Source of the DNA: Geothrix oryzisoli | GTDB lineage: Bacteria > Acidobacteriota > Holophagae > Holophagales > Holophagaceae | NCBI RefSeq assembly: GCF_022808865.1 | Contig: NZ_JAKZLB010000002.1 | Span: forward strand, 324,019 to 388,018 | Length of the DNA: 64,000 nucleotides | Direction: 5' to 3' | Shown: positions 1 through 64,000 of the stretch, piece after piece | Numbering within the stretch: position 1 is the first letter of the stretch | How the letters are laid out: the number at the start of each line of letters is the position of its first letter | The notes under the pieces: generated by a model | Seen by the model: only the letters and a program-made list of their open reading frames with translations | Told to the model about the DNA's origin: nothing | Database searches by the model: none | Program-made: the position numbers and the translations under genes

Positions 1-716
1 ACACGGGCCTCTTCACGCCCCTGCGGGAGCTCTTCGCCCAGCTGCCCGAAAGCAAGGCGCGCGGCTACGCGCCGGGCCGCTACAGCTTCAACGTGAAGGG
101 CGGGCGCTGCGAGAAGTGCGAGGGCGACGGCGTCCTCAAGATCGAGATGCACTTCCTCCCGGATGTCTACGTCACCTGCGAGCAGTGCAAGGGCAAGCGC
201 TACAACCGCGAGACCCTGGAGATCCACTACAAGGGCCACAGCATCTCCGAGGTGCTGGCCATGACCGTGGAGGAGGCCCTGGCGCTGTTCGCGCCCATCC
301 CCGTGCTGGCCAACAAGCTGCAGACCCTCATGGACGTCGGGCTCGGCTACATCCGGCTGGGCCAGAGCGCCACGACGCTATCCGGCGGCGAGGCCCAGCG
401 CGTGAAGCTGGCCAAGGAGCTGAGCAAGCGGGCCACGGGACGCACGGTCTACATCCTGGACGAACCCACCACGGGCCTGCACCTCAAGGACATCCAGAAG
501 CTGCTGGAAGTCGTCAACCGGCTCGTGGAGACGGGGAACACCCTCATCGTCATCGAGCACAACCTGGACGTGATCAAGACCGCCGACTGGATCCTGGACC
601 TGGGCCCGGAGGGCGGCGGCGAGGGCGGCCGCGTCATCGCTCTCGGCACGCCCGAAGAGGTGGCCCGGAAGAAGGCCAGCGTGACGGGACGGTACCTGGC
701 GCCGTACCTGAAGTAG
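1..716 (+). CDS. uvrA: UvrABC excinuclease subunit A, C-terminal part (5' end off window)
   Basis: This is the 3' end of the DNA-damage recognition ATPase of nucleotide excision repair. The reading frame is already open at base 3 and runs to a TAG at 714-716, so the gene starts before the window. Visible landmarks are the second zinc-binding module (CEKCEGDG followed by [10 protein letters not shown]), the ABC signature [15 protein letters not shown], the Walker B stretch [12 protein letters not shown], and the switch histidine in [10 protein letters not shown]. These are in the order expected for the second ATPase half of UvrA. The next gene is convergent and ends 11 bp away. No frameshift or missing motif is seen in the visible part. 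The identification is secure; only the N-terminal half is unavailable. Confidence 0.97.
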
Positions 717-726
717 GTCCGGGCCT

Positions 727-1671
727 TCAGCGCCGTCCGCTCTCCCAGATGATCTCGTCGGCGGCATCGCCGTTGTCCACGGTCTCGTGGGCGCCCTCCT
801 CGAACACCGCCCAGAGGGCATCCGCGCGCTTGCGCCGGAAGCGCGGGTTGGGGATGGTGCGCTCCAGGGCCTCCTTGGTGGCGGGGGGGTGCTCCAGGCG
901 GGCCATGAGCCAGCGATTGCCCAGCTCCATCACGGCCCCCACATCACCCTCGTTGCCCCAGGCCCAGCGCAGGGCCGTGAGCTTCTTGGCCCGGTCCACG
1001 GCCAGGTCGCCCAGGTGCCTGACCTTGTCCACCACGGGGTCGTGCTTGGGCGGGACATAGGCCCGCACGCGCTTCAGGAGGTGGCGCATGTCCTTGGGCA
1101 GGGCGGCGAGGCGCGGACCGATCTCCGGATGGTCCCGCTTCGCATCGGCCTCGTCGGCCAGGATGCGCAGCAGGGGCAGCAGCAGGGCCGCATCGCGGCT
1201 GGCGTAGCTGATCTGCGTGTCGCGCAGCGGGCGCAACATCCAGTTGGAGTCCTGCTCCTCCTTGGGGATGTCCAGGCCCAGCTTGAGCTTGGCCATGGTC
1301 TTGAGACCGGGCTGGGGATAGCCGAGGGCGCGGGAGAGCAGCATGGTGTCGAAGATGCTGTCGGGCACCACGTCGTAGAGGCGCTTGAAGACGATGCCAT
1401 CGCCGGAGAAGTCGTGGACGATCCAGGGCACCTGGGCCATGGCCTGCAAGGCCGGCCGCATGAGGCCCTCCAGGGCCAGCGGATCCACCAGCCAGGCCTG
1501 GTCGTGGGTGGCCACCTGCAGCAGCGCGAGCAGGCAGTGGTGCATGCCCGTAAGGCTGCATTCGATGTCCACCGACAGCACCCCCGCGGCGTGCCACAGG
1601 GGCAGCGCTTCCTGGAGTTTCTCGGGGGTGTCCACGTAGGTCGTGGGGAGGTCGAAGTGATCGAGCACCAT
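727..1671 (-). CDS. rnd: Ribonuclease D-like 3'-5' exonuclease with HRDC domain
   Basis: Predicted DEDDy-family 3'-5' exoribonuclease acting on tRNA or other structured RNA 3' ends. The N-terminal exonuclease domain (about residues 10-185) shows the acidic motif I as VDIE, motif II as HDFSGD and motif III as YASRDAALL (Y-x3-D). A single HRDC-like helical domain follows (about 215-290, with the IPNPRFRRKRAD segment). At about 314 aa it is shorter than the 375-aa E. coli enzyme, which carries two HRDC repeats. I chose the ATG at 1671 because family members usually begin just before the HFDLPTTYVDTP segment. An upstream in-frame ATG at 1698 has an AAGG in range and is possible. It is divergent from the GDT1-like gene. 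RNase D is favoured over an unspecified DEDDy exonuclease because of the HRDC tail. Confidence 0.88.
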   Translation of the reverse strand: MVLDHFDLPTTYVDTPEKLQEALPLWHAAGVLSVDIECSLTGMHHCLLALLQVATHDQAWLVDPLALEGLMRPALQAMAQVPWIVHDFSGDGIVFKRLYDVVPDSIFDTMLLSRALGYPQPGLKTMAKLKLGLDIPKEEQDSNWMLRPLRDTQISYASRDAALLLPLLRILADEADAKRDHPEIGPRLAALPKDMRHLLKRVRAYVPPKHDPVVDKVRHLGDLAVDRAKKLTALRWAWGNEGDVGAVMELGNRWLMARLEHPPATKEALERTIPNPRFRRKRADALWAVFEEGAHETVDNGDAADEIIWESGRR

Positions 1672-1726
1672 CCCGCCAGTATGGCAGTCCGGTACCATGA
1701 ACCTTCGTCACGATCTGCGAGGCCTC

Positions 1727-1996
1727 ATGAACCGATCCCTTTTCTGGACCACCTTCGCCACCGTCTTCCTTGCGGAGGTGGGCGACAAGACGCAGCTGGC
1801 GGCCATGACGGCCACCGTTCGCAGCGGCCAGATCTGGACCGTGTTCCTCGCCGCCAGCGCGGCCCTGGTCTGCGCCACGGCCATCGGTGTGGCCGTGGGC
1901 GGGGTGCTGTTCCGCTACATCCCCGAGGCCGCCATCAAGTGGATCGCCGGGACGGCGTTCATCGCGGTGGGCCTGTGGGTGCTGATCAAGGGTTAG
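1727..1996 (+). CDS. Half-size GDT1/UPF0016 family transporter, probable Mn2+ exporter
   Basis: An 89-aa inner-membrane protein of the TMEM165/GDT1 (UPF0016) family. The family signature E-x-G-D-K-T appears as AEVGDKTQLAAM near residue 16, in the first helix; two more hydrophobic helices follow (about 33-55 and 64-87). Bacterial single-repeat members such as MneA-type proteins export manganese, usually as homo-oligomers or paired half-transporters. The substrate here is inferred from the family only. An upstream ATG at 1697 is in frame. I prefer 1727 because GCGAGG lies just in front of it and the protein then begins directly before helix 1. No second half-transporter gene is adjacent, so it presumably homodimerises. 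Confidence 0.82.
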   Translation: MNRSLFWTTFATVFLAEVGDKTQLAAMTATVRSGQIWTVFLAASAALVCATAIGVAVGGVLFRYIPEAAIKWIAGTAFIAVGLWVLIKG

Positions 1997-2136
1997 GCCG
2001 GACCGCCTGAAAGGACGGCTGCGCCGCCCCGGCCCCCCGGTGGGCCTGGATTCTTCGCGTCCATCCTCGGGTTTGTCCTAAGTCCGTGCCGCCCAGCGCG
2101 ATCGGGACTACACTTCCCTCCCCGGAGGGTTCCGCC

Positions 2137-4395
2137 ATGGCGCAGATCGAATCCACTCCCGCGTTCGTGAAGGCCGCCTACGACCGGATGGCCACCAACC
2201 TGAGGGCGGTGCGTCCGCGCCTGGGACGGCCGCTCTCCCTGGCGGAGAAGATCGTCTACGGCCACCTCGACCACCCCGATACGGCAGAGATCCTGCGGGG
2301 GAAGAGCTACCTGGAGCTGCGCCCCGACCGGGTAGCCATGCAGGACGCCACGGCCCAGATGGCCCTCCTCCAGTTCATGACCTCGGGCTTGTTCGAGGTC
2401 GCCGTGCCGTCCACCGTGCATTGCGACCACCTCATCCAGGCCGAGGTGGGCTCCAGCCCGGATCTGGCCCGGGCCAATGCGGAGAACAAGGAGGTCTACG
2501 ACTTCCTCTCGTCGGTGTGCGACAAGTACGGGCTCGGCTTCTGGAGGCCCGGCAGCGGCATCATCCACCAGGTGGTGCTGGAGACCTACGCCTTCCCCGG
2601 CGGCCTCATGATCGGCACCGATTCGCACACGCCCAACGCGGGCGGCCTGGGCATGGTGGCCATCGGCGTGGGCGGCGCGGACGCCGTGGACGTCATGGCG
2701 GGGCTGCCCTGGGAGCTGAAGGCGCCCAAGCTCATCGGCGTGAAGCTCACGGGTGAGCTCAAGGGCTGGACCTCGCCCAAGGACGTCATCCTGAAGCTGG
2801 CGGGCATCCTCACCGTGAAGGGCGGCACCGGCGCCATCGTGGAGTACTTCGGACCCGGCGTGGATTCCATCTCGTGCACGGGCATGGGCACCATCTGCAA
2901 CATGGGCGCCGAGATCGGCGCCACCACCAGCCTCTTCCCCTTCAACCACCGCATGGCGGACTACCTGCGGGCCACCTCCCGCGGCGAGATCGCGGCGCTG
3001 GCCGAGGGCTTCGCCGAGCACCTGAAGGCCGACGAAGGCTGCCAGTACGACCAGGTGATCGAGATCGACCTCGGCACGCTGGAACCCCACATCAACGGCC
3101 CCTTCACGCCGGACCTGGCCTGGCCCCTCTCCAGGTTCGCCGCCGCCGTGAAGGAGAAGGGCTACCCCGAGGAGTTGAAGGTGGGCCTCATCGGGAGCTG
3201 CACCAACTCCAGCTACGAGGACATGGAGCGGGCCGCCAGCGTGGCGAAGCAGGCCCTGGACCATGGGGTGAAGGCCAAGTCCACCTTCACCATCACGCCG
3301 GGCAGCGAACAGATCCGCGCCACCATCGAGCGCGATGGGCAGATGGCGGTCTTCACACAGGTGGGCGGCACGGTGCTCGCCAACGCCTGCGGCCCCTGCA
3401 TCGGGCAGTGGAAGCGCCATGACATCCAGAAGGGCGAACGGAATTCCATCATCACGAGCTTCAACCGCAACTTCGCGGCGCGGAACGACGCCAATCCGGA
3501 GACCTGCGCCTTCGTGGCCTCGCCGGAGATCGTCACGGCTTTCGTCCTGGCGGGCCGTCTCACCTTCAACCCCGAGACGGACACCCTCCCGGGGGCCGAC
3601 GGCAAGCCCTTCAAGCTGGCGCCTCCCAGCGGCGACAGCCTGCCGAAGAAGGGCTACGACCCCGGCCAGGCCACCTACCAGGCCCCGCCCCAGGATCGGC
3701 ACCGCATCGAGGTGAAGGTCGATCCCGCCAGCCAGCGCCTCCAGAGGTTGGAGCCCTTCAAGGCCTGGGAGGGCACGGACCTGACGGACCTGCGCATCCT
3801 CATCAAGGCCCAGGGCAAGTGCACCACCGACCACATCTCCGCCGCCGGGCCCTGGCTCCGCTTCCGCGGACACCTGGACAACATCAGCAACAACCTCCTC
3901 ATCGGCGCCACCAATGCCTTCAACGGCTCCGTCAACCGCGTGAAGAACCTGCTCACCGGCACCTACGACGAGGTGCCCAAGGTGGCCCGGGCCTACAAGG
4001 CCGCCGGCATCGGCTGGGTGGTCGTCGGCGACGAGAACTACGGGGAAGGTTCCAGCCGTGAGCACGCCGCCATGGAACCCCGGCATCTGGGGGGCCGCGC
4101 GATCATCGTGAAGAGCTTCGCCCGCATCCACGAGACCAACCTGAAGAAGCAGGGCATGCTGCCCTTGACCTTCGCGGATCCTGCCGACTACGACCGGCTG
4201 CAGGAGAGCGACCGGCTCACGATCCTCGGCCTGGCCACCTTCGCGCCCGGCCTGCCCCTGACGCTGGTGGCGAGGCACGCGGATGGCCACGAGGATCGGA
4301 TCATGCTGAACCACACCTTCAACGAAGGCCAGATCGGCTGGTTCAAGGCTGGCTCGGCGCTCAACCTCATGGGCGGCCACGCGAAGAAGCCGTAA
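2137..4395 (+). CDS. acn: Aconitate hydratase, mitochondrial-type
   Basis: TCA-cycle enzyme interconverting citrate and isocitrate through a [4Fe-4S] cluster. The 752-aa length and sequence match the aconitase A/mitochondrial-like group rather than AcnB. Cluster ligands are visible as the cysteine in GSCTNSS (about residue 355) and the pair in ACGPCIGQ (about 418 and 421). The C-terminal swivel domain contains [18 protein letters not shown], which binds substrate. GGAGG at 2124-2128, eight bases before the ATG at 2137, fixes the start; the frame opens earlier at 2086 but has no signal there. It is transcribed alone and is flanked downstream by convergent genes. No anomalies were seen. Confidence 0.95.
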
Positions 4396-4468
4396 GGCAC
4401 CGAGGCCTGCCCATGAGAGGGCGCCACCGCAAGTTCCATCGCCCCCCTGGGGCTTCGGTGCCTCCGGA

Positions 4469-5104
4469 TCAGTCGCCGGGACCCGTCACCCGCCGGCCGA
4501 AGCGGGGCATGTTCCACCCGTACCGGAGCGACAGGTAGCGCAGGCCGAAGCAGGCCAGGAGGCCGGGCCAGGTGGTCCCGGCCGGGCCCCAGTGGAAGCG
4601 ATCGCCCACCACCACCAGCAGCGACCCCAGCAGGGCCGCGGAGGCGTAGATCTCCCGCTCCAGCACCACGGCCACCCGGCTGAGCAGCATATCGCGGAGG
4701 ATGCCGCCGCCCACGGCCGTCATCACCCCGAGGAGGATGGCGGTCTCGGCGTTGCGGCCCAGCCCCAGCGCCTTCTGGGTGCCAGCCACGGCGAACATGG
4801 CCATCCCCACCGCGTCGAAGAGGAGCACCGGATAGCGCAGGCGCCGCACCCAGCCGTAGGCGCCGAGGGTGGCCAGGGCGCCCAGCGTGGCGCAGGCCAG
4901 GTAGCGCCAGTCCGCCAGGCCCACGGGGGGTAGGGCGCCCAGGCAGAGGTCGCGCACGATGCCGCCGCCGCAGGCGGTGACGAAGGCCAGGGCCACGATG
5001 CCGAACAGGTCCAGGTCCCGCTCCCGGGCCGCCGCAGCGCCGCTGATGGCGAAGACGAAGATGCCCGCCAGGTCGAGGAACTCGAAGAGCGCGCGCTCAG
5101 GCAT
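4469..5104 (-). CDS. TRIC/UPF0126 family inner-membrane channel protein
   Basis: A 211-aa multi-pass membrane protein with the internal two-fold repeat typical of the UPF0126/TRIC family (YadS/YicG type). Each repeat contains a glycine-rich kink: TACGGGIVRDLCLG in the first half and TAVGGGILRDMLLS in the second. About seven hydrophobic helices can be traced. Prokaryotic TRIC proteins form trimeric cation channels, and some members have been linked to glycine uptake; the substrate cannot be told from sequence. The start codon overlaps the end of the upstream M20 amidohydrolase by 8 bp, so the two are almost certainly one transcript with coupled translation. The gene ends convergently against aconitase. 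Confidence 0.85.
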   Translation of the reverse strand: MPERALFEFLDLAGIFVFAISGAAAARERDLDLFGIVALAFVTACGGGIVRDLCLGALPPVGLADWRYLACATLGALATLGAYGWVRRLRYPVLLFDAVGMAMFAVAGTQKALGLGRNAETAILLGVMTAVGGGILRDMLLSRVAVVLEREIYASAALLGSLLVVVGDRFHWGPAGTTWPGLLACFGLRYLSLRYGWNMPRFGRRVTGPGD

Positions 5105-6371
5105 GGCTGGTGGGCTCCTCGGGGCCGAGCCAGGCGCCGGCCGCGGCCAGCATGGCCTGGAGGCCGGTCTTCAGGGTGGGATGCAGCACGGGGGCGTACC
5201 GCGACGAGTGGTTGCTGGGGAGGCGGTTGATCTGCCCCTCGGCCTTGGCCTTGGCGTAGACCTCCGGATCGGTGCCGCCCACGATCCAGAACACGTAGGG
5301 CGTCTTCCAGGCGCGGCCGAAGAGGCTGAAGTCCTCGCTGGCCGCGGCGGGCGCCGTCTCGTAGGCCCCCTCGCCGAACTGGGCCCGGAAGGCCTTCGCC
5401 ACCCGTGCCGTGGCTTCCGCATCGTTCACGGTCATGGGGTAGCTGTTCAGGGGGGTGAACTCGGGATCCCGCGGGGCGTTCGAGGCCGCACACTCGGCGC
5501 AGCAGATGCGCTTCACCGCGGCCAGGACGTGGTCGCGGACACCCTCGTCATAGGTGCGGATGTTCAGCTTGAGGGTGGCGTCCTCGGGGATGATGTTCTC
5601 CTTGGTGCCGGCCTGGAGTGAGCCGATGGTCAGCACCACGCTGTCCAGGGGGCCGACCTCGCGGGAGACGATGGTCTGGAGCCGCAGCACGGTCGAGGCC
5701 GCCATGACCACGGGATCGATGGAGGTCTGGGGCTGGGAGCCGTGGGAGCCGCGCCCGAAGAGCCGGACCTTCAGGCTGTCCCCCGCCGAGAGGATGGTGC
5801 CGCTGCGGGTGCCCACGGTGCCTGCCGCCCCCACCATCACGTGCTGGCCCAGGATGACGTCGGGACGCGGGAAGCGCGTGGTCATGCCGTCGTCCACCAT
5901 GGCCTGGGCGCCGCGGGCGACCTCCTCGCCGGGCTGGAACACGGCCAGGAGGGTGCCTTTCCAGAGATCCCGGTGCTCGCTGAGTGCCCGGGCCGCGCCC
6001 ATGAGCCAGGTCACATGCAGGTCGTGGCCGCAGGCGTGGGACACGCCCACCTCCGCGCCCTCATCGCTCGTGGCCCGGAGGGTACTCGCGTAGGGCAGGC
6101 CCGTGGCCTCCACCACCGGCAGGGCGTCCATGTCCGCCCGCAGCATCACCGTGGGCCCGGCCCCGTTGCGCAGGAGCCCCACCACCCCCGTGCCGCCCAC
6201 GCCGGGGGTCACCTCGAATCCGTGCCGGGCCAGATACTCTGCCGCCAGCTTCGCGGTGCGCACCTCCTGCATGGACAGTTCCGGGTGGCGGTGCAGGTCC
6301 ATGTAGATGGCTTCCAGCTCCGGCAGGAGGACGTCCAAGTGGGGATCGAGCGCCTTGGCCAGTGGGTCCAT
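5097..6371 (-). CDS. M20-family amidohydrolase (N-acyl-amino-acid/hippurate hydrolase type)
   Basis: Predicted dinuclear-metal amidohydrolase (424 aa) that removes acyl groups from N-acylated amino acids or related amides. Metal and catalytic motifs are present: DLHRHPELSM near the N-terminus, LRADMDALPV, the ACGHDLHV stretch, QPGEEVARGA, and the later ASEDFSLFG. The layout is an M20 catalytic core with an inserted dimerisation domain in the middle third. The start at 6371 is fixed by a strong GGAGGGAGGA Shine-Dalgarno (reverse complement of 6378-6387); the ATG 30 bases further upstream lacks one. No signal peptide is evident, so the enzyme is probably cytoplasmic. It is coupled by overlap to the TRIC-family channel, suggesting joint use of a small amide or amino-acid substrate. 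Exact substrate unknown. Confidence 0.87.
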   Translation of the reverse strand: MDPLAKALDPHLDVLLPELEAIYMDLHRHPELSMQEVRTAKLAAEYLARHGFEVTPGVGGTGVVGLLRNGAGPTVMLRADMDALPVVEATGLPYASTLRATSDEGAEVGVSHACGHDLHVTWLMGAARALSEHRDLWKGTLLAVFQPGEEVARGAQAMVDDGMTTRFPRPDVILGQHVMVGAAGTVGTRSGTILSAGDSLKVRLFGRGSHGSQPQTSIDPVVMAASTVLRLQTIVSREVGPLDSVVLTIGSLQAGTKENIIPEDATLKLNIRTYDEGVRDHVLAAVKRICCAECAASNAPRDPEFTPLNSYPMTVNDAEATARVAKAFRAQFGEGAYETAPAAASEDFSLFGRAWKTPYVFWIVGGTDPEVYAKAKAEGQINRLPSNHSSRYAPVLHPTLKTGLQAMLAAAGAWLGPEEPTSHA

Positions 6372-6603
6372 GGATGTCCTCCCTCCAAGCTGGATGCGCA
6401 TTCACGGCCGCCCCTTCGAGCCATGACCGGGCGGGGGCTGTTTCCCGCGCGACCTTCCGTGGGCAGATATCTTGCGCTGGATCCGGAAACGGGTGGGGGT
6501 TCTTCTGCGGCGATCGGCATCCCAGGGAGGTGGCCGTGACCTGGGCCCGGAGAGCCCTCGTGCGGGGCTTTGGCCCGGAGGGCCTGGGGCTGTACGGGAG
6601 CCT
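6372..6603. other. Intergenic region upstream of the amidohydrolase operon
   Basis: This 232-bp gap lies between two minus-strand genes. It must hold the promoter of the amidohydrolase/TRIC pair and the 3' end of the sensor transcript. Apart from the purine-rich ribosome site at 6378-6387, I see no hairpin followed by a T tract and no convincing small gene. Confidence 0.4.
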
Positions 6604-9111
6604 CTAGGTGGCCCCGATCAGGTCGAAGAACTCCCGGTCCTCCTTCAGCATGTGCACGGCCACCACATCCTGGGCGAGGAACTGGAAGAGGCGGCCGCTG
6701 GAGAGGGTTCCCGCGCGGAAGGCTCGCTCCACCTCGGTCGCCTCCGCAAGGAGGTCGGCATGCTTCCGGGCGTGGTCCGGGAGGCCCGGGAAGCCGAGTT
6801 CCCGGAGGATCTCCTCCTCGTCCCGGAAATGCTGGCCGACCTCTTCCAGCAGGCCGTTGACCAGGTGGGACAGCTCCTGGGGCGGCCGGGCGGCGAGGAC
6901 GCTGTCGAGGAGGTCGTTCGCCACCTGGAAGAGGCGCTCGTGCTGGGCGTCGATCACCGGATGGCCGGACCGGTAGGCTTCCTTCCAGACCAGCTTCAGG
7001 AAGGATCCTTCGTCGGGCGCCACCGGCTCCTTGGTGTAGGTCGGGTCAGGCTGGACCTGGTTCCGGCCGCCCTGCTTGGCCAGATAGAGGGCCCGATCAG
7101 CCCGTTCCACCCACTCGTCCCGGGATGCGGGAGGCCGGTACGCGGCCAGGCCGACGCTCACGGTGACCTGCCCGATCCCCTCGAAGACATGGCTGGCGAT
7201 GGCTTCCCGGAGGCGTTCCGCCAGGACCAGGGCGCTCGGGAAGGGGGTGTTGGGCATGAGGACGATGAATTCCTCGCCTCCCCAGCGGGTGAGGGAATCG
7301 GAAACCCGGATCACGCCCCGGACGCAGTCGGCGACCTCCCTCAGGACCCGGTCTCCCTCGGGATGCCCATGGGTGTCGTTGACCCGCTTGAAGTGATCGA
7401 TGTCGAACAGCAGGAGGGCCAGAGGGTGCCCATGCCGCCTGGCCCGGTGCATCTCCCCCTCGACCGACGCCTCGAAATGCCGGCGGTTCCAGGCATTGGT
7501 CAGCGGATCCCGGCTGGCGAGCTGCTCCAGGGAGGCCAGGGTCTGGCGCAGCTTCTCCTCCGCGCGGCGGCGCTCGGTGATGTCCCGGCTCACGCCGAGG
7601 ACCGAGACCGGCCGGCCAGCCGCGTTCGCATGAAGGGTCGTGACCACTTCGGTGGGGACGAGGTGGCCGTCCTTGTGCGGCTGGTCGACCTCGGTGACCT
7701 GAGGGGTGTGGGGACCCTCCGGCTTCCATTCGGCCAGGGTCTCCGCGAGCACCTGCTGCACCCGTACCATCGATTCGGGCGTCAGGGCCTCCGCTGCGGA
7801 CTGGGCCATGACCTCCTCCGCGGTGTAGCCCCGGAGCTGGTAGACCGAGGGGCTGACATAGGTGAAGGTCCCCTTGAAGAGATCCATGGTCCAGATGACA
7901 TCGGCGGAGTTTTCGGCCATGAAGCGGAACTTCTGCTCATTCTGCTGAAGCTCCCGGCTGAGCTCCTCTGCCGCCGCCAGGGCGTGGCTCAGGCGCCGAT
8001 ACTGCCGGAAGAACACCAGGGCCAGGACGGCGAGGAGGAGCACGATCGGCAGGATCACGGTCAGGATGACTTTCATGCGCTGCCGCGTCAGCCGGTCGCT
8101 GGCCTCCGGATCGTAGAGGAAACCCTCGAGGGTGAAGTCCTTGGGGAGCAGCCCCAGATCCGCGTAGGTTCCGGCGATGTGCTGCCACCGGCCGGTGTAG
8201 GTGTAGCCCATCTCCACCAGCCTGGGCTGGGCCAGATCCGCCATCTCCCGGGCTTCGTTGAGCAGGAAGTCCCGGTCGTGCCGCTGGCTGTACCGGGTGA
8301 GGATCAAGTCGGCGAGCTCCTCGGGATGCTGCAGGGCGTATTTCCAGCCCTTGAGGCTCGCCTCACGGAAGGCCTTCACCCGGGCGGGATGCGAACGGAG
8401 CTCCGCCTCCGAGGTGAAGAGGTTGTCGCCATAGAAATCGATGCCGCCGGAGCGGGGCGTGAACATCAGGTACCGGAAGCCCGCACGATCCAGGAAATAG
8501 GGCTCGTCGGTGCTGTAGGCGGCCATGGCGTCGACCTTGCCGCTCATCAGGTCCGCGATCTCGAAGCTGTGGTTCACCAGGTGGAGGGATTGGACGGGCG
8601 CCTGCTCATCCGCCAGGTAGGCCAGGAGCTCCTCGGAGTGCGGCTCGAGCATCACGCGCCGGCCGGCCAGATCCTGGACGGACCGGATGCCCGCATCGGC
8701 GCGGGCGATGAGGACCAGGGGCGAGTGCTGGAGAATCACCGCCAGCACGACGACGGGGTAGCCCTGGTGGCGCGCGAGGAGGAGGGCGCTGTTGCTGGTG
8801 CCGAACTGGGCCCGGCCCGTGGCCACTTCCTGCACGGGGTCCACGGCCGGATCGCCTTCGACGAGCTTCACGTCCAGGCCCGCATCCCGGTAGTAGCCCT
8901 TCTCCTGGGCGGCATAGTAGCCGGCGAACTGGAACTGATGCCGCCACTTGAGCTGGAGGGTGACCCGCTCGGGGGGAGCGGCTTGCAGCGCGGCGCCCAG
9001 GCTGAGGGTGAGGCAGAGGAGGAGGCGATGGGGCCAACCGCCGGGGCCAGTGGGTCGGAAGCCCGGAGCGGGTGGGACTCGCTGGCAGCTGCCGAGGGGC
9101 TCGGGGTTCAT
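6604..9111 (-). CDS. NMT1-like periplasmic sensor with PAS, GGDEF and hemerythrin domains (diguanylate cyclase)
   Basis: An 835-aa multidomain signal protein that should make cyclic di-GMP. Order: signal sequence/anchor (about 28-45); periplasmic NMT1/THI5-like solute-binding domain (about 48-300, starting VTLQLKWRHQFQFAGYYAA); transmembrane helix (about 346-368, LTVILPIVLLLAVLALVFF); PAS (about 389-512); GGDEF (about 525-690); bacteriohemerythrin-like bundle (about 717-835). The cyclase site is intact as GGEEF at 611-615. An inhibitory I-site RVSD lies exactly five residues before it. All iron ligands of a hemerythrin are recognisable: H724, HxxxE in HFRDEEE, HxxxH in HARKH, and H820 to D825. 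Start is uncertain: 9111 immediately precedes the signal sequence but lacks a strong ribosome site, and in-frame starts exist at 9171 and 9255. Likely inputs are a small periplasmic ligand plus oxygen or redox state. Confidence 0.87.
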   Translation of the reverse strand: MNPEPLGSCQRVPPAPGFRPTGPGGWPHRLLLCLTLSLGAALQAAPPERVTLQLKWRHQFQFAGYYAAQEKGYYRDAGLDVKLVEGDPAVDPVQEVATGRAQFGTSNSALLLARHQGYPVVVLAVILQHSPLVLIARADAGIRSVQDLAGRRVMLEPHSEELLAYLADEQAPVQSLHLVNHSFEIADLMSGKVDAMAAYSTDEPYFLDRAGFRYLMFTPRSGGIDFYGDNLFTSEAELRSHPARVKAFREASLKGWKYALQHPEELADLILTRYSQRHDRDFLLNEAREMADLAQPRLVEMGYTYTGRWQHIAGTYADLGLLPKDFTLEGFLYDPEASDRLTRQRMKVILTVILPIVLLLAVLALVFFRQYRRLSHALAAAEELSRELQQNEQKFRFMAENSADVIWTMDLFKGTFTYVSPSVYQLRGYTAEEVMAQSAAEALTPESMVRVQQVLAETLAEWKPEGPHTPQVTEVDQPHKDGHLVPTEVVTTLHANAAGRPVSVLGVSRDITERRRAEEKLRQTLASLEQLASRDPLTNAWNRRHFEASVEGEMHRARRHGHPLALLLFDIDHFKRVNDTHGHPEGDRVLREVADCVRGVIRVSDSLTRWGGEEFIVLMPNTPFPSALVLAERLREAIASHVFEGIGQVTVSVGLAAYRPPASRDEWVERADRALYLAKQGGRNQVQPDPTYTKEPVAPDEGSFLKLVWKEAYRSGHPVIDAQHERLFQVANDLLDSVLAARPPQELSHLVNGLLEEVGQHFRDEEEILRELGFPGLPDHARKHADLLAEATEVERAFRAGTLSSGRLFQFLAQDVVAVHMLKEDREFFDLIGAT

Positions 9112-9280
9112 GGGATCCGTGGTCGAAAGAGGGTCTTCGGTTGTGCCAGCATAAGCGCGGTCCGGCACCATGTCTTTGCATCGGCAGGACGAAGGGCCAG
9201 GCTGAGATCCACGCAGGGCCGGCCCTCCGGCGAGGAGGCGGGGTCCTTGAGGCAAAGGCTGGAGGGGGGCCGGTTTCCTT

Positions 9281-9299
9281 GTAGAATCAAGGGTTCTAC
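9281..9299 (+). promoter_or_regulatory. Inverted repeat containing a possible -10 box in the leuS leader
   Basis: GTAGAA at 9281-9286 is repeated in inverted form as TTCTAC at 9294-9299, with a 7-base spacer, ending against the GGAG ribosome site of leuS. The left arm contains TAGAAT, a plausible -10 hexamer; the same hexamer occurs before serS (near 55413). No matching -35 box was found. It may be promoter, operator or a short leader hairpin. Confidence 0.3.
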
Positions 9300-9311
9300 C
9301 GGAGTTTCGCC

Positions 9312-11738
9312 ATGCCCTTCCAGCCCCTGACCCAGGAACCCGAGATCCAGCGCCGCTGGCTCGAGTCCGGCGCCTTCCGCGCCAAGCGGTCAGGGGAGCT
9401 GCTGCCCGGGTCGAAGACCTTCTACATGCTGGTGATGCTGCCCTACCCCAGCGGCCGCATCCACATGGGGCATGTGCGCAACTACACGCTCGGCGACGTG
9501 ACCGCCCGCTTCCGGCGAATGAAGGGCTACGAGGTCATGCATCCCCTGGGCTGGGACAGCTTCGGCCTCCCGGCGGAGAACGCCGCCATCAAGCACGGCA
9601 TCCATCCCGCCATCTGGACCCGCAAGAACATCGAGGAGATGAAGGGCCAGATCCAGAAGATGGGCATCAGCTACGACTGGGACCGCGAGATCGCCAGCTT
9701 CCAGGACGACTACTACCGCTGGAACCAGTGGCTCTTCCTCAAGATGTGGGAAGCCGGCGACGTCTTCCGCGCCATGCGCACCGTGAACTGGTGCGAGGCG
9801 CTGGGCACCGTGCTGGCCAACGAGCAGGTGGTGGACGGCAAGGACGAGCGCACGGGGCATCCCGTCACCCAGAAGCCCCTGGAGCAGTACTTCTTCAAGA
9901 CGACGAAGTACGCGGACGAGCTGCTCGAGTGCCTGGACGGCCTCGACTGGCCCGAGAACGTGAAGACCATGCAGCGCAACTGGATCGGCCGCTCCGAAGG
10001 CGCGCGCCTGGCCTTCGACCTCGAAGGTGATGGCCAGATCGAGGTCTTCACCACGCGCCTGGACACGCTCTTCGGCGTCACCTTCATGGCCCTCAGCACC
10101 GAGCATCCCGCCATCGAGAAGGCGAGCGAGACCGATGCAGCCCTGAAGGCCTTCTGCGACCAGGTGGCCGCCGTGAGCCGCGAGGAGCGCCTCACGAGCG
10201 ATGTGAAGCTGGGCCACCGCACGGCCCTCTCCGTGATCCACCCCTTCACGGGCGAGAAGGTGCCCGTCTTTGCCGCCAACTACGTGCTCATGGACTACGG
10301 CACGGGCGCGGTCATGGGCGTGCCCGCCCACGACGAGCGGGACCATGAGTTCGCCCTGAAGTACGGCCTGCCCATTCCCCAGGTCATCGCGGCGGAGAGC
10401 GAGTGGGACCTCGGCACCCTGGTGAACAGCGGCGAATTCACGGGCATGAAGAGTGAGGATGCCGTCACCGCCATGGTGGCCAAACTCGACGGCCGCGCCG
10501 AGAAAACCACCACCTACAAGCTCAAGGACTGGGGCCTCAGCCGCCAGCGCTACTGGGGCACGCCCATTCCCACGGTGCATTGCGCTTCATGCGGTGTCGT
10601 CCCAGAGAAGGCCGAGAACCTGCCCGTGCGCCTGCCGGAGGATGTGGCATTCACGGGCCATGGCCCCTCGCCGCTGACGACCTCGAAGTCCTTCCTGGAC
10701 TGCGCCTGCCCGTGCTGCGGCCAGCCCGCCCGGCGCGAGACCGACACCATGGACACCTTTGTAGACAGCAGCTGGTACTGGCTGCGCTACCTCGATCCCA
10801 AGAACACGGAGCTGCCTTTCGCCAAGGCCGAGAGCGACGCCTGGATGCCGGTGGATCTCTACGTGGGCGGCATCGAGCACGCGACCATGCACCTCATCTA
10901 CGCCCGCTTCTTCTACAAGGTGCTGCGCGACTTGGGCCTGGCCTCGGGGCCCGAGCCGTTCCAGAAGCTCATCTGCCAGGGCATGGTGCTGAAGGACGGC
11001 TCGAAGATGAGCAAGTCCAAGGGCAACATCGTGGATCCCGACGAGGTCATCTCGAAGTACGGGGCCGACGCCCTGCGCCTGTTCATGATCTTCGCCGCCC
11101 CGATCGAGAAGGAGATCGACTGGACCGGCTTCGAGGGCATCGAAGGGGCCAGCCGCTTCCTCAAGCGCGTCACGCGCCTGGTCGAGGATCATGCCCTCAC
11201 GGCCAAAGCCCTGCCGTCCAAGGACCAGCTCAGCGCCGAGGAGAAGACCCTCCTCATCAAGCTCAACCAGACCATCGCGCGCCTCACGGACGACCTGGAG
11301 CGCCGCTACCAGTTCAACACCGTGGTCTCAGGCCTCATGGAGCTGTCCAACGCGCTGGGCGACCTGCCCGCGGACGCGCCGCACCGCAGCGAGGTCCTGC
11401 AGCACGCGCTCGACGCCTTCGTGCGCATGCTGTCGCCCGTGGCGCCCCACCTGGCGGAGCAGCTCTGGAGCCAGCTCGGGAAGCCCGGCCTCTGCATGCA
11501 GGCCCCGTGGCCCGAGGCGGATCCCGCCTTCCTGGAGGCCGACGAGGTCCTGGTGGTGGTGCAGGTGAACGGCAAGGTGCGCGGCCGCATCACCGTGCCC
11601 GTCCACGCCGGCGAGGAGCAGCGCCGCGCGGCCGCCCTGGCCTGCGCGGAGGCCCAGCCCCACCTGGCGGGCAAGGAAATCGTGAAAGTGGTCCTTCCTC
11701 CGGGCGGCAAGCTCGTGAGCATCGTGGTGAAAGGCTGA
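9312..11738 (+). CDS. leuS: Leucyl-tRNA synthetase
   Basis: Class I aminoacyl-tRNA synthetase charging tRNA-Leu. The protein is 808 aa, normal for bacterial LeuRS. The HIGH-type motif appears as HMGH inside PSGRIHMGHVRNY (near residue 50) and the KMSKS loop as KMSKSKGN (about 565). The editing (CP1) domain occupies roughly 220-415, with the threonine-rich GVTFMALSTEHP and MGVPAHDERD segments. The anticodon-binding and C-terminal domains follow. GGAG lies just before the ATG at 9312. Only 4 bp separate its stop from cysK, so leuS-cysK-pyrE appear co-transcribed. No unusual features were found. Confidence 0.97.
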   Translation: MPFQPLTQEPEIQRRWLESGAFRAKRSGELLPGSKTFYMLVMLPYPSGRIHMGHVRNYTLGDVTARFRRMKGYEVMHPLGWDSFGLPAENAAIKHGIHPAIWTRKNIEEMKGQIQKMGISYDWDREIASFQDDYYRWNQWLFLKMWEAGDVFRAMRTVNWCEALGTVLANEQVVDGKDERTGHPVTQKPLEQYFFKTTKYADELLECLDGLDWPENVKTMQRNWIGRSEGARLAFDLEGDGQIEVFTTRLDTLFGVTFMALSTEHPAIEKASETDAALKAFCDQVAAVSREERLTSDVKLGHRTALSVIHPFTGEKVPVFAANYVLMDYGTGAVMGVPAHDERDHEFALKYGLPIPQVIAAESEWDLGTLVNSGEFTGMKSEDAVTAMVAKLDGRAEKTTTYKLKDWGLSRQRYWGTPIPTVHCASCGVVPEKAENLPVRLPEDVAFTGHGPSPLTTSKSFLDCACPCCGQPARRETDTMDTFVDSSWYWLRYLDPKNTELPFAKAESDAWMPVDLYVGGIEHATMHLIYARFFYKVLRDLGLASGPEPFQKLICQGMVLKDGSKMSKSKGNIVDPDEVISKYGADALRLFMIFAAPIEKEIDWTGFEGIEGASRFLKRVTRLVEDHALTAKALPSKDQLSAEEKTLLIKLNQTIARLTDDLERRYQFNTVVSGLMELSNALGDLPADAPHRSEVLQHALDAFVRMLSPVAPHLAEQLWSQLGKPGLCMQAPWPEADPAFLEADEVLVVVQVNGKVRGRITVPVHAGEEQRRAAALACAEAQPHLAGKEIVKVVLPPGGKLVSIVVKG

Positions 11739-11742
11739 TCCT

Positions 11743-12681
11743 GTGGCAAAGACCCTCCCTCCCGTCGTCGATACCGTCCTGGACCTGGTGGGGAACACCC
11801 CCCTGCTGCGCCTGACCCGCTTCGCCCCGGACCTCCAGCTCTTCTCCAAGCTGGAGTACCTGAACCCCGGCGGCAGCGTGAAGGACCGCATCGGTGTGGG
11901 CATGATCAAGGCCGCCGAGGCCCTGGGCCAGATCCAGCCCGGCGTGAGCACCATCATCGAGCCCACCGCCGGCAACACCGGCGTGGGCCTGGCCATCGCG
12001 GCCAAAGCGCTGGGCTACCGTTGCATCCTCTGCGTGCCCACGAAGTACAGCCGCGAGAAGATGATGCTCATGAAGGCCCTGGGCGCGGAGCTGGTGCTGA
12101 TCCCCAAGGAAAAGGGCATGGTGGGGGCCATCGAGAAGTGCAAGGAACTGGCCGCCAGCATCCCGCATGCCTTCGTGCCCCAGCAGTTCGACAACCCCAG
12201 CAACCCCGACAGCCACTACGCCACCACGGGCCCCGAGATCTGGACGCAGATGGAAGGCCGGGTGGACGCGGTGGTGCTGGGCGCAGGCAGCGGTGGCACC
12301 TTCACCGGCATCGCCCGCTACCTGAAGGAGAAGAACCCCGCCATCCAGGCCGTGGTGGTGCAGCCGGTGGGCTCGGTCTACTGCGGCGCCCCCCTGAAGG
12401 AGTGGGTGGTCGAGGGTGTGGGCAACGGGTTCATTCCCGCCAGCCTCGACCTCGCCCTGGCGGACCGCATCATCGATGTGGCCGACGCCGACAGCCTGGC
12501 CACGGCCCGGGAGCTCATCGCCACCGAGGGCTGCCTGGTGGGCGCTTCCGCCGGCGCCAACGCCTGGGCTGCCCGCGAGTTCGCCAGGACCCTGCCCGCC
12601 GGCGCCCGCGTGGTGACGCTCTTCCCCGATGGTGCCGAGCGCTACATGTCCAAGCAGCCCGTGGCCGATCTGGAGCTGTGA
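11743..12681 (+). CDS. cysK: Cysteine synthase A (O-acetylserine sulfhydrylase)
   Basis: PLP enzyme making L-cysteine from O-acetylserine and sulfide, 312 aa. The PLP-binding lysine is in NPGGSVKDRIG (about residue 46). The substrate loop PTAGNTGVGLA and the phosphate-binding GAGSGGTFTG are both clear. The start is a GTG at 11743, 4 bp after leuS. The stop TGA at 12679-12681 shares its last base with the ATG of pyrE, so translation is probably coupled. The loop after the catalytic lysine and the overall length fit CysK better than cystathionine beta-synthase, which would carry C-terminal CBS domains. Confidence 0.93.
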   Translation: MAKTLPPVVDTVLDLVGNTPLLRLTRFAPDLQLFSKLEYLNPGGSVKDRIGVGMIKAAEALGQIQPGVSTIIEPTAGNTGVGLAIAAKALGYRCILCVPTKYSREKMMLMKALGAELVLIPKEKGMVGAIEKCKELAASIPHAFVPQQFDNPSNPDSHYATTGPEIWTQMEGRVDAVVLGAGSGGTFTGIARYLKEKNPAIQAVVVQPVGSVYCGAPLKEWVVEGVGNGFIPASLDLALADRIIDVADADSLATARELIATEGCLVGASAGANAWAAREFARTLPAGARVVTLFPDGAERYMSKQPVADLEL

Positions 12682-13322
12682 TGGCCCTCACCCCCCGCGA
12701 CCTGGCCGCCTGCCTGCTGGATGCGGGTGCCGTGCGCCTGCAGCCTCAGGATCCCTTCACCTGGGCCAGCGGCCTGAAGTCGCCCATCTACTGCGACAAC
12801 CGCCAGCTGCTGGGCTTCCCCGAGGCCCGCGGCCAGATCGTGGCCGCCCTGGCGGCCAGGGCGATGACGCTGGGGCCCACCCTGATCACCGGGGCCGCCA
12901 CGGCGGGCGTGCCCTGGGCGGCCATGGTCGCCGACCGCCTGGGCCTGCCCATGGCCTACGTGCGGCCCACGCCCAAGAACCACGGCATGGGGCGCCAGGT
13001 GGAGGGCCCCCTGGCGAAGGGCCACCGTGCCGTGCTCATCGAGGACCTGATCTCCACGGGCATGTCCAGCCTCAAGTGCGCGGATGCGCTCAAGGCCGAG
13101 GGCGCGGAGGTTTCCGCCGTGCTAGCCCTCTTCAGCTACGGCCTGCCCCAGGCGGAGCAGGCCTTCGCCTCGGCCCGCATCCCGTTCGAGGTGCTCGGTT
13201 CGTTCCAGGTGCTGTCCGAGGAAGCTGAACATCGCGGCCTCCTGGACGCCGCCGGGCTGGCGGCCCTGAAGGCCTGGCGGACCGACACCGTGGCCTGGAG
13301 CCGCGCCCACGGCGGGGCGTAG
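12681..13322 (+). CDS. pyrE: Orotate phosphoribosyltransferase
   Basis: Pyrimidine biosynthesis enzyme converting orotate and PRPP to OMP, 213 aa. The PRPP-binding motif is VLIEDLISTGMSS (about residues 115-127). The N-terminal TWASGLKSPIYCDNR and YVRPTPKNHGMGRQVEG segments are also typical. Its ATG shares one base with the cysK stop codon, placing it third in the leuS-cysK-pyrE unit. The frame is open much further upstream through cysK, but that part is a shadow frame; the overlap start gives a standard-length protein. Position in a tRNA-synthetase/cysteine operon instead of a pyr operon is a local peculiarity. Confidence 0.94.
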   Translation: MALTPRDLAACLLDAGAVRLQPQDPFTWASGLKSPIYCDNRQLLGFPEARGQIVAALAARAMTLGPTLITGAATAGVPWAAMVADRLGLPMAYVRPTPKNHGMGRQVEGPLAKGHRAVLIEDLISTGMSSLKCADALKAEGAEVSAVLALFSYGLPQAEQAFASARIPFEVLGSFQVLSEEAEHRGLLDAAGLAALKAWRTDTVAWSRAHGGA

Positions 13323-13345
13323 GCGCTGACCTATCCTGGCGAATA

Positions 13346-13480
13346 GCGTGGACAGGACTAACAGGGTGAAAAGATGGATTAACCGGATGAAAGCAGTAAA
13401 ACGGTTCTGAGGCTGCTTCCGTGATTTGTGGTTGAAGCCTGCTCATCCTTCAAAATCCTGTTCATCCTGTCCCTGTTTTT
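13346..13480. repeat. Imperfect inverted-repeat intergenic element
   Basis: The 170-bp gap between pyrE and the adenosyltransferase gene is AT-richer than its surroundings. Its left part reads GGACAGGACTAACAGG (13351-13366). The reverse complement of its right part reads GGACAGGATGAACAGG (from 13458-13473), 14 of 16 identical in inverted orientation. Between them lie GATGAAAGCAG and the complement of a similar string. The look is that of a small non-coding dispersed element (REP or MITE-like). I see no open reading frame or cobalamin-riboswitch core in it. Confidence 0.5.
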
Positions 13481-13492
13481 CGAGGTCCGACC

Positions 13493-14050
13493 ATGAAGCT
13501 CTACACGCGCACGGGTGATGATGGCTCCTCGGGCCTCTTCGGCGGGGACCGGGTCAGCAAGGCGCACCTGCGGTTGGTGGCCTACGGCACCCTGGACGAG
13601 CTGAACAGCGTCATGGGCCTGCTGCTCCTCCACGCCACGGCTCCCTGCGCCACGCCGGAGGCCCTGCAGCGGATCCAGCACGACCTCTTCGTGCTGGGGG
13701 CCATCCTGGCCACGCCGGCCCATCGCCAGGAGCTGCTGGGGGCCCGCATGAGCGCGCCCACCTGGGCCCTGGCGGACATGGAGGCCGACATCGACCGCCT
13801 GACGGCCCTCGCCCCGGCCATGACAGCCTTCGTGCTGCCCGGGGGCACGCCCGCCTCGGCCCATGCCCACCTGGCCCGCACGGTCTGCCGGCGGGCCGAG
13901 CGCGAGGTGGTGGCGCTCACCCGCGAAGAGGCCCTGAATCCGGCGGTGGTGGCCTATCTGAACCGCCTCAGCGACTGGCTCTTCGCCCTGGCCCGGGCCG
14001 AGAATGCCACCGCCGGCGTGCCCGACATCCAGTGGGTGCCGAAGGATTGA
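13493..14050 (+). CDS. ATP:cob(I)alamin adenosyltransferase, PduO type
   Basis: Transfers the adenosyl group of ATP to cob(I)alamin to form coenzyme B12; 185 aa, soluble trimer in the family. The ATP-binding N-terminus is recognisable as KLYTRTGDDGSSGLFGG. The later conserved FVLPGGTPASAHAHLARTVCRRAER block and YLNRLSDWLFALAR complete the family pattern. A GAGG ribosome site precedes the ATG. Neighbours are not cobalamin genes, so it likely serves salvage or a B12-dependent enzyme elsewhere. A strong hairpin terminator begins 28 bp after the stop. Confidence 0.93.
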   Translation: MKLYTRTGDDGSSGLFGGDRVSKAHLRLVAYGTLDELNSVMGLLLLHATAPCATPEALQRIQHDLFVLGAILATPAHRQELLGARMSAPTWALADMEADIDRLTALAPAMTAFVLPGGTPASAHAHLARTVCRRAEREVVALTREEALNPAVVAYLNRLSDWLFALARAENATAGVPDIQWVPKD

Positions 14051-14078
14051 TGGCGCCGTTCCGAAGCGGCTGTACATG

Positions 14079-14107
14079 GCTCGGCCCCCAGTTGGGGGCC
14101 GAGCTTT
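14079..14107 (+). terminator. Rho-independent terminator after the adenosyltransferase gene
   Basis: An 11-bp perfect stem (14079-14089 with 14094-14104) with a 4-base loop is followed by TTT on the plus strand. It sits between the convergent adenosyltransferase and receptor genes and could also stop the minus-strand transcript, though no T run follows on that side. Confidence 0.75.
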
Positions 14108-14125
14108 GCGGATCGGAGATCCGGG

Positions 14126-17100
14126 CTAGAAGGAGAACTTCACGCCGACGTTCCAGCGGCGGGGCGGAATCCAGGCATAGGACTGGCCGACGCTGAGGCC
14201 GCTGAAGGGGAAGTTCTGGGCCGCGGCCACGTCCGTGGCGAGCTGCCGGTTGAAGAAGTTGAACACATCCAGGGACACGGCACCCTTGGTCTGCTTCCAG
14301 ACCTTGAAGTCGTACTGGAGGTGGACATCCATCGTGTCGTACCGGGGGCTCATGTTCTTGCCGAGGGTCTCGGTGTCGACCATGGCCGGGTCCTTCGGGG
14401 CGAGCAGCAGCAGGCGGCTGGAGAAGACCTGGCCGTCGCTGTAGTGGTAGCCGGAGACCACGTTGTAGGTGGCGCCGATCAGGAAGCCGTTGTCCCACTT
14501 GTAGTAGGCGTAGGCCTTGCCCATCCAGTCGAGGGAGCCCTCGAGGCTGCCGTTGTTGTAGCCCAGGCGCGGGTCGAAGCGGGCCAGATCGCCCTGGTAG
14601 TCGGCATTGCCCGAGCTGTTGGAGTTGCCGGTGGCGCGAATGCGGCTGAAGGTGGCGAAGCCGCCCCAGTGATCCTGGAGTCGGCGGGTGACGGTGAGGT
14701 CCACCGTGTTGTAGTAGCGGAAGCCGCCGGGCAGATTGGCCAGCACGAAGTTCAGCTTTCCAGTGGCCACCCGGTTGACGTTCTGGGCACCACTGTAGCC
14801 GCCGCCCGCGAAGTAGTTGGGGTCGATGACCAGGGAGCGGAACCGCATGATGGCATTCAGCTGCGCGGACGTCAGATCAGCATAAGGGATGGGTAGATCA
14901 ATTTTCTGGGTGGCGGGATTGAATTTGTATAACCCATACTGTGACCGGGCTTCGCTTTCCAGGTTGTCGGCGCTCGTATAGAGGGTGGGATCCCAGTCCT
15001 CCACGAGGTCGTAGTCACGGCGGTAGGTGTAGGTGGCCTCGGCCGTCCAGGCATTGCCGAAGTCCTGCGCGAAGCCCAGGCGGAACTCATCGGTCTTGGG
15101 CAGCTTGAAGGTGTCGGCGAACACGGCGTCTACGACCTTTGGCCCGCCGCGGGTGTTCTCCGTGACCCACACGCCGGCGAGGCGGATGTCCTCGGTCTGC
15201 ACGGAGCTGGTGAGGCTGCCGGTGAACCGGACCATGTCCAGCTTGATGGGATCGATGTAGCGGCCGAAGTACGCGTAGGCCTTGGAGCGGCCATTGCCCT
15301 TCACGTCCCAGGTGATGCCGAAGCGGGGCGCCCAGTTGGCGCCGGTCTTGAAGAGGGACTGGCCGTTGTCGGCCTTGTACTCGTAGGTGTCGACGCGGAC
15401 GCCGGGGCTGAAGGTCCAGGTCCCGAGCTGCCACTGGTCCTGGATGTAGCCGCCCTGGGTCTCCATGCGGGGAGAGGAGGTGTTCTTGCTGGCCAGGTTG
15501 CGGCGGTAGCCGAAGTAGCCGAGGTAGGGTCGGGCGGGATCGAAGAGCTCGTTGAACTGATAGGCATTCAACTCGCTCGAAGAGACCGTGCCATCTCCAT
15601 TGGAATCCAGCGCGCTGCGGACGCTGTTGTAGTTGCCGCTGTTGATGGCAGCCAAAAGGCGGCTGCTCGTGCCGGGCACGAACCCGCCGTAGGGGGGGAT
15701 CTTGGGGTCCACGGTTTTGTCGCCCTGATCCACCAAGCCGAAGGTCGGACCGTTGCTGCCTGTCGCGGCCGCGTTCTGCGAGGCCGTCAGGTTGTCGTAC
15801 CAGGTGTTGTTGACGATGAAGATGGTCTGCGTCAGTTCGGACTTGCCCTTCTGGATGCCCAGCTTGAGGGTGTGGCTGCCGGCGGCCTCGAAGAGGTAGG
15901 TGAAGTCCACGCGGCCGTTGTCCACCTGGTACTTGCGGGCGGTGCCGGCGGAGCCGCCACCGAAGGTCCGCTGGATGGAGGGGATGGCCACATTGGATTC
16001 CAGGATGATCTGGGGGCCCAGATCCGCACGGAGGGCCTGGGTGGTGTCCGCCTCTTCATGCCGCAGGAAGCGGGCGTCGAGGATGAACTTGGACTCCTGC
16101 CAGGTGTAGGACAGGTTGTAGTTGTTGCCGCCCCGCTCGGTTCGCGTGGACTGGCTGCTCACCACCAGGGGGCTGGCGAGGTTGTCGAAGGTGCCGGGGT
16201 TCCGACTGAAGCCGCCCACCAGGGTGTGGCCTGGGGCGATGGCGTAGGTCAGCTTGAAGAAGTAGCGGGACTCGTCATTGATGACCGTGCCGCGGGTCTC
16301 GCCGGGCGTCAGGGTGGCGGAGGGATCCACCGTGGCGATGCCGTCTTCCTTGACCTTCTGGCCGGAGGCGACGATCCACAGCTTGTCCTTGAGGATGGGG
16401 CCGGAGAAGTAGAGCGTGGTGTCGTTCAGCTGGGAAGGCACCACGGACAGGCGGTAGCGGCCGACCGCGTTCCACCAGTCCGAGGAGCGGTGGTAGTAGT
16501 TGATGCCGCCGGACCACTCGTTGGAGCCGGAGATGGTGGTGGTGTTGGAGAACAGGCCGGCGCGGGCCGTGTACTCGGCCGTGATGGCGCCGGTCTTGAT
16601 GTCCTGGGCGGCCACGAGCTCGGGGGCGATGGTCGTGCGGTACAGCCCCGTCTCGGGGCTGGTCACGTCGATGCCGTCGATGAGGTAGGTGTTGTTGCGG
16701 GCGCCGTTGTTGCCGAAGTTGTCGCGGTTGAGGCCGGCGGCCAGCGCGGGGTTGCCGCCAACGCTGACGACGCCGGGAGCGAGGTTGATGGTGGCCATCT
16801 GGTTGCGGGCTACGGGCAGGCTGGTCAGCTCTTCCTGGGTCAGCTGGGTGCCGGCGGTCACCGTGGTGACGTCCACAGCGCTGATGGTGCTGACGACCTC
16901 GACCACCGCAGCCCCGGCGGGCGCCAGGCGGGCGTTCACGCTCTGGGTCTGGTCCACCAGCACGTCCACCTTGTCGATGGTCGCCGTCTGGTACTCCTTG
17001 GCCGAAACCAGGACGCGGAAGCGGCCAGGGATCAGGCGGAGGAAGCGGGCCTTCCCGTCATGATCCGTGACTTCGGTGCGCGCGCCGCCGATCTGGGTGG

Positions 17101-17254
17101 GGCTCGAGATGATCACCGTGGCGCCGGCGACCGGGGCACCGGCGGTATTGGTCACGGTGACGGTGATGCCGCCATCGCCAGCCGCACTCAGCGTGGCGCC
17201 CATGGCCACGAGGAGGGCCGTGGTTCGGGCCATCCGAAGGGGTGAAGGGTACAT
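14126..17254 (-). CDS. Oar-type TonB-dependent receptor 1, with an EF-hand loop
   Basis: Outer-membrane TonB-dependent receptor of 1042 aa. Order: signal peptide (1-25, MYPSPLRMARTTALLVAMGA onward); carboxypeptidase-regulatory/CNA-B-like domain (about 27-110, AGAPVAGATVIISSP); plug (about 120-245, with LPVARNQMATINLAPGVV); a very long barrel ending in the terminal phenylalanine of NVGVKFSF, as required by the BAM machinery. An AGGAG ribosome site supports the ATG at 17254. A canonical EF-hand loop DSNGDGTVSSSE lies at about 548-560, between barrel strands, where an extracellular loop is expected; I do not see it in the sister receptors. The substrate is unknown; Oar-type receptors are common in Acidobacteriota and often tied to polymer, peptide or metal uptake. 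First of four tandem receptors. Confidence 0.9.
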   Translation of the reverse strand: MYPSPLRMARTTALLVAMGATLSAAGDGGITVTVTNTAGAPVAGATVIISSPTQIGGARTEVTDHDGKARFLRLIPGRFRVLVSAKEYQTATIDKVDVLVDQTQSVNARLAPAGAAVVEVVSTISAVDVTTVTAGTQLTQEELTSLPVARNQMATINLAPGVVSVGGNPALAAGLNRDNFGNNGARNNTYLIDGIDVTSPETGLYRTTIAPELVAAQDIKTGAITAEYTARAGLFSNTTTISGSNEWSGGINYYHRSSDWWNAVGRYRLSVVPSQLNDTTLYFSGPILKDKLWIVASGQKVKEDGIATVDPSATLTPGETRGTVINDESRYFFKLTYAIAPGHTLVGGFSRNPGTFDNLASPLVVSSQSTRTERGGNNYNLSYTWQESKFILDARFLRHEEADTTQALRADLGPQIILESNVAIPSIQRTFGGGSAGTARKYQVDNGRVDFTYLFEAAGSHTLKLGIQKGKSELTQTIFIVNNTWYDNLTASQNAAATGSNGPTFGLVDQGDKTVDPKIPPYGGFVPGTSSRLLAAINSGNYNSVRSALDSNGDGTVSSSELNAYQFNELFDPARPYLGYFGYRRNLASKNTSSPRMETQGGYIQDQWQLGTWTFSPGVRVDTYEYKADNGQSLFKTGANWAPRFGITWDVKGNGRSKAYAYFGRYIDPIKLDMVRFTGSLTSSVQTEDIRLAGVWVTENTRGGPKVVDAVFADTFKLPKTDEFRLGFAQDFGNAWTAEATYTYRRDYDLVEDWDPTLYTSADNLESEARSQYGLYKFNPATQKIDLPIPYADLTSAQLNAIMRFRSLVIDPNYFAGGGYSGAQNVNRVATGKLNFVLANLPGGFRYYNTVDLTVTRRLQDHWGGFATFSRIRATGNSNSSGNADYQGDLARFDPRLGYNNGSLEGSLDWMGKAYAYYKWDNGFLIGATYNVVSGYHYSDGQVFSSRLLLLAPKDPAMVDTETLGKNMSPRYDTMDVHLQYDFKVWKQTKGAVSLDVFNFFNRQLATDVAAAQNFPFSGLSVGQSYAWIPPRRWNVGVKFSF

Positions 17255-17599
17255 GCAGGACTCCTGATGGGTGCGGAAAGCCGCACGGGGGAAGGGAGAT
17301 CGACACCCCGTCTTCCCTCATCTGAGTCGCGGCCAGCCTCCCTCCGGGATTCATGGAGGTGGGTCGGCGGGGCCCTGAAGGAAGGGGACGGCGGTGTCCA
17401 AAGAGCGGAGAGTGCGTAAAGGATAGGCGAGGTTCGGAGAAAGTTTCATTTTTTTATAGACCTTTTGGCGCGTTGCATCGCAACACGATATCGATTTCAG
17501 TCAGGGGGCACATGCCCAGGAAAGACAAGGGGATTGGCGCGGTCTTGGTGAAACAATTGACGATTAATAGATCGCGTATGAGTGAAGTTTTTTCAATGA
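17255..17599. other. Leader/promoter region of receptor 1
   Basis: This gene-free stretch contains the 5' leader of receptor 1, the conserved element listed separately, an AT-rich segment around 17440-17460, and further AT-rich DNA up to the terminator of receptor 2. A 91-codon plus-strand frame crosses it but shows no family resemblance and spans the regulatory signals, so I do not call it. Confidence 0.5.
17398..17484 (-). promoter_or_regulatory. Candidate promoter/operator of receptor 1, shared with receptor 2
   Basis: Plus-strand bases 17398-17435 (CCAAAGA...GGATAGG...GGTTC) closely match 20954-20994 in front of receptor 2. On the coding strand the match includes TATCCT or TATTCT, a plausible -10. 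About 40 bp farther upstream, GTTGC ATC GCAAC (17472-17484) forms a 5-3-5 inverted repeat centred on GCATCG. The same GCATCG core sits in an inverted repeat at the same distance in the other leader. It is probably a promoter with an operator; the regulator is unknown. Confidence 0.5.
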
Positions 17600-17623
17600 A
17601 AACGGGCCCCGAAGGGCCCGTTT
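17600..17623 (-). terminator. Rho-independent terminator of receptor 2
   Basis: A perfect 10-bp stem (17600-17609 with 17614-17623) with a 4-base loop; on the minus strand it ends in GTTTTCATTG. It lies 24 bp beyond the stop codon of receptor 2. Confidence 0.8.
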
Positions 17624-17646
17624 CTTGAGTGGTCGCGAGGTTCTGA

Positions 17647-20600
17647 TTAGAACTGGAACTTCACGCCAAACCGGTAGCGACGGCCGATCTGCCAGGCATT
17701 GGCGGAGCCGAAGCGGATGTCGCCGTTGCCGCTCTGGTCAGCAGCCTGCTGGAGCTGGCTGGTGGCGAAGCGGGTGTTGAACACGTTGAAGATGTCCACG
17801 CTGGGGATCAGCTTGTACTTCTTGCCGATCTTGTAGGCCCAGTCGAGGTGCAGGTCCACGTTGTTGAGGGCGGGGGTGCGGCCGTAGTCCCCCTGGGCGC
17901 CCTTGGTGGGCACACCGTCGCCGTAGAAGCCGATGTCCAGGAACTTGTAGGTCTTGTCCATGGAGCCGATCCACTGCGTGCCGATGCCGTAGCCCGGGCC
18001 GGACTGCCAGTTGGCGGGGTTGTTGTACTCGGCATCCGACGCCACGACGATGGGATTGCCGCTCAGGGTCGTGTTGTTGTCGTAGTCCAGGTAGCCCAGG
18101 TGGGCGGTGTCGTAACCCGCGGGCTTGCCGTGGGTCAGGGAGCCGTCATCCCAGGCGCTGTTGGGGGTGCCGCTCTGGTAGGTCCAGTTGAAGCCCACGT
18201 TCAGGTCGCCGCCGAAGAAGTCGAAGCGGTGGCTGGCGTAGAGCTTGACCACGTGGGTGCGGTCGTTGGGCAGGAGGCCGTAGCCCACATAGGGGAAGTA
18301 GTCGAAGCTGGCGGTGATGTTGCCGTCAGACTGGCCGTTGGAGCCGGACACCACGCCCTCGTAGTTGCCCTCCAGGCGGCTCCAGGTGTAGCTGAAGCTC
18401 AGGGTGTCGCGGTCGGTCTTCTTGTCCAGGGTGAAGTCCACGCTGGAGTACTTGTTGCCGGCCTTGGGGAAGCCCGTGTCCTGGACCGTGAAGAGGCCCG
18501 TGGCGGCGTTGTAGTAGTCCGAGATCTTGACGCCGTAGTTGTTGTAGCCGGTCGGGTAGCCGTAGTACGAGCCATTCGCCAGGATGATGTTGGTCATGCT
18601 CTTGGGATTGGGACGCCACTGCTGGAAGGCCCCGGGGTTGCCGATGACCGCCGCGCCGGCGCCGTACTTGGGCGTGCCGCTGCCGGTGTAGGAGATGGCC
18701 GGACCCTCATCGTAGGGATTGCCGTAGGCGTCCGTGAACACCATGTCTTCCATGGGGTTCTTCAGCTCGCGGTACTTGGCGTGGATGCCGGCGGTCCAGC
18801 CGCTGGCGAAGGTGTGGTCCACACCCAGGATGTACTCACTGCGCTGGGGGAGCTTGGTGCCCTCGGCGATGGGATCGAAGCTGAAGGGCGTGCCGTAGTC
18901 GGTGATGCTGCTCGGGGCGGCGCCGTAGGTGTACGCGCCCGTCGTCGTGTCGTAGGTGGAGTTGTTGGGCTTGTAGTTGTAGCGCAGATAGGTCTCATTG
19001 GCGTAGACGCGAATGGCCATGCGCTGGGGGATCTGCTCGAAGTAGCGGGCGTAGTTGCCGCTGATCTTCGTCTTGCCATCCTGGTTCACGTCCCAGGTGA
19101 AGCCCAGGCGGGGCTGGACGTAGTCGCTGAACTTGTCGAACTTCATGAAGGACTTGTCGTGGAGGTCCCGCTGGTCCTGGGTCTCGAAGCGGAAGCCATA
19201 CATCGCCTTGAAGCCGGCGCCCATGTCCCAGGTGTCCTGCACGTAGGCGGCGTTGATGATCGCCTTCACGGTGGCGTTGGTGTGCAGGAACTGGCGGATG
19301 ATCTGGTTGGTGGACCCGGTCGGATTGATCGACACGCGCTCACCACCGGAGGTGGCGGCGATCTCGCTGTACTTGGAGACGAGCTGGGACAGGCCGAACT
19401 TCATGTTGTGGTTGCCCACGAACCAGCTCAGGTCCACGCGGGCCTGGGTGGTCTGGGTCTTCTCCTCGGCGGAGTAGTAGCCGGCGCCGCCGCGGACGAA
19501 GGCCAAGCCGTTCAGCGGGTTGTTGCCCGTATTGTTATGGATCGGGTCCGCAGCGATCCAGGCGTTCATGCCAGGGCCCGTCTCCTCCCACAGGTAGTCG
19601 GTGACGCGGATGTGGCTGGTGTCCGTGGGGTCGTTGGTGGTCTTGTACTGGCTGGTGCCCAGCTTGGCGCTGAGGAACAGGCTGGGGCTGATGTTCCAGT
19701 CGTAGTTGAGGACGAAGTTCTGGACCGTGTCCTTGCGGTTGTAGCCCAGCTGGGCGTCGCCCAGGGTGCCGGGGTAGACCTTCGGGAAGTCGTCCTTGTG
19801 GCTGTTCACGTTCGCCGAGAAGGTGAACTGCTGGTCCTGGGTGAGGTACCAGTTGATCTTGCCGATGACCTGGAACTCGTCGATGGTCTCATCGCCATTG
19901 CGGAGGCCATTGGCATTGGGAAGGTTGTTCTTCTCGGGGGACTCGGTCTTGCTGCCGTCCACGCCCACGAAGAAGAAGAGCTTGTCCTTGATGATGGGAC
20001 CGCTCACTTCGCCGCCGAGGTCGTAGCGGCTGCTGGGGGCGGTCTGCTTGAAGTAATCGTTGTGCTTGGGCAGGGCCTGGATGCCGATGGCGTCCCAGGT
20101 CGCCCAGGCGGAACCCTTGAAGGCGTTGGTGCCGGACTTGGTGATGGCGTTGATCACGCCGCCGAGGGCGCTGAACTCGGGCTTGAAGCCGCCGGTCTGG
20201 ATCTCCACCTGGTCGATGAAGTCGGTGACGAGGGAGGCGCCCTGGAAGCCGCGGGCCAGGTTGGTGGTGGACAGGCCGTCCACGACGTAGCTGTTCTCAG
20301 CCGCGGAACCGCCGCCGATGGAGGGGTCGTTGCCGAAGCCGCCGGTGACCACGCCAGGAGCCAGCATGGCCACGGTGCTCATGTCGCGGCCCTTGGGAAT
20401 GGCCGAGAGGTTGTCCATGGAGGTCACGAGGCCGGTCTGGGTGGTGGTGGTGTCCACCGTGGCCGTGGTGCCGAGCACTTCGACCACCGTCGAGGCCTCG
20501 GAGGCCATCTTGAAGGTCACGGGCTGGGTCTGGTTCACCAGCACGGAGACGTTCTGGGTGATCTTCTGGAAGCCGCTCTTCGTGACTTCGATGGTCCAGG

Positions 20601-20832
20601 CGCCCGGATTCAGGAGGCCGAGACGGAAGGCGCCATCGGCGCCCGTCACCGCCTGGCGGGTGGTCTGGGCGGAGGTCAGGCGGACGGTCGCGCCTGCGAC
20701 CGGGGCGCCCTTGCCATCCGTCACCGCCCCGTTGACGGCACCTGTGGTGGCCGTCTGCGCGTGAGCGACAATGCCGCTCCCGGCAACGATGGCGGCGGCT
20801 GTGAAGCCCAGCCGGGTCAAGATTCGATTCAT
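17647..20832 (-). CDS. Oar-type TonB-dependent receptor 2
   Basis: Outer-membrane receptor of 1061 aa. Signal peptide (1-25, ending VAHAQ), carboxypeptidase-regulatory domain (about 30-112, GAPVAGATVRLTS), plug (about 125-260, with AIPKGRDMSTVAMLAPGVV and SYVVDGLSTTN), and a long barrel ending RFGVKFQF. The ATG at 20832 is preceded by AAAGGAG at ideal spacing; the frame opens 72 bases earlier without a signal. The plug motif GGVINAITKSGTNAFKGS is the standard Oar-family switch segment. It has its own leader and terminator, so is likely transcribed alone, with a leader similar to receptor 1. Substrate unknown. No truncation. Confidence 0.9.
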   Translation of the reverse strand: MNRILTRLGFTAAAIVAGSGIVAHAQTATTGAVNGAVTDGKGAPVAGATVRLTSAQTTRQAVTGADGAFRLGLLNPGAWTIEVTKSGFQKITQNVSVLVNQTQPVTFKMASEASTVVEVLGTTATVDTTTTQTGLVTSMDNLSAIPKGRDMSTVAMLAPGVVTGGFGNDPSIGGGSAAENSYVVDGLSTTNLARGFQGASLVTDFIDQVEIQTGGFKPEFSALGGVINAITKSGTNAFKGSAWATWDAIGIQALPKHNDYFKQTAPSSRYDLGGEVSGPIIKDKLFFFVGVDGSKTESPEKNNLPNANGLRNGDETIDEFQVIGKINWYLTQDQQFTFSANVNSHKDDFPKVYPGTLGDAQLGYNRKDTVQNFVLNYDWNISPSLFLSAKLGTSQYKTTNDPTDTSHIRVTDYLWEETGPGMNAWIAADPIHNNTGNNPLNGLAFVRGGAGYYSAEEKTQTTQARVDLSWFVGNHNMKFGLSQLVSKYSEIAATSGGERVSINPTGSTNQIIRQFLHTNATVKAIINAAYVQDTWDMGAGFKAMYGFRFETQDQRDLHDKSFMKFDKFSDYVQPRLGFTWDVNQDGKTKISGNYARYFEQIPQRMAIRVYANETYLRYNYKPNNSTYDTTTGAYTYGAAPSSITDYGTPFSFDPIAEGTKLPQRSEYILGVDHTFASGWTAGIHAKYRELKNPMEDMVFTDAYGNPYDEGPAISYTGSGTPKYGAGAAVIGNPGAFQQWRPNPKSMTNIILANGSYYGYPTGYNNYGVKISDYYNAATGLFTVQDTGFPKAGNKYSSVDFTLDKKTDRDTLSFSYTWSRLEGNYEGVVSGSNGQSDGNITASFDYFPYVGYGLLPNDRTHVVKLYASHRFDFFGGDLNVGFNWTYQSGTPNSAWDDGSLTHGKPAGYDTAHLGYLDYDNNTTLSGNPIVVASDAEYNNPANWQSGPGYGIGTQWIGSMDKTYKFLDIGFYGDGVPTKGAQGDYGRTPALNNVDLHLDWAYKIGKKYKLIPSVDIFNVFNTRFATSQLQQAADQSGNGDIRFGSANAWQIGRRYRFGVKFQF

Positions 20833-21096
20833 AGAAACTCCTTTGGGGGGGAAGGCGGCCGAAGCCGCATGGTGCAGGTGCGGACTGCGGAATGACGAAA
20901 GCAAACCCGCCGCAGGACTCTGCGGCGGAGGGGGTCGTCATCAGAAGGGACTACCAAAGACCGGGGAGAAGTGTGGAAAGAATAGGCCAGGTTCCAAGGT
21001 CTTTACAAATATTTTTGACTCTGGATCTCAAATGATGCATCGAATCATGATGATTGGGCGTTTTTAGCCCATTTCTAAAAAGGTTCCCTTTCCCAA
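20833..21096. other. Leader region of receptor 2
   Basis: The gap between receptors 2 and 3 carries the receptor 2 ribosome site, the conserved promoter-like block and a strongly AT-rich segment near 20998-21015. A short hairpin around 21056-21070 (GGGCGTTTTTAGCCC) also lies here. No gene is supported. Confidence 0.5.
20954..21048 (-). promoter_or_regulatory. Candidate promoter/operator of receptor 2
   Basis: Plus-strand bases 20954-20994 match the receptor 1 element with only a few differences and a short gap. On the coding strand TTGTAA and TATTCT are 18 bp apart and could be -35 and -10 boxes. The inverted repeat ATGAT/ATCAT (21032-21036 and 21044-21048) surrounds GCATCG, the same core as in the receptor 1 leader. 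Confidence 0.5.
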
Positions 21097-21128
21097 AAAG
21101 AAAGAGGCCCTTGCGGGCCTCTTTCTTT
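21097..21128 (-). terminator. Rho-independent terminator of receptor 3
   Basis: A perfect 14-bp stem (21097-21110 with 21115-21128) with a TTGC loop, continuing into TTTTTGGG on the minus strand. It starts 13 bp after the receptor 3 stop codon. Confidence 0.85.
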
Positions 21129-21141
21129 GGAGCGGCGTTCC

Positions 21142-24114
21142 TTAGAAGCGGAAGCCGGCGGATGCGGTGATCGTACGGGCCGAGCCGTAATAACTCGAAG
21201 AAGCGGGGACCGTGCCGTACGTGGAGAGGGGGATCCAGGGGGAATTCAGGCCCTGGTTGGCAACACCGTAGCTGCCAGCCGCCGCGTTGTAGCTGGCGCT
21301 GTAGTTAATAATCTGCTGGTGGTTCAGCACGTTGCTGATGTACAGCTTGCCGAAGGCGGTGACATCCTTGCCCGAGACCTTGAAGAGCGGGAAGTCGTGG
21401 GTGAGGGCCAGGTCAAGGTAGGCCGCGCCGGGAAGGACGCCCTGGCCGCGCTGCTGGTCCTTGTACTGGGTGAAGGAGGTACCCGCCTGGTCGGGAAGGC
21501 CGGGGTTGAGCTGAGAGACATCGAGGCTACGGGTGTAGCTGAAGTGGGAGCCGGTATCAAAGCGGTAGACCCAGCCCACGGTGCTCTTGCCGAACTCGTT
21601 GATGAAGGTCTTGCTGGCGTTGAAGCGCATGCGCGTAGCCACGTGGCCCGAGAGGTAGCCCTCGGGGTGCAGGTCGTTCTTGTCGAACATGGCCACCCCG
21701 TCGGTTACGTTCCAGGAATTGATGGACTCACCGCGGGCGGGGGTGGAGGAGCCTTCACCCTCGTAGTTACCCTTCAGGCTGCTCCAGGTGATGTTGCCAC
21801 CGATGGTCCAGCCGTTGCGGTTGAGCTGGCCCTCAAGTTCCAGGCCCTTGTACTTGCGGGTGGCATCCGGGTTGTTGTCCCAGACCTTCACGTAGAGGTC
21901 GTCGCCAGCGGGGCTGATCACGTGACCGCTGTTGCCGACGGTGACGTCGATGAGGTTCTTCCAGTTCTTGTAGACGCCGGTGACCTTCACGAAGCCTTCA
22001 CCCAGGCCGGCCACGTTGTAGGTGAGGGCGTAGCTGCCCTGAACCTCGTCCACGGTGGGGGCCTTCATCTTGTCGTTCAGCTTCACGTTGAGGCTGGGAT
22101 CGTTGTAGCCCACCATGACAGTGTAGAGGGCCGGGTTTTGCAGGGCTGCGAATGAAATACGGTCGGCGTTCGTGCGGCCATGAGCCGCGTAGGTGGTGGC
22201 AAGGTAGTCGATCTCGGTGGGGTTGCCCTGGCCGGTGACCGAGTTGGTGATGCCTTCCAGCACCTTGGCGTTGTAGCGGGCGTAGCTCAGGCCGAAGATG
22301 TGCTTGCTATCGCCGAACAGGTCGTACTTGAGACCCAGGCGGGGGGACAGGCCGTTGGCGCCGGCAGTCTTGCTGCCTGACTCGTTCTCGGCCTTGTAGC
22401 TGTCAAAGCGCAGACCGACCTGGAGGTTCCAGTGCTGGTCGATGCTCCACTTGTCGTTGACGTAGAGGCCCGTGGAGAAGTTGCTCGCCTCGCCGGCCTT
22501 GCTAATGTAGGTCTCCATGACATACGGGATAGCGGTGCGGCCCGGAATAGTGATGGCCCCGAGCGGGTTGGTGGCGGGCAGGGTGGTGTCGACCAGGACG
22601 GCACCGTACGCATCGAAGATGTACCCGGTGGGGCTCTGGTCGTTGCGGGCGCGGCGGATGCCCTTGTAGTAGTCGATGCCGAAGTCCGTCTGGTGGCTGC
22701 CAGCGGCATTCCAGAAGAGGCTGGCCTTGAGGTTCAAGGTGCGGTTGTCGCGGTTGTCACCGCCGTCCGCGCTGTTGAAGATGCCGTTGTTGTAGAAGCC
22801 GCCCGACTCCATGGAGTAGATGGGGCTCTGGCCGTTGGCGGCGCCGCCGGCGGAGAGGTTCTGGTGCTTCTTGCCGAAGCGCAGTTCCGTGGTGAAGTTG
22901 GAGGACCAAGCCGACCGCAGGGCGATGTTGAGGAAGTCGGACACGGACACCTGGGGCACCAGGGCTTCCAGTTCGCCAGCATAGTAGTTGCGGTTGGTCT
23001 GGTTGACGGCGTTCTTCATGTACGAAGCCACCAGGGTGTGGTCCTGGTTGATGGACCAAGTCAGCTTGGCCTGGCGCCGAATCTCGTTGTTGTGACGGGT
23101 ATAGCCCGCACCAAGGCCCTCAGGACCGTTCGCGATGGGAACGCCACGGGAGCCGTTGCCGTTCGCGCCGGGGGTGAGGTTGGCGGAAGTGCCGGAGCTG
23201 CCTTCACCGATGGTCCCGAACACGTCAGATTTGGTGGTGAAGTAGGACGCCGCGAACCAGAGACGGTCCTTGAGAATGGGGCCGCTCAACTGCAGAGTCT
23301 TGGTCTCGCCCAGAACGTTCTGAACGGCCGTGCGGTTCGTGAAGGGCTGGGTGGCGTTCCAGGAGGGATCGGACAGTTCCCAGCGGAGGGAGCCGCTGAA
23401 CTCGTTGCCGCCGGAGCGGGTGATGGAGTTGATGATGCCGCCTTCCACGTCGCCGTACTCGGCGGACATGGCACCGGTGATGACCTGGGTCTCTTCGATG
23501 GAGTCATCGATGAGGGCCACACCGCGGTTGTTGTAGGCGTTGTCAGCGATGTTCTGGCCGTCCAGCAGGTAGAGGTTGCCGGAGGTCATGGCGCCGCGGA
23601 TCTGGACGCGGCCGCCCACGCCGACGGTGACACCGGGGGTGAGGAGGGCCACGCCTTCCTGCGTGCGGGCGTTGGGCAACATGTCGACAGCGTCGGCGCG
23701 GTAGTTCGTCGCGGTCTTGACGTCGGTCTTGTCGACGGCGGGGGCGGCGGCGACGACTTCAACCACAGCGCCACCGACCTTGGTCAGGGTGACCTTGGGG
23801 GTGAAGGTCTGGTCGATGCCGAGCTGTTCGGTGATCTTGCGGGTTTCGAGACCGTCCTTGGTGTACTGGATGGAGTACAGGCCGGGAGGCAGCAGGCGGG
23901 CAATGAACTTGCCGTTCGCGTCCGTCACGTAGGTGCGCACGCCCTGCAGCGCGGGCGAGGTCAGGCGGACGGTGACGCCGGCGAGGGGAGCGCCGGCAGC
24001 GTCGACCACCAATCCGGTGACGTTCGCGGTCTGAGTGCCCTGTGAGTACAGAGCAGCCCCGCCCAGGGCGATGAGGGCCGTAAGGCGGCCCAGGCGGTTG
24101 TTCAAGAGATGCAT
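21142..24114 (-). CDS. Oar-type TonB-dependent receptor 3
   Basis: Outer-membrane receptor of 990 aa. Signal peptide (about 1-24, LGRLTALIALGGAALYSQ), regulatory domain (about 27-110, GAPLAGVTVRLTS), plug (about 120-245, with MLPNARTQEGVALLTPGV and YLLDGQNIADN) and barrel ending TITASAGFRF. The start at 24114 is fixed by GGAGG five bases upstream; the frame is open for 89 more codons upstream but these cover the leader. The signal peptide is nearly the same as that of receptor 4, suggesting a local duplication, although the barrels have diverged strongly. Own leader and terminator. Substrate unknown. Confidence 0.9.
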   Translation of the reverse strand: MHLLNNRLGRLTALIALGGAALYSQGTQTANVTGLVVDAAGAPLAGVTVRLTSPALQGVRTYVTDANGKFIARLLPPGLYSIQYTKDGLETRKITEQLGIDQTFTPKVTLTKVGGAVVEVVAAAPAVDKTDVKTATNYRADAVDMLPNARTQEGVALLTPGVTVGVGGRVQIRGAMTSGNLYLLDGQNIADNAYNNRGVALIDDSIEETQVITGAMSAEYGDVEGGIINSITRSGGNEFSGSLRWELSDPSWNATQPFTNRTAVQNVLGETKTLQLSGPILKDRLWFAASYFTTKSDVFGTIGEGSSGTSANLTPGANGNGSRGVPIANGPEGLGAGYTRHNNEIRRQAKLTWSINQDHTLVASYMKNAVNQTNRNYYAGELEALVPQVSVSDFLNIALRSAWSSNFTTELRFGKKHQNLSAGGAANGQSPIYSMESGGFYNNGIFNSADGGDNRDNRTLNLKASLFWNAAGSHQTDFGIDYYKGIRRARNDQSPTGYIFDAYGAVLVDTTLPATNPLGAITIPGRTAIPYVMETYISKAGEASNFSTGLYVNDKWSIDQHWNLQVGLRFDSYKAENESGSKTAGANGLSPRLGLKYDLFGDSKHIFGLSYARYNAKVLEGITNSVTGQGNPTEIDYLATTYAAHGRTNADRISFAALQNPALYTVMVGYNDPSLNVKLNDKMKAPTVDEVQGSYALTYNVAGLGEGFVKVTGVYKNWKNLIDVTVGNSGHVISPAGDDLYVKVWDNNPDATRKYKGLELEGQLNRNGWTIGGNITWSSLKGNYEGEGSSTPARGESINSWNVTDGVAMFDKNDLHPEGYLSGHVATRMRFNASKTFINEFGKSTVGWVYRFDTGSHFSYTRSLDVSQLNPGLPDQAGTSFTQYKDQQRGQGVLPGAAYLDLALTHDFPLFKVSGKDVTAFGKLYISNVLNHQQIINYSASYNAAAGSYGVANQGLNSPWIPLSTYGTVPASSSYYGSARTITASAGFRF

Positions 24115-24391
24115 AGCATCCTCCAGGAAACCAGAGCCGGACAGGTGCGGCTCCGTGGTGAAAAAAGCATCTGTGGCCCCGGGTGGCGCGCGCAGAATTG
24201 CTCGAGCTTGGGGTGTGACAGAAGGAACGATGGGGAGAAAGATCCGAGACTGATGATGCAACCATTGTATTGCGAGGGGCGTTAATTTTTGTGAAGTTCC
24301 CAAAAAACAAAGGAACCGATCCGGCAAAAGCGGCATCTTCCCTCGCGCTTGAGAAACAGTTGCAATACGGGGCAGTTTCATGGAGGGGCAT
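24115..24391 (-). promoter_or_regulatory. Leader region of receptor 3
   Basis: This stretch upstream of receptor 3 holds a coding-strand TACAAT (near 24264-24270), a good -10 candidate, next to TGCATCAT, which resembles the GCATCG-centred sites of receptors 1 and 2. At 24293-24307 the plus strand reads GAAGTTCCCAAAAAA, close to GAAGTCCCCAAAAAG at 27638-27652 before receptor 4. No gene is seen. Confidence 0.4.
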
Positions 24392-24425
24392 GGAAAAGGG
24401 GGAGGGTCGCCCCTCCCCCTTTTCC
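24392..24425 (-). terminator. Terminator hairpin of receptor 4
   Basis: A 15-bp perfect stem (24392-24406 with 24411-24425) whose arms start with GGAAAAGGGGG, 17 bp after the receptor 4 stop. The T-rich outer end of the stem acts as the U tract. Confidence 0.75.
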
Positions 24426-24441
24426 TGGTGCCTGGCGGAAT

Positions 24442-27400
24442 CTAGAAGCTGAACTTCACGCCGAGGCGCACGCGGCGACCGGCATCATAGGCGGGCGTTC
24501 CGCCGACCACGCCAGTGGGTCGCATGTAGTTGGGATTGACGGTGTTGATGCCCAGGTCGACGTTGGTGTCCAGGGCGGTGACCTTCTGCTGGTTGAAGGT
24601 GTTGAAGACATTCGCGATGAAGATCAGGCGCTTGGCCTTGCCCACCTTGAAGGTGTACTGGGCGGCCAGGTCGAGGAGGAACCGGGAGGGCAGGCGGCCT
24701 TCCACGCCGCGGCCGTAGACCGGAATCTCACCCGCGTTCTCATACACGGGGTGGGCCAGGTATGAGGTGATGGGGGTGCCGGTCAGATAGCGGGCGGTGA
24801 AGCCGACGTTGAGCCCCATGTCCCAGTTGTAGCTGCCCCCGGTGTTGATTACGAGGGTGCGGTCGGAGGGCAGGGCGCCGATGAGGAACTGTTCCTGGCC
24901 CGTCAGGCCACGGGCGGGATCCGCCAGCAGTTCCACCGGCAGGTCATAGAGGCTGGAGATGTTGGGGTCGGACTGCCCGTTGTCGTTGCGGAACAGGCCC
25001 TCGTAGTTGCCCTCCAGCTTGGAAAGGCGCATGTTCATGAAGGCGCTGTACTTGACCGTGTTCTTGCGCATCTCGAACTCGAAGGCGTAGTAATTGCGGG
25101 TCGGCGCCGGGAAGGTGGCCGTGCCGGTGAACCCGGTCAGGGCGGCAATGGCCCCGTTGTTCTCGCCGGGGTTGGCGATGAAGTAGCTGTCGCCATCCAG
25201 GGACATGTCCTCCAGGATCCGGCCCAGCTTGCGGTAGATGAACCGGTTGCTGAGGGCGACGCCGTTCGTGAGCTCGACGTCGAAGCCGAAGACCATCTCA
25301 TCCTGATACATGGACTTCGTGCCGGGGATGACGAGGGTCGTCTGGTCGCCGGTGGTGCGGAAGTGGGTTGTGGTCACACCGGTCGGATTCGCCGAACTGA
25401 TCCCCACCTTTTCACCTGTGAGCGGATTCACGTCATAGGTCGATGTGCCATTCACGATGGGATTGGAAAGGCCATTAAATCCGGGGGCCAGGGTCATGAA
25501 GTCGGACCGGTTCACGCCTCTTTCGTTGGAGAAGGCGCGGACGCAGATGTCGTTGGGGACCTTCTCGAAGTAGCGGCCCCAGAAGGCGTAGAGCTTCGAC
25601 TTGCCGTCGCCGCTCATGTCATAGGTGACCCCGAGGCGGGGGGCGATGTTGTCACTGGCCTTGAACTTGTAGGTCTGATCCTGGCCGATCATCTCCTGGC
25701 CTTCCATGCGGACGCCCAGCTTGAAGTTGAGCCGGTCCAGCTTGATGGCGGTCTGCAGGAAGTAGGCGTCGTACTTGGTCTTCGTTTTGATCTGGGGGCT
25801 CGAGATGTCGCCCCGGACGATGCGGTAGTAGGGGGTGATGTTGTTGGGTCCCTCCGGCTGCGTGGGATCGGCCATCATGTAGCGTTTCTGGATGGAAAGA
25901 CCCTGGGAGAAGACGATCCCGGTGGCGTGGGGGTCCACGAAGCCCAGCGGGCCGGACCGCTGCAGGTTGGACTTGTAGTCCACATCCTCATGGAGGTAGC
26001 CGATCTTGAAGTCGAAGCGGCCCCAGGTCCGGGACAGCTTGATGTCGAACTGCTTGTTCTCGCCCTTCAGCTTTTGTTCATAGAGGCCGGCCGAGTTGGG
26101 GGAGATGGTGGCGCCACCTCGGGTATCGACCACCGACCATTCGGTGTTGCCCAAGGCTGAAATCGAGGTCTCGAAGGTGTTCTCAGTGGAGGTGGCGCGG
26201 GCTTCCAGGAAATACTCATTGGCGAAGGTGGCGTTGTACTTCAACGTCAGGGTCTGGCTGCCGAACTTCAGCTCGGTGTCCTTGCCCTCGGTGCCCCGGA
26301 AGGCGCTGAAGAGCTGGGGACCCAGGTCCCGCTTGCCGGGATCGCCGAACGCGCTGAATTCCAGGATCTGATCCGTCGCCACCACCCACTGCAGCTTGCC
26401 GTAGTAGGAGTCGGTCTTGTTCTTGTTTTCGAGGGTCTGACCCGTCCTCGGCCAAAGGTAGGTTCCGGGAACCCTGGGGTCGTCCACAGTGGCCGGAGTG
26501 GTCTTGATGTTGTAGGGCGCGATCCGCTTCTGGGTTTCCGAAACAGGGTTGTAGCCCACGAAATAGAACAGCTTGTCCTTGATGATGGGGCCGGAGACAA
26601 AGAAGCCCAACTCCGCGCGGTCGTACGATTTCCAGGTGGGCTGTTCTGTGCCGTCCGTACGGAAGACCTGCCGGTCCGCAGCCTGGAGGCTATCGATGTC
26701 CAGGAAGGCGAAGACGCTGCCCTGGAAGGTGTTGGAGCCTGATTTGGTGACGGCGTTGATGATGCCGCCCGTGCTCTGGCCGTACTCGGCCTCCATGGCG
26801 AAGCTCTTGACCTGGACTTCCTGGATGAAGTCCGAGTTGATGCCCGTGCCGAGGGAGCCATAGATGATGGAGAAGGAGCCGCTGCCGCCGAAACCGGTGT
26901 TGGTGGTGTTGGCGCCGTCGATCACGTACTGGTTCTCGAGGCCGGTGCCACCCGAGATGGAGGGGTTGTTGGCTCCGGTGCCGCCGCCGTCGACCACGCC
27001 GGGCGCCATCGAGGCGATGGCGGTGAAGGAGCGACCGAGGGGCATGGTGCTGAACTCGTCGGAGCTGAAGGAGGTGCCACTGGTCACCGCGGTGGTGTCC
27101 AGAGCCTGGGTGGTGGCCACCACCTCGACCACCGCGCCCGCGGCGCGGGTCATGGTGATCCGCAGGGGCGTCAGGGTGTTGATGGAGGCGGTGGCGGTGA
27201 GCTTCGTGGCCGTCTCATAGCCGGCCGCCGTCACCGTGAGGTGATACTGGCCGGGAATCAGGGCGGACGCCTTGAAGGTGCCGTTGGCATCGGTCACGCG
27301 AACGACCTGGCCGCGGCCACCGTCGAGGATGACCTTCGCGCCGGCGACCGGGGTGCCGTTCGGGGCGGTCACCGTCCCGGAGATGGCGCCTGTCGTGGCG

Positions 27401-27477
27401 TCCTGCGCACACAGCATCACCCCGCCGAGGGCGATGAGGGCCGTCAGGCGGCCGATGGAAGAGATGGTTCCATGCAT
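24442..27477 (-). CDS. Oar-type TonB-dependent receptor 4
   Basis: Outer-membrane receptor of 1011 aa, first of the four in the direction of transcription. Signal peptide (about 1-24, IGRLTALIALGGVMLCAQ), regulatory domain (about 27-108, GTPVAGAKVILDG), plug (about 118-255, with MPLGRSFTAIASMAPGVV and YVIDGANTTNTGFGG), barrel ending RLGVKFSF. The ATG at 27477 follows GGAGG three bases away; an ATG 33 bases earlier is in frame but has no site. GGIINAVTKSGSNTFQGS is the family plug segment. Signal peptide similarity to receptor 3 suggests they arose by duplication. Substrate unknown. Confidence 0.9.
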   Translation of the reverse strand: MHGTISSIGRLTALIALGGVMLCAQDATTGAISGTVTAPNGTPVAGAKVILDGGRGQVVRVTDANGTFKASALIPGQYHLTVTAAGYETATKLTATASINTLTPLRITMTRAAGAVVEVVATTQALDTTAVTSGTSFSSDEFSTMPLGRSFTAIASMAPGVVDGGGTGANNPSISGGTGLENQYVIDGANTTNTGFGGSGSFSIIYGSLGTGINSDFIQEVQVKSFAMEAEYGQSTGGIINAVTKSGSNTFQGSVFAFLDIDSLQAADRQVFRTDGTEQPTWKSYDRAELGFFVSGPIIKDKLFYFVGYNPVSETQKRIAPYNIKTTPATVDDPRVPGTYLWPRTGQTLENKNKTDSYYGKLQWVVATDQILEFSAFGDPGKRDLGPQLFSAFRGTEGKDTELKFGSQTLTLKYNATFANEYFLEARATSTENTFETSISALGNTEWSVVDTRGGATISPNSAGLYEQKLKGENKQFDIKLSRTWGRFDFKIGYLHEDVDYKSNLQRSGPLGFVDPHATGIVFSQGLSIQKRYMMADPTQPEGPNNITPYYRIVRGDISSPQIKTKTKYDAYFLQTAIKLDRLNFKLGVRMEGQEMIGQDQTYKFKASDNIAPRLGVTYDMSGDGKSKLYAFWGRYFEKVPNDICVRAFSNERGVNRSDFMTLAPGFNGLSNPIVNGTSTYDVNPLTGEKVGISSANPTGVTTTHFRTTGDQTTLVIPGTKSMYQDEMVFGFDVELTNGVALSNRFIYRKLGRILEDMSLDGDSYFIANPGENNGAIAALTGFTGTATFPAPTRNYYAFEFEMRKNTVKYSAFMNMRLSKLEGNYEGLFRNDNGQSDPNISSLYDLPVELLADPARGLTGQEQFLIGALPSDRTLVINTGGSYNWDMGLNVGFTARYLTGTPITSYLAHPVYENAGEIPVYGRGVEGRLPSRFLLDLAAQYTFKVGKAKRLIFIANVFNTFNQQKVTALDTNVDLGINTVNPNYMRPTGVVGGTPAYDAGRRVRLGVKFSF

Positions 27478-27540
27478 ACAACCTCCGAATGAAATCGGGG
27501 CCATGCACAACAGGTCCCGAGGATGAACACGGGTCCTTCA

Positions 27541-27591
27541 TCAGAGGTCGCTTCGTCAGAGCCCGCCCGGGCTCACATTGATGACCTCTGA
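27541..27591. other. Nested inverted repeat upstream of receptor 4
   Basis: An outer 9-bp perfect inverted repeat (TCAGAGGTC 27541-27549 with GACCTCTGA 27583-27591) encloses a second, 7-bp one (GAGCCCG 27559-27565 with CGGGCTC 27568-27574). No T tract follows on either strand, so a terminator for the upstream phosphorylase gene is unlikely. It may be a structured leader or cruciform site for receptor 4. Confidence 0.5.
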
Positions 27592-27718
27592 GACATCTGC
27601 TTAGAAAAGATCGGGGTTCTCGGGCCGGATTTTAGCTGAAGTCCCCAAAAAGGGAAATTTTTTTGAATGGGTCGGGAACCCTTTGTGGTACGGGCGCACT
27701 TCGAATGGTTTTTGAGAC

Positions 27719-29023
27719 TCAGCAGCCGATGGTATCCAACAGCCAGGATCCCTGGCTGGGCGGGCCTTCCATGAGTTCCAGGGTGGCTCGGTAGGCTTCG
27801 TCATGAAGCCGGTACCCGGCCTTGGCGTAGGCCGTGAACACCTTGTCGCCCTTCTCGAGCCGCTGGCCCACCCGGGCATGCACCCGGATGCCCACACCCA
27901 GATCGAGGACATCGTTCCGGTCCTTGCGCCCGGCCCCCAGCTCCATGGCGAGGAGCCCCAGGGCGCGGCCGTCGATGGCGGCCACCACCCCGGCCCGGTC
28001 GGCCAGGACGTCGATGGTCTGGCCGGCCTGGGGCAGGCGGCTGAAGTCGTCCAGGGCCCGGGCGTCGCCCCCGTTGAGACTGGTGAAGCGCCGCAGGGTC
28101 TCCAGGGCGGAGCCATCCCGGATGCTGGCCTGCACCTTGGCCAGGGCCTCGGGCAGGGTCTGGGCGGCGCCGCCCATGATCAGCATCTCGGCGGCCAGGC
28201 GGAAGCTCATCTGGGCCAGCTCGGAATCCGCGTGCTCGCCACGGAGGATCTCGACGGATTCCATGACCTCCAGGGCGTTGCCGATGGCCCAGCCCAGGGG
28301 GGCGTCCATGCGGGTGATGAGGGCGCGGATCTGCATGCCGTGGGCCGTGCCCACGGCCACCATGCTCCGGGCCAGGGTGCGGGCGTCTTCCAGGGTCTTC
28401 ATGAAGGCGGTGGGGCCGCACTTCACGTCGAGGACCAGGGCGTCAGCGCCGCCCGCCAGCTTCTTGGACATGATGCTGGCGGTGATGAGGGGGATGCTCT
28501 CCACCGTGGCGGTGACATCGCGGAGCGCGTAGAGCTTCTTGTCCGCCGGGGCGATGTCGCCGGTCGGAGCGGAATTGGCGAAGCGGGTTTCCTTCAGGCT
28601 GCGGAGGAACTCGGCATCGGTGAGCTCCACCTTGAGCCCCGGGATGGCGGCGAACTTGTCCACGGTGCCGCCGGTGTGGCCCAGGCCACGGCCGCTGAAC
28701 ATGGGACAGGGCACCCCGCAGGCGGCCACGATGGGGCCGAGGATGAGGGTGGTCTTGTCGCCGACGCCGCCGGTGCTGTGCTTGTCGACCTTGGTGCCGG
28801 GCACCGAGGAGAGATCCATGCGCTTGCCGGAATCCCGCATGGCCAGGGTGAGGGCCAGGGTTTCGTCCGTGGTCATGCCGCGCCAGCAGGTGGCCATCAG
28901 CAGCGAAGCGCTCTGCTCATCGGGGATGCTGCCGTCGGCGGCCCCCTTCACCCAGAAGGCGATCTGTTCGGGCGACAGGGCGCCGCCCAGCTTCTTGGTG
29001 TAGATCAGGTCGTACATCCGCAT
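27719..29023 (-). CDS. Pyrimidine-nucleoside/thymidine phosphorylase
   Basis: Salvage enzyme that phosphorolyses thymidine, uridine or deoxyuridine to base and (deoxy)ribose-1-phosphate; 434 aa, the usual length. The glycosyltransferase family 3 signature is present as KVDKHSTGGVGDKTTL followed by SGRGLGHTGGTVDK. The C-terminal barrel-sandwich domain contains RKDRNDVLDLGVGI. GAGGAG precedes the ATG at 29023. Thymidine (DeoA) and general pyrimidine (Pdp) phosphorylases cannot be separated by eye, so no symbol is given. It is probably co-transcribed with the upstream membrane protein 26 bp away. Confidence 0.93.
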   Translation of the reverse strand: MRMYDLIYTKKLGGALSPEQIAFWVKGAADGSIPDEQSASLLMATCWRGMTTDETLALTLAMRDSGKRMDLSSVPGTKVDKHSTGGVGDKTTLILGPIVAACGVPCPMFSGRGLGHTGGTVDKFAAIPGLKVELTDAEFLRSLKETRFANSAPTGDIAPADKKLYALRDVTATVESIPLITASIMSKKLAGGADALVLDVKCGPTAFMKTLEDARTLARSMVAVGTAHGMQIRALITRMDAPLGWAIGNALEVMESVEILRGEHADSELAQMSFRLAAEMLIMGGAAQTLPEALAKVQASIRDGSALETLRRFTSLNGGDARALDDFSRLPQAGQTIDVLADRAGVVAAIDGRALGLLAMELGAGRKDRNDVLDLGVGIRVHARVGQRLEKGDKVFTAYAKAGYRLHDEAYRATLELMEGPPSQGSWLLDTIGC

Positions 29024-29048
29024 GGGATGACTCCTCGTCGGGAAGGCC

Positions 29049-29729
29049 TCAGATGCTCTGGATCAGCCCTTCAAAGGCGCTGGCATCGCCGCGCCCCTTG
29101 AAGCGGGCTTTGTACTCGGCCAGATCCTTGAGGGCCTGGGCCCGGTCCCCGGCCAGGCGGTCGGCGTCCAGCTGGCTGGCCCAGAAGGCCTCGGCCCAGG
29201 GCTCGCCGGGCGCGGCCTTGGCCCGCAGGCCGTCCAGCTGGGTCCGGGCGGCCTGGGCCTGGCCCAGGGCCAGGGCCCGCTGGGCGAGACGGATCTTGCC
29301 CCAGGCATCCTTGGCTTCGGCGGGGGCCTGCTCCTTGCCGCCCAGAGCCAGGCGCCAGCTGGCCAGCAGCCCGGCGGTGGCAGCCTTGCGCGACGAAGGC
29401 GCCTGGTTCACCAGGGCCTCCAGGCGACCCAGCCGCTCACGCATGCGCTTCTCGACGTCGGCAGGCGCGACGGGCGTAATGCCATCCCCCTCGACTTCCA
29501 TCTGCAGGGCCGAAAGGGCCGCTTCGTGCTTCTCGGCGGCCTGGGTCTGGTAGGCGCTCCAGCCGCCGTAGATCACTCCCACCATGACCACCGCGGCGAC
29601 CCCGATGAGGACGGGTTTCAGCAGCCCGCCATCCTCCTCCTCGCCCTTGCCCAGTTTGGTCTGGAAGTGGGCGAGACTCTGCGCGGGCTTCTGGACCTGG
29701 ATCTCACGGTTCTTGGTGGGCTGGGCCAT
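29049..29729 (-). CDS. Single-pass membrane protein with TPR-like periplasmic domain (YfgM-like)
   Basis: A 226-aa protein with a short cytoplasmic segment, one transmembrane helix (about 38-60, PVLIGVAAVVMVGVIYGGW), and an alanine/leucine-rich helical domain (about 65-226) with TPR spacing, for example ARTQLDGLRAKAAPGEPWAEAFWASQLDADR split over two helices. This topology and length match YfgM, an accessory of the SecYEG translocon and of PpiD; a PpiD-like gene is present at 57490. The similarity is in layout more than in sequence, so the role is inferred. The ATG at 29729 has GAGAGG upstream; the frame extends 44 codons further without a signal. Downstream is the phosphorylase gene. Confidence 0.65.
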   Translation of the reverse strand: MAQPTKNREIQVQKPAQSLAHFQTKLGKGEEEDGGLLKPVLIGVAAVVMVGVIYGGWSAYQTQAAEKHEAALSALQMEVEGDGITPVAPADVEKRMRERLGRLEALVNQAPSSRKAATAGLLASWRLALGGKEQAPAEAKDAWGKIRLAQRALALGQAQAARTQLDGLRAKAAPGEPWAEAFWASQLDADRLAGDRAQALKDLAEYKARFKGRGDASAFEGLIQSI

Positions 29730-29834
29730 GACGGACCTCTCTGATGGAGCATCACTCAAACCATTGAGGATGCACCAATCTCCTCCGTTCCGGCACTTGA
29801 AAATGCGCCTGCGCCTGATATCCTGGACCTTCCT

Positions 29835-29910
29835 GCCTGGGTAGCTCAGTTGGTAGAGCAATGGATTGAAAATCCATGTGTCGGCGGTTCGATTCCGTCT
29901 CCAGGCACCA
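29835..29910 (+). tRNA. tRNA-Phe (anticodon GAA)
   Basis: A 76-base tRNA with encoded CCA. Acceptor arms are GCCTGGG (29835-29841) and TCCAGGC (29900-29906, one G-T pair), then A and CCA. The D arm contains AGCTCAGTTGGTAGAGC. The anticodon stem ATGGA/TCCAT encloses the loop TTGAAAA, giving anticodon GAA. The T arm carries GGTTCGATTCC. All invariant bases are in place. Confidence 0.97.
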
Positions 29911-29913
29911 GTG

Positions 29914-29946
29914 AAACCCCCATGCCTTCTAGGTTTGGGGGTTTTT
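29914..29946 (+). terminator. Terminator of tRNA-Phe
   Basis: AAACCCCC (29914-29921) pairs with GGGGGTTT (29937-29944) and is followed by more T residues. It begins four bases after the CCA end. Confidence 0.85.
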
Positions 29947-30359
29947 CGCGTGCGGGGGATGCTGTCTCAAAGAGCCTGATTTCCTGCCTCAATTCTAGCA
30001 TTTAGGGGTGTGATTCCCTACAAAATCCCTACATCGGACCGGACCCCAAACCCGCACCGATGCTGACAAAAGGTAGCCCGGGCAGGGGTTCGCCGGAGCG
30101 TGGTCACCGAAGTCAGGAGGACCGGGGTGGTCCGCCTAGATTCCGCTTTCCGTCACCTTGGGACCCCGGGAGGGGTTTTCCTAGCTGGTCTGACTGCATC
30201 TGCCAGGGGCACCGGGTGTTCGACCTATGAACCGGGGTCATGACCAGAGACGAGTTCGGGCTTTACCAGGAAGGGTGGATAAGTAGGGAGCGGAGTTTCT
30301 GGCAGAAAGGAACCCAGTGGTGAGCATCGAGTAACCTTCAAGCCCCCCTTTCTTAGCAG
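29947..30359. other. Gene-free region behind tRNA-Phe, possible remnant
   Basis: About 410 bp with no supported gene and a base composition noticeably lower in GC at its start. It includes GATTCCCTACAAAATCCCTAC (30011-30031), a pattern with a 7-base near repeat (CCCTACA/CCCTACA). Several G-rich runs follow. No integrase or transposase frame is recognisable on either strand. Its location directly behind a tRNA gene is typical of decayed integration sites, but this is only a hint. Confidence 0.35.
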
Positions 30360-31430
30360 GTGATGGGTCCCAGCCAGAGCTTGACCGTGCTTATGCTCGC
30401 GATATTGCTCGGTGTTGTGGGGGGCTGCTCGAAAAAACCCCTCCCGCCACCGAACGGATGGAAGGTTGCCCAGTTTCCCGTCTGGGACGACCTGCGTCAC
30501 GCGGACACCTACCTTGAAGATCGTTCCCTCTGTTGGGCTGTCTCAATGCGCAACGGCACCTTGGAGGTTCGTGACTACAGTGACCACTTACGCGGCGAGG
30601 AATCTGCATCCTGGGAGAAGTCGGGAATCGATCCTGCTGCAAAGGCGATGGCACTCAATTTTGGGAAATACTTGGTCGAGGTCCCACCTCAGCACGCCCT
30701 GAGCCAGCTTGTGCGTGTGAGTGACGGTTGGCTTGTGGGCTTCAATGCTGGCGAGTGGTCGGGTGGACTCTGCTGGGTGAGCAGCGATGGCAGCAAGGGG
30801 AAGTTCTTAATGACCGACTCGCATTTGAGTCCACCTCCTCCACCTCCCCCACCCCCTTGGGCGAAACTTCAAAAGGTCGATAAAGAGGCAGAGGGATGGC
30901 GTAGAACTGACCCGAACCTCCCCGGTTGGATTCCTAGAAAACAGTTCCGGGTGGGTGTCAGTTCTTCAGAAAATGTTCGCATCCTCCTGAAGCACCAAGA
31001 TGACTACTTGGCATTTGAGGGACTCGCGCACATGAGCCTGGATATGGGCAAGGTGGTGAAAATCTCAAGGGATTCTCATGGAGAGTGGTTTGCCAGTGAT
31101 CTGATCAGGCTTGGAAGCGAGCCCAAAGCTGTCTCGAATGACGGTCCCGATGCCTGGATCGTCATCACCAACAAAACCCTGACCCGATTTGATGCCTCGG
31201 GGAAGGTGACGGTTCAGTTAACGCTTCCCGATGCTCTATCTCATGGTCCTGTCGCTGCGGTGGTCCCGGAATTTGCTGGAAGCTGGTTGGTGTTGACGAC
31301 TTCAAACCTCTACCGAGTCTCGGAGCATGGAACATCCCGCCTGCTGATGTCGGGGACCCGACCCGGTTGCGGGAAAACCTCAAGGAATACGTCAAGACGA
31401 CCTACCGGGCTGAAGCCCTCGGAGAGCTGA
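30360..31430 (+). CDS. Predicted lipoprotein of unknown function, 3' end disrupted
   Basis: A 356-aa frame beginning with a signal peptide and lipobox (LAILLGVVGGC, cysteine about residue 23), so probably a lipoprotein. The mature part is rich in short beta-strand-like segments (DGWLVGFNAGEWSGGL, DAWIVITNKTLTRFDASG), as in beta-propeller-like proteins, but I do not recognise a family. A run of nine prolines lies around 157-165. Codon use is AT-richer than in the neighbours, suggesting transfer. The last 25-30 residues (TRPGCGKTSRNTSRR) look like out-of-frame translation of the following DUF3857/TPR gene, so the natural end was probably lost at a junction near 31330. Start GTG 30360 or ATG 30363, after AGCAGG. 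Confidence 0.6.
   Translation: MMGPSQSLTVLMLAILLGVVGGCSKKPLPPPNGWKVAQFPVWDDLRHADTYLEDRSLCWAVSMRNGTLEVRDYSDHLRGEESASWEKSGIDPAAKAMALNFGKYLVEVPPQHALSQLVRVSDGWLVGFNAGEWSGGLCWVSSDGSKGKFLMTDSHLSPPPPPPPPPWAKLQKVDKEAEGWRRTDPNLPGWIPRKQFRVGVSSSENVRILLKHQDDYLAFEGLAHMSLDMGKVVKISRDSHGEWFASDLIRLGSEPKAVSNDGPDAWIVITNKTLTRFDASGKVTVQLTLPDALSHGPVAAVVPEFAGSWLVLTTSNLYRVSEHGTSRLLMSGTRPGCGKTSRNTSRRPTGLKPSES
30828..30860 (+). repeat. Polyproline-coding tract
   Basis: CCT/CCA/CCC codons encode nine consecutive prolines in the lipoprotein. Such runs stall ribosomes and normally need elongation factor P. It probably forms a flexible linker between two beta-rich parts. Confidence 0.8.
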
Positions 31431-34030
31431 CCATCTCGGACACCCTGGAGCTGGGAAGCCCCTTCCAGCTCAGGCTGGAAGCCAAGCAGGCCGCCAATGC
31501 CTACACCTCGGCGAAGGATGCCCGGGTTGCCATGAACCCGTGGTCGCTGATGACCGCCTTGAATCAGTATCTCAAGCCTGGCGAGCAGGATCCCCGAGAC
31601 TCGCACGCGGAGGAGGGGGCCAAGGCCGACCCAAGGTCGCGGCGTACGCAGCTGCAGCTGCCCCATCCCTGGTCGGGCGAGCTGAACTGGATCCTCCACG
31701 CACCCGATGGTTACGCGATTGAGGTCCTGCCGGAGCCCCGCACCTGGACCTTCGGGCCCGCGGCGCTGCGCGCGATCTGGCGGAGGGGGAAGAACGGGAC
31801 CGTGGAGGTGAACTTCCGTTTCGAATGTGACCAATTGCGCTGGACCCCCCGTGAAGTGGACGAGGCCCGCGCCGCGCTGAAGACCTTTGGAGAGGAGTCC
31901 ATCCCCGTCCTCGTCTTCCAGAACCTGGGTGAGGCCCACTTGGAGGCGGGAAGGCTCAAGGAGGCCATGGCGGAGTTCCGGAAACTTTCCACGCGGCAGC
32001 CCCAAGCGCCCGCTCCGCTCGTCCGTCTGGCGCAGGCTCAGCTATCGGCCGGACTCGCGGAGGCGTCCAGGATGACCCTCCTTAAAGCCATCTCCCTGGA
32101 TCCGAATGCGGAGCACCCGCACCGGCAGCTCGGATGGACCCTGCAGCACGACGCCATGGGCCGGAGGTTCAAGGGGGACTGGGACCGGGCCGGGGGCGCC
32201 GCCGAACTGCGGAAGTCCATGGAGTTGGCCCCAGACCTCCGGATGGCCCGGCTGGACCTCGCCATCCTCCTCGGTCACGACGAGCACGGGGATTGGTGGG
32301 CTTCCCGGGATATGGACACCGTGATCCAGCTCTATCGAGATCAGCTCGTTCGCGGGAAGGATGAGCGAGCTCAGGAACACCTCACCATCGCCTTGGCCCG
32401 CAAGGGGAAGCTCCCCGAAGCCCGGGTTTCCGCCCAGCTTCTTGAGACCGTGGTCGACCGGAATGGCTGGACCATCACCCTGGATGCCTGCTTGAAGGGG
32501 CCGGACTTCGCCCTCCAGGAAGCGAAACGGTCCATCCAGGATCCCGAAGCCCGCCGGAAGGCCCTGCAGGAGGCTTCGGACCTGCTGATGTCCCTCCGGC
32601 GCTACCCTGAGGCTGGCGTCGTGTCCCGCGAATGCATTGTCGGAACAGAGGCGGCCAAGTATCAGGCCCGCGCTGGCCTGGCTCCGAGGATGAAGCTGTA
32701 CGAGAGCCTGCCGGTCGACCTGAAAACACCTGTGGGTGCTGTGCTGGCGCTGGCCCGAGCCACCGCCGAGCAGGGCTTCGACCCGGACAAGGCCCTGGCC
32801 CTCCTCAGTCCCGCCCAGCGCCCGGACACCCGGGACGAGGCGACGCTCCTGAAGGTCATGGCTGGATTCCATTACTTCCGAACTAACTCAAGGAATTGGC
32901 GGCTGCAGAAGCTCGACGAGATCCACTCGGCCGTCGAGTTCGGCATTGAGGGCACCGAACGGACGGGCTATCGCATCAAGGTTCCAAGGCCGAACCCCAT
33001 TCCCGGGACCGTGTTCGTGAGCAGCCAGGACGGCACCTGCCGTGTGGTCGGCTGGGGCGTCCAGCCCGCGAGGCTCGGGAAGGAGGCACTCTGGGAGGCT
33101 GAGCGCGGCAACCTCGAGGCCGCCAGGGCCTGGCTGGACCGCGCCATGGATCTGGTGATCCTGCCCACCGTCCAGGATCCCCTGAGCGGGCACCCTGTGG
33201 GTCATGTCTGGACCAGGGGCAGCGCAGGCGACCTGGGGAAGATCCGGCTTGCCGCAGCCCTCCTGATCCTGGATGAAGAAGAGCATGGGCCCGCCCGGAA
33301 GATCGCAGAGGAAGCCCTCGGAAAGACCTCCGACCCGGCCCTGCGGGGCGCCCTGCTGAGGGTTCTCCCGCTTCGCCGAATCGCGGATCGGAACGCTGCC
33401 GACCACTACACATCCGAGTTGCTGAACCTCTTCCCCGACAAGCCGAGGGCGGGGCTCTTCCGGACGATGATCCTGAAGGAGGACAAGCGCTTCGATGAAG
33501 CCCTGACGGTCATCCGCGCCGCCCGGAAGCTCCATTCCACTGACGAGTCGCTGTTCCTGGATGAAGCGAACACCCTCTCCCGAATGGGCCGTCTGGGGGA
33601 AGCCCGGGATCTCCTCCTGCAGGCGGTTCGCGAAGGGAAGGACTCGGCTCCCGTTCTGAACAACCTGGCCTGGTACGAGTTCTGTCTGGGGCAAGTGACC
33701 GAGCAGACTGCAGGCTGGGCTGACCGGGCGGTGCAGCTTGGCAAGAACAAGACCCACTACCACACATTGGCTTGCATCCAGGCCGGACTCGGCCGCTACG
33801 CCCTGGCCCGGGAGGCGCTCCTGGAATCCATTCCGGAGGAGGGGGCGATCGGTCCCGCGACCTGGTTCGCCTTGGGCCTCATCGCACAGTCCATGGATGA
33901 GCTGGATTCCGCCCGGATCTACTTCGGCCGTGTGGACACCCCCGAGAACGAGGAGGATCCGGCCAATCCGCTGACCTGCAAGGCCATGGCCCGGAAGCAC
34001 CTCGCGGCGCTGGGGAAGGGACGCTCCTGA
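31367..34030 (+). CDS. TPR protein resembling the C-terminal half of DUF3857/transglutaminase proteins; 5' truncated
   Basis: An 887-aa helical-repeat protein. Segments such as LGWTLQHDAMGRRFKG, ELAPDLRMARLDLAILLGHD and the preceding beta-rich part (TISDTLELGSPFQLRLEAKQ) match what I remember of the region after the transglutaminase domain in DUF3857-family TPR proteins of myxobacteria and Acidobacteriota. The DUF3857 and transglutaminase parts are missing. The same frame continues to be open upstream as far as about 31260 (reading PPADVGDPTRLRENL across 31337-31380) without any usable start, under the end of the lipoprotein gene. The only start offered is a TTG at 31367 with no clear ribosome site. 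I read this as a 5'-truncated gene, possibly a pseudogene, or translated only by coupling to the lipoprotein frame. TPR-like repeats run to the C-terminus. Confidence 0.6.
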   Translation: MRENLKEYVKTTYRAEALGELTISDTLELGSPFQLRLEAKQAANAYTSAKDARVAMNPWSLMTALNQYLKPGEQDPRDSHAEEGAKADPRSRRTQLQLPHPWSGELNWILHAPDGYAIEVLPEPRTWTFGPAALRAIWRRGKNGTVEVNFRFECDQLRWTPREVDEARAALKTFGEESIPVLVFQNLGEAHLEAGRLKEAMAEFRKLSTRQPQAPAPLVRLAQAQLSAGLAEASRMTLLKAISLDPNAEHPHRQLGWTLQHDAMGRRFKGDWDRAGGAAELRKSMELAPDLRMARLDLAILLGHDEHGDWWASRDMDTVIQLYRDQLVRGKDERAQEHLTIALARKGKLPEARVSAQLLETVVDRNGWTITLDACLKGPDFALQEAKRSIQDPEARRKALQEASDLLMSLRRYPEAGVVSRECIVGTEAAKYQARAGLAPRMKLYESLPVDLKTPVGAVLALARATAEQGFDPDKALALLSPAQRPDTRDEATLLKVMAGFHYFRTNSRNWRLQKLDEIHSAVEFGIEGTERTGYRIKVPRPNPIPGTVFVSSQDGTCRVVGWGVQPARLGKEALWEAERGNLEAARAWLDRAMDLVILPTVQDPLSGHPVGHVWTRGSAGDLGKIRLAAALLILDEEEHGPARKIAEEALGKTSDPALRGALLRVLPLRRIADRNAADHYTSELLNLFPDKPRAGLFRTMILKEDKRFDEALTVIRAARKLHSTDESLFLDEANTLSRMGRLGEARDLLLQAVREGKDSAPVLNNLAWYEFCLGQVTEQTAGWADRAVQLGKNKTHYHTLACIQAGLGRYALAREALLESIPEEGAIGPATWFALGLIAQSMDELDSARIYFGRVDTPENEEDPANPLTCKAMARKHLAALGKGRS

Positions 34031-34038
34031 CCGGAGGC

Positions 34039-34052
34039 TTCCGTCTCGAGGC
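34039..34052 (+). repeat. Near copy of the tRNA-Phe 3' end (possible attachment-site remnant)
   Basis: TTCCGTCTCGAGGC matches 13 of 14 bases of TTCCGTCTCCAGGC at 29893-29906, the T-arm/acceptor end of tRNA-Phe, in the same orientation. It lies 9 bp after the stop of the truncated TPR gene. Integrating elements in tRNA genes leave such a copy at their far end. It is also part of a local hairpin (GGAGGC/GCCTCC), so chance cannot be excluded, and no integrase is present. Confidence 0.3.
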
Positions 34053-34064
34053 CTCCCGGATAGA

Positions 34065-34090
34065 GGAAGGGCCCCCTTGGGGGCCCTTCC
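34065..34090. terminator. Bidirectional terminator hairpin
   Basis: A perfect 12-bp stem (34065-34076 with 34079-34090) with a 2-base loop sits between the convergent TPR and SurA-like lipoprotein genes. T content in the outer stem arms is modest. Confidence 0.65.
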
Positions 34091-34109
34091 TTGAAGGTCG
34101 AGTCGAGGA

Positions 34110-34718
34110 CTACTCGGCGCCGGCGGGACGGTAGTCGTCGGCGAGGGTCACGGGGACCTTCTGCTTGACCTCGTTCTGGATCTGGTCGCTGAGAGTCTGC
34201 ATCTGCTGCTGCTTCCAGAGTTCCGGCAGCTGGGCCTTGACGGTCTCGAAGGGGGGCACGCCCTGGGCGCGGCCCTGGGCCTGGAGAGCGGCCACGCGCT
34301 CCTTGTAGAAGGCCTGGAGCTGCTCGTCGGTGGGGGTCATTCCCGCCATGCGCTTCTTCATGAGGGCCTGGAAGTAGATGTTGGCCTGCTGCTGCTCCAG
34401 CTGGCGCCGCACCGAGGGCTCTTTGTCGAGGCCGGTCTGGGCCGCGTAGGTCGTGATGGCCCTGGACATGGCGATCCGCTGGGCCAGCTGGGCGCGGTCG
34501 TTCCGGGCACTGGCATCCGTGAGGAAGGCCTGGGCCTCCTTGGGATCCGGGGAGAGGCTCTTCACGATGTCCTGGAACTCGGCCTCGGTGAGCTTGCTGC
34601 CCCCGATGTTGGCAATGACGCGGCTGGCGTCCGGCGTGCTCTTGCCGCAGCCCAGGGCGAAGACAAGGGTGAGGGCCGACCCGGCGAGGAGGGCGGCAGG
34701 ATGGATCGGCTTGGACAT
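34110..34718 (-). CDS. SurA/trigger-factor-like periplasmic lipoprotein chaperone
   Basis: A 202-aa lipoprotein. The signal peptide ends in the lipobox LVFALGC (about residue 24). The mature part has the SurA N-terminal fold pattern: a short beta-strand with VIANIGGSKLTEAEFQDIV, then amphipathic helices with KEPSVRRQLEQQQANIYFQALM. No PpiC rotamase domain follows, so it would be a chaperone-only member. Probable role: holding unfolded outer-membrane proteins, which suits a genome full of large receptors. The ATG at 34718 has GGGGAGA upstream; the frame opens 57 bases earlier. It is divergent from the glutaredoxin gene, with 55 bp between starts. Confidence 0.75.
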   Translation of the reverse strand: MSKPIHPAALLAGSALTLVFALGCGKSTPDASRVIANIGGSKLTEAEFQDIVKSLSPDPKEAQAFLTDASARNDRAQLAQRIAMSRAITTYAAQTGLDKEPSVRRQLEQQQANIYFQALMKKRMAGMTPTDEQLQAFYKERVAALQAQGRAQGVPPFETVKAQLPELWKQQQMQTLSDQIQNEVKQKVPVTLADDYRPAGAE

Positions 34719-34773
34719 GGAATCTCCCCGAAGAGCATCAAAGGATCCAGAATGACAGGTCCGGGAGGATCCC

Positions 34774-35070
34774 ATGAGCCGAATTGAGGGACTGGAGGGC
34801 CTGGATCTGGCGGTCTACGGCGCCACCTGGTGCCCGGATTGCCGGCGGCTGGAAGCCTGGCTGACGGGGCATGGCGTGACCTACCGGAAGGTGGACATCG
34901 AGGTCGAGCCCGGGGCGGCGGAGAAGCTGGAGGCCGAGACCGGGAAGCGGGCCATACCGTATGTGCTGGTGAACGGGGGGCGCTGGGTCCGGGGCTACCA
35001 CAAGGAGCTGCCCCAGCGGCTGGACGGGGATCTGTTGGTGGAGGAGTTGGCGGCGGCCGGGAAGGCGTAG
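34774..35070 (+). CDS. Glutaredoxin-like (mycoredoxin-type) thiol oxidoreductase
   Basis: A 98-aa thioredoxin-fold protein with the active-site motif WCPDC at residues 19-23 and the cis-proline in AIPYVLVNGG. The remaining pattern (YGATWCPDCRRLEAWL, YRKVDIEVEP) fits the glutaredoxin/mycoredoxin group of small cytosolic reductants. A strong GGGAGG precedes the ATG. Its last 27 bases of coding region (35037-35063, VEELAAAGK) are found again, diverged by three bases, behind the cloverleaf repeat at 35162-35188, where they would read VEELVVAGK and then stop. Confidence 0.88.
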   Translation: MSRIEGLEGLDLAVYGATWCPDCRRLEAWLTGHGVTYRKVDIEVEPGAAEKLEAETGKRAIPYVLVNGGRWVRGYHKELPQRLDGDLLVEELAAAGKA

Positions 35071-35090
35071 GCGCGGGGCGCATCCGAGCC

Positions 35091-35161
35091 TGATTCCCTC
35101 CCTGTGGGGCCCCGCTCCGCAGGCTGCCCCGCAGCCTGCTCCGCGACCCACATGGTCGGGA
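35091..35161 (+). repeat. Cloverleaf-foldable intergenic repeat, copy A
   Basis: A 71-base unit starting TGATTCCCTCCC and ending CATGGTCGGGA, with related copies at 50340 and 50462. It can be drawn as a four-way junction: closing stem CCTCCC/GGGAGG (35097-35102 with 35158-35163); arm 1 TGTGG/CCGCA (35103-35107 with 35117-35121); arm 2 GGCTGC/GCAGCC (35122-35127 with 35131-35136); arm 3 GACC/GGTC (35145-35148 with 35154-35157). It is not a tRNA: the loops do not fit. There is no T tract, so terminator function is doubtful. Confidence 0.75.
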
Positions 35162-35188
35162 GGTGGAGGAGCTGGTGGTGGCCGGGAA
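35162..35188 (+). repeat. Second copy of the glutaredoxin 3' end
   Basis: Bases 35162-35188 match 35037-35063 at 24 of 27 positions. Differences are one synonymous (TTG/CTG) and two Ala-to-Val changes, and a stop codon TAA follows directly, so the copy looks like the end of a related gene version rather than random decay. The offset is 125 bp. Confidence 0.7.
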
Positions 35189-35224
35189 ATAAGGCCGCCA
35201 CGGGGCCACGGACCCCCGGGCCCA

Positions 35225-35240
35225 CCTCGGCTGGCCGAGG
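35225..35240. other. Hairpin in the mreB upstream region
   Basis: CCTCGG (35225-35230) pairs with CCGAGG (35235-35240) across a CTGG loop, 44 bp before the mreB start. No T run follows. It may be a leader hairpin or a weak terminator of the glutaredoxin transcript. Confidence 0.4.
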
Positions 35241-35283
35241 GGGGCGGTTCGTGGCACCCTAAGAGGTTCCAGGGGAGCAGCCA

Positions 35284-36327
35284 GTGGCCAGCATTTTTTC
35301 CAGTCAGTTCTGGTCCAATATCTTCAATTCGGACCTCGCCATCGACCTCGGTACGGCTTCGACCCTGATCCATACCAAGCAGGCGGGCCGCATCGTCATC
35401 TATGAACCCTCCATCGTGGCGGTGAACACCGTCACCCACGAGGTCGAGGCGGTGGGCGACGAAGCCAAGCAGCTGCTGGGTCGCGCCCCCCAGGGCGTCC
35501 GGACCATCCGCCCCATGAAGGACGGCATGATCTACGAGGTGGATGCCGCCGAGAAGATGCTGGCCCAGTTCATCTCCAAGGCCCGCCCGAACCGCGGCAT
35601 CGCCCGCACCCGCATCGTGGTGAGCGTCCCCCCCCGGGCGCATCAGGTGGCCCGCCGGGCGGTGAAGCAGGTCTGCTATGACGCCAAGGCCGGTGAGGTC
35701 TTCCTGGTGGACCAGACCATGGTCGCCGCCATCGGAGCTGGGCTGGCCATCAACGAGAAGCGCGGCTGCATGATCGTCGACATCGGCGGCGGCACCACCG
35801 ACGTGGCCGTCATCAGCTACAACGGCAAGGTGTTCTCGGATTCCATCCTCATCGCCGGCGACGAGATGGATGAGGCCGTCATCAAGTACATCCGCGAAAA
35901 GTACAACGTGCTCATCTCCGAGGCCTCGGCCGAGGAGGTGAAGTGGACGCTGGGCTCCGCGTTCCCCTCCGAGCTGACCCGCACCATGGAAGTCAGCGGC
36001 CGCGACCAGTTCGAGGGCCTGCCCAAGACCCTCACCCTCAACGATGCGGAGATCCGCGAGGCGCTGGCCGAGCCCATCAACGCCATCATCGACCTGGTCC
36101 GCAAGGCGCTGAACGAGACCCCGCCCCAGCTGGCGGCGGACCTCATCGACCGGGGCATCTGCCTCACCGGCGGCGGCTCGCTCATCCAGGGCCTCGACGA
36201 GCGGCTGCGCAAGGAGACCCACCTGCCGGTCTTCCGCGCCGAGGATCCCCAGACCGCCGTGGTGCGGGGCACCGCGCTCCTTCTGGAGAATATCCCGCTC
36301 CTGCGCCGCATCCAGATCCTGGACTAG
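35284..36327 (+). CDS. mreB: Rod-shape-determining actin homologue MreB
   Basis: Bacterial actin that forms membrane-bound filaments guiding lateral cell-wall synthesis; 347 aa, the standard length. Phosphate 1 motif: LAIDLGTASTLI; connect 1/phosphate 2: MIVDIGGGTTDVAVIS; adenosine motif: ICLTGGGSLIQGLDERL. The start is a GTG at 35284 after AGGGGAG. It heads a tightly packed elongasome operon mreB-mreC-mreD-mrdA-rodA-ligA, with mreC starting 6 bp after its stop. The N-terminal extension SIFSSQFWSNIF could be the membrane-binding amphipathic helix. Confidence 0.97.
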   Translation: MASIFSSQFWSNIFNSDLAIDLGTASTLIHTKQAGRIVIYEPSIVAVNTVTHEVEAVGDEAKQLLGRAPQGVRTIRPMKDGMIYEVDAAEKMLAQFISKARPNRGIARTRIVVSVPPRAHQVARRAVKQVCYDAKAGEVFLVDQTMVAAIGAGLAINEKRGCMIVDIGGGTTDVAVISYNGKVFSDSILIAGDEMDEAVIKYIREKYNVLISEASAEEVKWTLGSAFPSELTRTMEVSGRDQFEGLPKTLTLNDAEIREALAEPINAIIDLVRKALNETPPQLAADLIDRGICLTGGGSLIQGLDERLRKETHLPVFRAEDPQTAVVRGTALLLENIPLLRRIQILD

Positions 36328-36333
36328 CGGGCC

Positions 36334-37221
36334 ATGCCCATCCGCGCCGCCAAGTGGGGATGGAGCCGCGCGAGGGGGCAGCGCTTCCTCATCGTCGTCC
36401 TCTGGTTGGGCCATGGGATCTGGGTCCTGCTCGGACCCGCGCCCGGCCGCCACTGGACGCGAGTGGCCGATGCGGTCTCGCGCCCTTCCCAGAGCCTGGC
36501 CTCCCGCTGGGCCCAGTGGCGGGTCAACCGGCGGGAAGCGGCTCGCAGCTTCACGGAGACCCGCGCGGAGAACGCCCGGCTGGTCGCCGAGCTCGCCCAG
36601 GTCCGGACCCAGGCGGCCCAGGAGGCACCCCGGTTGGCGGAAGCGGACGAGGCCGTGCGGCTCCTGGGCCTGAAGCGGCAGATCCCCCTGGACCTGAAGG
36701 CCGCCCGGGTGCTCTTCAGCACGCGGCCCGCCGCGTTCGGCGGGCTCATCCTCGACCGGGGCCAGGACCTCGGGCTGGTGCCCGACCAGGGCGTGCTGGT
36801 GCCCGAGGGCATCGTGGGCCGGCTCTGGTCCGTGGGGCCCACCCAGGCCAAGGTGCTGCCCGTGGACGCCCCCAATGCCTCCGTGGCCGTGATGCTCATG
36901 CGCAGCCGGGCGACAGGGGTGCTCCAGGGCCTGGGCTCCGGGCGGGCCCTGATCCGCTACATCAGCAACCAGGAAGTGGTGCAGGTGGGTGAGGCCGTGC
37001 TGACCTCGGGCCTGGACCGCGTATTCCCCCGGGGTCTCCTGGTGGGCTATGTGGCCGAGGTGACCAAGGGGGATCTGGAGCTGAGGGTGCAGGTCAACCT
37101 GTCCGCGCCCCTCGACCGGCTGTCCACGGTGCTGCTGCTGCCGTCCCAGCCGCCCCTGGAGGTGCAGCCGCCCTTCGTGGCGCCGGAGCAGAAACCGCAG
37201 CGCAAGCGGGGTACGCCATGA
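36334..37221 (+). CDS. mreC: Rod-shape-determining protein MreC
   Basis: Bitopic inner-membrane protein that activates the elongasome synthase by contacting PBP2. The 295-aa protein has an N-terminal transmembrane helix (about 14-35, FLIVVLWLGHGIWVLLGP), a coiled coil (about 65-105, with TETRAENARLVAELAQVR) and the two beta-barrel MreC domain (about 115-265). The C-terminal tail is proline-rich. Start codon ATG at 36334, 6 bp after mreB; its last 4 bases overlap the start of mreD, so translation is coupled. Confidence 0.92.
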   Translation: MPIRAAKWGWSRARGQRFLIVVLWLGHGIWVLLGPAPGRHWTRVADAVSRPSQSLASRWAQWRVNRREAARSFTETRAENARLVAELAQVRTQAAQEAPRLAEADEAVRLLGLKRQIPLDLKAARVLFSTRPAAFGGLILDRGQDLGLVPDQGVLVPEGIVGRLWSVGPTQAKVLPVDAPNASVAVMLMRSRATGVLQGLGSGRALIRYISNQEVVQVGEAVLTSGLDRVFPRGLLVGYVAEVTKGDLELRVQVNLSAPLDRLSTVLLLPSQPPLEVQPPFVAPEQKPQRKRGTP

Positions 37222-37705
37222 GGATCTCGCCACCGTCCCTGCTCCGGCAGAACCTGCTGTGCGCCGCGGCCCTGGGCCTGGTGTTCCTCAGCGCGCCCTT
37301 CCCGCGCCTCCAGGCCGTGGTGCACATCCTGCTGGTGCTGGCCCTGGCGCCCCGGGCCGGCTCCCCCCTCACGGGCGTCCTCTGGGCCGCGGCCGCGGGC
37401 TGGGCCCTGGAAGGCTCCTTGCGGCTCTATCCCCACATGGGCGGCACGGCCTGGGCGGACATGACCCTGGCCCTGGTGGCGGGCGGGCTCGCCGGCCGCT
37501 GGCCCCTGGAGGGCGTGAAGGGCTGGCTGGCCCGGCTGGCGGGGCTGCTGGTGGCGCACACCCTGCTGGTCCACCTGGCCGTGCGTCTCGCCTCGGGTCC
37601 GCACGCCTGGGGCTCCGGCTGGTTCTGGGCCCTGCTCAGCCTGCCCCTCTGGGGCTGGGCCATCTGGCGCGCGATGTACACCGGGCCCTCCCCTCGGCTG
37701 GGCTG

Positions 37706-37706
<1 letters not shown>
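37218..37706 (+). CDS. mreD: Rod-shape-determining protein MreD
   Basis: Small integral membrane partner of MreC in the elongasome, 162 aa with about five hydrophobic helices (for example LLCAAALGLVFLSAPF and VVHILLVLALAPRAGS). MreD proteins are poorly conserved; the call rests on its size, topology and exact position between mreC and mrdA. It overlaps mreC by 4 bp (ATGA) and shares one base of its stop codon with the mrdA start. Confidence 0.87.
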
Positions 37707-42674
<4,968 letters not shown>

Positions 42675-42686
42675 GGCCGGGGCGGG

Positions 42687-43112
42687 TCAGCGCTCCTGGA
42701 TCTCCACGATCCGCCAGTCCCCCTCGGTCTTCCGCCAGCGGAGCCCGAAGGAGCGGCGGGACGCATCCTGGGGCAGGAGGCCGCTGCTGCGGCCCGTGAG
42801 GAGCAGGTCCACCTCCTGGAAGGCCTCGCGGTCCCGCACGGTGACCTCGCTGCGGACCACGGTCACGCCCACCTTCTCCTGCCTCAGGAGGCCCAGGAGG
42901 AAGAGGCGCGCGGCGGCCTTGTCCATCCCCTCGGGGCCCCGGAAGGCGGGATCCAGCGGCGCGGCGGCGGCCGCGGCATCCCCGGCCTCCACGGCGGCCA
43001 CGCAGGCGCCGAAGGCCTTCCGCACCTGGTCCTCCGGGTTGTCGGATCGGCAAGCCAACCCGGTCGCCAGCAGGGCCAGAACCATAGATGCCGAAGCGAT
43101 GCTTTTCCTCAT
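42687..43112 (-). CDS. Small lipoprotein, possibly NTF2-like
   Basis: A 141-aa predicted lipoprotein: signal peptide with lipobox ATGLAC (cysteine at residue 21). The mature part starts with a helix (EDQVRKAFGACVAAVEAGDAAAAAAPL would be helix 1 and turn) and continues in strands such as VTVVRSEVTVRDREAFQEV and the C-terminal RKTEGDWRIVEIQER. This order fits the NTF2-like (SnoaL/DUF4878) fold, where the final WRIVEI strand is typical. Function unknown. Convergent with ligA (12 bp) and divergent from metB-like gene, 42 bp between starts. Confidence 0.6.
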   Translation of the reverse strand: MRKSIASASMVLALLATGLACRSDNPEDQVRKAFGACVAAVEAGDAAAAAAPLDPAFRGPEGMDKAAARLFLLGLLRQEKVGVTVVRSEVTVRDREAFQEVDLLLTGRSSGLLPQDASRRSFGLRWRKTEGDWRIVEIQER

Positions 43113-43154
43113 GGCCGCTCCCCCTCACACTGGTGGATCACGAAGGATGGTCCC

Positions 43155-44309
43155 ATGAACCTCGAAGGCCGTTTCGACACCCGTTGCATCCATGCCGGCC
43201 AGTCGCCGGACCCCACCAGCGGCGCCATCATGACGCCGGTCTTCTTCACCAGCACCTATGTGCAGGAAGGGCTGGGGCAGAACAAGGGCTTCGACTACGC
43301 CCGCGTGCGCAACCCCACCCGTGACGCCCTGGAGGCCAACCTGGCGGCGCTGGAGGGCGGCGCCCACGGCATGGCCTTCGGCTCGGGCATGGCGGCCATC
43401 CAGGCCATCTTCGAGCAGCTCTCCAGCGGCGACCATGTGGTGCTGGGGGACAACGTGTACGGCGGCACCTTCCGCCTGCTGGACAAGGTGATGACCCGCT
43501 TCGGCCTCACCTACACCCAGGTGGACACGGGCGACCTGGCGGCCTTCAAGGCGGCGCTGCGGCCGAACACGAAGCTCGTGATGCTGGAGACGCCCACCAA
43601 CCCGATGCTCGGCCTCACGGACATCGCCGGCGTGCGCCAGGTCATGACCCTGATGGGCTCGAAGGCCGTGCTGGCCGTGGACAACACCTTCGCCACGCCC
43701 TACAACCAGCGGCCCCTGGAATTGGGGGCCGACCTGGTCTTTCACTCCACCACCAAGTACCTGAACGGCCACAGCGACTCCATCGGCGGCATCGCCATCA
43801 CTAACCGCGAGGACATCGCCGAGGGCCTGCGCTTCCACCAGAAAGCCGCCGGCGGCATCCTGTCGCCCATGGAGTCCTGGCTCATCCTGCGGGGCACCAA
43901 GACCCTGCACCTCCGCATGGAGCGCCACAACCAGAGCGCCCTTCAGATCGCCCGCTGGCTGGAGGGGCGCAAGGACCTGAAGGCCGTCTACTATCCCGGC
44001 CTGGAGTCCCATCCCCAGCATGCCCTGGCGAAGCAGCAGATGAAGGGCTTCTCGGGCATCGTGAGCTTCGATACGGGCGACGCCGAGCGCACCCGGCGCA
44101 TGGCCTCCTCGTTCAAGGTGTTCTCCCTGGCCGAGAGCCTGGGCGGCGTGGAGAGCCTGGTCTGCCACCCCGCCAGCATGACCCACGGCAGCGTGCCCGA
44201 GGCCGACCGCCAGCGCCTCGGCATCAACGACAACCTCCTGCGCCTCAGCGTGGGTGTGGAAGATGTCCAGGATCTGATCGAGGATTTGGAGCAGGTGCTG
44301 AAGGTCTAG
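43155..44309 (+). CDS. Cys/Met metabolism PLP enzyme (cystathionine gamma-synthase/lyase type)
   Basis: Trans-sulfuration enzyme of 384 aa (aspartate aminotransferase fold I). The PLP lysine is K201 in HSTTKYLNGHSD. Other family signatures: PVFFTSTYVQEG, YARVRNPTRDALE, SGMAAIQAIF and ETPTNPMLGLTDI. Close relatives carry out cystathionine gamma-synthase (metB), gamma-lyase or beta-lyase (metC) reactions, which cannot be separated confidently by eye, so no symbol is given. AAGGA precedes the ATG. It complements cysK at 11743 in sulfur amino-acid metabolism but is not linked to it. Its stop overlaps the convergent CYTH gene by 4 bp. Confidence 0.92.
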   Translation: MNLEGRFDTRCIHAGQSPDPTSGAIMTPVFFTSTYVQEGLGQNKGFDYARVRNPTRDALEANLAALEGGAHGMAFGSGMAAIQAIFEQLSSGDHVVLGDNVYGGTFRLLDKVMTRFGLTYTQVDTGDLAAFKAALRPNTKLVMLETPTNPMLGLTDIAGVRQVMTLMGSKAVLAVDNTFATPYNQRPLELGADLVFHSTTKYLNGHSDSIGGIAITNREDIAEGLRFHQKAAGGILSPMESWLILRGTKTLHLRMERHNQSALQIARWLEGRKDLKAVYYPGLESHPQHALAKQQMKGFSGIVSFDTGDAERTRRMASSFKVFSLAESLGGVESLVCHPASMTHGSVPEADRQRLGINDNLLRLSVGVEDVQDLIEDLEQVLKV

Positions 44310-44830
44310 CCGAGGCCGTTCGCCTGGTACAGTTCGGGGTAGCTGCGGGGCTCGGCGCGGTCGGGGGCGAGGCCCAGGCCCTCCATGGCGGCGCGGATGG
44401 CCTGGGGTTCACCCTCCAGCTCCAGGTAGCAGCCGAAGGGCGTCTCGTCGAGGCAGGCCTCCAGCTCCTCCCGCTCCCACACGGCCCGCACCTTCTCCAT
44501 GCGCAGGACCGGGGCGTAGCCCAGGGCGCGGAGGATGGCCTCCAGGGCTTCGCCATCCTCGATGCCGGTTTCGTGTTCGGGCCGGATCTTCAGCATGGCG
44601 TCGGGGACCTTGGGGCCCTTCCAGGTCAGGCGGAAGGCCCCGGCGAAGCGCCGCGTCCGCAGCGCCGAGCCTGCGGCCCGCAAGTCGCCGTCCCGGTCCC
44701 AGAGCAGGCTCAGCTCCGGCTGGGCGGGGATGGTCTCCCGGAAGCCCAGGGCCTCCAGCAGGGGCCGGTAGGGTCCTGTGGCGGGGATGCGCAGCTTCAG
44801 TTCGGTTTCCACGGCGGGTTTGTGCCTCAT
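44306..44830 (-). CDS. CYTH-domain protein (CyaB/thiamine-triphosphatase-like)
   Basis: A 174-aa CYTH (triphosphate tunnel) protein. The hallmark ExExK motif is VETELKLRI near the N-terminus, and the alternating acidic/basic strands that line the tunnel follow: RDGDLRAAGSALRTRR, FRLTWKGPK, CYLELEGEP. Family members hydrolyse triphosphates (tripolyphosphate, thiamine triphosphate) or, as in CyaB class IV, cyclise ATP. Which one applies cannot be decided here. I used the ATG at 44830, with GGAG upstream and directly before the CYTH strand; a start at 44854 adds eight residues. Divergent from the next secreted-protein gene by about 50 bp. Confidence 0.85.
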   Translation of the reverse strand: MRHKPAVETELKLRIPATGPYRPLLEALGFRETIPAQPELSLLWDRDGDLRAAGSALRTRRFAGAFRLTWKGPKVPDAMLKIRPEHETGIEDGEALEAILRALGYAPVLRMEKVRAVWEREELEACLDETPFGCYLELEGEPQAIRAAMEGLGLAPDRAEPRSYPELYQANGLG

Positions 44831-44880
44831 CGCGGTGCGTCTCCAATCAGTCATGATGGTTCTGTTTCTGCGGCCGCCAC

Positions 44881-46185
44881 GTGATCCCCCAACGGTACAT
44901 CATCGCCACCCTCTTCATTGCCGCCATGCTGCTGCTCTTCGCGGTGGTGCAGGCGCCGCGTCCCGTGAGCGCCGGCGGGGTCTCGGCGGTGGAGGTCCCG
45001 GCGGTCATGAACCTCGGGAGCTACGAATCCCTGGCCGAGCTGCGCCTGGACGACGGCTGGGCCCCCCGGTTCCAGGGGACCTTGGACCCTGACCAGTCCG
45101 AGCCCTGGCCCTTCGAAGGGGGCTTCGGCACGCCGTGGGAGCCCGCTTCGCCCTACCTGGGCGACCAGGGCTTGGCCTTGAACGGTCCCCAGGGACGCAG
45201 CGAGGTCGTTCTGTGGCGGGGGCTGGAGTGGCGCCGCTACCGCTTCGACGCCCCTCTCTGCTCGGCGCGGCTCGACCCGGTGAAGGGCAGCCGCCTGCTG
45301 GTGACCCTGCAGATGGGGGACGGCCGGTTCGAAACCCGGCTGCTGGAGGTGCCCGAGGGCCGCGTGATCTGGTCCACGGAATCCGGCCCGTGGAGCCGCT
45401 TCAGCTGGGACGGGAAGGCCGTGCTGCTGGGGTTCTTCGAGAAGGCGGAACCCCATGGGGAAGCTCACCTGCTGGTCAGCACCCTGCCCCTGGAGGCGGA
45501 CCCGGGCGAGGCCACCCTCGCCGCCTGGGACGAACCGGGCCTTCCGGCGCCGCCCCGCGGCCTGGCCACCAAGCCCGAGGCCCTGTCGGACGATGGCCGG
45601 GACCTGCCGGGCGCCCGCCTCGAGCTGCCCTGGCACGCCGGGGACCAGCTCTGGTTCCCCCGGGCGGATCACCTCTGGCACGGCGGGAGCCAGGGCTGGA
45701 CGGCCTGGGCCCTGCAGGGCGGCCGCTGGCGGCGGGCCGCCGCGGGGCCCGGACTGCTGACGGCCCATCCCCCTGAGCGCATGGCACTGGTGTCCCCGCT
45801 CCCCGAGGAGGGCATGGCCCGGCGCACCAGCCCGCTGACGGCCGTCGAGTGGACTCCGGTGCCCGACGAGACCCTGCCCTGGCCCGCCTGGGACGCGGCC
45901 TGGGCCTGGCGGGGAAACGGGGCCTTCGATGCCTGGGACCAGCGCTGGAACGAAAGCACCCTCCCGCCGGAACGCCAGCGCCAGGCCCTGCTCGAGGTCT
46001 ACCGGCCGGAGTGGCGCACGGCCACGAACCTGCGGGCCTCCGTGAAGGGCTGGCTGCCGGGGGGGCCCGAGGTCGCCCTGCGGGAGCCCCTGGGCGCCGC
46101 GTGGATCTGGGTGGGCGACCGCGTGCTGCTGGTGCGGTTGGTGGAGGCGGAACGGGTGCGCCTCCTGAGGAAACTGCTGCACTAG
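44881..46185 (+). CDS. Unknown exported or membrane-anchored protein
   Basis: A 434-aa protein I do not recognise. It begins with a signal anchor or signal peptide (about 6-25, IIATLFIAAMLLLFAVVQA). The rest is rich in tryptophan and strand-turn patterns (LWRGLEWRRYRFD, GRWRRAAAGPGLLT, WDAAWAWRGNGAFDAWDQRW), suggesting a beta-propeller-like or other all-beta periplasmic domain. No cysteine lipobox is present. The C-terminus EAERVRLLRKLLH is helical. The start is GTG at 44881; the alternative internal ATG at about residue 15 would cut the signal sequence. It stands alone, about 110 bp before the response-regulator gene. Confidence 0.65.
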   Translation: MIPQRYIIATLFIAAMLLLFAVVQAPRPVSAGGVSAVEVPAVMNLGSYESLAELRLDDGWAPRFQGTLDPDQSEPWPFEGGFGTPWEPASPYLGDQGLALNGPQGRSEVVLWRGLEWRRYRFDAPLCSARLDPVKGSRLLVTLQMGDGRFETRLLEVPEGRVIWSTESGPWSRFSWDGKAVLLGFFEKAEPHGEAHLLVSTLPLEADPGEATLAAWDEPGLPAPPRGLATKPEALSDDGRDLPGARLELPWHAGDQLWFPRADHLWHGGSQGWTAWALQGGRWRRAAAGPGLLTAHPPERMALVSPLPEEGMARRTSPLTAVEWTPVPDETLPWPAWDAAWAWRGNGAFDAWDQRWNESTLPPERQRQALLEVYRPEWRTATNLRASVKGWLPGGPEVALREPLGAAWIWVGDRVLLVRLVEAERVRLLRKLLH

Positions 46186-46296
46186 AGGCCAGATTGAATC
46201 TGGGTCGGGATCCATTCACTTGCGTTGGAAGTGCGCATTTCTGGTAGCGTTGTGCCCAGCCACTCTTTCTTCCTCCCGGCCTCCCGAGGTACCCAG

Positions 46297-47586
46297 ATGC
46301 CGCGCCTCCTCCTCGTGGACGACAATCCCAGCATCCACCGCATCGCCGAATCCCTGTTGGCTCCCACGGATGTGGAACTGGTCTGTGTCGATTCCGCCGC
46401 GGAGGCCCTGGACCGCTTCACGCGGGGAGAGCGCTTCGACGTGGCCCTGATCGACACCACCATGCCGGGCATGGATGGCTGGACGCTGCTGGCCCGCCTG
46501 AGGGACATGGCGGCGACGGCCAACCTCCCCATCGCCCTGATGGCCGGGGTGCTGGACCCCGTGGACCCCAACCGGCTGGCCAAGGCGCCGATCCAGGGTT
46601 TCCTGAAGAAGCCCATCGAGCTGCGCGAGCTGGGCGACCGGGTGAGGGCCCTGCTGGCCACGCCGGTCACGCTTGCCGCCGAACCTGGTCCGGCCGCCGC
46701 GAGTCCCGCGCAGACCGCCGAGTTCACCCTGCCTGAGATCCTGTCGGACTTCCCGTCCGCTGGAGGAGGCGGGTCCCTGCCCCCGCTGGAACCGGCACCC
46801 GCTCCCGAGGTCGTGGCCCCGGAGCCCGAGGAGGACCTGCTGATCCTCACGGCCGAGGATCTCTGGCCCGAGGAAAGCGCGGCGGAGCCGGTTTCCGCCC
46901 TTGCCGCCCAGCCCGCGGTGCCGGAGGTGCACCTCGAACTGGAGGAGCTGGACCTGGACGGCATCCACGATTTGACCTCCACCTCGCTGTCCACCGAGCC
47001 GGTGGCCCTGTCGCCGTTCGCCGAGCCTCCGTCGGCCCCATCCGAACCGCCTCCGGTGGAGGCGATGGCCCCTCCTGCCGAGCCTCTGGCCGAGGAGAGC
47101 CTTTCCTTCACGGGCCTGGAATCCTTCGATGAGTTGGAAGGTGGTCTCGAGCTGCCGCCCCTGCCCGAACCTCCCGCCGCAATCGAGGCGCCCTCCGCGC
47201 TCGCCGAGGTGGGCGGCGTGGCCGCCCTCGCCGGCCTGGCCGCTGCCGCCCTCCCGGTTCTGGAGACGTCCCACACCACTCCTGTGGCCCCGGCCGAGGC
47301 CCTCGCCGCCCTTCCGGCTCCCGAGCCCGCGCACGAACCCACCGGAGGGCCGTGGACTGCGCCGGCAGCGGCACCCCAGGCCGAACCGGCTCCTGCCGCT
47401 CCTGGGCACGCGGATGCCGCACCGGGTCAGGCCGCCCTCACCCCGGACCAGGTTCAGGCGCTCCTGGCGGACCCGGCTCTGATGGATGCCCTGGTGAAGG
47501 CCGTGGTGGCGCGTATGGGCGATCAGGTGGTCCGGGAGATTGCCTGGGAAGTCATGCCCGAAGTGGCCGGAAGATTGCAAAGGTAG
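46297..47586 (+). CDS. Response regulator with long acidic Pro/Ala linker and conserved C-terminal helix
   Basis: A 429-aa single-receiver response regulator without a DNA-binding domain. Receiver (1-120): acidic pocket D8-D9, phosphoacceptor D53 in DVALIDTTMPGMDGW, lysine K104 in FLKKPIEL. The usual Ser/Thr switch position reads Met-Ala (IALMAGVL), so signal transmission may differ. Residues about 130-370 are a low-complexity linker rich in Pro, Ala and Glu. The C-terminus (about 385-429) is a helical segment with QVVREIAWEVMPEVAG, a motif I recall from similar regulators in myxobacteria. The start at 46297 has GAGG upstream; the earlier frame start at 46225 adds unrelated residues. Next gene 42 bp downstream is probably co-transcribed. 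Confidence 0.8.
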   Translation: MPRLLLVDDNPSIHRIAESLLAPTDVELVCVDSAAEALDRFTRGERFDVALIDTTMPGMDGWTLLARLRDMAATANLPIALMAGVLDPVDPNRLAKAPIQGFLKKPIELRELGDRVRALLATPVTLAAEPGPAAASPAQTAEFTLPEILSDFPSAGGGGSLPPLEPAPAPEVVAPEPEEDLLILTAEDLWPEESAAEPVSALAAQPAVPEVHLELEELDLDGIHDLTSTSLSTEPVALSPFAEPPSAPSEPPPVEAMAPPAEPLAEESLSFTGLESFDELEGGLELPPLPEPPAAIEAPSALAEVGGVAALAGLAAAALPVLETSHTTPVAPAEALAALPAPEPAHEPTGGPWTAPAAAPQAEPAPAAPGHADAAPGQAALTPDQVQALLADPALMDALVKAVVARMGDQVVREIAWEVMPEVAGRLQR

Positions 47587-47628
47587 GCCCATGACCCGCC
47601 CTGCCTTCCCGCCCTCCAGGCGCTTCCC

Positions 47629-48273
47629 ATGATCACCGGCTACAACACGGACGTCCGCCACGGCAACCGCGTCTACCACGTGCAGACGGAGGACAAGGGC
47701 CTGTCGAATCCCAGGATCGAGACCCTCATTTACGTGGGCGGCGAAATTCTCGACAGCTACCGGTCGTCCTATGAGGATCTGACGGCCGCTCCGCCCATTT
47801 CCGATGGCGCCATCCAGGGCCGCATGGACGAGCAGCACCGGGCGGTGATCCGGGACATCAAGAACGGCAAGTACGATCAGACGCCGCCTGACCTGCTGGA
47901 GCAGCAGGCCTTCAACGATCGGCCTCTGGACCAAGCCATCCTCGAGTTCCTCCAGCTGGAGGGCGATGTCGACACCCTGGAGCTGGTGGTGGACCAGCCC
48001 ATGAAGCCGGCCTTCGGGGCACCCTTCCTGGTGCAGGTGCGGGCGCGCCTCTGCCAGAGCCAGAGCCCCGTGGCCGATGCGGAAGTCACCGTGAAGCTCG
48101 TGTCCAGCCTGAAGAAGGCGAGCAACCTCCTGACCGGACGCACCGCGGCCGATGGTCGCTTCGCCGGAGAGGTCCACCTGCCGCCCAGCCAGCCGGGCCA
48201 GTGCGCCGTGGTGGTCAGCTGCAACAGCGAGCAGGGGTTCGATGAGGTGAAAGCGGTGGTCGTCGCGGTCTAG
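47629..48273 (+). CDS. Conserved protein of unknown function with C-terminal Ig-like domain
   Basis: A 214-aa soluble protein. The N-terminal part (about 1-60) has a highly patterned segment: YNTDVRHGNRVYHVQTEDKG followed by NPRIETLIYVGGEIL. I recall similar N-termini in uncharacterised proteins of myxobacteria and Acidobacteriota. A helical middle (about 65-110) leads to a C-terminal all-beta domain (about 115-214; PFLVQVRARLCQ, ADGRFAGEVHLPPSQPG) like an Ig or CNA-B fold. No signal peptide. Its place right after the response regulator suggests a joint role, but the function is unknown. Confidence 0.65.
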   Translation: MITGYNTDVRHGNRVYHVQTEDKGLSNPRIETLIYVGGEILDSYRSSYEDLTAAPPISDGAIQGRMDEQHRAVIRDIKNGKYDQTPPDLLEQQAFNDRPLDQAILEFLQLEGDVDTLELVVDQPMKPAFGAPFLVQVRARLCQSQSPVADAEVTVKLVSSLKKASNLLTGRTAADGRFAGEVHLPPSQPGQCAVVVSCNSEQGFDEVKAVVVAV

Positions 48274-48291
48274 GCGGCCCTTGGTCCGCCC

Positions 48292-49197
48292 TCAGGTGGC
48301 GGGGTGGTCGGGATCCCACTGGCGGCGCAGGCGGTGCAGCAGCAGGCGCACTTCCAGCAGCAGGGGACGCGTGGCCAGGAAGCAGAGGAAGCCCGCCAGC
48401 GGCACGGTGACCTTGAAGCCGATGTGCCGGAAGCCAAGAGCGCCCGTCACGCCGCCGGCCAGGAAGGCGATGAGGATCAGCAGCAGGAGGGTCAGCTTCT
48501 GGCGGTTGGCCACGATGCGTTCCCGGCCATGCCGATGGTGGACGTTCACGTAGGTGAGGCGGCTCAGCTCGATGCCGATGTCCGTGACCGTGCCCGTGAG
48601 GTGCGTGGTGCGCACGGCCGCCCCGGAGATGATGGAGGTGACCGTGTTGTGCATGCCCATGATGAAGCAGAGCAGCATGACGGTGGTGGGCAGGGTGAAG
48701 CTGATCTCCTGCTGGAGGCGGTTCCCCATGAAGCCGAAGACCATCATCAGGACGGCTTCCAGGACCAGGGTCAGCGCATAGCGGCTGCGCATGCGCCGGC
48801 GCTGGCCGAGGCTGATCAGGGTGGTGCAGACGAAGGCTCCGGCGAGGAAGCTCAACATCATGGAGAGGGCCGCGAGTGCGGTGGTGAGGTCGCCGTCGGC
48901 CAGTTCATCCGCCATGGAGGAGACCACGCCGGTCACGTGCGAGGTGTAGTGGCTGACCGCCAGGAAACCGCCGGCGTTGACCGCTCCGGCCACGAAGGCC
49001 ATGGCCCAGGCCAGCTGGCGGTTCAGGCTTTCGGACCTCAGGGCCCCTTCGCGGACCAGGAGTTTCTCCTGGATGGGCAGGGTGGCCAGGGCCGTTTCGA
49101 CCGCCGCCTGCAACTGATGGCCAGACAGGCGTTTCCTCAGCAGCCGCTGGAGGTAGCGGCCAGCGATCAGCTGGAAATAACGGGGAATGCGGCGCAT
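48292..49197 (-). CDS. DUF1275 (YoaK-type) inner-membrane protein
   Basis: A 301-aa multi-pass membrane protein of the DUF1275/YoaK family. The hallmark stretch GAVNAGGFLAVSHYTSHVTG is in the first helix pair (about 70-90), followed by four or five further helices, for example TALAALSMMLSFLAGAFV and VMLLCFIMGMHNTVTSI. The family function is unknown; SulP-like transport has been suggested because of fold similarity. The N-terminal 60 residues are a basic, helical cytoplasmic extension not usual in short members. Convergent with the preceding gene and divergent from asparaginase. Confidence 0.82.
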   Translation of the reverse strand: MRRIPRYFQLIAGRYLQRLLRKRLSGHQLQAAVETALATLPIQEKLLVREGALRSESLNRQLAWAMAFVAGAVNAGGFLAVSHYTSHVTGVVSSMADELADGDLTTALAALSMMLSFLAGAFVCTTLISLGQRRRMRSRYALTLVLEAVLMMVFGFMGNRLQQEISFTLPTTVMLLCFIMGMHNTVTSIISGAAVRTTHLTGTVTDIGIELSRLTYVNVHHRHGRERIVANRQKLTLLLLILIAFLAGGVTGALGFRHIGFKVTVPLAGFLCFLATRPLLLEVRLLLHRLRRQWDPDHPAT

Positions 49198-49323
49198 GGG
49201 ATGGCGAAGTGCCTGTTTCAGTTAACCATCCGGGAGCCCCGCAGGCCAACCGCAGGGCAGGCTCCAGGGCCCCGGCGGGCGCCTCGATGGAGAAGTCCGC
49301 CCCGTTTCGATTAGGGTGGAACC

Positions 49324-50331
49324 ATGCGGACGATCCTCCTCCTCCACACCGGCGGTACTCTGGGCATGATGCCCAGTGGTGATCCGGCTGCCTTGGCCCC
49401 GGGGCGGTTCCTGGACCACCTGCTGGAGCAGGTCCCCGAGCTGGGCCAGATGGCGAAGCTGTCCGTGGAGGTCCCCTTCAACCAGGATTCCTCCTGTCTG
49501 GAGCCGGAGCACATCCTCGCGCTGGCCACCCGCGTGCGGGCCGAGGCGCAGGCGGTCGATGGGTTCGTGATCATCCATGGCACGGACACGATGGCCTTCA
49601 CGGCCTCCTGCCTGGGGTTCCTCCTGGCGGATCTGGGCAAGCCCGTGGTGCTCACGGGCAGTCAGCGGCCCCTGGCCTTCGTGCGCAGCGATGCCCGCAG
49701 CAACCTCGTCAATGCGGTGGACCTGGCCTGCCGGGGCATCCCCGAGGTGGGGATCTGCTTCGGCACCCACTGGATCCGCGGCGTGGCGGCGGACAAGCTG
49801 AGCGTCCACCAGTTCGAGGCCTTCCAGAGCCCCAACCTGCCCCCGCTAGCCGAGATCGGGGCGGAGGTGCGGCTCCACCCCGAGGTGGGGCAGTTCGTCC
49901 GACAGGTGCCTCCGGATCTGGGCGACCGCCTGGACCTGGCCATCCACACCCTGACGCCCCACCCCGGCATGGCCTGGTACCCGGCCCCGCACGGGGCCCG
50001 GGCCATCCTGATCCAGGCCTTCGGAGCCGGCAACCTGCCCATGGGCCGGGAAGACCTCCGCGCCACCCTGGAGGACGCCCGGGAGCGGCGGTTGCCCGTG
50101 GTGGTGATCTCGCAGTGCCCCTATGGGGGCGTGGACCTCTCGGCCTACGAAATGGGGCGGCGGATCGAGGAGATGGGCGCCATCTCCGGCGGCCTGCACA
50201 CCCGCTGGGCGGCGCTGGCCAAGCTGGGCCTCGTGCTGGGCGCCGGCGGCGGGATCAACGAGGTGCGGGAGGCCTTCGGGGTAAGGTGGGCCGGAGAGCC
50301 CATGCCAGAAGGAGCGTGGGCTCAAGCCTGA
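49324..50331 (+). CDS. ansA: Type I L-asparaginase
   Basis: Hydrolyses L-asparagine to aspartate and ammonia; 335 aa, cytoplasmic (no signal peptide), which favours type I. The first catalytic threonine is T12 in LHTGGTLGMMPSGD; the second triad segment is VIIHGTDTMAFTAS. The LTGSQRPLAFVRSDARSN segment is also typical. The start ATG at 49324 follows GGTGG. Its last coding bases (GAGEPMPEGAWAQA region) lie in a 122-bp unit that is tandemly repeated directly downstream, in the second copy of which the frame would already end after GEPMP. Confidence 0.92.
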   Translation: MRTILLLHTGGTLGMMPSGDPAALAPGRFLDHLLEQVPELGQMAKLSVEVPFNQDSSCLEPEHILALATRVRAEAQAVDGFVIIHGTDTMAFTASCLGFLLADLGKPVVLTGSQRPLAFVRSDARSNLVNAVDLACRGIPEVGICFGTHWIRGVAADKLSVHQFEAFQSPNLPPLAEIGAEVRLHPEVGQFVRQVPPDLGDRLDLAIHTLTPHPGMAWYPAPHGARAILIQAFGAGNLPMGREDLRATLEDARERRLPVVVISQCPYGGVDLSAYEMGRRIEEMGAISGGLHTRWAALAKLGLVLGAGGGINEVREAFGVRWAGEPMPEGAWAQA

Positions 50332-50409
50332 ACGCCGCATGATTCCCTCCCTGTGGGGCCCCGCTCCACAGGTCCCCCGCAGCCTGTTCCGCGACCCACA
50401 TGGTCGGGA
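50288..50409 (+). repeat. Tandem unit 1: asparaginase 3' end plus cloverleaf repeat copy B
   Basis: A 122-base unit made of the last 52 bases around the ansA end (50288-50339) and a copy of the 71-bp repeat from 50340. Compared with the copy at 35091, arm 1 pairs perfectly (TGTGG/CCACA) while arm 2 is damaged by a one-base loss (GGTCCCCCGCAGCC). The closing CCTCCC/GGGAGG stem and GACC/GGTC arm are kept. Confidence 0.75.
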
Positions 50410-50531
50410 GGGCCGGAGAGCCCATGCCATAAGGAGCGTGGGCTCAAGCCTGAACGCCGCGTGATTCCCTCCCTGTGGGGCCCTGCTCCACAGGCTGCCC
50501 CATAGCCTGTTCCGCGACCCACATGGCCAGA
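50410..50531 (+). repeat. Tandem unit 2: second asparaginase tail plus cloverleaf repeat copy C
   Basis: Bases 50410-50461 match 50288-50339 in 50 of 52 positions; one change turns GAA into a TAA stop. A third copy of the repeat follows at 50462 but breaks off after CCCACATGGCC, losing the right closing arm. Arm 1 is intact, arm 2 is GGCTG/TAGCC with a G-T pair. It is the more decayed copy. Confidence 0.75.
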
Positions 50532-50540
50532 GGCTGCGAG

Positions 50541-50562
50541 GCCCCCCGCGCCTCCGGGGGGC
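50541..50562. other. GC-rich hairpin after the repeats
   Basis: GCCCCCCG (50541-50548) pairs with CGGGGGGC (50555-50562) across a 6-base loop. With no T tract it is a weak terminator candidate for asparaginase. Confidence 0.4.
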
Positions 50563-50843
50563 TGTTCGCCCCGGCGGCACCCTTGGGCACAGCCCTGGAT
50601 AGTATTGGCCGGAAGTATTGTTTTTTACCAATGACGAGTTGCAGGTCTTGATTTGATTGCTGGTTGTCAATTCGAAAGGCCCTTAGTGTGCCCAATTCCG
50701 AAAAGGTTTAATTTTTTTTGATGGACCGGTGGAAAATCCCTTTGCTCCAGGTGCATACTCTCGGGATTCCCAATTACACCTCATGAGTCGATGGCTCATG
50801 AACAGCCCAGTAATTCCCACCCATTCCACAGGAGGAAGGTTCC
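50563..50843 (+). promoter_or_regulatory. AT-rich promoter region of the outer-membrane cassette
   Basis: About 280 bp of clearly AT-richer DNA between the repeat cluster and the first barrel gene. It includes a run of eight T (near 50713-50720). A 7-bp inverted repeat TCATGAG/CTCATGA (50781-50787 with 50795-50801) lies 42 bp before the start codon and could be an operator or a leader hairpin. A ribosome site AGGAGG (near 50831) precedes the ATG at 50844. No gene seen. Confidence 0.45.
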
Positions 50844-51566
50844 ATGAAACTACCTTTCAAGCAGGCATCCCTGGTGGCTCTGCTGGCCATGGGCGTGGCG
50901 CTTCCCGTAGGCGCCCAGGACATCCAGTACGGCGTGAAGTTCGGTGGCGGCGCCGTGGTCGGGGCCATTGGACCCCAGGCTTCGCGCGCGACGATGAACG
51001 CGGCGTTTTTCGCGGAGCGCCCCTTCGGCAAGACCAGCGAGATCTTCGCTGAGTTCAACTACCGGGTCTATCGCTCGGTGGATCACGAAGTGACCCAGTT
51101 CATCACGGGATACAACATCAATGGGACGACGGGCGCCATCATTCCCGCCACGTCCGTGGACATCCGGAAGGACAACCTGGATGGGTATTCCCTGAGCGTG
51201 GGCTATCGCCAGCAGATCTTCGACTCCGTCTTCTGGTGGCACGGGGGTCTCTCCCTGAACAACCTGACCTCCCAGCAGGAGGTTACGGGCCAGCTCGCTC
51301 CCGGCGTGGCCACCACGGCCGGCGTGAACAATACGAACCGGGAAGGCCTCAATTTCACGCCGGGCAAGAGCTCCCTCCGTCCCGGGTTGTTCCTCGGCGC
51401 GCAGGCCAAGCTCACCCCGAACTTCTTCACCGAAGTGAACCTCACCGGCGTGGGCTACCAGTGGGTCAACTACGTGCCCTACGCCTACACCGGCCAGCCC
51501 GCCCATGTGGAGACCACCAACAAGTTCAAGGTGTCGATCGACATCAACGTCGGATTCCGGTTCTAG
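50844..51566 (+). CDS. Small outer-membrane beta-barrel protein
   Basis: A 240-aa protein with a clean signal peptide (1-25, KQASLVALLAMGVALPVGAQ), then alternating amphipathic strands typical of an 8- to 10-strand barrel (for example IFAEFNYRVYRSV, YSLSVGYRQQIFD, FFTEVNLTGVGYQWV) and a C-terminal phenylalanine in INVGFRF, the BAM recognition signal. OmpW/OmpA-like porin folds are possible. First gene of a cassette with the fifth receptor (45 bp downstream) and a second barrel. Probably assists the receptor or uses the same cue; substrate unknown. Confidence 0.75.
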   Translation: MKLPFKQASLVALLAMGVALPVGAQDIQYGVKFGGGAVVGAIGPQASRATMNAAFFAERPFGKTSEIFAEFNYRVYRSVDHEVTQFITGYNINGTTGAIIPATSVDIRKDNLDGYSLSVGYRQQIFDSVFWWHGGLSLNNLTSQQEVTGQLAPGVATTAGVNNTNREGLNFTPGKSSLRPGLFLGAQAKLTPNFFTEVNLTGVGYQWVNYVPYAYTGQPAHVETTNKFKVSIDINVGFRF

Positions 51567-51611
51567 TCCAGCGCCCCAACCCATTTTTCGAAATGATTCG
51601 GAGGTAGGAAC

Positions 51612-54600
51612 ATGAAAACGTTGCAGCGACTGACGGCGCTGGGCGCGGTGCTCGTGGGCACGTCGCTCATGGCACAGGAAAGCGTCGGCACCATTGTGGG
51701 AATCGTCCGGGACGCCAATGGCGCCCCCATCGCCGGCGCCCATCTCGACTTGACCGGGCCCAAGCTGGTGGGCCAGCGGGCCGCGACCACCAATGAGCGG
51801 GGCGAGTATCGCATGCCGCTCGTTCTGCCGGGTGAATACCAGCTCTCCGTGAGGAAGGAGGGCTACATCGGCTCCAAGAGCGAGTTCCGCCTGGGGGCAG
51901 GCCAGACCCTGCGCCAGGAGTTCGGCCTCAAGGCCATCGCCACCGCCGGAACGCAAGTGGAAGTGGTGGCCGCCTTCGCCGCCGGGGTCGACAAGACCGA
52001 GACCAAGACCTCGACCAACATCTCCGCCGAGACCCTCCAGGCCCTCCCCACCGGATCGCTCAACTCCTATGGCGCGCTGTATACCGCGCCGGGTGTGGTG
52101 GGCAGTACTCAATACCCGGTGGTGCGCGGCGGTCTGACGGGTGAAACCCAGTTCACGGTGAACGGCATCAGCGTCCGCGACAGCGTGGTGCGCCAGGGCC
52201 GCCAGTTCGAGGTGGTGATCGACGACCTCATCGAGGACATCTCGGTCATCCAGAGTCCCCTGAACGCCAAGTACGGCAACGCCTCCGGCGGCATCGTCAA
52301 CGCCGTCACCAAGACCGGCGGCAACGACTTCAGCGGCAGCCTCCGCGTGAAGCTCAGCAAGGGGTCCTGGGGCGCCCTCTCGGGTCCCGTCATCGGCCGC
52401 GGAGGAGCCACCTGGTTGTCCAACGGCAGTGTCCAGTCGGACGACCTATCCAAGACCTACGAGTACACGATCACGGGTCCCATCATCAAGGACGTGCTGA
52501 CCTTCACCTATGCGGGCCGCATCAACCCCGTGACCTATCCGGTGGCCACCAGCACCAACATCGTGGACCTCGGCCGGAACTACCTTCCGGGACTGGGTGC
52601 GACGGCTTGGACCTATGGCGCCAGTTCCGGGAACCCGATGGTCGGCACCGGCCCCCGCAAGTCGTCCACCAACCAGTACAAGCTGTTCTGGCTGCCCGCC
52701 CAGGGCCACCAGGTGGAAGTCTTCTACACGGATGACAAGCTCGGTCCCTACTTCGACACGCAGTACGGCAACCTCGACCAGGCGAACCAGAGCCTCGCGG
52801 CCTCGAACCAGTCGTCGGAACGGCCTTTCTACGGCATCAACTACCGCGGCATCTTCGGCTCCAACAGCATCCTGGACGTGAAGTACGGCAAGAAACGGTC
52901 GGCCGTGCACTTCTCCTCGGGCCCGCTGGATCCGGTCACGGTGAGGGTCTGGACCAACGCCGCCACCAGCTTCTTCAGTACCACGGGTTCGTGGGGCACC
53001 TATGCCACCAATGGCGACTACCTCAGTCCCGCCGCCGAAGTGCGGCAGGCCGAGACGGCCAGCGCGAACTTCAACTGGTTCAGTGGCGCGCACAACGTGG
53101 ATGTCGGCGTGGAGATGCTGAAGGAAACGGCCTTCCTGCCTGAGCAGAGCGGCCCCAACCGCCGCGTGTTCTACATGCCCGGCCGCGACCTGACCGGGAA
53201 CTATGTGGTCTACAACTACGTCGGGTCCACGGCCCAGACCATGACCTCGGCCACCCTGCGCAACAGCAACGCCTACATCCCGGAGATGCGCACCTACCAG
53301 GACGGCGGATCCGGTGACACGCAGAACTACGACACCACCTGGTCCATCTACGCCAACGACCTCTGGACGCTCAGCAACCACTGGAGCGTGATGGGCGGCC
53401 TCCGCTTCGACCGCTGGGAGGACAAGGACCGGGCCGGCACCAACATCAAATCCAACGCCGTGTCCCCGCGCCTGGAGGTGAAGTACGACATCCAGGGGAA
53501 CAATGTCCACCTGCTGAACCTGTCCTACGGAGAGTTCCGCGGCACCATCGGCCAGGGCAACCTGGGCGGTCTCTTCGCCCATCGGCCCGGCAACCAGATC
53601 GCGCGCCGCTTCTGGAGCGTGGGCTCCACCCTGCCCGCGGCCACGGCGACCCTGGCGGATATCACCAACCCCGCGAACTACGGCTACGTCTATACGGTCC
53701 AGGACGCTGATGCGCTGTATACGGTCAATCACGGTCTGAAGCCGGAAAACACCCATGAGATCCAGCTGGGCTACCGCCGGAATTTCGGCAACGGCGGGTT
53801 CTTCCGCTCCACGCTCGTCTACCGCTGGTTCACGGACCTCTGGTACCGCACGGGATTCGATGCCGTCGTCACCATCCCCGACTTCACGGGGCAGGCGGCC
53901 ACGGTGCCCACGGGCTACCTGAGCAAGCTGGATACCGATCCGCAGGGCAAGCGCCGCTTCCGCAGCCTGGAAACTGAGTGGAAATACCCCATCGTCCGGG
54001 GCACCAGCTTCACCCTGGACTACGCCGGCAACTGGACCTTCAGCCGGCTCTATTCCACGGAGACCTGGCGTGAAGGCAACGTCGCCAGCTCGGGGACCCG
54101 CTTCATCGACAAGTACAACGCCTTCGGCATCTCCCAGGATTCCTACAACCCCTATGGCCCCCTCGAATACCTGAGCACCGCCAACGTGGTGAAGGGCTGG
54201 CTGTCGGCCGCCATCACCTCCAAGCGGGGCATCAAGAACGAAGTCACCCTCATGGGCAGCTACACCAGCGGCGCGCCGTACAGCATGGCGATGACGCAGA
54301 GCCTGCCGGCCGGATACTTCACCAGCGGCGCCACGGGACTCCCCACGACCATGCCGGAGTACCTGAACGGCCGGGGCCGGTTCACGAGCCCGGACTACTT
54401 CCAGTGCGACCTGCAGTGGAACGTCACCGTGCCCTTGAAGGGGAAGCTCCAGTTCTTCACCTACGTGAGCATGTACAACATTTTCAATACGATCATGCCG
54501 AACGGCGCCTACAACTATGCAGGGGTCTACCGCGACTCGAGCACGGCGATCCGGCCCTATCCCGACACGAACCCCACCCTGCAGGTGGGCACGCCGTCCG

Positions 54601-54668
54601 GGTTCGGCCTCCCCAACAGCCTGAGCGGCCGTCGGTCCTTCGGGATCGACATGGGCATCAAGTTCTGA
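51612..54668 (+). CDS. Oar-type TonB-dependent receptor 5
   Basis: Outer-membrane receptor of 1018 aa. Signal peptide (1-20, ending SLMAQE), regulatory domain (about 24-105, GAPIAGAHLDLTGPK), plug (about 115-250, with LPTGSLNSYGALYTAPGVV and GGIVNAVTKTGGNDFSGS) and barrel ending SFGIDMGIKF. AGGTAG-like ribosome site 6-8 bases before the ATG at 51612. The plug motif identifies it with the four receptors at 14126-27477, but it lies in a separate operon on the other strand, between two small barrel proteins. Substrate unknown. Confidence 0.9.
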   Translation: MKTLQRLTALGAVLVGTSLMAQESVGTIVGIVRDANGAPIAGAHLDLTGPKLVGQRAATTNERGEYRMPLVLPGEYQLSVRKEGYIGSKSEFRLGAGQTLRQEFGLKAIATAGTQVEVVAAFAAGVDKTETKTSTNISAETLQALPTGSLNSYGALYTAPGVVGSTQYPVVRGGLTGETQFTVNGISVRDSVVRQGRQFEVVIDDLIEDISVIQSPLNAKYGNASGGIVNAVTKTGGNDFSGSLRVKLSKGSWGALSGPVIGRGGATWLSNGSVQSDDLSKTYEYTITGPIIKDVLTFTYAGRINPVTYPVATSTNIVDLGRNYLPGLGATAWTYGASSGNPMVGTGPRKSSTNQYKLFWLPAQGHQVEVFYTDDKLGPYFDTQYGNLDQANQSLAASNQSSERPFYGINYRGIFGSNSILDVKYGKKRSAVHFSSGPLDPVTVRVWTNAATSFFSTTGSWGTYATNGDYLSPAAEVRQAETASANFNWFSGAHNVDVGVEMLKETAFLPEQSGPNRRVFYMPGRDLTGNYVVYNYVGSTAQTMTSATLRNSNAYIPEMRTYQDGGSGDTQNYDTTWSIYANDLWTLSNHWSVMGGLRFDRWEDKDRAGTNIKSNAVSPRLEVKYDIQGNNVHLLNLSYGEFRGTIGQGNLGGLFAHRPGNQIARRFWSVGSTLPAATATLADITNPANYGYVYTVQDADALYTVNHGLKPENTHEIQLGYRRNFGNGGFFRSTLVYRWFTDLWYRTGFDAVVTIPDFTGQAATVPTGYLSKLDTDPQGKRRFRSLETEWKYPIVRGTSFTLDYAGNWTFSRLYSTETWREGNVASSGTRFIDKYNAFGISQDSYNPYGPLEYLSTANVVKGWLSAAITSKRGIKNEVTLMGSYTSGAPYSMAMTQSLPAGYFTSGATGLPTTMPEYLNGRGRFTSPDYFQCDLQWNVTVPLKGKLQFFTYVSMYNIFNTIMPNGAYNYAGVYRDSSTAIRPYPDTNPTLQVGTPSGFGLPNSLSGRRSFGIDMGIKF

Positions 54669-54699
54669 GTCAACCAGCTGATATCACCAGGAGGATGAT

Positions 54700-55323
54700 G
54701 TGAACATGAAACACGCTCGGTACCTGCTGGCCGGCCTCGTGGTCACCAGCGCCTTCGCTCAGGAGGCGAAGCCCAAGCCGCTGTATTTCGGCGCCACCTA
54801 CGTCTTCAACGAAGGCGACCTCCGGAAGTACGCCGGCGGCAAAGCCTGGTCCTACGCCTTCGAGTTCGGCTACGAGATGATTCCCTCGAGCGAGGGGATT
54901 GGCGCCAACCTCTATGGACGCTACATGCGGACCTTCGGAGACCGCCGCTACTCCACGCCGACCCTGAACGTCTTCCCGGCCGGAGGCGTGAAGCTGCAGC
55001 TCGATACGGTGACCGTGGGCCTGGATCTCACCTTCGCCACGCCGATCAAGGGGCTGGTTCCCTACGCCGGACTGAACTTGAACTACTATGACGGCACCAA
55101 GACGGACTCCTTCCTCGCACCGAAGTACTCCTTCGAGGATTCCAAAGCGAAGGCTGGTGTCCGGATGGGCATCCAGTACCGGTTCAATGATTCCTGGTCG
55201 GCTGCCGTGGACTACAACTTCACGGAATGGCGCTCGGCCCGGACCGAGACCCGGATTCCCGGTGTGAACCCGATGAATCCAAGCTGGGTCGGGCTGACGG
55301 CCCGCTACAACTTCTCGTACTGA
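54700..55323 (+). CDS. Small outer-membrane beta-barrel protein
   Basis: A 207-aa exported barrel protein. Signal peptide (about 1-20, RYLLAGLVVTSAFAQE), followed by porin-like strands (YFGATYVFNEGDL, AYAFEFGYEMI, GIQYRFNDSWSAAVDYNFTEW) and C-terminal aromatic end LTARYNFSY. AGGAGG at 54689-54694 lies 5 bases before GTG at 54700 and 11 before ATG at 54706; either can be the start. Third gene of the barrel-receptor-barrel cassette, closed by a strong terminator. Family not recognised beyond the general opacity/OmpA-like barrel pattern. Confidence 0.75.
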   Translation: MNMKHARYLLAGLVVTSAFAQEAKPKPLYFGATYVFNEGDLRKYAGGKAWSYAFEFGYEMIPSSEGIGANLYGRYMRTFGDRRYSTPTLNVFPAGGVKLQLDTVTVGLDLTFATPIKGLVPYAGLNLNYYDGTKTDSFLAPKYSFEDSKAKAGVRMGIQYRFNDSWSAAVDYNFTEWRSARTETRIPGVNPMNPSWVGLTARYNFSY

Positions 55324-55344
55324 TCCCGTCGGTTCTTGCAGGAG

Positions 55345-55369
55345 GGGGGCCTGGCAACAGGCCCCCTTT
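55345..55369 (+). terminator. Rho-independent terminator of the outer-membrane cassette
   Basis: GGGGGCCTG (55345-55353) pairs perfectly with CAGGCCCCC (55358-55366) and is followed by TTT, 21 bp after the stop codon of the second barrel gene. Confidence 0.85.
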
Positions 55370-55436
55370 CCCTGTCGGCGGGCGTGCAGCGGGAGAGCCT
55401 GGAGCCCGGTAGAATGGAGGTTTCCGGGACACTTCC

Positions 55437-56705
55437 ATGCTTGACGCCAACCTCCTGCGCAACGACCTCGACGCCGTGGCGGCGCGCCTGTCCGAACGCG
55501 GGTACACGCTGGACCGCGCCCGCTACCAGGACCTGGACCAGCGCCGCCGCGTCGCCTTGCAGGAGGCCGAGGCCCTGAAGGTGGAGCGCAACCGCGTGAG
55601 CGAGGAAGTGGGGCGCCTCAAGCGGGCGAAGGAGAACGCGGACCACCTCATCGCCCAGCAGCGGGAGGTGGGCGACCGGCTCAAGGCGCTGGAGGCCGCC
55701 GAACGGGAGATCGAGGCCGTTTTCAGGGACTTCCTGGCGGGCATTCCCAACCCCCCCCACGCCAGCGTGCCCTCGGGCCGTGATGAGCACGCGAACGTGG
55801 AGATCAAGCGCTGGGGCCGGGTTCCGGAGATCGCCGCCCCCCGGGATCACGTGGACCTGGGTACCGCTCTCGGCATCCTGGACCTGGACCGGGCGGCCAA
55901 GCTCAGCGGCGCGCGCTTCGCGGTGCTGAAGGGCCTGGGCGCCAAGCTGGAGCGGGCCCTCATCGCCTTCATGCTCGATCGCCAGACCGCCGCGGGCTAC
56001 ACCGAGGTCATCCCGCCCTACCTGGTGAACGCGGACAGCATGTACGGCACGGGCCAGCTGCCCAAGTTCGAGCAGGACCTCTTCAAGACCTCCCGCGGGG
56101 ACGGGGCTGCGCTGTATCTCATCCCCACCGCGGAAGTGCCCGTCACCAACCTCTACCGCGATGAGATCCTGCCCGCCGAGGCGCTGCCCATGCGCCACTG
56201 CGCCTTCACGCCCTGCTTCCGCAGCGAGGCGGGCAGCTACGGCAAGGACACCAAGGGCATCATCCGCCAGCACCAGTTCCACAAGGTGGAGCTGGTGACG
56301 TTCACCGCCGCCGACCAGGCCGAGGCCGAACTGGAGCGCCTGACGGAGAATGCCGAGGCCATCCTCGAGGCCCTGGGCCTGCCGTACCGGCGCGTGCTGC
56401 TCTGCACGGGCGACATGGGCTTCAGCAGCCAGAAGACCTACGACCTGGAGGTGTGGCTGCCCTCGCAGAACACCTACCGGGAGATCAGCTCCTGCAGCTG
56501 GTTCGGGGATTTCCAGGCCCGGCGCGCCAACATCCGCATGAAGGGGAAGGAGGGCAAGCCCGCCTTCGTGAACACCCTGAACGGCAGCGGCCTGGCCGTG
56601 GGCCGCACCTGGGTGGCCATCCTGGAGAACTACCAGCAGCCCGATGGCAGCATCGTGGTTCCGGAGGCTCTACGGCCCTACCTCGGCGCTGAGGTGATCC
56701 GCTGA
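55437..56705 (+). CDS. serS: Seryl-tRNA synthetase
   Basis: Class II synthetase, 422 aa. The N-terminal coiled-coil arm that grips the long variable arm of tRNA-Ser spans about 30-110 (KVERNRVSEEVGRLKRAKEN). Class II motif 2 appears as TPCFRSEAGSYGKDTKGIIRQHQFHKVE and motif 3 as LNGSGLAVGRTWVAILENYQ (described here in two parts; both in the correct order). GGAGG lies upstream of the ATG at 55437 with a long spacing. TAGAAT near 55413 could be its -10 box. No anomalies. Confidence 0.96.
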   Translation: MLDANLLRNDLDAVAARLSERGYTLDRARYQDLDQRRRVALQEAEALKVERNRVSEEVGRLKRAKENADHLIAQQREVGDRLKALEAAEREIEAVFRDFLAGIPNPPHASVPSGRDEHANVEIKRWGRVPEIAAPRDHVDLGTALGILDLDRAAKLSGARFAVLKGLGAKLERALIAFMLDRQTAAGYTEVIPPYLVNADSMYGTGQLPKFEQDLFKTSRGDGAALYLIPTAEVPVTNLYRDEILPAEALPMRHCAFTPCFRSEAGSYGKDTKGIIRQHQFHKVELVTFTAADQAEAELERLTENAEAILEALGLPYRRVLLCTGDMGFSSQKTYDLEVWLPSQNTYREISSCSWFGDFQARRANIRMKGKEGKPAFVNTLNGSGLAVGRTWVAILENYQQPDGSIVVPEALRPYLGAEVIR

Positions 56706-56734
56706 GGACCGGGCCCGTCCTTTGCGCTGAAGGC

Positions 56735-57472
56735 TTGTGCCTTCAGCGCCTGGGAAAGGATGTGCTCAAGGACCTGTCTTTCTCCATCGCCCAGGGCGAA
56801 GCCCTGGGCGTGGTGGGACCCAGCGGCGTGGGCAAGACCAGCCTGCTGAACCTGGTGCTGGGGTTGCTGGAACCCACCGGGGGTCGGATCCTCCTCGAGG
56901 GCGCCCCCTGGTCGCCCCTGCCGGAGCGCGAGCGCCGACGGCGCCGTCCGCGGATCCAGGCCGTGTTTCAGGACCCCCAGGCCAGCCTGCCGCCGCATCG
57001 CACGGGCTGGGAGATCCTCCAGGAACCCCTGGAGATCTGGCAGCGCGGAACACCGGGAGCGCGCCGCGAGGCCGCAGCCCGCATGGCAGCCCACGTGAAG
57101 TTCCCGGAGCCGGCCCTGGAGCAGCATCCCGCGGCCTGGTCCGGCGGGCTGGCCCAGCGGCTCTGCCTGGGCCGGGCCCTCATGCTGGAGCCCGCCCTGC
57201 TGGTGCTGGACGAGCCCTTCTCGGCCATGGACCCCACGCTGGCGGGCCACCTGCTGGCCCTGCTGCTGGACCTGAAGGCCCGTGGCACCGCCTTGCTCTG
57301 CGTGAGCCACGACCTGGCTTCGATCCAGGTCCTCTGCGACCGGATGCTCGTGCTGAGGGACGGCCAGTCCCTGAGCCAGGGCCCTGTCGGCCAGCTGCTG
57401 GCCGACCCGCCCCACCCGGATCTGGAACGGCTTGCGGCGGTCAGCTCCCGGCTATCCGTGCCTGAGAGCTGA
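56735..57472 (+). CDS. ABC transporter ATP-binding protein, oligopeptide/nickel type, orphan
   Basis: A 245-aa or slightly longer ATPase. Walker A GPSGVGKTS, Q-loop AVFQDPQASLPP, signature WSGGLAQRLCLGRAL (Trp instead of the usual Leu), Walker B LLVLDEPFSAMD, H-loop SHDLASIQ. The Q-loop and signature context resemble DppF/NikE-type importer subunits. The first start in frame is a TTG at 56735. The sequence before it reads LRTGPVLCAEGLCLQRLG, which looks like a true N-terminus, so translation may begin at a CTG at 56702 overlapping the serS stop. No permease or binding protein is adjacent, so its partner is elsewhere or it acts alone. Confidence 0.85.
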   Translation: MCLQRLGKDVLKDLSFSIAQGEALGVVGPSGVGKTSLLNLVLGLLEPTGGRILLEGAPWSPLPERERRRRRPRIQAVFQDPQASLPPHRTGWEILQEPLEIWQRGTPGARREAAARMAAHVKFPEPALEQHPAAWSGGLAQRLCLGRALMLEPALLVLDEPFSAMDPTLAGHLLALLLDLKARGTALLCVSHDLASIQVLCDRMLVLRDGQSLSQGPVGQLLADPPHPDLERLAAVSSRLSVPES

Positions 57473-57489
57473 CCGCCGGGAGCTGGAGG

Positions 57490-59394
57490 CTACTCTTCCA
57501 CCGAGACCTGGGTGGCGCCGGTGTTGATGTAGATGCCGTCGAAGTGGCCCCAGAAGCTGCTGAGGCCGGAACGCAGGCGGCCCTGCTGGTCCAGGGACTG
57601 GAGTTCGGCGGAGAGGAGCTTCTGGGCCTCGCTGGTCTGGACTTCCTGGATGAGGGCCCTACGGCCTTCAAAGTCGAGGGCCGGGGCGGGCTCCCGGGAG
57701 ACGATGCGGGCGACCCAGAGCTTCCCGTCCTGGGCCCAGAGCAGGGGCGTGGTCTGGCCCACCGGCGTCTCGAGCAGGGCCTTGCGGATGCCGGGGTGGG
57801 CCACCAGGTCCCGCAGCCCGCTGAGGGGGGCGGCAGCCTGGTCCGTGACGGGCCCCACGGCCTGCAGGCCGCCGGAGGCCAGGGCCTGCTGCGCCTTGGC
57901 CAGGGCCTGCTTGCGGCCTTCTTCGAGGCGGTAGGCGGCCAGCACCTTGGCGCGGATCTCCTTGAAGGGCGGCACGGCCTCCGGCAGCTCCTCCTGCACC
58001 CGGAAGAGGAGGTGGCGATCGGCGAAGCGCAGGGGCTTGGAGACCTCGCCCACCTTCAGGCGGAAGGCCTCGGCGGCGATCTGGGGCAGCTCGGGCAGGC
58101 CCTCGGACTCGGCGCCCGCCTCGTTGCTGAACGGCTGGCTGAGCTGGGCCTGGCTGCCCAGGCTCTTGGCGGCCGCGGCGAGGTCGCCGCCGTTGGCACG
58201 CTTGCGGAGCTGCTCCAGGCGCTCCTGGGCCCGGGCGTTGAAGCGGTCGTCGGAGATCTCCTTGGCGAGCTGCTCCTTGACGTCCTCGAAGCGCTTCTCG
58301 CGGCGGCCTTCCAGCTTGATGAGGTGGATGCCGTAGATGGTCCGCACGGGCTGGCTGATCTCGCCGGGCTTCAGCGTGGCGGCGGCCTCGGAAAAGGGCT
58401 TCTGCATCTGGGGGAACCGGAACCAGCCCAGGTCGCCGCCGTTGCCCTTGGCGCTGGGATCCTCGCTCAGTTCCTCGGCGGCCTTGGCGAAGTCCTGGCC
58501 CTTGACGAGGCGCTCGCGCAGCAGCTGGGCCTTGGCCGTGGCCTCCTGGGCCTGGGTGTCGCCCTCGGCCTTGAAGAGGATGTGGCGGGCCTTGAACTCG
58601 ATGAAGTCGTTCTTCCGGGCTTCAAAACCAGCCTTGAGGGTGGCGTCGTCCACCTGGACTTCCTTGCCCAGGGCGGCGCGGTCCACGGCCACGAACTGGA
58701 TCACGCGACGGGGGGGCTGGAGGAAGCGGTCGCCGCCGGCCTTGTAGAAGGCCTCCAGGGGGCCGTCGCCGGGATCGGCCACGGCGGCGGGGGCCACGGC
58801 CAGGGTGGCCTGCTGGAAGGCGACCTTCTCGTTGCGCAGGCGGTTCTCCACCGCCAGCCAGGCCTCGTCCACGGGCACCTGGAAGGCCGCCTGCTGGATC
58901 AGCTTGGTGCGCAGCAGCTCACTGCGCAGGTTGCGCTCCTGGAGCGTCGGGTTGAAGCCGGTCTCCTGGAAGATCTGCTTCAGCTCCGCGGTGGACTTCA
59001 GGTTGCCCTGGGGGTCCAGGAGGATGGGGTACTGCTTCAGGTAGGCCCGCAGACGGGCGCCCACCTCCTCGTCCGTCACCACCACGTGGTGGCGCTCCGC
59101 CAGCTCCTCCATGAGCTTCTGGTTCATGAGGTCCTTCAGGGCCTGGGACTGGACGAAGGGTTTGAGGGCCTCGGGGCTGGCCTGCTTCCCGTAGCGCTGG
59201 TAGAGCTCCTGCATGTGCTCGGCCAGGTCGCGGAGCAGCACCTCGCGGCCATAGACCCGCGCCACGACGGTATCCGGCGTGTCCACCCGGCCGGATGGGG
59301 CCAGGTAGGCCACCAGGCCCAGGAGGACCACGATCATCACCGCCGCCATGGGCGTGCGGTTGGATTTGAAAACCTGACGGAAGGAACGCAGCAT
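57490..59394 (-). CDS. PpiD-like membrane-anchored periplasmic peptidyl-prolyl isomerase/chaperone
   Basis: A 634-aa folding factor. N-terminal transmembrane helix (about 14-34, MAAVMIVVLLGLVAYLAPSG), a SurA-like chaperone domain (about 40-210), and a parvulin (PpiC) domain (about 255-370, FKARHILFKAEGD, DLGWFRFPQMQKPFSEA, IYGIHLIKLEGR). Another rotamase-like or chaperone region follows to the C-terminus, as in PpiD. The start at 59394 has GGAG upstream; the frame opens 12 codons earlier. PpiD helps newly secreted outer-membrane proteins leave the Sec translocon, in line with the YfgM-like protein at 29049 and the many receptors. Divergent from def by about 80 bp. Confidence 0.85.
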   Translation of the reverse strand: MLRSFRQVFKSNRTPMAAVMIVVLLGLVAYLAPSGRVDTPDTVVARVYGREVLLRDLAEHMQELYQRYGKQASPEALKPFVQSQALKDLMNQKLMEELAERHHVVVTDEEVGARLRAYLKQYPILLDPQGNLKSTAELKQIFQETGFNPTLQERNLRSELLRTKLIQQAAFQVPVDEAWLAVENRLRNEKVAFQQATLAVAPAAVADPGDGPLEAFYKAGGDRFLQPPRRVIQFVAVDRAALGKEVQVDDATLKAGFEARKNDFIEFKARHILFKAEGDTQAQEATAKAQLLRERLVKGQDFAKAAEELSEDPSAKGNGGDLGWFRFPQMQKPFSEAAATLKPGEISQPVRTIYGIHLIKLEGRREKRFEDVKEQLAKEISDDRFNARAQERLEQLRKRANGGDLAAAAKSLGSQAQLSQPFSNEAGAESEGLPELPQIAAEAFRLKVGEVSKPLRFADRHLLFRVQEELPEAVPPFKEIRAKVLAAYRLEEGRKQALAKAQQALASGGLQAVGPVTDQAAAPLSGLRDLVAHPGIRKALLETPVGQTTPLLWAQDGKLWVARIVSREPAPALDFEGRRALIQEVQTSEAQKLLSAELQSLDQQGRLRSGLSSFWGHFDGIYINTGATQVSVEE

Positions 59395-59471
59395 GCGGGG
59401 CTCCGGTGGACGGACCTCCCAGATTAACAAGGGATGGGCGATGGATTACACTGGAATGCTGGAGCGTTTGC

Positions 59472-59975
59472 ATGGCCGTCCTGCCCGTACTGACCTGGGG
59501 CGATCCCCGACTGAAGAAGAACAGTGAGGATGTGGGGGCCTGGACCCCCGAGCTGGAGCAGCTCGTGGCCGACCTGTTCGAGACGACCCTCGACGAGGAG
59601 GGCGTGGGCCTCGCCGCGCCGCAGGTGGGGGTGAACCTGAACCTCGCGGTCATCGACTGCTCGGCCGGCGAGGACCCGGCCCAGAAGCTCATCCTCATCA
59701 ACCCCGAGATCATCCGGGAGGAGGGCAGCCAGGTGGGACCGGAGGGCTGCCTGTCGATTCCCGGCATCCGGGAAGTGCTGGAGCGCCCCCAGAAGGTGAC
59801 GATCCGCAACCGGGCCAAAGATGGAACCTGGCACGAACTGCAAGGCGAGGATCTGCTGGCCCGGGCCTTCTGCCATGAGATCGACCACCTGCGCGGGCGC
59901 CTCTTCGTGGAGTACTTCGGCCCCGTCAAGCGCCAGGTCATCCAGCGCAAGTACCAGAAGCAGGCCCGGGGATGA
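59472..59975 (+). CDS. def: Peptide deformylase
   Basis: Removes the N-terminal formyl group of new proteins; 167 aa, Fe/Zn-dependent. All three motifs are intact: GVGLAAPQVG, EGCLSIPGI (metal-binding Cys) and HEIDHLRG (two metal-binding His and catalytic Glu). I use ATG 59472, directly before AVLPVLTWGDPRLK, with GGAG upstream; a start at 59406 adds 22 unusual residues. ATGA overlap with fmt, the normal functional pair. Confidence 0.94.
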   Translation: MAVLPVLTWGDPRLKKNSEDVGAWTPELEQLVADLFETTLDEEGVGLAAPQVGVNLNLAVIDCSAGEDPAQKLILINPEIIREEGSQVGPEGCLSIPGIREVLERPQKVTIRNRAKDGTWHELQGEDLLARAFCHEIDHLRGRLFVEYFGPVKRQVIQRKYQKQARG

Positions 59976-60892
59976 CCCGCATCGCGTTCCTCGGCACCCC
60001 GCGCGCGGCCGTCCCGGCCCTGCGGGCTCTGGCCGAGGAGGGCGTCGAGGCGGTGTTCTGCAACCCGGACCGGCCGGCGGGCCGGGGGCGCCACCTGGAG
60101 GCCCCGCCGGTGAAGGCGGCGGCCCTGGAACTGGGCCTGCCCATCCACCAGCCCCTGAGCTGGAAGGCGCCGGAGACCCGGGTTCTCTGGGAATCCCTGA
60201 AGATCGACCTGGCGATCGTCGTGGCCTACGGGCACCTGCTGCCCCGCTGGATGCTGGAGTCCTGCCCCCAGGGGGTGTGGAACCTGCATTTCTCCCTGCT
60301 GCCCCGCTGGCGGGGCGCCGCCCCGGTGAACCACGCCCTCCTGGCGGGGGACGAGGAGACGGGCGTCAGCCTCATGAAACTCACGGAGGGACTGGACGAG
60401 GGTCCCATCCTGGCCCAGTCCCGCCGGCCCATCGGGCACGCGGATACGGCCGAAAGCCTGCTGGCGGTCCTCTCGGCGGATGCGGTCGACCTGCTGATGG
60501 ACCAGCTGCCCCTGCTGCTCTGCGGCTGCGGCCGGCCGGTGGAACAGCCCCCCGAGGGGGCGACCTACGCGTCGAAGCTCCGCAAGGACATGGGCCATCT
60601 GGATTGGCGGCTCCCCGCGGCGGACCTGCACCGCCAGGTCCGCGCCCTCTGGCCCTGGCCCGGCTCTGAGCTGCAGCTCGAAGGCCAGCCCCTGAAGGTC
60701 TGCGGCGTGGGGGCCCTCCGGGCCTGCTACCGCGATCCGGGCCAGCTGGTCTGGAGCCGGGAGGGCGCCTGGCTCACCACCCCCGATGGCGCCCTGGAGC
60801 TCACCCAGCTCCAGCGCCCCGGCAAGCCCGTCCAGCCCGCCCTCCAGGCCCTCCAGCCCTGGGGCGCGAGCGGCAGTCGGACGATCGGATGA
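59972..60892 (+). CDS. fmt: Methionyl-tRNA formyltransferase
   Basis: Formylates initiator Met-tRNA using 10-formyl-THF; 306 aa. The Rossmann N-terminus starts RIAFLGTPRAAVPALRAL; the formyl-transfer site is NLHFSLLPRWRGAAPVNHA (Asn, His and later Asp in LTEGLDEGPI). A C-terminal OB-like domain follows (about 205-300). It overlaps def by 4 bp (ATGA), so both are made together. No anomaly. Confidence 0.95.
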   Translation: MTRIAFLGTPRAAVPALRALAEEGVEAVFCNPDRPAGRGRHLEAPPVKAAALELGLPIHQPLSWKAPETRVLWESLKIDLAIVVAYGHLLPRWMLESCPQGVWNLHFSLLPRWRGAAPVNHALLAGDEETGVSLMKLTEGLDEGPILAQSRRPIGHADTAESLLAVLSADAVDLLMDQLPLLLCGCGRPVEQPPEGATYASKLRKDMGHLDWRLPAADLHRQVRALWPWPGSELQLEGQPLKVCGVGALRACYRDPGQLVWSREGAWLTTPDGALELTQLQRPGKPVQPALQALQPWGASGSRTIG

Positions 60893-60928
60893 TCTGAAGC
60901 CCTGATGGTCGCGGGCCCGGGGGGTCCG

Positions 60929-63625
60929 CTACGCGAGCCTGGCGGCCACGTCCCGGTAGTCGGGGTCCATGTCGTGGACGGTCTTGAACTCGGCGGCGGC
61001 GAGCGCGGTCTGGCCCTGCAGGAGGTAGGTTTCGGCCAGATCGTAGCGCAGGCCGATGCTGTCCTCGGGGGGGAAGCCCGGGGCCTCGATGCCCTGGCGC
61101 AGCCACTCGACGGCGGCCTTGAGGTCGCCCCGGGCCTGCTCGCAGATGCTGAGCATGGAGCAGCACTCCAGGGTCCGCTCAGGGTCGCCCATGGCGATCT
61201 TGAACTCCTCGATGGCGGGGTCGATGAGCATCATCTCCTTGTAGGCGATGCCCAGGTTGTAGTGGGTGTCATAGTCGTCGCCCTTGACCTGCTTCTCCAC
61301 CCCCTCCCGGAAGGCGCTGAACAGCTCGTCGACGCTCTGGATCTTCTCGACCACATGGGTGGCGTCGTGCATCTCCTCGTCTTCGCCCGTATCCATGAGG
61401 GCGGTGCCCAGCACATCGGTGAGATCGAAGAAGGAGTTGGTGAAGTCGCCCTCGTTGAGGGCGCTGGCCTTGGCGCTGAGCCCCAGCTTCTGGAGGTCCC
61501 CCTTGGCGCGTTCCAGGCGGGCTTCGAGTTCGGGGTGGTCCGGGAACTGCTCGAGCGCGGCCTCGATTTCGGTCTTGGCCTCCTCCGGGCTGCCGTAATC
61601 CAGCTGGAAGTCGATGTCGCCGAGCAGGCTCATGAGCTCGTCGGGGATGGGTGCGGGCCCGGCTGCGGAAAGGGGCGGCAGGGCCTCGATCACCTCGGGC
61701 GGGAGGAACCCCGTGGGCATGGGGGGGAGCGGCGTCGTGGGGGCCGCGAAGGGCACCGGCTCCGTTTCCAGCTCCGTGAGGGTGTCGTCCATCCAGCTCA
61801 GGTCGGAGGCATCCAGGGCGGCCGGTTCGGGTTCCGGCGCAGGCAGGCTGGGGGCCGGGGCGGGGGCCTCCGGCAGGAGGGGCAGGCCCTCGCCCAGGGG
61901 GATGGCCTCCCGCGCGGGGGGAGCGGGGGCCTGGGCCGGGGGGGCCGCCATGGGAAGGTCGAGCGCGATGCTCGGCTCCGCCGGGCTGGGCGGGGCCGGC
62001 AGGGCGATGGGTGGCGCCGCGGCCATGGGCGGGGCCGGCGCCGGGGCGGGCGGGGTGGGCACCGGCGGGCGGGCGCCGGGCTCGGGCAGGCCCAGGGTCC
62101 GGCGGTGGATGCGGGTGGAGCCGGGGAAGAGCTGCTCCGCCATGTCCAGCAGGTGGGTGGCTTCGTACTTCTTGCCGAGCTGGACCAGGGCCTGGGCGCT
62201 CTGCACATACTGCATCTGCACCTTGGTCAGGTGGCCGGTGCTGCGGTGCACCGCGACGATGGCTTCGATGAGCGTCAGGTCGGAGGGCTCCAGCTCCAGG
62301 GCCTTCTTGTAGGTTTCCACGGCGCGGTCGGCGCTGCCGCTGCGGAGAAGGGCCTCGGCCTCCCGGGAGAGCTGGTCGATGCGCAGGCGCCGGATGGGGT
62401 CGAGTTCGGTCTCGCCGCCGCGCCAGGTGCCTTCCTGGACCGCCGGAGCCTCGAAGCCCCCCGAGAAGCTGGGCTGGGCGGGGATCGAGGAGGTCGAGGC
62501 GTCGGGCACCGCGCCCAGGGCCCGCAGCTGGCCGGAGAGGTGGCCGATCAGCGACTGGTCATTGGCCTGGTGGGCCAGTCCATAGGCGCTCTGGAGGGCG
62601 TGGATCTGGTCGGCCCGGTTGCCGCTCTGGTGGGCGATCTCCGCGAGGAGCGTCCAGGCCTCGACGCTCATGTGGTTCTGCATGGCGGCCCGGAGATTCC
62701 GGCCCACCGCGTCCCCGGAGCCCCGGCGGGCGAGCTCACGGGCAATGGGGGCGAACAGCCGGAGTCCCTCTTCGGCCCGATCCATGTTCACCAGGTTCCG
62801 GAGGGCCTTCTCGGCGAGCGGGAGCGATTTCTCCGGGATCTGCGCGATCTCGCCCAGCGCTTCCAGGGCGTGCTCCGGATGGCCGCTGCGGAGTTCGATC
62901 TCCGCCAGCGCCTCCAGCAGCTCCGTGTCCTTGGGATTCTTGGCCAGACCCTCGCGCAGGTGGTTGGCCGCCAGCGCGTAGTCGCCCTGGATCACCCCGA
63001 GCCGGCTCTGGGTGAGGAAGACCTGGGGCGTGGAGATCATCGACTTGGCGCGTTCGAGGATCAGGTTCGCCTCGCCGTGCATCTGCTCCATGGCGAAGGA
63101 CTCGGCCACCTCGAGGTAGATGCCCGCCGCGCGGTCCTTCATGCCCTCCTTGTTGTAGAGGTCCGCGAGCTTGACCTTCATCTTCAGGTTCTTGGGGTCG
63201 AGGTCGACGACTTTGTTGAACTCCTCCAGGGCCCGCTTGATGAGGCCCTTCTTCTGGAAGTGCTCGGCCACCTGCAGGTGCACCTTCACCGCATCGGTGA
63301 CCTTGTTCATCTGGCGGTAGAGGTCCGCCAGGCGCTGGGCCGCGTCGATGTCCTCCGGCGCGTTCCGCACGACTTTCTGGAAGATGGCCGCCGCCCGGGC
63401 GTGGAAGCCGTCCCGCTCGTAGGCGGTGCCCAGGCGCTTGTGGATCTCGACGCCCTCCCGCGTCCGGCCGATCTGCACGTAGAGGTCGCCGATCTGGTTG
63501 AGGGTCGAGTAGTCCTTGGGGTTGTCATCGACGAGTTTGTGGAACTCCTCGATGGCCCGGTCGACCTTTCCCGCCGTCAAGAGCTTGTCGGCTTCCTTCT
63601 TGACTTTGACGCGATCAATGGCCAT
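60929..63625 (-). CDS. Large cytoplasmic TPR protein with proline-rich middle
   Basis: An 898-aa protein without signal peptide. The N-terminal half (about 1-370) is a run of TPRs, e.g. AIEEFHKLVDDNPKDYSTLNQ and ALEEFNKVVDLDPKNLKMK parts. About 370-480 holds further TPR-like helices (AVETYKKALELEPSDLTLIE). A proline/alanine-rich linker (about 510-660) separates it from a second TPR block (about 665-898, YDTHYNLGIAYKEMMLIDPAIEEF). This two-block layout is known from Acidobacteriota and myxobacterial scaffolds of unknown role, sometimes tied to pilus or motility genes, but no such genes are near. ATG at 63625; convergent with fmt. Confidence 0.8.
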   Translation of the reverse strand: MAIDRVKVKKEADKLLTAGKVDRAIEEFHKLVDDNPKDYSTLNQIGDLYVQIGRTREGVEIHKRLGTAYERDGFHARAAAIFQKVVRNAPEDIDAAQRLADLYRQMNKVTDAVKVHLQVAEHFQKKGLIKRALEEFNKVVDLDPKNLKMKVKLADLYNKEGMKDRAAGIYLEVAESFAMEQMHGEANLILERAKSMISTPQVFLTQSRLGVIQGDYALAANHLREGLAKNPKDTELLEALAEIELRSGHPEHALEALGEIAQIPEKSLPLAEKALRNLVNMDRAEEGLRLFAPIARELARRGSGDAVGRNLRAAMQNHMSVEAWTLLAEIAHQSGNRADQIHALQSAYGLAHQANDQSLIGHLSGQLRALGAVPDASTSSIPAQPSFSGGFEAPAVQEGTWRGGETELDPIRRLRIDQLSREAEALLRSGSADRAVETYKKALELEPSDLTLIEAIVAVHRSTGHLTKVQMQYVQSAQALVQLGKKYEATHLLDMAEQLFPGSTRIHRRTLGLPEPGARPPVPTPPAPAPAPPMAAAPPIALPAPPSPAEPSIALDLPMAAPPAQAPAPPAREAIPLGEGLPLLPEAPAPAPSLPAPEPEPAALDASDLSWMDDTLTELETEPVPFAAPTTPLPPMPTGFLPPEVIEALPPLSAAGPAPIPDELMSLLGDIDFQLDYGSPEEAKTEIEAALEQFPDHPELEARLERAKGDLQKLGLSAKASALNEGDFTNSFFDLTDVLGTALMDTGEDEEMHDATHVVEKIQSVDELFSAFREGVEKQVKGDDYDTHYNLGIAYKEMMLIDPAIEEFKIAMGDPERTLECCSMLSICEQARGDLKAAVEWLRQGIEAPGFPPEDSIGLRYDLAETYLLQGQTALAAAEFKTVHDMDPDYRDVAARLA

Positions 63626-63702
63626 TCACTGCCTCGGGATGCCTGGCTGGGTTCGGAAAGTGTAGGCGGGGGGGAGAGGCTTGGATAGATCCATGGACGT
63701 AG

Positions 63703-64000
63703 TTACAGGAAGTTGCGGCCCGTGAAACTGTGGGGCAGCAGCTCCTCCAGTCGGTGGAGCTCCCGGGAACTGCGGTTGGCGAGGAGGACCGGCAGGCCCT
63801 CGGCGAACTCGGCCAGGGCCTGCCGGCAGGCGCCGCAGGGCGGAGTCAGCGCGGGCACATCGGTCACCACCACCGCGGCCACCAGACCCCCGGGGCGCAG
63901 ACCCGCGGCGACGGCCGCACTGAGGGCCCCCCGCTCGGCGCAGAGGGTGACGGGGTAGGCGGCGTTCTCCACATTGCAGCCGGCGACGATCTCGCCGGAC
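63703..64000 (-). CDS. cdd: Cytidine deaminase, C-terminal part (5' end off window)
   Basis: Zinc-dependent enzyme that converts (deoxy)cytidine to (deoxy)uridine. The frame is open to the window edge (reading GEIVAGCNVENAAYP), so the N-terminus is missing. Zinc and catalytic motifs: CAERGAL (Cys and Glu) and PPCGACRQALAEF (two Cys). The stop TAA is at 63703-63705. A shorter frame could start at the GTG inside NVENAA, but the motif shows that the protein begins further upstream. It works in the same salvage route as the phosphorylase at 27719. Confidence 0.93.
   Translation of the reverse strand, partial: SGEIVAGCNVENAAYPVTLCAERGALSAAVAAGLRPGGLVAAVVVTDVPALTPPCGACRQALAEFAEGLPVLLANRSSRELHRLEELLPHSFTGRNFL

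Follow-up and report, generated by a model that had tools for sequence, protein, structure and literature searches.

A family of bulged DNA hairpins in Geothrix, probably mobile and flanked by long duplications of gene ends

Our analysis of a short repeat in the genome of Geothrix oryzisoli revealed a single long hairpin with three conserved internal loops, pairing that is maintained as DNA, and insertion accompanied by duplication of the target. On this basis we propose that the repeat probably belongs to a family of mobile, non-autonomous DNA hairpins of about 67–75 nt, distributed over Geothrix and close relatives and characterized by one precise recombinogenic end and by long target duplications of variable length. 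Geothrix is a genus of soil and sediment; the source genome measures 3.23 Mb, and the window discussed here is the whole stretch of 64,000 nucleotides that was analysed.

Three related copies of the repeat are present in the window at the positions where an earlier note on this DNA had placed them (35091, 50340 and 50462). Their core hairpins and the neighbouring genes are listed in Table 1. A fourth near-full copy was found by BLAST elsewhere in the source genome, and a covariance model raises the number in that genome to 15 at E<1e-3. The same note had described terminal CCTCCC/GGGAGG arms shared by all three copies; these occur in two of them, the third having lost its right terminal arm (GGCCAGAGG in place of GGTCGGGAGG), and it is TC[C/G]C that in fact pairs with G[G/C]GA at the outer end, a conserved internal loop coming next. 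At the asparaginase gene the whole unit of gene end, spacer and hairpin is tandemly duplicated, the second unit being about 94% identical over its first 93 bases. Elsewhere in the window (14100-27400 and 51612-54668), several large open reading frames share common repeats (families D1, D3-D6) and, as far as their sequences indicate, look like paralogous outer-membrane receptor genes.

Table 1. Positions of the hairpins, duplicated gene ends and adjacent genes in the window, with the loci of hairpin family F
Feature	Position	Strand	Remarks
Glutaredoxin-domain gene (PF00462)	34774..35070	+	end duplicated
Left direct repeat copy	35037..35063	+	within the intact glutaredoxin gene 3' end; 27 nt, 89% identical
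Hairpin copy 1	35095..35161	+	covariance-model match, 97.6 bits; alignment, covariation; outer arms TCCC / GGGA; loop TCCC/TGGTC; stem TGTGGG/CCCACA; further loop; CGC/GCG; loop TCC/TCC; hairpin GCAGGCTGC-CCC-GCAGCCTGC
Right direct repeat copy	35162..35188	+	begins at the first base after the hairpin; displaced glutaredoxin gene-end remnant (GGTGGAGGAGCTGG...GGGAAATAA)
mreB (PF06723)	35284..36327	+	next gene downstream of copy 1
Asparaginase gene (PF00710, PF17763)	49324..50331	+	end duplicated
Tandem unit 1	50288..50409	+	122 bp; asparaginase gene end, spacer, hairpin copy 2
Hairpin copy 2	50344..50409	+	covariance-model match, 79.2 bits; central hairpin with indel
Tandem unit 2	50410..50531	+	122 bp; displaced asparaginase gene end, spacer, hairpin copy 3
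Hairpin copy 3	50466..50531	+	covariance-model match, 68.9 bits; right outer arm degraded, 3' limit approximate
Family F loci (L308-L336, L367-L386)			miaB 5' end and other loci, related genomes

Read from the outside inwards, the hairpin consists of an outer stem, an internal loop (TCCC or TCCTC opposite TGGTC or GGTC), a stem, an asymmetric loop (CCC opposite A), a 3-bp stem, a symmetric TCC/TCC loop and a 9-bp stem with a triloop. The evidence for this fold is covariation, not folding energy, the z-scores of the three window copies being equivocal (-3.05, -1.49 and -0.62). In 28 aligned copies from the source and related genomes, 98.0% of 560 cells over 20 pairs are paired, 15 of the 20 pairs show double-sided changes, and cells changed on both sides outnumber those changed on one side by 80 to 2; RNAalifold returned the same single hairpin. 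A larger set of 118 distinct copies was drawn from nine genomes. Here 96.8% of 2311 cells over the 20 pairs are paired with 497 both-sided changes, a level reached by none of 500 shuffles, with slid pairings at 37–42%, and in this family set double-sided changes extend to 18 of the 20 pairs. The four-way cloverleaf proposed in the earlier note fares worse on the same measure (93.2% of cells paired and 46 both-sided changes, most of them in stems common to both folds), and we rejected it in favour of the one bulged hairpin. Across the 28 sequences, six pairs of cloverleaf arm 1 vary on one side only and there is a single both-sided change; the difference between copies that had been taken to preserve pairing in that arm (CCGCA or CCACA opposite TGTGG) is real but does not amount to covariation. 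Since the internal loops stay conserved, we argue that something recognises the structure, and that it is not simply being corrected to a perfect palindrome.

Is the pairing kept in RNA or in DNA? Pairing selected in RNA should tolerate G.U but not A.C, and we therefore compared G.T mismatches with their strand mirror, A.C, at paired sites, using tRNA stems of the same genome as the control. At the hairpin's 20 pairs there are 33 G.T/T.G and 43 A.C/C.A mismatches (31 and 35 when counted once per 80% cluster), as against 32 of the G.T type and 1 of the A.C type in the tRNA stems (Fisher p = 2.5e-8). The mismatches of the hairpin are thus strand-symmetric, unlike those of tRNA, and its pairing is maintained at the DNA level; the repeat is probably not an RNA. 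As the earlier note had held, it is neither an intrinsic terminator nor a tRNA: a T tract is absent, the sequence after 35161 being GGTGGAGGAGC, and a search of the window with Rfam 15 and ARAGORN returned only a tRNA-Phe at 29835, leaving the repeat without a match. A conserved structured RNA, or a 3' UTR or processing signal beside which the duplications are incidental, would account for the strong, compensated structure and for the presence of the hairpin at the same genes in several species. Against it stand the symmetric mismatches, the fact that in three species the groEL hairpin is situated past the gene's intrinsic terminator, its reverse orientation at miaB 5' ends and the lack of an Rfam match, and we consider this explanation very improbable; the first two of these observations also disfavour the RNA-element and processing-signal options that the earlier note had entertained. 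The comparison of G.T with A.C against a tRNA control is applicable to any conserved palindrome family.

Almost all Geothrix genomes searched contain the hairpin. The covariance model detects it in 14 of 14 Geothrix genomes, with 1–23 copies each, in two of four further genera belonging to the same bacterial family, and in none of the 181 Acidobacteriota genomes examined beyond these. When 60 relatives were scanned with BLAST, 32 of the 37 Geothrix genomes (source included) were positive, with no match outside Geothrix. Named records with an exact 22-base signature all belong to Geothrix or other Holophagaceae, the rest being acidobacterial metagenome-assembled genomes. Carriage by plasmids or phages was discounted, with no match in plasmids, phages or viral contigs. 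The prediction that the genome and its relatives would hold many, mostly intergenic copies with compensating changes is borne out by the 120 copies gathered from nine related genomes and by the changes in 18 of 20 pairs noted above.

The hairpins sit beside or just inside the ends of housekeeping genes; gene names such as groEL were assigned from recognisable protein ends, with database searches for the window genes only. A flanking direct repeat, the oddest trait of these hairpins and one that the earlier note does not mention, accompanies 56 of 115 usable copies, compared with 0 of 115 when the flanks are shuffled, and 37 of 58 copies in the class of the window; 21 of 52 class-i copies (roughly 40%) have no detectable repeat, and some of these may be old or placed differently. 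The repeats are 19–273 nt long (median 43) and cover the terminus of the host gene, including its stop or start codon. The two sides of the hairpin are not alike. On the right, the repeat begins between -4 and +1 nt from the hairpin end in 29 of 32 non-tandem copies, and on the left 0–50 nt of filler often lies between repeat and hairpin. At the loci that were read, the intact gene reads on into the left repeat, and what follows the hairpin on the right is a displaced piece of the gene end; a stop or start codon furnished by the repeat, by the filler or by the hairpin keeps the host gene intact. Wherever the gene could be named, its intact version stands on one and the same side of the hairpin; an automated reading-frame test of this side gave an equivocal 23 of 31, since six-frame open stretches are long in this GC-rich genome.

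Besides single insertions, tandem units of gene end and truncated hairpin occur, and groEL as well as asparaginase show local tandem duplications. The groEL and threonine-dehydrogenase-like loci carry near-identical hairpins with remnants of differing length, as if the hairpin right end had been the origin of additional one-ended deletions or duplications. At the glutaredoxin-mreB site (L149, L151 and L155, compared with L147), the functional glutaredoxin copy and its displaced remnant have different C-termini; insertions seem to change the final residues of the proteins of the host genes. An alternative class of the form TGGCAT-NNNNC-TCCTCGCCGGG... adjoins the gene stop codon (G000:C2:111301-111519 and G000:C1:14793-14939; L005, L009, L010 and L011), its outer arm being complementary to whichever stop codon the gene has (TAA, TAG or TGA), and forms 72-bp tandem arrays. 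Yet another class, with GGCAC-TGGC..GCGCACATGG ends, lies within a longer repeat (..TGCGGCTTGCGCTC..) at L184, L209, L219, L243, L255, L268 and L276 and is possibly a composite element.

Comparison of empty and filled sites, made at base level for two loci, thiC and miaB, established that the hairpin is inserted. At the 3' end of thiC, the empty site of the source genome, G002 and G006 reads ..CAGAAGGCCTGA or a close variant, followed by native DNA, whereas the filled site of G024 and G017 reads GGTCTATCAGAARGCYTGAT, hairpin, GGTCTATCAGAAGGCCTGAT and native DNA, with a TGA at the left foot of the hairpin now terminating the gene. The 5' end of miaB is empty in the source genome and in G024, G014 and G001 holds a hairpin with ATGAAGTTCCACATCC on both sides; the target repeat is about 20 nt at thiC and 19 nt at miaB. 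The glutaredoxin-mreB site is empty in G014, G002 and G063 and filled in others; the right remnant and downstream DNA of G032 match the empty site of G002, and the glutaredoxin right remnant in the window resembles the native gene end of G014. These sites show insertion with target duplication and not tandem duplication beside an old hairpin. Pure tandem duplication next to a pre-existing hairpin fits the asparaginase units but fails at thiC and miaB, where both flanks of the hairpin are native and relatives retain the empty site. A transposon-mobilised palindrome, one of the options in the earlier note, is the one that this comparison supports. In G001 and G020 (L305 and L303), the thiC 3' end carries a further small hairpin (GTATCGCC..GGCGATAC) and then a 132-nt second copy of the thiC end, after which, in G001, a family hairpin stands.

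In Geothrix, more than one hairpin family is associated with long duplications of gene ends. An unrelated hairpin, family F, with a core of about 79 nt and a predicted three-way junction, is found at miaB in at least 11 other species, where it has a separate duplication of the start of the gene, and matches 29 of 41 Geothrix genomes, the source genome not being among them. At seven further loci the repeats flanking F score 57–74.5, against at most 13.5 for shuffles, and start at one end of F.

How might such a hairpin move? We envisage a putative protein that would recognise the bulged hairpin in single-stranded or cruciform DNA, cut at its right end and join this end to a site close by that is only loosely specified; the target duplication would then vary in length with the distance covered by gap filling or strand displacement. 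Such a one-ended reaction would also explain local tandem arrays of gene end and hairpin and the variable remnants beside near-identical hairpins at one gene. No transposon bearing the hairpin's ends was seen among the loci read. Several features speak against a mobile hairpin: Y1_Tnp and RVT_1 are both lacking in the source genome, roughly 40% of class-i copies show no repeat, the filler on the left is unusual for a classical transposase, and random insertion with target duplication would not predict a constant side for the intact gene. A broader proposal, that a putative enzyme of Geothrix joins bulged DNA hairpins of at least two unrelated families by a single precise end to a nearby loose site, duplicating about 20–270 bp and regenerating the gene ends it invades, would constitute a new mode of DNA mobility; we put it forward tentatively, as a possibility that we rate somewhat below even.

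The main rival to a mobile hairpin dispenses with an enzyme. Hairpins that stall or break replication forks could provoke microhomology-mediated template switching (FoSTeS/MMBIR-like), the nascent end jumping upstream or copying a hairpin from another locus and so producing duplications of variable length. Variable repeats and filler, tandem units with truncated hairpins, the local duplications at asparaginase and groEL and the like behaviour of unrelated hairpins would all follow; the precision of one end in 29 of 32 copies, the conservation of the internal loops and the fact that what reaches dispersed loci is not random sequence but the complete hairpin of a single family would not, and we regard template switching as unlikely, if the most serious contender. 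Less likely still, and in our judgement improbable, is retro-insertion, in which a small structured RNA would be reverse transcribed at a target nick (target-primed), with the precise right end corresponding to the RNA 3' end. Variable duplications and filler are typical of target-primed insertion, and one precise end opposite a variable junction agrees with it, but it is not as RNA that the pairing is kept, a terminator precedes several of the copies, and RVT_1 (PF00078) is absent from the source genome and present in only 14 of 41 Geothrix genomes, which likewise disfavours a reverse-transcriptase-borne or DGR-like element.

Mobilisation of a REP/REPIN palindrome by a RAYT (Y1 HUH) transposase would explain dispersed, mostly extragenic imperfect palindromes, and the conserved mismatches of the hairpin resemble what such enzymes read. 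To our knowledge, however, duplications of 19–273 nt are not a REP trait. Y1_Tnp (PF01797) is found in only three of 37 Geothrix genomes and not in the source genome, and no RAYT-like gene flanked by these hairpins was seen in Geothrix. At the feet of 119 copies GTAG occurs 0–1 times per window type and CGTC 2–8 times, with about 4.2 expected by chance, so that the first tag is at or below chance and the second near it. The hairpins also exceed the 20–40 bp given for REPs (PMC3733652). We set this explanation aside on the absence of the transposase and the tag frequencies, and consider it the most remote of those weighed here.

How does the Geothrix hairpin relate to known systems? Some integrases and phages target the 3' end of a gene and leave that gene restored, as e14 does in icd; the host gene is likewise intact here with a displaced 3' end at the far side, but the hairpin lacks cargo and integrase and uses many target genes, at both 3' and 5' ends. 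Target-primed retroelements such as LINE and R2 share one precise end together with variable target duplications and filler at the other, whereas most carrier genomes of the hairpin have no reverse transcriptase and its structure is kept at the DNA level. The target duplications made by known bacterial insertion elements are short and of fixed length. Like the REP/REPIN-RAYT system, the hairpins are dispersed short imperfect palindromes mainly beside gene ends, with dimers and arrays; unlike it, they have no GTAG foot and no Y1 transposase in the source genome, are 67–75 nt long with three conserved internal loops, and have long variable target duplications. Prokaryotic MITEs carry direct repeats from target duplication in younger copies (PMC10969869). 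The Geothrix hairpins resemble them in being small and non-autonomous with paired ends and direct repeats, and in entering sites that are empty in relatives; they differ in that their repeats are not of a fixed short length, that pairing runs along the whole element and that no parent transposon was found at the loci read. CGTC-tagged palindromes, including some Rickettsia palindromic elements (PMC3733652), similarly form several families, some within genes, with no known dedicated transposase; they have been described in other phyla, and in Geothrix that tag is near chance and gene ends are duplicated rather than interrupted in frame. Integron attC sites are defined by RYYYAAC / GTTRRRY end boxes; the aligned outer arms here read TC[C/G]C / G[G/C]GA. 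In the literature, with subscription journals thinly covered, we found no description of Geothrix palindromes and no mobile element with duplications of such a size range. The hairpin works somewhat like a REP or a MITE, but fails the REP tests of tag and transposase and the classical MITE test of a fixed short duplication; a new transposition mode is a possibility.

In Geothrix, hairpins free of cargo duplicate tens to hundreds of bases and have repeatedly rebuilt the ends of essential and housekeeping genes (groEL, thiC, miaB, asparaginase and others). C-termini are altered in the process, and the partial gene ends left behind might pass for genes. Should an enzyme carry out these events, its transposition chemistry would be new to description; if none does, Geothrix would be a natural laboratory for hairpin-driven template switching.
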